A stretch of DNA of 32,066 nucleotides, taken from NCBI GenBank assembly GCA_028720205.1, contig JAQYLE010000005.1:1-32066 (forward strand), read 5' to 3'. Below are positions 1 to 32,066 of this stretch, piece after piece. Positions within the stretch are counted from its first letter, which is position 1, and each line of letters opens with the position of its first letter. Made by a program: the position numbers and the translations under genes. Source of the DNA: Clostridia bacterium (GTDB lineage: Bacteria > Bacillota > Clostridia > Christensenellales > Borkfalkiaceae). The notes under the pieces are model-generated. The model saw only the letters and a program-made list of their open reading frames with translations, was not told the DNA's origin and did no database searches.

Positions 1-372
1 GCGGAAAGACGAGGGGCGGAAGCGTAGAAGAGGCGCGCGGAAAGACGCGGAACGGAAGCGTGGAAGGTGAGCGCGGAAAGACGCGGAACGGAAGCGAGGA
101 AGGGGCGCGCGGAAGGGCGCGGAGCGGAAGCGAGGAAGGAGCGTGCGGAAGGGCGCGGAACGGAAGCGTGGAAGGTGAGCGCGGAAAGACACGGAACGGA
201 AGCGTGGAAGGTGAGCGCGGAAGGACGCGGAACGAAAGTGTAGAAGGGGCGCGCGGAAAGACGCGGAGCGGAAGCGTGGAAGGGGCGCGCGGAAAGACGC
301 GGAACGGAAGCGTGGAAGGTGAGCGCGGAAAACGTAGAGCGGAAGCGTGGAAGGGGCGTGCGGAAAGACGTA
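1..372. repeat. 36-bp tandem minisatellite, about ten copies
   Basis: Unit starts fall at 1, 37, 73, 109, 145, 181, 217, 253, 289 and 325, followed by a partial unit from 360. Each unit begins GCGGAAAGACGCGGAACGGA and ends near GTGGAAGGTGAGC. Copies differ by a few substitutions. The tenth copy is 35 bp because one base is missing, which shifts the reading frame for the last part. The array continues off the left edge, so its true size is unknown. There are no spacers, so it is not a CRISPR. Confidence 0.95.
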
Positions 373-467
373 GCGTATGGCGATACGGGAATTTCGGCGG
401 CATGCGGCGAACGGCGAGCGGCAAACAGGAAGAAAAAATTGCCGGAAACGGCGGAAAAGTTATATAA
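3..467 (+). CDS. possible C-terminal end of a 12-residue-repeat protein
   Basis: One frame through the minisatellite stays open from the left edge to a TAA at 465-467. It reads as a 12-residue repeat of the type GERGKTRNGSVE, rich in Arg, Glu, Gly and Ser, followed by about 45 unrelated residues. The other two forward frames hit stops inside the repeat. A one-base deletion in the tenth unit moves the frame out of the repeat register. A repeat whose period is a multiple of three stays open in a frame by default, so openness is weak evidence of coding. No start with a convincing ribosome binding site is visible (the first in-frame GTG is at 60). It is probably non-coding repeat or a disordered protein tail. 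Confidence 0.2.
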   Translation, partial: GKTRGGSVEEARGKTRNGSVEGERGKTRNGSEEGARGRARSGSEEGACGRARNGSVEGERGKTRNGSVEGERGRTRNESVEGARGKTRSGSVEGARGKTRNGSVEGERGKRRAEAWKGRAERRSVWRYGNFGGMRRTASGKQEEKIAGNGGKVI

Positions 468-502
468 GAAAAAAACGGCGGATAATAAACGAGGGAGACG
501 CA

Positions 503-1114
503 ATGAAATACGTAAATTCGAAAAGTAAAACAACGACAATGACGACAAAAGCGGAGAATCAGGAGGAAACGGGAACGGAAAAGGGAAAGGAAAAGGGAAA
601 GCGCGATTACATAAAAACGGCTTTGTACGTATATCCCGCGTTGAAAGCCGCGGCGAAAGAAGTGAGCGAACACGTGCAAAGAAAAGCCTGTTTATCGTAC
701 GGCGACAGACGTTCGTGCGAGGCGCTTGCCGAATATCTTTTGCAGCAACTGGATACGAAAGAACGGCTGGAAACGCTTTTCTACACCATCGGCAACGCTT
801 TGGACAAACTTTCCGCACGGGAAAAATTTTTGTTGCAGGTGCGCTACTTCGGCGGAAAGCATAAGGTGATTTCCGCGTATTCCGACGAGGAATTGCAGAA
901 ACTTTGCGGCAGCAGACGCAGTTATTACCGCAGACAGGAAAAATTGGTAAAGAAAATCGGCGAAAGGTTTATGGCGGGCGGTCTGAACGAGGAGAATTTT
1001 TACCGCGAGTACGGCTCGATAGAACTCATCAGGCGCGTTGACAACGCCCTCGCTTCCGGCAGGCGCGGCGCGCAGGGCGCAAGGGAAGAACAGGTGCTTG
1101 CGCGGCTTTCGTAA
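503..1114 (+). CDS. phage-type sigma region 4-like regulator (203 aa)
   Basis: The start at 503 is chosen because GAGGGAGA sits just upstream; the frame extends further 5' but has no site there. The first 33 residues are a Lys/Thr/Glu-rich disordered tail. The rest is helical. The segment LSAREKFLLQVRYF followed by EELQKLCGSRRSYYRRQEKL resembles the 'acid-rich helix, then helix-turn-helix' pattern of sigma-70 region 4 and of ArpU/RinA-like phage late regulators. It lies at the position where a small terminase or late-gene activator sits upstream of TerL in many Firmicutes phages. Seen: helical, basic, HTH-like. Inferred: transcriptional control of the head operon. A DNA-recognising packaging subunit is the main alternative. 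Family assignment is tentative. Confidence 0.45.
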   Translation: MKYVNSKSKTTTMTTKAENQEETGTEKGKEKGKRDYIKTALYVYPALKAAAKEVSEHVQRKACLSYGDRRSCEALAEYLLQQLDTKERLETLFYTIGNALDKLSAREKFLLQVRYFGGKHKVISAYSDEELQKLCGSRRSYYRRQEKLVKKIGERFMAGGLNEENFYREYGSIELIRRVDNALASGRRGAQGAREEQVLARLS

Positions 1115-1161
1115 AACGCGGCGGCGGAAATGCGGCGAGGCGGCGGAAACGAGGGAAAAGA

Positions 1162-1875
1162 CTAATTGAGAGAATCGTCGTCGGGAAAGTTTTTTTTGCG
1201 GGAAGGACGCAGAATCAGCGCTGCCAGCGTGGGGATCAACAGGCAGAGCAGGACCAGAAAGACGATCTGGGCGGGCGACATTCCCTTCGCCTCTTCTTCG
1301 GGCGCGTCGGGGGAAGGTTGCTCGGTAACGGTTTTTTCCGCATATTCGGCGTTTTTAGGAAAGGTAAAGCCCATGGGGCGTTCCACGTAGCCGAAACGGT
1401 CGCCGCGAAGTACGTAACAGTACGTTTTTCCGTTTTCCGTATAATCTCCGTAATATATACAGGTAACGGTGATGCGCGAGAGGATATCGCCCGACAGATC
1501 GGCATTGCCCGAAGCATAATAGGTGACTTCGATTTTTTTATAAAGATACGGCGTTTCGGGCGTGAACGTTACGGGGATTACAGAGGATTTTTTCACAAAT
1601 CCCGTTAACTTTTTCGCATCCCCCGCGTCTTCGAGGTAAGATACGCGATAATAGCCGTCCGTTTCGCCGAGAATACAGACGAAATAACTTTCGGGCAGGT
1701 AAAAAAGGAGCAGGCGCGCCGCCTCCTCCGAATCGGAATAAAACGCGACGTTCGCGTTCGGAATATAAGCGTAGGACGTTTCCGCTTTTACCGCTTTTAC
1801 TCCGCGCGCCGACGGAAAAAACAGCGCGCTCAGCGCAAGCGGGAAAAGAAGAAACAGTGCGAAAATTCTCTTCAT
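1162..1875 (-). CDS. secreted SH3-like protein with C-terminal membrane anchor
   Basis: About 237 residues from the ATG at 1875 (MKRIFALFLLFPLALS). It opens with a signal peptide, with likely cleavage after VKAVKA. Two related beta-rich segments follow (roughly residues 30-90 and 100-160), containing phrases such as GYYRVSYLE and GDRFGYVERP that are typical of bacterial SH3-like repeats. Then come a Pro/Glu-rich linker, one hydrophobic helix near residues 195-220 and a basic tail RPSRKK, giving a type I membrane topology facing outside. It lies in reverse between the regulator gene and TerL, so it interrupts the phage operon. A -10 box lies seven bases before the ATG and no ribosome binding site is seen. 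An in-frame ATG at 1884 is possible. No specific function is recognised; cell-wall binding is inferred from the SH3-like segments. Confidence 0.7.
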   Translation of the reverse strand: MKRIFALFLLFPLALSALFFPSARGVKAVKAETSYAYIPNANVAFYSDSEEAARLLLFYLPESYFVCILGETDGYYRVSYLEDAGDAKKLTGFVKKSSVIPVTFTPETPYLYKKIEVTYYASGNADLSGDILSRITVTCIYYGDYTENGKTYCYVLRGDRFGYVERPMGFTFPKNAEYAEKTVTEQPSPDAPEEEAKGMSPAQIVFLVLLCLLIPTLAALILRPSRKKNFPDDDSLN

Positions 1876-1882
1876 ACCCGTC

Positions 1883-1888
1883 ATTATA
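1883..1888 (-). promoter_or_regulatory. -10 box of the SH3-like gene, leaderless arrangement
   Basis: A perfect TATAAT on the minus strand is followed by seven bases and then ATG at 1875. A start of transcription at the usual distance would fall at or next to the A of the ATG. No good -35 element is visible 16-18 bases upstream. Confidence 0.5.
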
Positions 1889-1930
1889 AAGGGTGAACGC
1901 GTTGGAAATTTTGAAAAATCGCAGGGAATT

Positions 1931-3373
1931 ATGAGAGATATTGTAGAAAAGTTGAGACGGATTGAAGAGGAGCAGAAAAAACGGGCGGAACAGGATAAAC
2001 TCGCCTTATACAACACGGGGGAAAAAATACATCGGAAACAATTGGAGTTTCACCGCTGCGAAAAGCGCAACCGCTGGGTGTTCGGCGGAAACCGTTCGGG
2101 AAAAAGCGAATGCGGCGCCGTAGAATGCGTTTATTTCGCCCGCGGGATTCACCCCTACCGCAAAAACCGCGCGGATACGGCGGGGTGGGTGGTGTCGCTT
2201 TCCGCTCAGGTTCAGCGCGACGTGGCGCAGAAAAAAATTCTGGGGTATCTGCGCCGCGACTGGATTGACGATATTGTGATGCAAAGCGGAAGAAAAGACC
2301 GACCCGAATGCGGCGTGATCGATTTCATCCGAGTGAAAAACGTTTTCGGCGGGATTTCCGTTATAGGGTTTAAAAGTTGCGATCAGGGCAGAGAAAAATT
2401 TCAGGGCGCTTCGCTGGATTACGTGTGGTTTGACGAAGAACCGCCCGAAGATATTTACGACGAGTGCCGCATGCGCGTGTTCGACCGTAAAGGGGATATC
2501 TTCGGCACGATGACTCCGCTGAAAGGCATGACGTTTGTGTATGAACGCATTTATCTGAACAAGTTTCACGACCGGGAAGTCTGGTACGAATTTATGGAAT
2601 GGGCGGACAACCCGTACCTTTCGAAAAGCGAAATCGAGGCGCTTTCCGCATCGATGGACGAGACGACGGCGCAATCGAGACGGTACGGCAAATTCGCCTC
2701 GGCGGGCGTCGGGCTCGTTTACCCCGAATTCGACGAGCGCGTGCATGTGATCGAGCCGTTCGACGTGCCGAAAGACTGGCAGGATAATATTTCCATAGAT
2801 CCGGGGCTGAACAATCCGCTTTCCGCGCATTGGTACGCCGTGGACTTCGACGACAACGTGTATGTGGTTTACGAACATTTCGCCGCGGGGAAAGATATCG
2901 ATTACCACGCCGCGAAAATTAAGGAAATCTGCGACGCGCTCGGCTGGAAAAGGGATTTTAAAGGGAGAATTTGCGCCCTGATCGACAGCGCGGCGAAACA
3001 AAAAACGCTTTCCGGCGTGAAGAGCGTGTGCGAATTGTTTTACGAGCGCGGAATACTCGTGAATCCCGAAGTGAACAAGGATTTGTTTTCCGGCATAGCG
3101 TGCGTGAAAAGTTATCTGCGGCGGGACAACGCCTTGCCGAATATCTACATTTTTTCGTGCTGCGTTAATCTGATCCGCGAATTGAAAAAATACGTATGGG
3201 GCGGCGGCGACGTGCCGAAAAAAGAGGACGACCACGCTTTGGACGAAATGAGGTATTACCTGACGTCCCGCCCGAAAAAACTTGCGCCCGCACCGGAAAA
3301 ATCGGACGTGCTGAAAGAAAAAGAACGCCTATGGAGAAAGGTGGAGCGCGCAAGGCGTTTTAAAGGCGGTTAG
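1931..3373 (+). CDS. terL: phage terminase large subunit
   Basis: This is the 480-residue motor that packages DNA into the prohead and cuts it. The ATPase half has a Walker A motif GGNRSGKS at residues 52-59 and a Walker B motif YVWFDEE with Asp168 and Glu169. The nuclease half shows the expected acidic residues of the RNase H-like fold: Asp290 in SIDPG, Asp352 in ALIDSAAK and Asp438 in DDHALDEMRYYL. Full length for the family, with no frameshift. The start ATG has a weak AGGGAA upstream; the intergenic region to the divergent SH3-like gene is only 55 bases and must hold any promoter. It is followed after about 100 bases by the TerS-like gene. Catalytic residues appear intact, so the protein could be functional. 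Confidence 0.93.
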   Translation: MRDIVEKLRRIEEEQKKRAEQDKLALYNTGEKIHRKQLEFHRCEKRNRWVFGGNRSGKSECGAVECVYFARGIHPYRKNRADTAGWVVSLSAQVQRDVAQKKILGYLRRDWIDDIVMQSGRKDRPECGVIDFIRVKNVFGGISVIGFKSCDQGREKFQGASLDYVWFDEEPPEDIYDECRMRVFDRKGDIFGTMTPLKGMTFVYERIYLNKFHDREVWYEFMEWADNPYLSKSEIEALSASMDETTAQSRRYGKFASAGVGLVYPEFDERVHVIEPFDVPKDWQDNISIDPGLNNPLSAHWYAVDFDDNVYVVYEHFAAGKDIDYHAAKIKEICDALGWKRDFKGRICALIDSAAKQKTLSGVKSVCELFYERGILVNPEVNKDLFSGIACVKSYLRRDNALPNIYIFSCCVNLIRELKKYVWGGGDVPKKEDDHALDEMRYYLTSRPKKLAPAPEKSDVLKEKERLWRKVERARRFKGG

Positions 3374-3412
3374 TAATCGACGCGCGACAGGCGGAAGAAA
3401 CGAAGAAAACGA

Positions 3413-3440
3413 ACAAAGACGCCGGGACAAAGACGCCGGG
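3413..3440. repeat. perfect 14-bp tandem duplication
   Basis: ACAAAGACGCCGGG occurs twice head to tail between terL and the TerS-like gene. It lies upstream of the ribosome binding site and is non-coding. Confidence 0.9.
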
Positions 3441-3472
3441 AACGGAGAGGATAACGACGGGAGGGTGAAAAC

Positions 3473-4021
3473 GTGGACAGGAAGCAAGGCGCGGGCAGCG
3501 CGACAAGCCGCGTTATAAGCGGGTTACAAGAGGAACGGGCGACGAAAAGCGTGGGGGAAGCGTTGCTGAAGGCGGCGCTGGGGTGCAGGGTTGCCGAGGT
3601 GACGGAAGAATACGCCGAAGTGGACGGCGAGTTGAAACTGTTAAAACGGAAAAAGACGAAAAAGGATATACCGCCCGATTTAAAAGCCGTACAGTTGCTT
3701 TTGGAAACAAGAGAAGAAAAGGATATTTCCGCTCTTTCCGACGAGGAACTGGAAGAGGAAAAACAACGGCTGCTCCGTATGCTGTACGTGCGCGAAACCA
3801 AAGAAAAGGCGGGCGAGAATAAGGCGGGCGCGGAAAAGGCGGGCGAGGAAAAGACGGGCGAGGAAAAGACGGGCGAGGGGAAGTCGCCTGCGGGGAAGTC
3901 GCTTGCGGGGAAGTCGCTCGCGAGGAAGTCGCCTGCGAGGAAGTCGCCTGCGGGGAAAACGACGAAAACGCGAAGGAAAAAAGCGGCGGCGAGAGTGAAA
4001 ACGGGCGGAAAAGAAGCGTAA
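3473..4021 (+). CDS. small packaging-type (TerS-like) protein with H1-like repeat tail
   Basis: 182 residues from a GTG that follows GGGAGG with an eight-base gap. Residues 1-105 form a compact helical region. The phrases GEALLKAALG, a Lys-rich stretch and KDIPPDLKAVQLLLE resemble the core of phage small terminases, where a 'PPD..A...LL' pattern is common. Residues about 112-161 are ten consecutive pentapeptides starting with Lys. They drift from acidic (KAGEN, KTGEE) to strongly basic (KSPAG, KSLAR, KSPAR), and the last part, KTTKTRRKKAAARVK, is also basic. This tail resembles histone H1 or DNA-condensing tails. The TerS assignment is uncertain, because TerS normally precedes TerL. Other options are a head DNA-binding protein or a regulator. 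Confidence 0.55.
   Translation: MDRKQGAGSATSRVISGLQEERATKSVGEALLKAALGCRVAEVTEEYAEVDGELKLLKRKKTKKDIPPDLKAVQLLLETREEKDISALSDEELEEEKQRLLRMLYVRETKEKAGENKAGAEKAGEEKTGEEKTGEGKSPAGKSLAGKSLARKSPARKSPAGKTTKTRRKKAAARVKTGGKEA
3806..3955 (+). repeat. ten 15-bp units encoding Lys-led pentapeptides
   Basis: In-frame units of 15 bp, first AAGGCGGGCGAGAAT and last AAGTCGCCTGCGGGG. The first five encode K(A/T)G plus acidic or small residues; the last five encode KS(P/L)A(G/R). The period is exact and no unit is lost, so the repeat number can change without breaking the frame. Confidence 0.92.
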
Positions 4022-4075
4022 AAGACGTGTGAAACGACCGCGGAAGGCGCGGAAAAAAAATAAAAGGAGAGGAGT

Positions 4076-5992
4076 ATGCAGGTAAACAGCGAAACGAAAA
4101 CGATGGAGGAGCGGGAGGAGAATTTGCGGCGCGAACGGCTGGCGCGGGAGGTGACGTTTGACTTCAGGGCCAGGAGAGAGGCGCGAAGGCAGATAGAGAA
4201 CGGCTGGACGCTGAACGTTCAGTTTATGAGCGGCAATCAGTATTGCGACGTGACGAGCGAGGGCGCGGTGGAAGAAGAGGACGCGCAGTATTTCTGGCAG
4301 ACGCACCGCGTGTTTAATCACATCGCTCCCACCGTGGAATCGCGCGTTGCCAAACTGGTGAAGGCGCGCCCCGAAGTGAAGGCGATTCCTTTTTCGAACG
4401 AGGACGCGGATATGCGCGCGGCGCAACTCGCCACGGGGATATTATCTTATTCCTTCGAGCGGGCGAACGTAAAGAAAACCGTTTCGGACGGCGTTTTGTG
4501 GAGCGAAATCTGCGGAAGCGTGTTCTATAAGGTGCGCTGGGACGAGAAAGCGGGCAGAAAAGTGGGCGTGGATATGAACGGCGAGCCGATTTTCGAAGGG
4601 GAAGTGAGCGTGAGCGTGACTCCGCCGTACGAGATTTTTCCCGATCGGTGGGATTGTGATTTTTCCTCGGTGCAAAGTATTATTCACGCGCAGGCGGTGG
4701 ACGTGGAGTACGTGTTTTCCGCGTTCGGCAAGGCGGTGCCGCCCGACCCCGAAAGCGAGTTCGCCGGCGTGAATTTCGGCGCGAAAAACGCCGCGGTCTT
4801 TGAAACGCCCGCCGCGAAAACCACGCGCGTACAGGATAAAAAAGCGGGCGGAAGAGTGATTTTATTGGAACGCTATTCGTTACCCACGAAGGAGCATCCG
4901 AACGGAAAACTGGAAATCGTGGCGGGGGAAACTCTTTTGTACGAGGGAGAATTACCGTATAACAACGGCATGCGCGGCGAAAGAACGTTCCCTTTCGTTA
5001 AACAGGATTGCTTAAAACAGCCCGCGCGGTTTTTCGGCACTTCCATCGTGGACAGGCTGATTCCTGTGCAGCGCGCCTACAACGCCGTGAGAAACAGAAA
5101 ACACGAATTTTTAAGCCGACTTTCGGCGGGCGTGGTTGCCGTGGAGGACGGCTCGGTGGACGTGGACGAACTTGCCGAAGAAGGGCTCGCACCCGGTAAA
5201 ATCGTGGTGTACAGGCAGGGCAGCAAAGCCCCCGAAATGATGGATTTCGGTTCGCTCCCTTCCGATTTTAAAGAAGAGGAAGAATGGCTGGAAAAGGAAT
5301 TTTCGGTGGTGAGCGGCGTTTCCGATCTTTCGCAGAGTTCTACGCCCACGCGGGTGACGAGCGCGACGGGCTTGCAACTGCTGTTATCGCAGGACGATTC
5401 GCGTATGGCCGCGACGAAAGAGAATATGCGCGAGGCGATGACGGAGATCGCGCGGCAGACGGTGAGATTATACAAACAGTTTGCGGGCAACGCCCGACTC
5501 CTCTGCGTGGCGGGCGAAGGAGGAAAAACGCAGACCTATTATTTCAGCGCCGAAGAACTTTCCTGCGACGACGTGCTGTTTAAGGCAGAGGAAAATATGA
5601 CCGCGGAAGAGCGGAAAGAGACGATTTTAAGTCTGCTTTCTTCCGGTATTTTAGCAGGCGACGACGGAAAGATTTCGCAGACGAACAAAAACCGCATTTT
5701 AGACGCCTTCGGGCTGGGCAGTTACGAAAACTGCCGCGATATCTCCGCGCTGCACGAGGAACGCGCCAGAGAGGAAAACCTGACGATCCGCGAAGGCGGA
5801 AAGGCTACGCGGGACGAACTGGACGACGACGAGGCGCATATCGCCGAGCATACCCGCTATTATTTTTCGCAGGAAGGGCGCGCGCTGGGCGAAAAAGAAA
5901 AAAAAGCGCTGCTTGAACATATTCTGCGCCACAAGCAGGCGGCGCGCGCGGCGATAAGCGCGGAAACGGACGAGAAAAAAACGGCGCTATAA
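4076..5992 (+). CDS. phage portal protein (P22-like)
   Basis: 638 residues, close to the size of P22-type portals. It forms the dodecameric ring at the capsid vertex through which TerL pumps DNA. Recognisable portal features include the N-terminal helix with NVQFMSGNQY, then HRVFNHIAPTVESRVAKLVKARPEV, the wing segment VTPPYEIFPDRWD, and the stem/clip part with QRAYNAVRNRKHEFLSRL followed by the VVSGVSDLSQSS..TSATGLQLL pattern typical of P22/P22-like portals. The C-terminal 100 residues are charged and helical, like a short barrel. A strong GGAGAGGAG site precedes the ATG. It sits between the TerS-like gene and the scaffold, as expected. No internal stop or frameshift. Confidence 0.88.
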   Translation: MQVNSETKTMEEREENLRRERLAREVTFDFRARREARRQIENGWTLNVQFMSGNQYCDVTSEGAVEEEDAQYFWQTHRVFNHIAPTVESRVAKLVKARPEVKAIPFSNEDADMRAAQLATGILSYSFERANVKKTVSDGVLWSEICGSVFYKVRWDEKAGRKVGVDMNGEPIFEGEVSVSVTPPYEIFPDRWDCDFSSVQSIIHAQAVDVEYVFSAFGKAVPPDPESEFAGVNFGAKNAAVFETPAAKTTRVQDKKAGGRVILLERYSLPTKEHPNGKLEIVAGETLLYEGELPYNNGMRGERTFPFVKQDCLKQPARFFGTSIVDRLIPVQRAYNAVRNRKHEFLSRLSAGVVAVEDGSVDVDELAEEGLAPGKIVVYRQGSKAPEMMDFGSLPSDFKEEEEWLEKEFSVVSGVSDLSQSSTPTRVTSATGLQLLLSQDDSRMAATKENMREAMTEIARQTVRLYKQFAGNARLLCVAGEGGKTQTYYFSAEELSCDDVLFKAEENMTAEERKETILSLLSSGILAGDDGKISQTNKNRILDAFGLGSYENCRDISALHEERAREENLTIREGGKATRDELDDDEAHIAEHTRYYFSQEGRALGEKEKKALLEHILRHKQAARAAISAETDEKKTAL

Positions 5993-6033
5993 GCGGTAAA
6001 AAAATCTGAACAGAGATAAACAGGAGGATTGAA

Positions 6034-6681
6034 ATGGAAGGATTTGAAAACAAAGAAGAGGAGAACGTGCGCGCGATAAACGGGAACGAGGCGGACGGCA
6101 AAGACGCGAAAGCCGCATCGGCGGCTTCGGATCTGCCCGAAAAGTTTAAAAGCGTGCATGCCCTTGCAGAAGCGTACAACGCTCTTCAGGCGGAATTTAC
6201 CCGTCGCTGTCAGCGCCTGAGAGAGTTGGAGGCGCGTGCGGACAATCTTTCGCGCGGCGATAACGAGCATGGAAAGGACGGTTCTTCGGAAATAAAAGAA
6301 GGCGGTAAAGCCGACGCGCAAGCCGAAGAAAAAACCGGAATTTCCGCTTCGATCAACGACGCGCAAAGCCCCGCGCCCGCCTTGGAAAACGCAACGTCGG
6401 AAAGCGAAAGAAGGGAAGAAACGCGTGCGGAAGTTGCGAAAGCAGACGAAAACGCAGGCGCGGACGAAAAGGCGCTTTTCTGCGCCGAATCGGAGAGTAA
6501 GGAACAAGACGGCGTAAGCGAACAGACCAGGCTGAAAATTATTGCCGATTATCTTGCCTCGCTGAAAAAAAACGCCGCTCCGCTGATTCGCGGCGGCGCG
6601 GGAACGCTTTCGACTCCGCCGGCAAAACCCGCCTCGATAGAAGAAGCGGGGAGAATGGCTTTACGTTACTTCCGCGCGTAA
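6034..6681 (+). CDS. capsid scaffolding protein
   Basis: 215 residues, highly charged and poor in aromatic residues. The segment LPEKFKSVHALAEAYNALQAEF (about residues 30-51) is the recurring 'SVEELAKAYNALEAEFTKK' motif of phage scaffold proteins, followed by a coiled coil RCQRLRELEARAD. A disordered Glu/Ala/Lys-rich middle leads to a C-terminal helix rich in basic and hydrophobic residues (IEEAGRMALRYFRA), the expected coat-binding end. It lies immediately before the coat gene, which is the conserved place. An AGGAGG site lies ten bases upstream of the ATG. It acts inside the prohead and leaves during maturation. The identification rests on motif, composition and context. Confidence 0.8.
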   Translation: MEGFENKEEENVRAINGNEADGKDAKAASAASDLPEKFKSVHALAEAYNALQAEFTRRCQRLRELEARADNLSRGDNEHGKDGSSEIKEGGKADAQAEEKTGISASINDAQSPAPALENATSESERREETRAEVAKADENAGADEKALFCAESESKEQDGVSEQTRLKIIADYLASLKKNAAPLIRGGAGTLSTPPAKPASIEEAGRMALRYFRA

Positions 6682-6773
6682 AAAAAACGTATGCGGATTC
6701 GGTTCCGCGGCAACACGGCGTACTCAGTGCGCGAATTTTAGTAATTTAAATTGAAATTAAGGAGAATTTTATT

Positions 6774-7958
6774 ATGGTAACCGTTACTTCTGCCAACGAG
6801 GCTTTGAAAAATTATTATCTCGACGCCGTGAGCGAGGCGCTTAACAAAAAAGTGAATCCTCTGCTTGCGAAAATAAAAAAGACCACCGCCGACGTGTGGG
6901 GCAAAGACGTGAGAAAACTTGTGCGTTACGGCATGTCCGGCGGCGTGAGCGCCGGAGACGAAACGGGCAATCTGCCCGTCTCCGGCGGGAACAACTGCGT
7001 GCAATTCGTTTCGACTTTGAAAAATCTGTACGGCACGCTGGAAATTTCGGATAAGGCGATCCGCGCTTCCGCAGGCAACGAGGGCGCGTTCGTCAATCTT
7101 CTCAACGACGAAATGCAGGCCCTGATTAAAAGTTCGGAATTCAACTTCGGGCGCATGCTGTACGGCGACGGCAGCGGCAAACTCGCGGGCGCTTCCGTTT
7201 CTTCGACAGACGAAACGGCGGGCGTGGTGAGTCTGGACGACGTAAGCAATATTTACGAGGGTATGATTATCGATTTCTGCACTTCCTCGGGCGTGCGCAT
7301 CGGCGGGTGTACGAGCAAGGAAATTCTTAAAGTAGATCGCGCGAATAAGAAAATTACCATTTCCGGCTCGCCGTTCGATTCCGATACGCTTCCTGCCGGC
7401 GCTTACGTAGCCTTACAGGGATCGAGCGTGAAAGAACTCACCGGGCTGGGCGCGTTATTCTCTTCGTCCGATACGTTATACGGCGTAACCAGAGCCGATC
7501 ATACCTGGATGACTCCGTATTCCCTCGCTTCGACGGGCGCTTTCGATATTTCGAAATTCCAGAAAGCCGTGGATACCATCGAACAGCAATCGGGCGGCAG
7601 AATAAACTTCGCCGTGTGCTCGTTCGGCGTTAAGCGCGCCGTATACAACTATCTCGTTTCCTCAGGCGTTACGCCCGAAGTTAAAGAGATTGAAAACGGT
7701 TTTAAAGCCATTATGCTGGACGGCATTCCCGTGGTCGCCGACCGATTCTGCCCCGCAAGCACGATGTATTTGCTGAATACCGATGATTTCTGCCTGCACC
7801 AACTCTGCGACTGGCAGTGGCTGGAAAACGAAAACGGCAGCATTTTAAAACAGATCGCCGGCAAACCCGCTTATTCCGCTACTTTGGTGAAATACGCCGA
7901 ATTGCTCTGCGTTCGCCCGAACGGGCAGGGCGTGCTGCGCGGCGTGACGGAGGCGTAA
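6774..7958 (+). CDS. major capsid (coat) protein, HK97 fold type
   Basis: 394 residues. The N-terminal helix is followed by a hydrophilic loop region (GMSGGVSAGDETGNLPVSGGNN) that fits the E-loop. Next comes a long segment with helix-rich 'spine' phrases such as NEGAFVNLLNDEMQALIKSSEFNFGRMLYGDGSG. A beta-rich insertion runs roughly from residue 150 to 220. The C-terminal domain contains DISKFQKAVDTIEQQSGG and a terminal strand motif DGIPVVADRFCPASTMYLLNTDDF, which is common to HK97-fold coats. AAGGAG precedes the ATG by about ten bases. Position between scaffold and adaptor supports the call. The exact coat family could not be fixed from sequence alone. Confidence 0.85.
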   Translation: MVTVTSANEALKNYYLDAVSEALNKKVNPLLAKIKKTTADVWGKDVRKLVRYGMSGGVSAGDETGNLPVSGGNNCVQFVSTLKNLYGTLEISDKAIRASAGNEGAFVNLLNDEMQALIKSSEFNFGRMLYGDGSGKLAGASVSSTDETAGVVSLDDVSNIYEGMIIDFCTSSGVRIGGCTSKEILKVDRANKKITISGSPFDSDTLPAGAYVALQGSSVKELTGLGALFSSSDTLYGVTRADHTWMTPYSLASTGAFDISKFQKAVDTIEQQSGGRINFAVCSFGVKRAVYNYLVSSGVTPEVKEIENGFKAIMLDGIPVVADRFCPASTMYLLNTDDFCLHQLCDWQWLENENGSILKQIAGKPAYSATLVKYAELLCVRPNGQGVLRGVTEA

Positions 7959-7992
7959 CGGCCGCTTCGGCGATGAACGCGTAACGTACGAC

Positions 7993-8010
7993 AGGCGCCG
8001 TACGGCGCCT
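7993..8010. other. perfect 18-bp palindrome after the coat gene
   Basis: AGGCGCCGTACGGCGCCT is its own reverse complement. It lies 35 bases after the coat stop. It could form a hairpin that trims or attenuates the head mRNA, but it has no U-run behind it, so a standard terminator is not supported. Confidence 0.6.
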
Positions 8011-8090
8011 TAGGAAAAGCGCAAAAGGCGACGGGCGGGGAGATTCCGGCTTTTTCCGACCGTCGCTTGCGCTCTTTTCGGAACAGGACT

Positions 8091-8130
8091 CACGATAGGT
8101 TCGGGCGCGCCGCGATGGGTTCGGGCGCGC
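8091..8130. repeat. 20-bp imperfect tandem duplication
   Basis: CACGATAGGTTCGGGCGCGC is followed directly by a copy with two differences. It lies in the 208-base gap between coat and adaptor genes, upstream of the AAGGAG site at 8155-8160. Confidence 0.85.
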
Positions 8131-8166
8131 GGAACGATACGCGTAACGATAAACAAGGAGAATGGA

Positions 8167-8739
8167 ATGATGAAAGTGAAAGATATCGTGCGAGAAGCGG
8201 CGTCGGCGCTGGGACTGACGGACGCCGTGGATTACTGCGACGGAAAAAACGCCGCGAGCGGGGATACCCCCGCGGCGGGCGAGGAGGACGCGAAAGAGTT
8301 GTTGAAGTTCTTTCATCGGGTGGAAACCGATACGGCGGTGAATTACGTGCCGCTGATTTTTGAGGAGGCCGTAGAGAGCCGAAACGGAAAAATCGATACT
8401 TCCGCCCTTTCGAAAAAGTTTTTGCGCGCAACGTATCTGCGCGATAAAAACGGCTTGCGCGCGCAGTACAAAACGTACCCCGGGTACCTTTTGACCGCCG
8501 AAAAAAGCGGCGTGCTGGGGTATGCGTATTATCCCGCGGAAAAAACCCTTTCGGACGACGCCGATTTTTCCGCGGACGAGTTGGAAAAGGCGTTTGTGGC
8601 GGGAATCGCCGCAGAATATTATTTAAAAAAACAACTTTTCGAAGAAGCCGACGTATACGCGCGGGAATATAAAGCCGCTTTATCGCTGGCGCGACGGACG
8701 CAAAGCGGAAAAAATTTTAAAGCGCGGAGGTGGAGATGA
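8167..8739 (+). CDS. head-tail adaptor (connector) protein
   Basis: 190 residues. It is the ring expected to bind below the portal (the role of P22 gp4 or HK97 gp6). The N-terminus VKDIVREAASALGL and the C-terminal helix FVAGIAAEYYLKKQLFEEADVYAREYKAAL fit the helical adaptor pattern, where the 'AAEYxLxxGxxEEAxxxxxxY' signature recurs. The middle is variable. ATG follows AAGGAG with a six-base gap; a second ATG is directly adjacent at 8170. Its stop TGA overlaps the start of the next gene (ATGA at 8736-8739), so the two are translationally coupled. The call is from pattern and position between coat and head-closure genes. Confidence 0.65.
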   Translation: MMKVKDIVREAASALGLTDAVDYCDGKNAASGDTPAAGEEDAKELLKFFHRVETDTAVNYVPLIFEEAVESRNGKIDTSALSKKFLRATYLRDKNGLRAQYKTYPGYLLTAEKSGVLGYAYYPAEKTLSDDADFSADELEKAFVAGIAAEYYLKKQLFEEADVYAREYKAALSLARRTQSGKNFKARRWR

Positions 8740-10115
8740 TGGCGGACGGGTATCCGGCGTTGTTTTCAGGCGGCGCTAAACAACGTAAGTTGTACAAACT
8801 TTCGTTCGACGGCTTTTCGAGAGACAACCAATCGGGAAAGTTGCGCGTAAAATGCGACAACTGCGAAATTCACGACGGGAACGTTTACTCCGCGTTCGCG
8901 CTGAAAAAAGCGACTCTGGCGGGGCAGGGCGCCTTTCCTTCGAAATCGGGCGCTACCTTTCTGCGCGTGGCGACTCCCGCGGAAACGGTGGACGGCGTTA
9001 AATACGAGGACGCGATTGCAGTAAACGCGGACAACTCCGTTTACCGCTATAATCCGAATACGCTGTCGTACGAACAATTAACCGATATCGCCCTGACCTG
9101 CACGCCTCAGATCACGGCTTATTTTTCCGCGGAAAAAGAGGAATACGCTCTGCTTTTCGGAGGGCAGGCGGCAAGCGTGAGGGCGGGAGGTTTGGTAAAA
9201 GTGATTGCCGAAAAGTGTTATAAAAACTTTGGCTGCGCGGCCTTCGAACGCGTGTTTTTCGCCGCCGACGACAAGAGCGTAAAATATTCGGGCGTGCTTG
9301 CGATGGAAGATTTTACGGAAAGCGCCGACGAGGGAGGCTGCATTTCCTTTCCCGTCGCTTCGGGAATACGCGGTATCTGCGCGTTTGAAAAATACGTATA
9401 CGTGTTTTTCGCGCGGGAAATTTACAGAATTTCGGCGCGGGGCGCGGCAAGGGAGTTCACCGCGGAAAAGGTGCCGTACGCCGGCGGGGAAATCGCCGAA
9501 GGCTCGCCGGTGAATTGCGGAAACGCGATTTGCTTTCTGACGGACGAGGGCGTTTACGCGTTTGACGGCTCGAAGGCGAAAAACGTTACGCGCGACCGCG
9601 GAGAACTGGTTTTTTCGAATCTTGCCGTGTGGTATTGCGCCGGCGCGGCGGGCAGGTACGTCTGCGAGTTCGGCTCTTCCGCCGCTTCCACGCAGAAAAT
9701 TCTGTATAACGCGCAAAACGGCGCGGTGACTCAGATAGACGTTCCGTTAAAAACCGCCTGCGCTTACGGCAACGAACTCTACGTCTATTCGGGAGGAGAA
9801 AAAATTTTCGCCTTCGACAGGAGCGTGGAAGTCGGCAGATCGTACGGCGTTTACAGACTGAACGAGCCTTTTTTACACGGGGGATTGAAAACGCTGCGGC
9901 GCGTGAAAATTTACGGTAAGGGTTCGGTTCGGTTCGTTTTTTCCGCCTACGGCTCCGTTACGTCGACGACGTATTCGCTGACGCTGGCGGAAAACGGTAC
10001 GGAAATTGCCCTTAACGTTACGGCGAAAGCCTTTTCGTTCAGTCTGTTTTTGGGAAACAAAGCGTTCGTTTCGGGCGTGGACGCGGAGTATTCCGCGTTT
10101 GACAGGGGCAGGTAG
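8736..10115 (+). CDS. head-closure (stopper) protein, P22 gp10-like, presumed beta-propeller
   Basis: About 459 residues, near the size of P22 gp10, which closes the head below the gp4 ring. It is almost all beta, with repeated 40-60-residue blocks that carry GVYAFDGS, KYVYVFFAREIYRIS, ELYVYSGGEKIFAFD and VYRYNPNTLSYEQL. This is the pattern of a propeller with 'value-display' blades. The start is taken at ATG 8736, inside the upstream stop codon; ATG 8739 has a better gap to GGAGG, and a GTG at 8730 is less likely. No enzymatic motif is seen. Order (adaptor, then this) matches P22. It could also be a tail hub protein of another short-tailed phage, or a cell-surface propeller that has been captured. 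Confidence 0.6.
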   Translation: MMADGYPALFSGGAKQRKLYKLSFDGFSRDNQSGKLRVKCDNCEIHDGNVYSAFALKKATLAGQGAFPSKSGATFLRVATPAETVDGVKYEDAIAVNADNSVYRYNPNTLSYEQLTDIALTCTPQITAYFSAEKEEYALLFGGQAASVRAGGLVKVIAEKCYKNFGCAAFERVFFAADDKSVKYSGVLAMEDFTESADEGGCISFPVASGIRGICAFEKYVYVFFAREIYRISARGAAREFTAEKVPYAGGEIAEGSPVNCGNAICFLTDEGVYAFDGSKAKNVTRDRGELVFSNLAVWYCAGAAGRYVCEFGSSAASTQKILYNAQNGAVTQIDVPLKTACAYGNELYVYSGGEKIFAFDRSVEVGRSYGVYRLNEPFLHGGLKTLRRVKIYGKGSVRFVFSAYGSVTSTTYSLTLAENGTEIALNVTAKAFSFSLFLGNKAFVSGVDAEYSAFDRGR

Positions 10116-10126
10116 GAGGTGATGGT

Positions 10127-10606
10127 ATGAATATCGACGTCATTACGCTGACGGACGCGCAGTTCGCTTTACTGAGCGAGGATCAGATAGACAAGGTGCG
10201 TGCCGCGCAGATTAAAAAACGGGCGTTGGAGGAAAAACTCGCCGAGGAAAAGAAAAAGCGGAAATACGCTCTGGCGCGCGCGGGAATCTTCCGCTCGTGC
10301 GTATATGAAAAAATTTGCGAAGAACTGACGGAGGCTTACGATAAAAAAGTGACGGCGCTTCGCGAGGGATTGCTCTTCTATCTGCAATTCTGCGCAAAAC
10401 CCGAAAGCGCCGGGGGAACGAGCGAACCTTATGCGGATTACTCGCTGTCTTTACAGGAACGCGTGCAGGTTGTGAAAAATTATTACGAAAACAAGTATTC
10501 CTCCGCTTCCGAACGCTTTACGGCGTTTAAAGCCGATAAGACGGCGCCTTCGTATCTGGGAGAATATTATTCCGACGTATACGACTATTTTTCGCAAGGT
10601 TTGTAA
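10127..10606 (+). CDS. small helical phage protein in the tail-needle position
   Basis: 159 residues, unrecognised. AGGAGGTGATG precedes the ATG. An N-terminal coiled coil (about residues 18-45, KIRAAQIKKRALEEKL-type heptads with many Lys and Glu) is followed by two amphipathic helices and a C-terminal segment rich in Tyr and Ser (SYLGEYYSDVYDYF). It is the last phage-like gene, in the place of P22 gene 26, the trimeric needle. It has no glycine-rich or phenylalanine-rich needle features, so a needle is only a positional guess. An assembly chaperone or virion-attached protein is as likely. Confidence 0.5.
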   Translation: MNIDVITLTDAQFALLSEDQIDKVRAAQIKKRALEEKLAEEKKKRKYALARAGIFRSCVYEKICEELTEAYDKKVTALREGLLFYLQFCAKPESAGGTSEPYADYSLSLQERVQVVKNYYENKYSSASERFTAFKADKTAPSYLGEYYSDVYDYFSQGL

Positions 10607-10717
10607 CGAACGCGGAACGAATGCGAGTACGAAAGCGAGTACGAACGCGGAACGGGCGAGAGACGGGCGCGGGCGGCGCGCGGAAGGGTTTTTTCGGAAA
10701 AAATCCGATAAAAACAC

Positions 10718-10746
10718 TTTACACGCGCCGCTTTTTGTAGTATAAT
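10718..10746 (+). promoter_or_regulatory. sigma-A promoter for the membrane protein pair
   Basis: TTTACA at 10718-10723, a 17-base spacer and TATAAT at 10741-10746. Transcription would start near 10753, ahead of AGGAAG and the ATG at 10766. It separates the phage module from the host genes. Confidence 0.85.
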
Positions 10747-10765
10747 GAGAAAAGGAAGAAAGACT

Positions 10766-11590
10766 ATGAAGTACACGCGCGCATCATTGAAATACATCTT
10801 CGGAAATTTCGGATACCTGATTTTATTCGGTATGATTCCCGCCGCTTTTCTGGCGTATTCGTTGGACGTGCAGGCGATAGAACGCGTTTTGCGGCATTAC
10901 GTTTCGGGCGCGGCTTATAAAGGATTTTCCGATATTTTTCACGCCGTTTCCATTATAAATTTCCGTTCTTTTTCCGCCGTCGCCGCTCAGGTGACGGGCG
11001 TGGTGGTGTGCGTGCTCTGCGTGGCGATGATGCTGGCGTTTATGGAAAAACACATGCGCATAGGCAAACGCACCTGGAACGGATTGTTTTCGAAACTGAA
11101 CGATAATCTGCTCTCTACGCTGGGAATTACGCTGCTGTTCGCGGTAATTTACGAACTGTGGGCGCTGATTGCTTCCGCGCTGTTGCTCTGCGTTTCTTTC
11201 ATAGCGAATCGGGCGGCGGTATGTATTCTTTCCGCGGCGATTCTGTTCGCTATGCAAGCGGTGCTGTTATACGTGATTTCCGCGTTCTACCTCTGGTTGC
11301 CCTGTTTGCAGATTACGGGGTTCCGTTCCTTTGAGGCGCTTCGCTATTCGTACCAGTTGGTGACGGGGGTGCAGGGCAAAATAGTACGCTCGCAGTTTCT
11401 GAGCGTGGCGATTGCGGAAACGGCGCTGGGCGCGGCGTGCGTTTTCGTTTCTTCTTTCTGGGCGGTGTTTGCGATTGCCGCGGTTGTTTTTACGTTTCTG
11501 ATTCTGTTGTTCGTAACGCGTATGCAGGTGGTATATTTCGACTGCGCGCAAATCGAACGCGCCGATCTGAAAACGTATTACGGCGAATAA
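10766..11590 (+). CDS. polytopic membrane protein, function unknown
   Basis: 274 residues from ATG 10766, which follows AGGAAG; an ATG at 10745 lies inside the -10 box and is rejected. Opens MKYTRASLKYIFGNFGYLIL. About six hydrophobic helices are seen, at roughly residues 17-32, 75-100, 115-140, 150-165, 170-190 and 225-250, with no catalytic or transporter motif. A short cytoplasmic loop HMRIGKRTWNG and a C-terminal charged tail are visible. The first 30 residues resemble those of the next gene (…FGNFGY… and …MENFGNVYK…), so the two may be diverged paralogs that act together. Not recognised as any named family. Confidence 0.75.
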   Translation: MKYTRASLKYIFGNFGYLILFGMIPAAFLAYSLDVQAIERVLRHYVSGAAYKGFSDIFHAVSIINFRSFSAVAAQVTGVVVCVLCVAMMLAFMEKHMRIGKRTWNGLFSKLNDNLLSTLGITLLFAVIYELWALIASALLLCVSFIANRAAVCILSAAILFAMQAVLLYVISAFYLWLPCLQITGFRSFEALRYSYQLVTGVQGKIVRSQFLSVAIAETALGAACVFVSSFWAVFAIAAVVFTFLILLFVTRMQVVYFDCAQIERADLKTYYGE

Positions 11591-11669
11591 CAAAGAAACA
11601 AAGCGGGCGGCGGACGCCGTTTACCGCGCCGCTTGCAGGAAGATTATTTTAACGTGGTGAGGCGCTTAT

Positions 11670-12788
11670 ATGCGGTTTCGTAACAGTTTACGGCTTTTAA
11701 TGGAAAATTTCGGGAACGTTTATAAAATGCTCCTGTATAAACTGGCGGTTACGGTGGTGTTCGCCGCGCTTTCCGCCGCGCTGATCGTGCCGCGGCTTAC
11801 GGCGATTCTCGATTCGCAGCAATGGCTTGCGTTCGTTTCGGATTTAAAGGAATTCGTTAAGGCTCTGGCGGGGGGAAACACCGCTTTTCTGGAAGGGTTT
11901 AAAGAGCAGTTTACGGGCGAAGGCGGTACGGTGGAACGACTGCTGGTGTTTTTGAAAGATATGGTTCCGTCGCTTTTGTGGGCGCTTTTGGGCGTTGTGT
12001 TTTTCTATCTGTTAAAACGCGTTGCCGATACCCTTTGCAATTTTACGCTGGGAAGCATGCTCAACGATAAAATGTCGACTTACGCCGAAACTTCTTTCGC
12101 CGGCGCGTTTGTGAAAAATCTGGGGAAAGCGTGGCAGTATTCCGTGGTATACGTATTGCTGATGTTCGTTTACAACGTGGCTATGATCGCGCTTTGCTAT
12201 TTTCTGTTCTTCTATTTATTACAGTTGCTTTCGTTTCAGCCGCTTTTGCTCTCGCTTTTCTTAACCGTTACGTTTATCGTGCTGGCGGAGGCTTTGAAAA
12301 TGTCGCTGACGGGACTCTGGCTCCCCTCGATGACCGCGGGGGGCGAACGCCTCGGTTCGGCTATGCGACTGAAAGGAAAGATTTCTTCTTCGCAGTTCAA
12401 GAAGATTTTCTCCGCGTATATCGTGAGCGTTTATATTATTATTCTTATAAACGTTGCGGGCGCGCTGGCGACGATAGGAAGTATTCTGCTGCTTTCCGTT
12501 CCCGCTTCGTATTTTCTTCTGATCTGCGTGCAGTATGTGAATTATTATACCGTAACGGGGCGCAAATACTTTCTGGCGTACGACAGAGTGTTCGACGACC
12601 CCAGCCGCGGGGATTCCGCGCATTTTCTTAACGCCGTGGGAGAGGCGGAACGGGCGAAGGAAAACGGCGATATTCCGGAAAACGACGACGCGGCTAAGAA
12701 TAACCCTTCCGACGGCAATGCGGCGCCCGTCGGGGATAATCATGCGGCGCCCGTCGGGGATAATTCGGATAAAAAGGGCGCAGAATAA
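11670..12788 (+). CDS. polytopic membrane protein with repeat-bearing tail
   Basis: 372 residues. Opens MRFRNSLRLLMENFGNVYKML, like its upstream neighbour. Five to six membrane helices run to about residue 300, separated by a long loop at residues 45-95 (charged, probably outside or in the cytoplasm). The tail from residue 310 is disordered and acidic, and contains the unit AAPVGDN twice in a row, encoded by a 24-bp duplication. No motif of a known transporter or enzyme. Start ATG has GGTGAGG upstream. It is presumably cotranscribed with the upstream gene (79-base gap). Function unknown. Confidence 0.75.
   Translation: MRFRNSLRLLMENFGNVYKMLLYKLAVTVVFAALSAALIVPRLTAILDSQQWLAFVSDLKEFVKALAGGNTAFLEGFKEQFTGEGGTVERLLVFLKDMVPSLLWALLGVVFFYLLKRVADTLCNFTLGSMLNDKMSTYAETSFAGAFVKNLGKAWQYSVVYVLLMFVYNVAMIALCYFLFFYLLQLLSFQPLLLSLFLTVTFIVLAEALKMSLTGLWLPSMTAGGERLGSAMRLKGKISSSQFKKIFSAYIVSVYIIILINVAGALATIGSILLLSVPASYFLLICVQYVNYYTVTGRKYFLAYDRVFDDPSRGDSAHFLNAVGEAERAKENGDIPENDDAAKNNPSDGNAAPVGDNHAAPVGDNSDKKGAE
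12718..12764. repeat. 24-bp coding tandem duplication
   Basis: ATGCGGCGCCCGTCGGGGAT... starts at 12718 and again at 12742, identical over 23 bases. It adds eight residues to the tail of the membrane protein without changing frame. Confidence 0.9.
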
Positions 12789-12980
12789 TAACGCGTGCGA
12801 TAAGCCGAATGCCAAACGTGCGGGAGAGAACGGAACGGCGCCGTTCTTTCCCGTTTTGTATTTGGATTATTTTATGATTGCCTATGTGCGTTATGCGGGG
12901 GCGCGCGTAATCGGGTGAATGGCGGCGCGTAATCGGGCGGACGGCGGTTTTATCGCCCGCGCGGCGCGCGCGGACGGAAC

Positions 12981-13008
12981 GACAAGGAGATACGGACAAG
13001 GAGATACG
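12981..13008. repeat. 14-bp perfect duplication of a ribosome binding site
   Basis: GACAAGGAGATACG occurs twice in a row. Each copy carries AAGGAG; the second is 11 bases before the ATG at 13015 and is the likely working site. Confidence 0.9.
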
Positions 13009-13014
13009 ACGAAA

Positions 13015-13941
13015 ATGACGGATTGCGTGATTATCGGAAGCGGCATGGCGGGAATTTCCGCCGCGTTGACGCTGAAAGCGAGGGGACTTTCGTTTATATT
13101 GCTGGGTTCGCCGGAATTGAGCGCCAAAATTTCGCGCGCGGAAAGCGTTCTGAACTACCCCGCGTTTTGCTTAAAGACGGGCGCGGCGTTTTGCAAGGTT
13201 TTAAAAAGTCAACTTGCGGAACAGGGCATAGCCGTGAAAGCGGGGCGCGCCGTAGGCGTTTACGCTTTCGGCGACAAGGTGAGCGTTCAGACGGGGGACG
13301 ACGAGTGGATTGAGGCGAAAACGGCGATATTGGCTACGGGCGTTTCGTTTTCCGGCAGCGCCGCGGAGGGAGAAGCCGAATTTTTAGGGCGCGGCGTGAG
13401 TTATTGCGCCACGTGCGACGGGTTTTTGTACAAGGGAAAAACCGTTGTGGTTACGGCGACTTCGCGCGGGTTTGAGAAGGACGCGAGCCTGTTGGAAAAT
13501 TTCGCCGCCAAATTATTTTTCGTTCCGTTGTACCGCGGTTGTACCTTCGCGCCGAAAAAGCCGTCTACGGAAATTTTTACCGACGGGCTGGTACGCATAG
13601 AGGGCGGATCGCGCGTGGAACGAGCGGTGTTCAGGCACCGCACGGTGGAAACCGACGGTGTGTTTTTATTAAAGGAAAGCGCGCCGCTTGCCGCGCTTTG
13701 CGGCGGGTTGGAAACGGACGGGAAACACGTGCTTACGGACAGGGCGATGCGCACAAATTTAAAAGGCGTGTTTGCGGCGGGCGATTGCACGGGAACGCCG
13801 TATCAATACGCCAAAGCCGCGGGCGAAGGGAATGTGGCGGCGCTTTCCGTAGCGGATTTTTTAAGCGGTGAACGTAATGAAAACGGCGCGATACCGCGCG
13901 AAAACGGCGAGGACGGACGAATTAAAGAAAAAATCGGATAA
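13015..13941 (+). CDS. thioredoxin-reductase-like flavoprotein without NADPH motif
   Basis: 308 residues from ATG 13015, behind the duplicated AAGGAG. It has the FAD-binding GSGMAG near residue 8, the redox pair in SYCATCDG near residue 138, and the FAD GD motif GVFAAGDCTGT near residue 258, as in thioredoxin reductases. The second Rossmann motif, normally GGGxxA just after the CxxC helix, reads VVTATSRGFEKDA, and no HRRxxxR segment follows. This matches the known clostridial ferredoxin-dependent flavin thioredoxin reductases (FFTR), which lost NADPH binding. Role inferred: reduce thioredoxin from ferredoxin, or from an unknown donor. No thioredoxin gene is adjacent. The C-terminus has a short charged extension. 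Confidence 0.8.
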   Translation: MTDCVIIGSGMAGISAALTLKARGLSFILLGSPELSAKISRAESVLNYPAFCLKTGAAFCKVLKSQLAEQGIAVKAGRAVGVYAFGDKVSVQTGDDEWIEAKTAILATGVSFSGSAAEGEAEFLGRGVSYCATCDGFLYKGKTVVVTATSRGFEKDASLLENFAAKLFFVPLYRGCTFAPKKPSTEIFTDGLVRIEGGSRVERAVFRHRTVETDGVFLLKESAPLAALCGGLETDGKHVLTDRAMRTNLKGVFAAGDCTGTPYQYAKAAGEGNVAALSVADFLSGERNENGAIPRENGEDGRIKEKIG

Positions 13942-13969
13942 ATCAGCGTAAAAAATCGCGAAATTCGGG

Positions 13970-13975
13970 CATAAT
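13970..13975 (+). promoter_or_regulatory. -10-like box, leaderless arrangement for the BrkB gene
   Basis: CATAAT is followed by seven bases and ATG 13983, with no ribosome binding site between. No clear -35 element is seen. This is weak as a promoter on its own, but the geometry equals that of two other genes here. Confidence 0.4.
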
Positions 13976-13982
13976 TTGTAGT

Positions 13983-14792
13983 ATGGGAAAGTTTGCCCGT
14001 TTCGTTCGTTACGTTAAAAACAGATACGATCTGCTGGCGCGGAAAAAGTATTCCACGCTGGCGGGCACTTTCGTGTATTTTTTAGTGATGTCGGTAATGC
14101 CCCTGTCCGTGTGGCTGACCATTTTGTTCGGACGCATGCGATTGCCTGTGGAAAAATTGCTGGAACTGCCCGTATTTTCCTCGGTGGAAAATATTATTGC
14201 GTATATCCGGCAGGAGGCGGAAGCGGCAAGCAAAGGGGCTTCGGTTATTCTTATCGGCACTACGCTGTATTCCGCTACGGGGCTGTTTTATCACATGCGA
14301 CGGGGCGGAGAGATTATCTACGGCTATACGAGAAAAAAAAGCGGCTGGAAGGTGCGCGTTTCGGCGCTGCTTTTTACGTTTGCCGTAATGCTGAGCGCCG
14401 CGCTTCTGACTATCGCGTTTGCGGGCGGCGCGTTTTTGCTTTCGCGGATTTTATCCGGCGGTTTTTTATTGGCGGCGAATTATTTCTATCTTTTGATATT
14501 ATCGTTTTTTCTGGTGCTGATGTTAAACGCGTACGTCTGCCCGTATAAGACGAGATTGAAAGAAATTATCAAGGGCACGTGTTTTACCGTGGCGGCGTGG
14601 TCGGTGGCGCTGGCGGGATTCGCCGTGTTTTTAAAATTCGGCAATACAAGCAGGTTGTACGGCGCGATAAGCACTCTGATTGTCTTTTTACTGTGGCTGT
14701 ACGTTTTGATGACCTGCTTTGTGGCGGGCGTGGCGTTTAACAGCGAGGCGTTTGAACTGCGCGCCGAACTTTCGGAAGACAAAACGTTGTAA
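13983..14792 (+). CDS. YihY/BrkB family membrane protein
   Basis: 269 residues with about six membrane helices. The N-terminal RKKYSTLAGTFVYFLVMSVMPLSVWLTILFG is the typical first helix of the YihY/virulence factor BrkB family, whose members have no settled function. A conserved-looking polar segment FYHMRRGGEIIYGYTRKKSG lies before helix 3, and the last helix (STLIVFLLWLYVLMTCFVAGVAFN) ends in a short acidic tail. Start ATG has no ribosome binding site; it is close to a -10-like box. It follows the flavoprotein by 41 bases. Confidence 0.82.
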   Translation: MGKFARFVRYVKNRYDLLARKKYSTLAGTFVYFLVMSVMPLSVWLTILFGRMRLPVEKLLELPVFSSVENIIAYIRQEAEAASKGASVILIGTTLYSATGLFYHMRRGGEIIYGYTRKKSGWKVRVSALLFTFAVMLSAALLTIAFAGGAFLLSRILSGGFLLAANYFYLLILSFFLVLMLNAYVCPYKTRLKEIIKGTCFTVAAWSVALAGFAVFLKFGNTSRLYGAISTLIVFLLWLYVLMTCFVAGVAFNSEAFELRAELSEDKTL

Positions 14793-14846
14793 CGTCCGCC
14801 GTATTTGCCGCAAACGGCACGCAGAAGCCGTGAAAAGCAAATAAAA

Positions 14847-15155
14847 AGCGCGCCGTGTTGCCGTCGCGCCTCGATATTGCAAAAAAACTGCGCGATCCTT
14901 TTTTGTCAGCCGTTACCGAAGAGGAAACGCCGCAGGCGACTCCTTCAAAGCAACCTTATGGCACACGCAAAGCACCGTTTAGCGCTGCTTCGTTCCCGAC
15001 CTGACGCGGTTCGCGGGTTTGCGTTGCATAAGACCTTGAGATCAACGTTCCTTACGGCGCGCATGCCTTCCATACCGTCTGCCGGGAAAGGCGTTCGGCC
15101 CGGATATAGCGGATTTCCGGTACAGGGTGCCGCTGCTCCCCCGCCTACGCGCATT
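14847..15155 (-). ncRNA. ffs: signal recognition particle RNA, large Bacillus type
   Basis: Read on the minus strand, the conserved SRP54-binding hairpin GTCAGGTCGGGAACGAAGCA lies near 14985-15004. Near the 5' end the Alu-domain phrases GGGGGAGCAGCGGCACCCTG and CCGGAAATCCGCTATATCC match the Bacillus scRNA closely in memory. GTTGATCTCAAGG and ATGCAACG fit helix 5. The terminal helix pairs the 5' GCGCG with the 3' CGCGC, and a T-rich run follows the 3' end near 14846. A good promoter lies just upstream of the proposed 5' end. The size (about 309) is somewhat above the Bacillus RNA; the exact ends are approximate (within about 10 bases). It binds Ffh for membrane protein targeting. Confidence 0.88.
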
Positions 15156-15161
15156 AACCGT

Positions 15162-15190
15162 ATTATAACATATTTTCAACAGGAAAGCAA
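15162..15190 (-). promoter_or_regulatory. sigma-A promoter of the SRP RNA gene
   Basis: On the minus strand TTGCTT (15185-15190), a 17-base spacer and TATAAT (15162-15167). The predicted start is near 15155. Confidence 0.85.
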
Positions 15191-15292
15191 CCGTTTTCGG
15201 CTCGGACGGGGCAAGTATTTTTCCGCGCGGCGGTAAAAGAGCGGAGCCGCCTTTTTGAAACAAGCAACGTTCGGCAAAATTTTGCGCTCCCT

Positions 15293-15343
15293 TGCTTTTT
15301 TCGCGCTTTTTCGGCTTTTTTTCGGTTTTTTCCGGCTTTTTTC
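15293..15343. repeat. phased pyrimidine tract, about 11-bp spacing
   Basis: Five runs of five to seven T, each separated by CGCGC, CGGC, CGG or CCGGC, with a spacing of about ten to eleven bases (one helical turn). It lies between the two divergent promoters. Possibly a curved DNA element; no gene is seen in 15195-15360. Confidence 0.6.
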
Positions 15344-15363
15344 TGCGGCACGCTCGCGTTCCC

Positions 15364-15392
15364 TTGACAAAATACGGCGCAAAAGGTATAAT
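15364..15392 (+). promoter_or_regulatory. consensus sigma-A promoter of the mrp gene
   Basis: TTGACA at 15364-15369, a 17-base spacer and TATAAT at 15387-15392: a perfect match to the consensus. The leader to the ATG is about 50 bases. Confidence 0.93.
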
Positions 15393-15449
15393 ATACGTTG
15401 AGTTTTCCGAAGATATACTTAAACGGACGGAAAACGGGGAGTAAAAAAA

Positions 15450-16277
15450 ATGGCGGAATGTACGCACGATTGCTCGTCCTGCGGGAAAAATTGTTCGGAC
15501 GAGCAGAAGAGAGAGAGTTTTTTAAAAGCGCCGCATGCGAAATCTTCGATTAAAAAAGTTGTGGCGGTGGTGAGCGGCAAAGGCGGCGTGGGTAAGTCGG
15601 CGACGACGGCGTTGCTCGCCGCGTATGCGCACAAACAGGGAAAGAGCGTGGGCATTATGGACGCGGATATCACGGGGCCTTCTATTCCGCGTATGTTCGG
15701 TGTGAACGAGCGCGCTACGGCGGAAGAGGACGGGCTGAATCCCGTGTTGTCGCCTTCGGGCATACAGATGATGTCGATGAATCTGCTTCTGGAAAACGAT
15801 AACGACCCAGTGATCTGGCGGGGAATGATGATTTCCGGCGCGGTGCAGCAGTTCTGGACGGACGTCGTCTGGCGCGATATAGATCTTTTGTTTATCGATA
15901 TGCCGCCCGGAACGGGCGACGTGCCCCTTACGGTGTTTCAGAGTATTCCCATCGCGGGCGTCGTGGTGGTGACGACGCCGCAGGATCTGGTGAAGATGGT
16001 GGTGGAAAAAGCCGTGAAAATGGCGGAAATGATGAACGTGCCCGTTCTGGGACTGGTGGAGAACATGAGTTACCTCGTCTGCCCCGATTGCGGCAAAAAA
16101 ATCGAGGTGTTCGGCGCAAGCAAGGCGGACGCGATTGCCAACGAATTCGGCATTCCCGCCGTGGCGAAATTGCCGTTGGATTCGAAGATAGCGTTTCTTG
16201 CCGACGCGGGCCGCATAGAGGATTACGACGGCGCGGCGCTGGAAAACGTGTACCGCGCGGTAGCCGCCGAAAAATAA
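15450..16277 (+). CDS. mrp: Mrp/NBP35-type Fe-S cluster carrier ATPase
   Basis: 275 residues. It delivers iron-sulfur clusters to apoproteins in the cytoplasm, as a dimer that hydrolyses ATP. N-terminal Cys residues 4, 8, 11 and 15 (CTHDCSSCGKNC) form an NBP35-like extra cluster site common in Clostridia. The deviant Walker A SGKGGVGKSA lies near residue 41, switch I DADITGPSIPRMFG near residue 71, and Walker B DLLFIDMPPGTGD near residue 145. The bridging cluster motif CPDC lies near residue 211. Complete, with GGGGAG upstream of the ATG. It stands alone between its own promoter and a terminator, so it is a single-gene unit, opposite to the SRP RNA gene. Confidence 0.93.
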   Translation: MAECTHDCSSCGKNCSDEQKRESFLKAPHAKSSIKKVVAVVSGKGGVGKSATTALLAAYAHKQGKSVGIMDADITGPSIPRMFGVNERATAEEDGLNPVLSPSGIQMMSMNLLLENDNDPVIWRGMMISGAVQQFWTDVVWRDIDLLFIDMPPGTGDVPLTVFQSIPIAGVVVVTTPQDLVKMVVEKAVKMAEMMNVPVLGLVENMSYLVCPDCGKKIEVFGASKADAIANEFGIPAVAKLPLDSKIAFLADAGRIEDYDGAALENVYRAVAAEK

Positions 16278-16352
16278 CGGCAAATTGTAATCCCTCGTTT
16301 CCGGAAACGCCCGTGCGGGCGCGGCGCGCAATTTCCGATAGAATTTATACTT

Positions 16353-16395
16353 CGCTCTCTTCCCTGAAAAACGCGGAGGAGAGCGTTCGTTTTAT
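16353..16395 (+). terminator. rho-independent-like terminator after mrp
   Basis: CGCTCTCTTCC pairs with GGAGGAGAGCG (one wobble) around an 11-base loop, then TTCGTTTTAT. A second stem CGCCCG-TG-CGGGCG lies at 16308-16321 without a U-run. Confidence 0.7.
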
Positions 16396-16459
16396 AAAAA
16401 TAAGCGAAATTTATAAAAATTTTGTTTAAAAAAAGGATTTCGGCAGGTTTTTTCCGTAT

Positions 16460-16465
16460 TATAAT
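16460..16465 (+). promoter_or_regulatory. -10 box upstream of dnaG, weak -35
   Basis: TATAAT with a T/A-rich upstream region; bases at the right distance (near 16437-16442) are a poor -35 match. It would drive a leader of about 150 bases into dnaG and probably the whole dnaG-rpoD run. The rest of the 16278-16618 gap holds the terminator above and an 11-bp duplication; no small gene is seen. Confidence 0.55.
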
Positions 16466-16542
16466 TATAGTAAGTGCATAGTGAGCGGCAAGATAGTTTG
16501 TTTGCAGACGCGAAAAAAGAAAGATAACGTAACGGGGCGACG

Positions 16543-16564
16543 GCAAAACGGCGGCAAAACGGCG
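16543..16564. repeat. 11-bp perfect tandem duplication
   Basis: GCAAAACGGCG occurs twice, followed by a partial third GCAAAG, in the dnaG leader. Confidence 0.85.
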
Positions 16565-16618
16565 GCAAAGAGAAATACGCGCGGACAAAAACGGGCGCGC
16601 GGAAGGAGGTAAACGGCG

Positions 16619-18391
16619 GTGAAATTCGATCCGAAGTTCTGGGAAGAATTGAAGGCGAAAAACAATATTGCGGAAGTCATCGGCGGCTATCTGCCGCTTA
16701 CGAAACGCGGCGGGCAGTATTGGGCGTGCTGTCCGTTTCACCACGAAAAAACGCCGTCTTTCGCCATAAAGGAAGACGACGGGTATTACCATTGCTTCGG
16801 CTGCGGCGCTTCGGGCGACGTGGTGAAATTCGTGCAGAATATGGAATCCACCGATTTTATCACCGCGGTGAAAATTCTTGCCGACCGCGCGAAAATAAAA
16901 GTGCCCGAAGGCGAATTCGACGACGAAAAAGCCGCCGAATTCAAGCGGAAAAAAGACGTTATTTTAAAAATCCTTTTGGAAACCGCGCGGTTTTACCTGG
17001 GCAATTTGTACGGCGGCGATCCGCGGGCGGACAGGCATCTCAATTACATACAAAAGAGGCGGATATCCCCTTCCGTCGCCAAAAAATTCGGGCTCGGCGC
17101 GTCGCTCGATTACGAATCGCTGCCCCGGCATCTTTCCTCTCTCGGTTTTTTAAAAAGCGACCTTCTGGAAAGCGGCGCGGTGACGGAGGACAGGCGCGGC
17201 AATCTTTCGGACGCGCTTGCCGGGCGCCTGATTTTTCCCATCATCAACGCCATGGACGAGGTGGTGGCGTTCGGCGGGCGGGATATGGACGGCAAGAGTT
17301 ACGCCAAATATAAAAACACGCGCGAAACGCCGGTGTTTAACAAGCGGAAAAATCTGTACAACGTTAATCTTTTAAAAAAATTGAAACGGGAGCAGAAGAT
17401 TGACGAAGTGATTATGGTGGAGGGGTATATGGACGCGATTTCCCTCTATCAGGCGGGATTTAAAAACGTGGTGGCTTCGATGGGCACGTCGCTTACCAAA
17501 GAACAGGCGCGGCTTGTGAAACGTTACTGCGACAAGGTGCTGATCAGTTACGACGGCGATTTCGCGGGGCAGAGCGCCGATTTGCGCGGCCTGGAAATTT
17601 TAAAGACGGAAGATATCACCGTGCGCGTGGTGCCTTTGCCGGACGGCAAAGACCCCGACGACGTGGCAAAGGAAAGCCCCGAAGCGTATCGGCGGTGTCT
17701 GGAAGCGGCGATTCCTCTGATCGATTACAAACTTTCGGCCGTGGAAAAAAATTACGATTTGAATAAATCGGACGAGAAACGCATGTATGTGGCGGAAGCG
17801 CTGAAAGTGGTGCGGGAGGCCGAGAGCGAAAGCGAGAAAGAGGATTTGTTGAAGCGCGTCCGCGATAAGACGGGCATTACCTATCAATCGCTGGAACGCG
17901 ATTTGAACAATCTGCCCGAACTTGTTAAAACGCCGCCGAGGCAGGCGCGTGAAGCGGAAGAGGGCGCGGACAAGTTTACCCGCGCCGCGCGGTTTATTCT
18001 GGCGGCTAAACTTTTTTCCGCACCCTACGCGAAAGGTTTCGATATCGATAGCGTGAGTTTTTCCGACGCGACGCACAAGGCGATCGCGCAGTATATCGCG
18101 GCGTGCGAAACGCGCGGGGAAAAATTGCGACCGAGCGATCTGTTCGACGTTTTAAATCAGGATTCGCCCGAATTCAACGCGATTTTAGAACTCAATTTAT
18201 CGGATAAACTGACGGGCGCCGTGGCGGAACGGTTTTTTTCCGATAGCGTTTCCGCGTTGAAGAGCGAAACGCTTTCAGAAAAAATAAGAACGTTAACCGA
18301 AGATTTTTCGAAAGAGACGGACGTGAAACGGCGGCAGGAAATTGCGGCGAAAATCGCCGAGTATACCCGCGCTTTGAAAAGGCGCGGCTGA
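16619..18391 (+). CDS. dnaG: DNA primase
   Basis: 590 residues. It makes RNA primers at the replication fork with the DnaB helicase. GTG start chosen because GGAAGGAGGT lies six bases upstream. The zinc-binding CHC2 domain is intact: CPFH and CFGCG with TPSFAI between, about residues 37-63. The TOPRIM core shows [11 protein letters not shown] (Glu near 268) and [12 protein letters not shown] (the DxD-type acidic pair near 311). The N-terminal catalytic subdomain has [14 protein letters not shown]. The last about 150 residues form the helicase-binding region. Full length. It stands first in the rpoD macro-operon, as in most Bacillota. Confidence 0.96.
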
Positions 18392-18468
18392 ACGCGGGGA
18401 AAAGCGTAAAAAAAAGAATAAAAAAAGCGTATTTACGCAGGATAATATGCACTCACAGGAGGCAGAAA

Positions 18469-19527
18469 ATGGAGCAGATATCCGAGCAGAAATTACATGA
18501 ACTCGTGGCGAAGATTATAGACGAGTACAAAATGAAGGGCAGTATTACCACCACCGCGCTTTGCGAGATTGTGGAAAAGGTGAATATTTCGCCCGATCAA
18601 CTCGATTACGTGTATAAATCGTTGAAAGACGCTTCGATTCAGGTGGTGGACGAAAGCGAACGGGATAAGGAATTGTTTGAACAGGCGCTTTCCGACGTGG
18701 GGCTGGACGACCCCGTGAAAATGTATCTGAAAGATATAGGACAAGTTCCGCTTTTAACTACGGACGAGGAACTCGAACTCGCGCAGAAGATGTCGGAAGG
18801 GCAGGAGGCGGCGAAAAAACGGCTTTCCGAGGCGAATTTGCGGCTTGTGGTTTCCATTGCGAAACGCTACGTGGGGCGCGGCATGCTGTTTCTCGATTTG
18901 ATTCAGGAAGGCAATCTCGGATTGATGAAAGCCGTGGAAAAATTCGATTATCAGAAGGGCTTTAAATTTTCCACGTACGCCACCTGGTGGATAAGACAGT
19001 CGATTACGCGCGCCATCGCCGATCAGGCGAGGACGATTCGCATTCCCGTGCATATGGTGGAAACGATTAACAAACTTACGCGGGAACAGCGCATTTTATT
19101 GCAGGAACTGGGGCGCGAGCCTACGCTGGAAGAACTTGCCGAGCGCATGGGCGTTTCGATAGAGCGCGTGAGCGAAATTCAGAAAATCGCGCAGGACCCC
19201 GTGTCGCTGGAAACGCCTATCGGCGAAGAAGAGGACAGTCACCTCGGCGATTTTATCGAGGACGACAAAACGCCTACGGCAAGCGATTCCGTGGCTTCCA
19301 CCATGCTGAAAGAACAGATTTCCCGCGTTCTGGATACGCTTACGCCGCGGGAAGAAAAGGTGCTCCGGCTGCGCTACGGCATCGACGACGGTCGCCCCCG
19401 TACGTTGGAAGAAGTGGGTAAGGAGTTTAACGTTACCCGCGAACGTATCCGCCAGATTGAGGCGAAGGCGCTTAGAAAACTCCGTCACCCGTCGAGAAGC
19501 AAGCGGCTGCGCGATTTCAATCCGTAA
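18469..19527 (+). CDS. rpoD: primary RNA polymerase sigma factor
   Basis: 352 residues, the compact Bacillota form. Region 1.2 begins at [21 protein letters not shown]. Region 2 has [69 protein letters not shown] in pieces of the normal order (2.1 to 2.4). Region 3 follows, and region 4.2 [20 protein letters not shown] ends the protein. ATG follows CAGGAGG. Region 1.1 is short. The promoters seen in this window (TTGACA/TATAAT) fit this factor. Confidence 0.97.
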
Positions 19528-19568
19528 GCGCGGCGTACGTAAAGGCGAAACGGCGAAAGGCGGCGACT

Positions 19569-20255
19569 ATGGCCTACACGGAACGGATAAAAATTTTGTG
19601 TTCGCACCTGAAACCGGCGAAAACCTTTGCGGACGTGGGGTGCGATCACGGGTATATGTCGGAATATATGTTGCAGAAGAAGTTGTGCGAAAAGTTGTAT
19701 TTTTCCGACGTGAGCAAAGGCAGTTTGGAAAAGGCGGAAAAACGTCTGGCGGCTTACGTAAAAAGCGGCGCGGCGGTTCCGGTTTTAGGCGACGGGTTTT
19801 ACGGCGTGCCGAAAGATACGCAGGAAGTGCTGATTGCGGGTATGGGCGGCAGCGAGATCGTGGAGATTCTCTCGCATGAAACGTACGGGTTTCTGCCCGG
19901 ATATTTTGTGTTTCAGCCTATGCTCGACGGCGAAAAACTGCGGCGGTATCTGCTAAAAAACGGGGCGTATTTACTGCGCGATTACACGTTTTTTTGCGGC
20001 GGAAAGCCGTACGATTGCATTGTGGGGCGTAAAAAAGAAGCGGGCGAAGAAACGCAGCGCTATTCGCGGGCGGAACTCGCTTTCGGCAAGGAAAACGTTC
20101 AAAAACGCCCGCAGGAGTTTATTGCTCTTTTAAAAAAGAAAGCCGGACGGGTGCAAACGTACCTGCGCGGCGAAAATTTAAGCGAACGTTCGCGCGAAGA
20201 ACTTACCGCGCGTTACGAGTTTTTACGGGAGGTGATTGAAAATGACTGCCAATGA
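19569..20255 (+). CDS. trmK: tRNA (adenine22-N1)-methyltransferase
   Basis: 228 residues. It methylates A22 of tRNA with S-adenosylmethionine. The SAM-binding motif FADVGCDHGYMSEYML lies near residue 20, the AGMGGSEIVEIL motif near residue 96 and the QPMLDGEKLRRYL segment near residue 116, all hallmarks of the TrmK/COG2384 family. The C-terminal coiled coil ends in EVIENDCQ. It is followed by the Nif3-like gene with a 14-base overlap. Start ATG has a weak AAAGGCGG. Confidence 0.92.
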   Translation: MAYTERIKILCSHLKPAKTFADVGCDHGYMSEYMLQKKLCEKLYFSDVSKGSLEKAEKRLAAYVKSGAAVPVLGDGFYGVPKDTQEVLIAGMGGSEIVEILSHETYGFLPGYFVFQPMLDGEKLRRYLLKNGAYLLRDYTFFCGGKPYDCIVGRKKEAGEETQRYSRAELAFGKENVQKRPQEFIALLKKKAGRVQTYLRGENLSERSREELTARYEFLREVIENDCQ

Positions 20256-21129
20256 GTTCTATGCGCGAATCGAGCGGTTCGCGCCGATGAAATACAGCGA
20301 AGAATTCTGTTCGCGCTACGGCGCGTACGATAACAGCGGTCTTTTAATAAACTGCAAAAACAACGTGCAAGCGGCGGCGTTTTCGCTGGATTTATCGGAA
20401 GAAGCGGTGGAATTCGCCGTGCAGAACGGCGCGGGTGCGATTGTTACGCACCACCCCGCGATTTACGCTAAGTTGTCTTCTCTTTGCCCGGGCGAAGGAG
20501 AAGGCGGCGCCGTTCTTGCGGCGGCGCGCGCGGGAATCTCCGTGATTTCGATGCACCTTAACCTCGACGCGGCGGAAGGCGGAATTGACGAACGTCTGGC
20601 GTGCGGCGTACGAAAAGCGGCGATTGCCGCGGCGCGCGCGGAAAGCGCGGAAAGCGCGGAAGGCGCGGAAGGCGGCGCGGTTGAAAACGGCGCGGAGACG
20701 GGCGTTCGGGCGGCGCGCGGGGAAGAGAAAATGTATGCTTTTTCCTGCGGGGACGGCGGATACGGAAGGGCGTACGACGTGGCGGAATGTTCTGCGCAAC
20801 GGCTGAAAGAGGAGTTCGACAAGGAATTCGGCGCGAAACATACGTTGCTCTTTGCAAAAGACGGGCGGAAAATAAAGCGCGTTTGTTCGTTCTGCGGGGC
20901 GGGCGCCGACGAGGAAGCGTTGGCGTTTGCCGTAAAAAACGGCGCGGATTTAATCGTATCTTCCGATATAAAACACCATATATTAAAAGAGATTCTTTCG
21001 CGCGGCATGGCGGCGCTCTGCCCCACGCATTACGCGGCGGAAGCGTACGGATTTAACGAATTTTATAAAAAAATCGCCGGTGCGGCGGAAGTTCCCTGTA
21101 TTTATTTCGGGAACGATTCGCTGCTCTGA
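20242..21129 (+). CDS. Nif3-like dinuclear metal-centre protein
   Basis: 295 residues from ATG 20242, behind GGGAGGTG. Metal ligands of the Nif3/YbgI family are present: THHPAIY near residue 72, MHLNLD with the ID of the next segment near 105, and GADLIVSSDIKHH, then THYAAE near the end. Larger YqfO relatives of Bacillota carry a PII-like domain in the middle. Here that place (about residues 132-160) has only a low-complexity Ala/Glu/Ser/Gly run from a 9-bp DNA repeat, so it is the short form. Often named GTP cyclohydrolase 1 type 2, but the true substrate is unclear. It is coupled to trmK. Confidence 0.85.
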   Translation: MTANEFYARIERFAPMKYSEEFCSRYGAYDNSGLLINCKNNVQAAAFSLDLSEEAVEFAVQNGAGAIVTHHPAIYAKLSSLCPGEGEGGAVLAAARAGISVISMHLNLDAAEGGIDERLACGVRKAAIAAARAESAESAEGAEGGAVENGAETGVRAARGEEKMYAFSCGDGGYGRAYDVAECSAQRLKEEFDKEFGAKHTLLFAKDGRKIKRVCSFCGAGADEEALAFAVKNGADLIVSSDIKHHILKEILSRGMAALCPTHYAAEAYGFNEFYKKIAGAAEVPCIYFGNDSLL

Positions 21130-21143
21130 CGGGAGGTAAAAAA

Positions 21144-21845
21144 ATGGCTGATTTAACGGCAATTTTAAAGTATCAGGAAACGGACAAAAAACTGTTTGCG
21201 TTGGAAAGGGAACTGGCCTCGTGCGATGAGAGGAAAAAATACGTTCAGGCGAAGAAGTTTCTGGAAGGCGCGGCGGAGAAACTGGATTCGCTGGAAACGA
21301 AAGCGGGCGTGCTGAAAGGAAAGGCGGCGGAAATTATAGAAAGATGCGCCGCCGTGGAAAAGGATCTTGCCGATCTTCTGGGCATAGACGAATTGATCGA
21401 AGGCGGCGCGGACGTTTCGTATTACAAAAAGGCGGCGCAGAAGCAGATGGACGCTTTGCGCAAAACGAAAAGCGAACTCGCCGCGCTGACGGAGAGCATC
21501 AACGCCACGGATAAGGAATTTAAAGATCTGAAAAAGAAAGTGATCGCCACGCAGAAAATTTACGCCGAAGCCGGCGAAAAGTACAAGGCGGTGAAAGCCT
21601 CGCGCGAGGGCGAGAAAAAGGCGCTGGAAAAGGAACTGGCGGCGATTGCCGCCGATATTCCCGAAAGCGCGATGAACAAATATCTTACAAAGCGCAAGGA
21701 AAAAGTGTTTCCCGTGGTGTTTCCGCTGAACGGCGGGAGGTGCCCTTGTTGCGGCATGGAAGTGCCGCTCGCCGCGATGAGCGAACTGAAAAATTCGGGC
21801 GTGATCGAGTGCGAAAGTTGCCGCAGAATTTTATATCAGCCGTAA
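21144..21845 (+). CDS. coiled-coil C4 zinc ribbon protein
   Basis: 233 residues. Long N-terminal coiled coil (about residues 10-180) with Lys/Glu-rich heptads, then a zinc ribbon GGRCPCCGMEV … GVIECESCRRILY (two CxxC pairs). This is the COG1579-type protein found in the same place after rpoD-trmK-nif3 in many Bacillota. Its role in them is unsettled; links to nucleic acid binding are proposed for relatives. GGGAGG precedes ATG. It ends the run, with a hairpin-like GCGCGC palindrome behind it. Confidence 0.85.
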   Translation: MADLTAILKYQETDKKLFALERELASCDERKKYVQAKKFLEGAAEKLDSLETKAGVLKGKAAEIIERCAAVEKDLADLLGIDELIEGGADVSYYKKAAQKQMDALRKTKSELAALTESINATDKEFKDLKKKVIATQKIYAEAGEKYKAVKASREGEKKALEKELAAIAADIPESAMNKYLTKRKEKVFPVVFPLNGGRCPCCGMEVPLAAMSELKNSGVIECESCRRILYQP

Positions 21846-21929
21846 GCGCTCCTTTTATCGTATGTTGCATTCGCGCGCGGGGCGCGCGGGCGACCCCGCG
21901 AAAAGGAACGTTTCCGCTGCGCGGCGACA

Positions 21930-21935
21930 TATAAT
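21930..21935 (+). promoter_or_regulatory. -10 box of alr, leaderless arrangement
   Basis: TATAAT, then five bases and the ATG at 21941. No ribosome binding site separates them and no good -35 is visible. An out-of-frame ATG overlaps the box itself. Confidence 0.5.
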
Positions 21936-21940
21936 GCAGA

Positions 21941-23038
21941 ATGCAGAAAACCATAGCGGAAATTTCTTTACGTACCATCGAAAACAACGCGCTGTTTTTT
22001 AAAAGGCGTACGGGCGTGAAACTTTGCGCCGTGGTAAAAGACGACGCTTATGGGCACGGCGCGGCGGAAGTGGCGGAGGCGCTCAGCGGCATTGCCGACT
22101 GTTTTGCCGTGGCGAACGCGGACGAGGCGGCTACCCTTCGGGCTACTACCGGAAAAGATATTCTTGTGCTGACTCCGCCCGCAACCGAAGAGGAAGCGAT
22201 CGAAATCGTTCTGCGCGGCTGTATTTTATCGGTGAACGGTCCGTCTTCGGCGTGCGCGGCCGCGGCGGCGGGGAAATTTGCGCGTAAGTTCGGCGCGGCA
22301 AAGGCGCGCGTGCATTTAAAGGCGAACACGGGCATGAACCGCTACGGTTGCCGCGGGGCGGCGTTTACGCGGACGTGCGAGATTTTGAAAAACGCAAACG
22401 ACGTTTCGGTAGAGGGAGTTTTTTCTCACCTTGCGTGTGCGGAAGATCTTGCGTTCGCGCGTAGGCAAAGAGAGGAGTTTATAAATCTCTGCGGCATGGC
22501 GGAAAGGTATTTTCCCGGTCTGATCCGCCATTTATCCGCTACGGCGGGGGCGTGTTTATCGGGTGAGTTTTACTTCGACATGGTGCGCATAGGCATAGGG
22601 TTATACGGTTATCCGCCGCTCGAAACGATACGGCGTAATACCGAAAACGGCGTTTACGGCGCTTCCGACGGCTTAAAAAACGGCGGCTTTTCCGCCGTGA
22701 AACCGGCAATGAAAGTGTACGCCCGTGCGGTGCAGAACAACATTTACCGGTTCGGCAGAATCGGCTACGGCTGTTTATCGGGAACAGACGGCGAAAAACT
22801 GCACGTGATCAACGCCGGTTACGGCAACGGGTTTTTCCGAAAGGTAAGCAACGGCATGTCGGGCGGAGATAACGCGGCGACGCCCTGTATGGACGCCTCT
22901 ATACGATACGGCGCAGTGCCGCGCGGCAGAAGAGTATGCGTTATGAAAAACGCGGAAGAGACGGCGCGCGCGGCGGGTACGATCGCCTATGAGGTGCTTT
23001 GTATGGCGGGAAAGAACGCGGAACGCGTTTATATATAA
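21941..23038 (+). CDS. alr: alanine racemase
   Basis: 365 residues. PLP enzyme making D-alanine for the cell wall. The PLP lysine is Lys33 in VVKDDAYGHGAAE; the usual motif is KADAYGHG, so Ala is replaced by Asp here. Barrel motifs follow: HLKANTGMNRYG, EGVFSHLACAED and YFDMVRIGIGLYG. The second catalytic region HVINAGYGNGFFRKVSN holds the tyrosine expected to act on the other face; CMDASIRYGAVPRG and TIAYEVLCMAG end the C-terminal domain. Length is normal. No SD, only a -10 box six bases before the ATG. The TAA stop is itself the start of a 24-bp tandem repeat. Confidence 0.93.
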   Translation: MQKTIAEISLRTIENNALFFKRRTGVKLCAVVKDDAYGHGAAEVAEALSGIADCFAVANADEAATLRATTGKDILVLTPPATEEEAIEIVLRGCILSVNGPSSACAAAAAGKFARKFGAAKARVHLKANTGMNRYGCRGAAFTRTCEILKNANDVSVEGVFSHLACAEDLAFARRQREEFINLCGMAERYFPGLIRHLSATAGACLSGEFYFDMVRIGIGLYGYPPLETIRRNTENGVYGASDGLKNGGFSAVKPAMKVYARAVQNNIYRFGRIGYGCLSGTDGEKLHVINAGYGNGFFRKVSNGMSGGDNAATPCMDASIRYGAVPRGRRVCVMKNAEETARAAGTIAYEVLCMAGKNAERVYI

Positions 23039-23078
23039 CGCGTATAACAACTTGTATATAACGCTTATAACGAACTTG
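23032..23078. repeat. 24-bp tandem repeat overlapping the alr stop
   Basis: Unit 23032-23054 (23 bp) and unit 23055-23078 (24 bp) both start TATATAACGC and end AACTTG; a partial third follows with TATAAAACGCG. The first copy includes the alr stop codon. Confidence 0.75.
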
Positions 23079-23138
23079 TATAAAACGCGAAAAATACGGC
23101 GCGTTACGCTCGTACGGTACGATTTTGCGGAAAGAGAC

Positions 23139-23161
23139 AAGCCGCGCGGCAAGCGGCTTTC
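23139..23161 (+). terminator. possible terminator after alr
   Basis: AAGCCGC pairs with GCGGCTT around seven bases, then TTTC. The U-run is short, so activity is uncertain. Confidence 0.4.
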
Positions 23162-23282
23162 GCGCGTGCGGACAAGCGCGCAGGAGCGCAGGAGCGCAAA
23201 ACATAGGACAAGCCGTAAAAAAGAAGAACTGAAAAATAAACGATACGCTGTTAAAAAGCGTTTGTTTGGAGGAAAACGGAAG

Positions 23283-24011
23283 ATGAACGGATTCAAGAAA
23301 AAGGCGGGCGCGTTTTTCAGAACGTTGCGGGAATGTTTCGTGCATTCTCTTGTGCCTTTATTTATGTATCTTGCCATGAGCGGCATGCTGCTGGTGGTAA
23401 TCGGGCGAAAAGCCGACGAGGCGGGTAACGTGGCGCAGGGCACGGTGCTTACCGCTTCGATTATCTGCGGCTTGATTGCGGTGGCGTACAACGCGGTGAT
23501 GGCGTGGGGGTGCGGCGGTACGCATTTCGAACAACTCGTTTCGGGAAACATGAAGCGCCGTTCCGCGGCGGAACTCGGCAGCGATCTTACCATTACCGGG
23601 TACAAAGCGCACAAGGAATACCGCCCCTGGAAAGGGTTTGTAATCGGCTTATTCATCGCGTGGCCCGTTCTGGTCGCGGGGCTGTTGCTCGGCAACTATC
23701 AGGCGGAAATTCTGGCGCAGACAACGCCGAAAGCGGCTGGCGTACTTATCGTTATTTTTACGTTTCTGGCGGGCTGGGCTACGATGCCCTTCCGTTATCT
23801 GAACGCGCCGCACTGGGGCGTTTCGGCAACGTTGGCGCTGATTCCCGTGATTGTTTCGGGAGTGTTTTACATTGTGGGGGCGTATTCGCGCAGAGCGAGC
23901 GTAGCGAAAAAGCAGGCGCTTGCCGACAGAAAATCCGCCGAACAGGCGCAAAAGCCGAAAAAGATCAATTACGGCGGTTTACCCGGAACGAAACCGAAAA
24001 AGAAAAAATAA
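23283..24011 (+). CDS. membrane protein, function unknown
   Basis: 242 residues from ATG 23283, with GGAGG ten bases before; the frame is open further 5' but lacks a site. Opens MNGFKKKAGAFFRTLRECFVH, then about five helices (near residues 22-42, 55-72, 118-140, 148-165 and 180-198). A long polar part between helices 2 and 3 holds CGGTHFEQLVSGNMKRR and KAHKEYRPWKG. The C-terminal tail has many Lys (KPKKINYGGLPGTKPKKKK) and is basic. No recognised family. It sits just before rsmD, with 16 bases between. Confidence 0.7.
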   Translation: MNGFKKKAGAFFRTLRECFVHSLVPLFMYLAMSGMLLVVIGRKADEAGNVAQGTVLTASIICGLIAVAYNAVMAWGCGGTHFEQLVSGNMKRRSAAELGSDLTITGYKAHKEYRPWKGFVIGLFIAWPVLVAGLLLGNYQAEILAQTTPKAAGVLIVIFTFLAGWATMPFRYLNAPHWGVSATLALIPVIVSGVFYIVGAYSRRASVAKKQALADRKSAEQAQKPKKINYGGLPGTKPKKKK

Positions 24012-24027
24012 ACGGACGGCAAAGCGT

Positions 24028-24600
24028 ATGCGGATTATCGGCGGAAAACACAGGGGCAGAGCGCTGACGGAATTTAAAGGCGAAGAAATCCGCCCTACGG
24101 CGGACCGCGTGAAAGAATCGCTGTTCAACATTCTTTCGGGTGAAAAGTACGGCATTGCCGGCGCGCGCGTGCTCGATCTGTTCTGCGGCAGCGGCGCGCT
24201 GGGGCTGGAATGTTTATCGCGCGGGGCGAAAGAGGCGATATTCAACGACTGTTCGAAAAACAGCGTCGCCGTACTTCGCGCCAATATAAAAAAACTCGGC
24301 GAAGAGGAACGTTGCACGGTGTACGCGCTGGATTATACGGCGTGTCTCGCGCGGTTGAACGGCAAGTTCGATATCGTATTTATCGATCCGCCCTACCGCT
24401 ATGCGTACGGCGAAGTTGCCGTGAAGGCATTGCTCGATCGCGATTTGCTGGCGGAAAACGGCGTGATTGTATACGAGCGGACGGAGCCGTTCAACGCGGC
24501 GGACGTGAGAATTACGGCGGCGGACGTAAGGAAGTACGGCAAGACGTACGTGACGCTGTTGCAAAAAAGCAACGGGGCGGAAAAACAAACGGAAGGGTGA
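24028..24600 (+). CDS. rsmD: 16S rRNA (guanine966-N2)-methyltransferase
   Basis: 190 residues from ATG 24028. Opens MRIIGGKHRGRALTEF, the classic RsmD start. SAM motif LDLFCGSGALGLECLSRGA near residue 49, and catalytic DPPY in VFIDPPYRYAYGE near residue 118. Methylates G966 of 16S rRNA. It precedes coaD, the usual pair in Bacillota, with 4 bases between. Confidence 0.95.
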   Translation: MRIIGGKHRGRALTEFKGEEIRPTADRVKESLFNILSGEKYGIAGARVLDLFCGSGALGLECLSRGAKEAIFNDCSKNSVAVLRANIKKLGEEERCTVYALDYTACLARLNGKFDIVFIDPPYRYAYGEVAVKALLDRDLLAENGVIVYERTEPFNAADVRITAADVRKYGKTYVTLLQKSNGAEKQTEG

Positions 24601-24604
24601 GACT

Positions 24605-25105
24605 ATGAAAAAATGCGTATTTGCGGGAACGTTCGATCCGCCCACGCTCGGGCACAAAGCGGTGGTGGAGCGCGCGGCGAAGATTTTTGACGAAGTGATC
24701 GTCGCCGTGATGATCAATCCCGATAAACAGCCGTTGTTTTCGGCGGAAGAGCGGATAGAACTTTTAAAAAAGACAATGCCTTTTTCGTGCGTAAGAGTGA
24801 TTTCTTCCGCGAAAACCGCCGCGGAACTGATGAGCGAAACGGGCGCGGACTGCTATTTGCGCGGCATACGCAACGGCACCGATTTCGACTACGAAACCGC
24901 CAACTATTACGTCAGCGAAAAATTATGCGGAGAATTCGTGGCGATGTACGTGCCGTGTCCGCAAAACCTGTTGCACGTTTCTTCTTCCGCCGTACGCGCG
25001 CTGTTGAAATTTTCAAAAAACGTCGACGGATACGTCGCGCCCGAAGCGAAAGAGGCGTTACTTGACTTTTACCGCGCCAAAAACACTTCGGGCGGTAAGT
25101 TGTAG
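24605..25105 (+). CDS. coaD: phosphopantetheine adenylyltransferase
   Basis: 166 residues. Fourth step of coenzyme A synthesis: 4'-phosphopantetheine plus ATP. Nucleotidyltransferase motifs: GTFDPPTLGH (T/HxGH, residues 7-16), GADCYLRGIRNGTDFDYE near residue 80 and VSSSAVRAL near residue 121 (the ISSTxxR-type signature). Normal length. Starts directly after rsmD, with AAGGGTGA upstream. Confidence 0.95.
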   Translation: MKKCVFAGTFDPPTLGHKAVVERAAKIFDEVIVAVMINPDKQPLFSAEERIELLKKTMPFSCVRVISSAKTAAELMSETGADCYLRGIRNGTDFDYETANYYVSEKLCGEFVAMYVPCPQNLLHVSSSAVRALLKFSKNVDGYVAPEAKEALLDFYRAKNTSGGKL

Positions 25106-25142
25106 GCGCAGGCGCTGAAATGCGTAACATACGGTGAAAACG

Positions 25143-26450
25143 ATGGATTTATTCGATCTTAACAATTTCGAAGAGACGGCAAAGCCGCTTGCCGAACGGA
25201 TGCGGGCAAACAATTTAAACGAGTTTATCGGGCAGAAGCACCTGGTGGCGGAGGGTTCGCTTCTGCGCCGCGCGATTGCTTCCGACCGGTTGGGAAGTTG
25301 TATATTTTACGGTCCGCCCGGGTGCGGCAAAACCACGCTTGCCCACATCATCGCCATGACGACGAACGGCGAATTCATTAAACTCAACGCCGTCAATTCG
25401 GGCGTGGCGGACGTGAAAAAAGCGGTGGATCAGGCGCGCGAAACGCTGAGAATGTACGGCAGGCGCACCTATCTGATGCTGGACGAGTGCCACCGTTTCA
25501 GCAAGACGCAGAGCGATTCTCTGCTGCCCGCGATTGAAAAGGGAACGATTATTTTTATCGGTTCCACTACGGAAAATCCGTATGCGGCGATGACGCCCGC
25601 CATTGTTTCGCGTTGCCGCGTGTTCGAGTTTAAAAGGCTGAGCGAGGAAGAGATAGCGCAGGCGCTGAAAGACGCGTTGAAAAACCGCCTGAAAGGCTTG
25701 GGCAGGCTGAACGCCGAGGCGGACGAGGACGCGATTAAACACATCGCGCGCGTGGCGGGCGGAGATCTGCGTATGGCGTACAACGCCCTGGAACTTGCCG
25801 TAACCACCACGCAGAAAGACGCGGACGGCGTAATCCGCGTGCGCCTTGCCGACGCGGAACAGTCCATTCAGCAAAAAGCCCTGTCTTTCGGCGAGGACGC
25901 TTATTACGATTATTTATCGGCGTTCTGCAAATCGCTCAGAGGCAGCGACGCCAACGCGGCGCTGTATTACGCCAACCGTATTATAGAAGGCGGCGGCGAC
26001 CCGATGCTGATCGCGCGGCGGCTGGTGGTGCATTCCGCAGAGGACGTGGGACTTGCCGATCCGCGCGCGTTGCAGATGACCGCGGCGGCGATGTACGCTC
26101 TGGAAAAAATAGGCTACCCCGAGGCGATGATTCCCTTATCCGAGGCGATTATTTACGTTTGCGAGGCGGAAAAGAGCAATTCCGTGGTGACGGCGCTGAA
26201 CGCGGCGAAAGAGGACGTGAAAAACGCGCGCGACGACGAGGGCGTTCCCGCGTATCTTCGCGATAATTCCTACGGCAGCAAAGAGGACAAGGCGGCGAGC
26301 AGAGCGTACAAGTATCCGCACGATTACGGCGGGTACGTCGAGCAGCAGTATCTGCCCGATTCGGTGAAAGATCACGTTTATTACGTGCCGAAACAAAACG
26401 GATACGAAGCGGAAATTTTATCGCGGAGAGAAAGGAGGAAGAAAAAATGA
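25143..26450 (+). CDS. rarA: replication-associated recombination ATPase RarA (MgsA)
   Basis: About 435 residues, starting MDLFDL as many relatives do; a GTG nine bases before is the alternative. Clamp-loader-like AAA+ protein acting at stalled forks. PLAERMRANNLNEFIGQKHL, Walker A GPPGCGKTTL near residue 56, Walker B LMLDECHRFSK near 112, sensor 1 GSTTENPYAAMTPA near 140, arginine part TPAIVSRCRVFEF. The C-terminal oligomerisation domain (AEDVGLADPRAL, then YKYPHDYGGYVEQQYLP) is complete. ATG of nrdR overlaps its stop. Confidence 0.95.
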   Translation: MDLFDLNNFEETAKPLAERMRANNLNEFIGQKHLVAEGSLLRRAIASDRLGSCIFYGPPGCGKTTLAHIIAMTTNGEFIKLNAVNSGVADVKKAVDQARETLRMYGRRTYLMLDECHRFSKTQSDSLLPAIEKGTIIFIGSTTENPYAAMTPAIVSRCRVFEFKRLSEEEIAQALKDALKNRLKGLGRLNAEADEDAIKHIARVAGGDLRMAYNALELAVTTTQKDADGVIRVRLADAEQSIQQKALSFGEDAYYDYLSAFCKSLRGSDANAALYYANRIIEGGGDPMLIARRLVVHSAEDVGLADPRALQMTAAAMYALEKIGYPEAMIPLSEAIIYVCEAEKSNSVVTALNAAKEDVKNARDDEGVPAYLRDNSYGSKEDKAASRAYKYPHDYGGYVEQQYLPDSVKDHVYYVPKQNGYEAEILSRRERRKKK

Positions 26451-26902
26451 AATGTCTGTACTGCAATTGTACGGAGAGTAAGGTAGTGGATTCGCGTTCG
26501 TCGGACGACGCGCGCACGATCAGGAGACGGCGGGAATGTATTTCCTGCGGAAGGCGGTTTACCACGTACGAAACCATAGAAGTCACGCCCGTTCTGGTGG
26601 TGAAAAACAACGGCACGCGGCAGGCGTTCAACGCGGAAAAAATACGGAACGGCATTATCAAATCCTGCGAAAAGCGCCCCGTACCCATGGCGGTGATCGA
26701 CGATATGGTGGCGGATATTTCCAAACAGGTGTACAACAGCATGGAAAGCGAGATCACCTCCAAACAAATCGGCGAAATGGTGATGGAACGACTGAAAACC
26801 ACCGACGAGGTGGCTTATGTGCGCTATGCTTCCGTGTACCGCTCGTTTAAAGATATTTCGTCGTTTATGGCGGAACTTCAGAATATGATGAACGGCAAAT
26901 AA
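26447..26902 (+). CDS. nrdR: ribonucleotide reductase repressor NrdR
   Basis: 151 residues. Zinc ribbon MKCLYCNCTESKVVDSR with RECISCGRRFTTYE gives two CxxC pairs (residues 3-6 and about 31-34). An ATP-cone follows: PVLVVKNNGTRQAFNAEKI, with SMESEITSKQIGEMVMERL. It senses ATP/dATP and represses the ribonucleotide reductase genes at NrdR boxes; none of these is seen in this window. The start overlaps the rarA stop by four bases (ATGA). Confidence 0.96.
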   Translation: MKCLYCNCTESKVVDSRSSDDARTIRRRRECISCGRRFTTYETIEVTPVLVVKNNGTRQAFNAEKIRNGIIKSCEKRPVPMAVIDDMVADISKQVYNSMESEITSKQIGEMVMERLKTTDEVAYVRYASVYRSFKDISSFMAELQNMMNGK

Positions 26903-26944
26903 GAGGCAAGTAAGGCAGGGCGGAGTAAAACAAGGCGGTTTTTT

Positions 26945-28012
26945 ATGACGAAACAGGTAAACGTCGGCGGAGTGAAAATAGGCGGCGGCGAACGTGTGAA
27001 AATACAGTCGATGACGACGTGCAAAACGTCCGACGTGGAAGAATGCGCGGCGCAGACGAACCGTTTGCAGGCGGCGGGGTGCGATATTATCCGTTACGCC
27101 GTGCTGGACGAAGCGGACGCCCGCGCGATTAAAGCGCTGAAACAGCGCGTTTCTCTGCCCGTGGTAGCGGATATTCATTTTTCGCCGCGCCTTGCCGTTC
27201 TGGCTGTGGAAAACGGCGCGGATAAACTGCGCATCAATCCCGGAAACATCGGCGGCGAAAAAGAAATCGCGTACGTGGCGGACTGCGTGCGCGCGCACGA
27301 TATTCCCGTACGCGTAGGGGCGAATACGGGCAGTATAGAAAAAGGTTTTTTATCGCGTTACGGGCGCAGCGCGCAGGCGCTTTGCGAAAGCGCGTTATAC
27401 AACGCCGCGATTCTGGAAAAACACGGCGTTTATAATCTGGTGCTTTCGGTGAAGGCTTCCGACGTGCCGCTTACCGTGGAAGCGTACGAAACGCTCTCTG
27501 CGCTTTGCGATTATCCGTTGCACGTGGGCGTGACGGAGGCGGGCAGCCGGGCGGACGGCGTTGTGAAAAGCGCGGTGGGAATCGGCGCGCTACTGCTACG
27601 CGGCGTAGGCGATACCATACGCGTTTCGTTAACGGAAGATTCCGTGGAAGAAGTGTATGCGGCAAAGCGAATTCTGCGCGCGTGCGGGCTGGATAAGAAT
27701 TATATCGAAGTGGTTTCCTGCCCTACCTGCGGCAGGTGTTTATGGAACAGCATGGCGCTTTGCGAAAAGGTGAAAGCGTTTGTGGCGCCCTATAACAGGC
27801 ACGGAAAAGTGGCGGTGATGGGGTGCGTGGTGAACGGGCCCGGCGAGGCGCGCGACGCAGACCTCGGCATTGCGGGGGGCGATGGATACTGCCTGATTTT
27901 TAAAAACGGAGAACCGTTTAAAAAAGTGCCGCGCGAAGACGCGGAAGCGGAATTTTTATCGTGCGTCGCCGAATTTTACGGCGCGCCGGAAGAACAAACG
28001 AAAAACGATTGA
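26945..28012 (+). CDS. ispG: 4-hydroxy-3-methylbut-2-enyl diphosphate synthase
   Basis: 355 residues. MEP pathway step making HMBPP with a 4Fe-4S cluster and reduced flavodoxin or ferredoxin. TIM-barrel starts with GGVKIGGGERVKIQSMTT; VVADIHFSPRLA and LRINPGNIG match the family. The cluster motif CPTCGRC lies near residue 260 with the later VMGCVVNGPGEARDADLGIAGG near 295. A complete short form without the extra domain of plants. It precedes the PolC-like gene, as ispG often precedes polC in Clostridia. Confidence 0.95.
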   Translation: MTKQVNVGGVKIGGGERVKIQSMTTCKTSDVEECAAQTNRLQAAGCDIIRYAVLDEADARAIKALKQRVSLPVVADIHFSPRLAVLAVENGADKLRINPGNIGGEKEIAYVADCVRAHDIPVRVGANTGSIEKGFLSRYGRSAQALCESALYNAAILEKHGVYNLVLSVKASDVPLTVEAYETLSALCDYPLHVGVTEAGSRADGVVKSAVGIGALLLRGVGDTIRVSLTEDSVEEVYAAKRILRACGLDKNYIEVVSCPTCGRCLWNSMALCEKVKAFVAPYNRHGKVAVMGCVVNGPGEARDADLGIAGGDGYCLIFKNGEPFKKVPREDAEAEFLSCVAEFYGAPEEQTKND

Positions 28013-28022
28013 GTAAAACCGT

Positions 28023-29558
28023 ATGAACGTTACGCAGGAATTTTTACAAAAAATACGCGCTTTAAGCGGTATGCAGAATGCGATTGTAAGCCGGATAGAA
28101 GTTTTCGCAAACAGAAAAACGGCGTGTTTTTATCTGGTAACCGATCAACCGTATCCGCAAAGCGCCGCTTCCGAAGCGGAAAAAATCGCGGGCGGTTTTT
28201 TGCCGCAAGGTTTTGCCGCCGTGGCGAAAATCGAAAAGAAAACGCCTGACGAGGAAATGCTCCGCGAAGAGATTATGCGCTTTATGAAAAGCCGCTTTCC
28301 CGCCGCGTCGGCGTTTCTGGAAGAGAAATACATAGAAGTGGAAAAACGCGAAAACGGGGCGTTGTTCCGCTTTACGCTCGCTTCGGGCGAGCAGGCGCTT
28401 TTTAATGCGGATAACGTGCTGGACGAGGTTGCCGCGCATTTGTCGCGCACCTATTGCGGCACGTTTTTCGGCGACGTGAAAACGGCGGAAAAACCGCGAG
28501 GACAATTGGAAGAAGAAATAATCGAAGAAGCGGATACGCCGAACATTCGCGTGTTTCCCGTTACTTCGTTTGAAAAAATCGACGGCGCGGATCCGCAACC
28601 CGAATACGCTACGTATATAGCCGATTGCGGCGGCGAAAGCGCCGATACGACAATCTGCGGCAGAATCGTGTACATTGCGCAGCGGGAATCGAAAAAGGGA
28701 AAAACGTTTTATTCCGTCACCGTAGACGACGGCACGGGCTCTATGCGCGGCGCGTATTTTCCCAAAAAGGCGACGGTGGAAAAAATCGCCGCGCTGAAAA
28801 GCGGCGACAATATCGTGTGTACGGGCGATTTTGAACTGTTCAACGGCAATTTGGCGTTTAATATCAAAAAAATCGACCGCGGCGCGCCCCCCGAAGGTTT
28901 CACGCCCGAAAAATTACGGGGACGCAAAGTACCGAAGGCGTACCATTACGTATTTCCCGAGCCGTTCGCGGATTATACGCAGTCCGGCCTGTTTGAAGAC
29001 CGCGCGTTGCCCGATGATTTAAAAGCGCGGGATTTCGTGGTGTTCGACATTGAAACCACGGGCCTGAACAACCAGCCCGCGGGCGGTAAGGTGGACAGAA
29101 TCATCGAACTCGGCGCGGTGAAAATATCGCGCGGCGACATTGTGGAAAAATTTTCGTCGTTTATCGCCTGCCCGGAAAAACTGCCGCCGCACATCATAGA
29201 ACTTACGGGTATACGAGACGAAGATTTGATCGGCGCGCCCGAAACGGAAAACGTGCTGGCGGATTTTTATAAATTTACCGACGGTTGCGATCTGGTGGGG
29301 CACAACGTGCAGTTCGATTACCGTTTCATACGGTATTACGGCGATAAATGCAGGTATTTTTTCGACGCGAAAACGTATGACACGATGACGATCGCGCAGG
29401 AAATTTTACGCGGCGAAGTAACGAATTTCAAACTCAACACGCTTGCCGATTATTATAGCATTCATTTTAATCATCACCGCGCGTTCGACGACGCGCTGAC
29501 TACGGCAAAAATCTTTATTCAGTTGATTAAAAAACGCGGCGGCTTACGGGGACTGTGA
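28023..29558 (+). CDS. PolC-derived exonuclease protein without polymerase
   Basis: 511 residues. Residues 1-160 look like the PolC N-terminal domain. An OB-fold segment lies near 205-290 (ADTTICGRIVYIAQRESKKGK … GDNIVCTGDFELFNGNLAFNI). A linker VPKAYHYVFPEPFADYTQSGLF leads straight to a DEDDh exonuclease (about 335-505): FDIETTG (I), VGHNVQFDYRF (II), HHRAFDDA (III). Full PolC has about 1400 residues with a PHP part both before and after the exonuclease, then polymerase. Here the PHP motif (ELHLHT-type) is missing before the exonuclease too, and the gene ends in a clean TGA. So this is not a simple 3' truncation of polC. Likely a stand-alone 3'-5' exonuclease or proofreading factor, used with a separate DnaE polymerase. 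Confidence 0.75.
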   Translation: MNVTQEFLQKIRALSGMQNAIVSRIEVFANRKTACFYLVTDQPYPQSAASEAEKIAGGFLPQGFAAVAKIEKKTPDEEMLREEIMRFMKSRFPAASAFLEEKYIEVEKRENGALFRFTLASGEQALFNADNVLDEVAAHLSRTYCGTFFGDVKTAEKPRGQLEEEIIEEADTPNIRVFPVTSFEKIDGADPQPEYATYIADCGGESADTTICGRIVYIAQRESKKGKTFYSVTVDDGTGSMRGAYFPKKATVEKIAALKSGDNIVCTGDFELFNGNLAFNIKKIDRGAPPEGFTPEKLRGRKVPKAYHYVFPEPFADYTQSGLFEDRALPDDLKARDFVVFDIETTGLNNQPAGGKVDRIIELGAVKISRGDIVEKFSSFIACPEKLPPHIIELTGIRDEDLIGAPETENVLADFYKFTDGCDLVGHNVQFDYRFIRYYGDKCRYFFDAKTYDTMTIAQEILRGEVTNFKLNTLADYYSIHFNHHRAFDDALTTAKIFIQLIKKRGGLRGL

Positions 29559-29607
29559 TTTTCCGTCGCCGCGCTGACGCGCGCAACGCATAAAGATACG
29601 GCTTTTG

Positions 29608-29660
29608 GGTGTTCCTGTTAGGGATTATAAGAAAATAAAAAATATTTTAATGGGAACACC
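29608..29660. repeat. 8-bp inverted repeat at the core/island junction
   Basis: GGTGTTCC (29608-29615) and GGAACACC (29653-29660) flank a 37-base AT-rich stretch. The base composition changes from GC-rich to AT-rich here. It may be a hairpin, or a trace of the insertion. Confidence 0.5.
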
Positions 29661-29681
29661 TGCAAGTGCGTCTTGAAAGAC

Positions 29682-29714
29682 AAAACTCGAAGTTTTTGCG
29701 ACTTCGAGTTTTTC
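29682..29714 (+). terminator. rho-independent terminator before the island
   Basis: AAAACTCGAAGT pairs perfectly with ACTTCGAGTTTT around a seven-base loop, followed by a T run (TTTTTC). The stem is near symmetrical, so it may work from both sides. Confidence 0.9.
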
Positions 29715-29768
29715 TTATGCCCAAAATAACAAAACAAAAAAGAAATTTAATTAAATTTCAAAAAACAC

Positions 29769-29797
29769 TTGACAAACTCAAAATCATGGTGTATGAT
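29769..29797 (+). promoter_or_regulatory. sigma-A promoter of the restriction genes
   Basis: TTGACA at 29769-29774, a 17-base spacer and TATGAT at 29792-29797. The ATG at 29831 follows after a short leader with AAAAAGGA. Confidence 0.9.
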
Positions 29798-29830
29798 ATT
29801 TATGTAAATTTCAAAAAGGACGTGTGCTAA

Positions 29831-30436
29831 ATGGAACTAACCAAGTTGGCGGATATAATCCAAGGGAACATACCTACGAGAATTGAAGTTCCTTCCGGGC
29901 AATCGATTGAAACGATTACGATGCAGGAACTCAATTATATTGCTAATGTATCCGACGATTTACCTATCGAAAAATATCTTACCGTGCAAAGCGATAAAAT
30001 TGCGATTTACTCTTTGACGAAGGAATATGACGTTGTTGTCGGTCTGAGTTCAGGCAAAGCTATTGTAATTGAGCAGAGTCGAGCAAGGAAATTGATCTTA
30101 TCGAATTTAGCAATTATTCGTATTAAAGATATAAATATTCTTGATCCATATTATCTTTGCTGGTATATCAATAATAATAAAGCGGCACTCAAAGAACTGA
30201 ATAAATTAAAACAAGCTACTGCGGCTGTTTCCGTCATCCCTTTGAGTATGCTGAAAGGTTTTGATATAGTTCTCTTACCCATTGAGAAACAACGCATAAT
30301 CGGCAAAATAAACGAGTTAAAACGAAAACGTGATCGGCTGACACGCATTATTGAAACAAAAAAATCGGATATTTTAACACAGCAACTTATAAAAACTTTT
30401 GAAAAGGAGTCGAAAAATGGCAATAAGCGAGTATGA
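29831..30436 (+). CDS. hsdS: half-size HsdS specificity subunit (type I restriction)
   Basis: 201 residues, about half of a normal HsdS. It has one target recognition domain (residues 1-145, with YLTVQSDKIAIYSLTKEYDVVVG and NLAIIRIKDINILDPYYLCWYIN) and then one coiled spacer helix (PIEKQRIIGKINELKRKRDRL …). A full HsdS has two of each. Single-domain forms are known to work as dimers and then recognise symmetric split sites. AT-rich, with different codons from the genes to its left. It overlaps HsdR by 20 bases. It could also be a remnant of a longer gene, but the start and promoter look intact. Confidence 0.8.
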   Translation: MELTKLADIIQGNIPTRIEVPSGQSIETITMQELNYIANVSDDLPIEKYLTVQSDKIAIYSLTKEYDVVVGLSSGKAIVIEQSRARKLILSNLAIIRIKDINILDPYYLCWYINNNKAALKELNKLKQATAAVSVIPLSMLKGFDIVLLPIEKQRIIGKINELKRKRDRLTRIIETKKSDILTQQLIKTFEKESKNGNKRV

Positions 30437-32066
30437 AGTAGAAAATCTTTTTATAGAAAGATTAGGGACTATCGGTTACAAATATATCGAATTAAAAAAT
30501 TATACCGAAGTAATGTTGAATTTTAAGGCTCAACTTGAAGTATTCAATAAAGAGGAAATCATGAAAGCCAAAGGTGTTGCAGAGCTATCTACTGCCGAAT
30601 TTGACAGACTTCGTACACAAATTGAAAACAAGACTGTTTATGAGTCTGCAAAGATTCTACGTGATAAACAGGTCTTGGAGTTGGATAACGGCAAGCGTAT
30701 CTATATTGAATTCCTGTCAAAAGACATAGACCGCAATATTTATCAGGTTACGCATCAAGTAACGATGGATAAAGACCATATGAATGAAGTCGTTTATAAG
30801 AATCGTTACGATGTTACAGTTCTCATTAATGGTTTACCACTTGTTCAGATTGAATTGAAACGACCCGGCGTTGAAATAAACGAAGCAATCAATCAGATAA
30901 ATCGTTATCGCAGAGATTCGTTCAGGGGACTTTTTCACTTCATTCAATGTTTTGTTGTGTCAAACTCGATTCAGACAAAATATTTTGCAAACGAGAACGA
31001 AACGAACGCCGATGGGACATATAAAGCAATATTAAAGAGTTTAGCATTCTTTTGGACGGATGCGAACAATGAGCGTATCAATCAACTCAATGAGTTTACC
31101 GAAGACTTCTTCACTAAGTTCAATATTACCGCTCTACTGACAGACTATACTGTATTGCAAGATACCTTAAAGAATATTATCGTAATGCGTCCGTATCAGA
31201 TTTATGCGACGAAAGCAGTTTTGCGCCGTGTTTTGGAAGAAAACCGAAACGGCTACGTTTGGCATACGACCGGTTCAGGAAAAACGCTCACATCTTTCAA
31301 GTGCGCTTCGCTTCTCCGGGACAATGGCAGAATCGATAAAGTATTCTTCCTGGTTGACCGTAAAGATTTAGACGATCAGACCGTTGATGAATACAATTCA
31401 TTTGAAGAAAATTGCGTAGACAGCACGGATTCCACTTCTGAACTCATTAAACGTTTGAAAAACAGCGGTGAAAAAATGCTTGTTACCACAATTCAAAAAC
31501 TCGCTTGCGCGCTCCGCAACGAAAAATATAAACCGATTATGGAGGCGTACAAAACGAAGAAGTGTGTATTCGTAATTGACGAATGTCATAGAAGTCAGTT
31601 CGGCAAAATGCACGGCGATATCCGCAGGAGCTTCCAGAACGCCAATTTTATAGGCTTTACCGGAACCCCTATTTTTGAAGAAAACAAAGGGGCGTCCGGT
31701 CAGACGACGGCAGACATTTTCAATGCCGGAAATATGGATGCTTGTCTTCATAAGTATCTTATCAAAGAATCCATTGCAGACGGTAACGTTTTGAAATTCT
31801 CTGTGGAATATCAAAACACTTTCAATGTTGTAACAACCAATGCTGCTGATATGACGGTAAGACGTATCGTTCACGAGCAGAGCAACAATCCGAATTTTAA
31901 TCTGGAAGAATACTGTAAACGCAATAACATTGATATTTCAAACATTTATAGCGATCAGCAACGTATCGAACTCGTTACCAACAACATTTTGGAACATTAC
32001 GAAAAACACACGAAAATCGGTACGGACTCTTACACCTCTCTTTTCGCCATTCAGTCTGTTCCGCTT
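30417..32066 (+). CDS. hsdR: HsdR type I restriction endonuclease subunit, 3' end outside
   Basis: The first 550 residues are in the window; the frame is open to the right edge. N-terminal nuclease: Asp in NRYDVTVLINGLPLV and Glu-x-Lys in QIELKRPG (PD-(D/E)xK), then the QxxxY helix EAINQINRYRRDSF. Translocase motor: Walker A TTGSGKTLTSF, motif II VFVIDECHRSQ, motif III GFTGTPIF. HsdR cuts unmethylated DNA after ATP-driven translocation, in a complex with HsdM and HsdS. ATG after AAAGGAG, inside the hsdS end. No hsdM is seen between or before; it must be downstream of the window or elsewhere. Confidence 0.95.
   Translation, partial: MAISEYEVENLFIERLGTIGYKYIELKNYTEVMLNFKAQLEVFNKEEIMKAKGVAELSTAEFDRLRTQIENKTVYESAKILRDKQVLELDNGKRIYIEFLSKDIDRNIYQVTHQVTMDKDHMNEVVYKNRYDVTVLINGLPLVQIELKRPGVEINEAINQINRYRRDSFRGLFHFIQCFVVSNSIQTKYFANENETNADGTYKAILKSLAFFWTDANNERINQLNEFTEDFFTKFNITALLTDYTVLQDTLKNIIVMRPYQIYATKAVLRRVLEENRNGYVWHTTGSGKTLTSFKCASLLRDNGRIDKVFFLVDRKDLDDQTVDEYNSFEENCVDSTDSTSELIKRLKNSGEKMLVTTIQKLACALRNEKYKPIMEAYKTKKCVFVIDECHRSQFGKMHGDIRRSFQNANFIGFTGTPIFEENKGASGQTTADIFNAGNMDACLHKYLIKESIADGNVLKFSVEYQNTFNVVTTNAADMTVRRIVHEQSNNPNFNLEEYCKRNNIDISNIYSDQQRIELVTNNILEHYEKHTKIGTDSYTSLFAIQSVPL

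Follow-up and report, generated by a model that had tools for sequence, protein, structure and literature searches.

A probable gene-transfer-agent-like head and packaging module of podovirus type in the chromosomes of a Clostridia bacterium and its relatives

The ten genes at positions 503–10606 of the window, the whole 32,066-nucleotide stretch of DNA analyzed here, form an intact set of phage head and packaging genes with host genes alongside. These virus-derived structural and packaging genes reside in the host chromosome. They probably constitute a domesticated, podovirus-type head and packaging element that resembles gene transfer agents (GTAs) and has been chromosomal since before the genera of the host's family split, probably even before several families split. 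This reading is based on prevalence, gene order, agreement with the DnaG tree, dN/dS, the TerL motifs, a small terminase without its N terminus, codon usage, and the holins present elsewhere. Judged from its genes, the module resembles a carrier that the bacteria build for DNA of their own. A preliminary description had offered three options—a remnant, a satellite, or a domesticated GTA-like unit; the third is favored by prevalence, host-following descent, and dN/dS, and the other two are not.

TerL, portal, coat, hub, and regulator are clearly identified, and the small terminase is identified through its homologs. The first gene (503–1114, plus strand) encodes what we take to be an ArpU/RinA-like late-gene regulator. 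It matches phrog_36 (transcriptional regulator, 1.4e-5), as do six of 15 homologs, and four of the 15 match phrog_248 (transcriptional activator). The following gene (1162–1887) lies on the minus strand and is retained at this place, after the regulator and before TerL. Its product, a membrane-anchored secreted protein with an SH3-like look as judged by eye, has no match in Pfam and no convincing one in PHROG; 31 aligned homologs show a hydrophobic N terminus and a C-terminal transmembrane stretch. To the left of the regulator, relatives carry a propeller-like protein of ~800 residues. Large secreted proteins at this place were counted in 62/66 cases, for which a simple rule on hydropathy was applied with no control set; the frame picked in L049, L054, L055, and L136, at least, is a different gene of 353–488 residues. 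Common descent of these proteins was considered and dropped: the profile comparison of f1 with f19 gave a probability of 66 over 47 columns, and f28 scored lower. Hence, a shared architecture is all that is claimed for them.

The large terminase TerL (1931–3373, plus strand) matches Terminase_6N (1.8e-9) and phrog_2, with 1.1e-31 for the PHROG terminase large subunit, and its ATPase and nuclease motifs are retained in 119–126 of 127 sequences. The small-terminase-like protein (3473–4021, plus strand) itself has no match at E 0.01, with phrog_23444 at 0.011; it was identified through its homologs, 21/26 of which match phrog_309 (terminase small subunit). In the six members tested, the alignment is confined to positions 190–284 of 319, meaning that the N-terminal part of the family is absent. 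This part is the usual seat of the DNA-binding domain in small terminases. The portal (4076–5992, plus strand) matches P22_portal (3.6e-18) and phrog_156 (6e-40). It is followed by the scaffold (6034–6681, plus strand), which has no supporting Pfam or PHROG match and is assigned by position and its conserved place in the gene order. The major coat protein (6774–7958, plus strand) matches phrog_14242 (major head protein, 4.3e-49), and reaches 19.9 bits with Pfam SU10_MCP, under the cut-off of 24.1.

Three further plus-strand genes complete the module. The gp4-like head–tail adaptor (8167–8739) is likewise named from its position and conserved place, having no Pfam or PHROG family match of its own. 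The hub or head-closure protein (8730–10115) matches phrog_3287 (virion structural protein, 3.7e-6) and phrog_511; its 46 homologs match phrog_3287 (36), phrog_511 (20), phrog_5107 (amidase, 7), and "head closure Hc3" (3). The last gene (10127–10606), listed in the preliminary description as a small helical gene, is a short homolog of DUF7934 (PF25588), which is found in other families (1.7e-121 in locus L064; hhalign of A3 with A4: probability 97.2, E 4.4e-11). That description had also proposed an apparently intact head and packaging set, which agrees with the intact frames and the family matches of TerL, portal, coat, and hub/closure. The genes it named stand, scaffold and adaptor by position; it had missed the ArpU-like regulator, the minus-strand membrane protein, and the small-terminase-like gene.

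The module is codon-matched to its host. GC3 is 0.644 in the module versus 0.643 in 14 host genes, the RSCU of module and host correlates with r 0.96, and the GC content of module windows (0.50–0.56) is similar to that of the flank, all of which bears out the host-like composition and codons described before. The module also directly adjoins host genes as proposed, ending at 10606 with the next host gene starting at 10745. Since the window is the entire contig JAQYLE010000005.1 (G000:C5), nothing to the left of the module can be read in the present assembly. The right flank differs among loci, so that a single fixed site is not evident, which counts against the GTA-like reading: m1/m2 adjoin the module in the window, in four genus loci, and in numerous relatives, whereas most genus loci have dUTPase and others there and 8/80 named loci have ispG/polC.

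One intact copy, in nearly every sampled member, is the usual state in the host's family. The coat gene is found in 236/251 sampled genomes of the family, in all 18/18 genera, and in 145/152 of its good-quality genomes. Within the order it is present in 237/396 genomes, almost always as a single copy, and family f1 is represented by 32/34 listed in the coat search of this order sample. The 159/396 order genomes without a coat match count against the GTA-like reading. In a first sample, 37/37 genus genomes and 8/24 others of the order were positive; in a 391-genome class sample, just 12 genomes from beyond the order were. Gene order and orientation of all ten genes are kept in 30/37 genus loci, the other seven being cut by contig ends. 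Several exceptions also count against the GTA-like reading: neither coat nor TerL was found in G064 (100% complete), the coat was missing in two genus genomes of a later sample, G808 (81% complete) and G950 (76%), the coat match of G176 contains a stop, and TerL was not found within the stretch examined of G146. In G015, the "two" coat copies come from a single stretch that was assembled twice (99.995% over 19,884 bases). The GTA-like system would probably be one of Christensenellales.

The module is passed on vertically with the host and is under purifying selection. Trees of head genes and DnaG, comprising 29/30 loci (G045 has no DnaG match and was left out), have 22/26 splits in common. Within the genus, 11/15 splits agree with DnaG versus at most three in 2000 shuffles, and the distances correlate with 0.84. 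Median dN/dS per module gene is 0.11–0.40 in the 60 closest of 207 pairs, where some pairs repeat the same genomes with a second locus id; the regulator has 0.26, the minus-strand gene 0.23, and the hub, as the fastest gene of the module, 0.40. The dN/dS values, far under 1, and the retained TerL motifs contradict the idea of a decaying remnant. An ordinary or decaying prophage is very improbable. The genes are of phage descent, and the rare relatives beyond the order (L283 and L285) look prophage-like by eye, but presence in 236/251 family genomes, mostly in single copy, and agreement with the DnaG tree differ from the patchy occurrence with integration and lysis genes by which an ordinary prophage would have been known, and no integrase or replication gene was recognized in the module. 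Close phage relatives were sought and not found: the 15 phage records matching the coat have 23–28% identity, and all 650 matching TerL stay below 60%.

Within the locus, autonomous replication and integration genes were not recognized. No integrase, primase, or repressor was seen in the module and the neighbors viewed, for which ten window proteins and ten neighbors from other loci were scanned and the rest viewed by eye. Needle, ejection, tailspike, and integrase genes and an att site were likewise not recognized in the window (needle and ejection by position and family scans), in line with the earlier report of missing ejection and tailspike genes. The lysis genes said to be missing are indeed absent from the window's genus as far as two holin families go (Holin_BhlA 0/43 genomes, Phage_holin_1 0/43), whereas in several other families two holins follow the same module genes. 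Hence, their absence is a state of the present lineage. Among 71 relatives, these holins occur in genomes with the module and in just one other, whose holin contig also has a TerL remnant. A satellite dependent on a helper phage for tail and lysis functions would account for head genes without adjacent lysis genes in the genus, but descent follows the host, several other families have their own holins beside these genes, and none of the integrase, primase, or repressor genes typical of satellites was recognized in the locus; we give this explanation hardly any weight. Prevalence, tree agreement, and dN/dS led us to drop the prophage, the remnant, and the satellite as readings.

For the favored GTA-like element, we infer particle assembly, cargo, release, and delivery as follows. 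The ArpU-like regulator would switch on the operon in some cells, and procapsids would be assembled from scaffold, coat, and portal. Together with a small terminase lacking its N-terminal part, TerL may pack chromosomal DNA without sequence preference, upon which adaptor, hub, and DUF7934-type protein would seal the head and make a very short tail. Particles would exit by lysis; in several other families this would depend on the two holins next to the module, and in the window's genus on other genes. A domesticated capsid could also be kept for a benefit other than gene transfer, as a PBSX-like killing particle or for DNA disposal, export, or signaling. The same conservation data (236/251, tree agreement, and dN/dS) fit this rather unlikely alternative, as does the fast hub (dN/dS 0.40), since a target-contact protein might evolve in this way; however, the retained TerL ATPase and nuclease motifs together with portal, adaptor, and hub fit DNA packing and closure. 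The tail of PBSX is long, and no long-tail gene was recognized in the module. The same question is left open for FpGTA of Faecalibacterium in PMC12946183.

A wider version of the GTA-like reading is put forward tentatively, with slightly more doubt than belief. Herein, the module would be an organ of gene exchange, of great age and found throughout the order Christensenellales. This podovirus-type GTA would have arisen no later than the split of several families and would be retained in one family with roughly the fidelity of a core gene. It would have a dedicated regulator and two dedicated surface proteins anchored in the membrane, namely the one from the minus strand and the propeller-like one of ~800 residues, for release or recipient recognition, and it would be the source of GTA-like packaging in human-stool Christensenellaceae. 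To our knowledge, few GTAs are known outside Alphaproteobacteria. If the GTA-like reading is true, it adds a further podovirus-type GTA, one retained throughout a family of gut bacteria and across much of their order. Virus catalogs call for caution, as pieces of the locus can enter them: a coat relative lies on 53 IMG/VR contigs, some of them distant and possibly genuine phages, and at least six of the 53 also carry a gene adjoining the module in bacterial genomes.

Compared with known systems, the module is P22-like in its head genes, with the order TerL, portal, scaffold, coat, adaptor, and hub and the P22_portal match. The P22 order claimed earlier holds for these six; it is broken by the small-terminase-like gene (3473–4021) after TerL. 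Also unlike P22, no needle, ejection, or tailspike gene was recognized, and the coat is of the phrog_14242/SU10 type, with its nearest phage records at 23–28% identity. RcGTA and its relatives in Alphaproteobacteria show vertical descent, purifying selection, and a small terminase without a DNA-binding domain. By description, partly that in PMC12946183, the module shares the first two of these and resembles the third in its small terminase without the N-terminal part, whereas RcGTA is a long-tail cluster of one Alphaproteobacteria lineage with other gene families. PBSX of Bacillus subtilis, described in part there, is similar in being a phage-like element domesticated by a Gram-positive host, and it packs host DNA, as the module may; it acts as a tailocin, without injection.

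Among published systems, FpGTA I and II of Faecalibacterium come closest (PMC12946183, Nat Commun 2026); the authors (January 2026) present FpGTA as the first GTA of the human gut. A Faecalibacterium 16S probe matched 0/391 class genomes. The same source reports GTA-like packaging also in Christensenellaceae, with no operon named in the sections consulted. The module is a concrete candidate operon for it, which makes chromosomal gene trade by capsid in Christensenellaceae testable. According to PMC12946183, the small terminase of FpGTA lies upstream of TerL, whereas that of the module lies downstream (3473–4021); a second FpGTA operon encodes tail fiber, receptor-binding protein, holin, and endolysin, none of which was found for the window's genus, where two holin families were searched; and particles with ~9-kb DNA were shown for FpGTA, whereas the module is known from its genes. 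The likeness is one of gene content and distribution by description: as reported there, FpGTA combines small and large terminase, portal, scaffold, and coat in a compact cluster of podovirus type, about ten genes in all, has a small terminase without an obvious DNA-binding domain, is near-ubiquitous in its own genus (12/12 genomes there), and belongs to a Gram-positive gut host.

The ten-gene module at positions 503-10606 consists of genes for a phage-type regulator, a minus-strand membrane protein, TerL, a small-terminase-like protein, portal, scaffold, coat, adaptor, the head-closure protein (hub), and a small helical protein. The window represents the complete contig of 32,066 bases, and its source genome comprises 1.94 Mb in 82 contigs. 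TerL, portal, coat, hub, and regulator are backed by family scans of the window proteins. The small terminase is identified via its homologues, of which 21 of 26 match phrog_309, a family that the window's own protein did not match in the scan; scaffold and adaptor are putative labels based on position and conservation. Six members of the small-terminase group were compared, and their alignment to the 319-position family profile is confined to 190-284. The TerL motifs are retained in 119-126 of 127 sequences.

Host-like codons had been ascribed to the module in the preliminary description, and this is borne out for nine genes, which show a GC3 of 0.644 versus 0.643 for the 14 host genes to the right, with an RSCU correlation of 0.96. 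The exception is the minus-strand gene, which matches the host codons more poorly (r 0.68). Both contig ends carry features of their own. A 36-base tandem repeat of 10.3 copies occupies 1-370, upstream of the regulator, and may be the cause of the assembly ending there. The right end (29831-32066) holds specificity and restriction genes that by eye resemble a type I system; they combine a GC content of about 0.36-0.39 with codon usage unlike that of the host (RSCU r 0.06) and are probably a recent arrival.

Gene order and orientation are identical for all ten genes in 30 of the 37 genus loci, and the remaining seven are interrupted by contig ends; these 37 loci represent 36 genomes, G015 having been entered twice as an assembly duplicate. 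The ten-gene order recurs in many of the 80 named loci, and the core order in loci of other families. In one locus of family f28 (L269, genome G146), the module is otherwise conserved and TerL was not found in the 20 kb around it; another genome of this family, G128, carries tandem full-length coat genes (C2:8035-9204 and 9219-10370). The flanks are partly shared. The gene pair m1/m2 lies downstream of the module in loci of families f1, f19, and f28, is replaced by dUTPase and others in most genus loci, and ispG/polC form the flank in 8 of the 80 named loci. Because of this variation, a single fixed site is not established; the common m1/m2 neighbors favor an old common site. In other families, the scan identified the neighboring genes as housekeeping ones, for example those for topoisomerase subunit A, Mur ligase, DNA polymerase I, and RNase J.

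The minus-strand protein shows a hydrophobic N terminus and a C-terminal transmembrane stretch in an alignment of 31 rows. To the left of the regulator, a side that the window lacks because its contig ends there, 62 of the 66 loci that extend far enough have a frame on the minus strand; it spans 300 residues or more, mostly about 800. Of the 60 complete frames, 53 combine a signal-like N terminus with a C-terminal transmembrane stretch, as judged by a simple rule that lacked a control set. Both proteins are candidate members of the system.

The coat gene occurs in all 37 genomes of the genus studied first, and 8 of 24 other genomes of the order carry it. The comparison of related genomes for conservation and dN/dS, proposed in the preliminary description, was carried out and revealed it in 236 of 251 family genomes (145 of 152 good-quality ones; 18 of 18 genera) and median dN/dS values of 0.11-0.40. 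Of 207 pairs, the 60 closest were used; certain genes had fewer pairs, and the set contains repeats. The medians are as follows: TerL 0.11, coat 0.12, portal 0.13, helical gene 0.17, small terminase and minus-strand protein 0.23 each, adaptor and regulator 0.26 each, scaffold 0.34, and hub 0.40. Three family genomes (G918, G933, and G939) give double coat matches, and none of the family-sample matches listed contains a stop codon. In the order sample, 237 of 396 genomes carry the gene, with a stop inside the match of G176 among those listed; in the class sample, 26 of 391 have a match, 12 of these outside the order. Outside the order, L280 (G764:C1:520000-539999) holds a scaffold-like and coat pair alone among central-metabolism genes, as judged by eye, with neither TerL nor portal within the 20 kb read. 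Relatives of the coat gene also occur on 53 IMG/VR contigs (L184-L236), six of which carry a module-flanking gene of bacterial genomes as well, SSB-like in five and m2 in one. The best 80 of at least 575 confirmed GTDB matches include Candidatus Borkfalkia species, Candidatus Scatosoma pullicola, and Christensenella sp. UBA7597. We only infer the order name Christensenellales for the sampled carriers, because in the NCBI taxonomy Borkfalkia belongs to the Christensenellaceae (Christensenellales) and Scatosoma is listed under Clostridia incertae sedis.

A coat match is absent in 15 of the 251 family genomes, of which two (G218 and G420) were examined further, and at least two of the 236 with a match (G061 and G206) hold the gene only as a fragment. 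In all four, TerL is present only up to residue 277 or 278, and the DNA beyond the break runs into an element end that they share, in which an inverted repeat of about 20 bases is present several times. A 31-base pattern of this end occurs in 5 of the 251 genomes, once each and at the same TerL site, after codon 276-278, and an exact pattern search found it nowhere else in those five. The corresponding positions are 5557-13790 in locus L330, after 8636 in L331, and before 54, 57, and 253 in L332, L333, and L339, respectively. Therefore, some of the coat-gene gaps of the family are accounted for; the fifth genome, G907, has the element end in TerL, yet a full coat gene elsewhere. By eye, the end appears transposon-like, resembling Tn7, and cytosine methyltransferase and TIR-like genes lie between the TerL break and the last approximately 50 coat codons in G061. 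No transposase was found in the part of the element read.

Descent was followed in 29 genomes, where the tree of TerL, portal, and coat has 22 of 26 splits in common with the DnaG tree, some deep branches of which are long and weakly placed. Within the genus, 11 of 15 splits agree, and 2000 shuffles of the labels never gave more than 3; the distance correlation is 0.84, and shuffled labels reached at most 0.65.

In locus L064 of another family, the genes after the hub encode a DUF7934 protein (PF25588, 1.7e-121), of which the helical gene of the window is a short homologue, a holin of the BhlA type (2.3e-10), and a Phage_holin_1 protein (1.9e-4, only slightly above the cut-off). Clusters of these three occur in 16, 7, and 8, respectively, of 31 compared loci, which include out-of-order loci and loci without any of the three. 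Among 71 relatives, Phage_holin_1 is found in three and BhlA in five, within the module locus in G038, G043, G045, and G053 and on a contig with a partial TerL in G059; both are absent from all 43 genomes of the window's genus. Since loci of other families carry holins after the hub and this genus has neither, its lysis genes seem to have been lost or moved elsewhere at a later stage.

What the genes encode, how they are conserved, and how they descended has been shown. In the proposed course of events, the regulator would drive expression, procapsids would assemble, and TerL would package a presumed cargo with a small terminase that covers only profile positions 190-284. Adaptor, hub, and the DUF7934-type protein would then close the head, and particles would be released and deliver their content.

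The limited collection of literature searched yielded no published report of the module. PMC12946183 describes FpGTA, the gene transfer agent of Faecalibacterium, and reports GTA-like packaging for two genera of Christensenellaceae, HGM11616 and QANA01, which account for 3 of 25 events; MAGs of Onthomonas, Gemmiger, and Faecalibacterium were named by its search for operons. The likeness of FpGTA to the module is one of description, and the two differ in the position of the small terminase.
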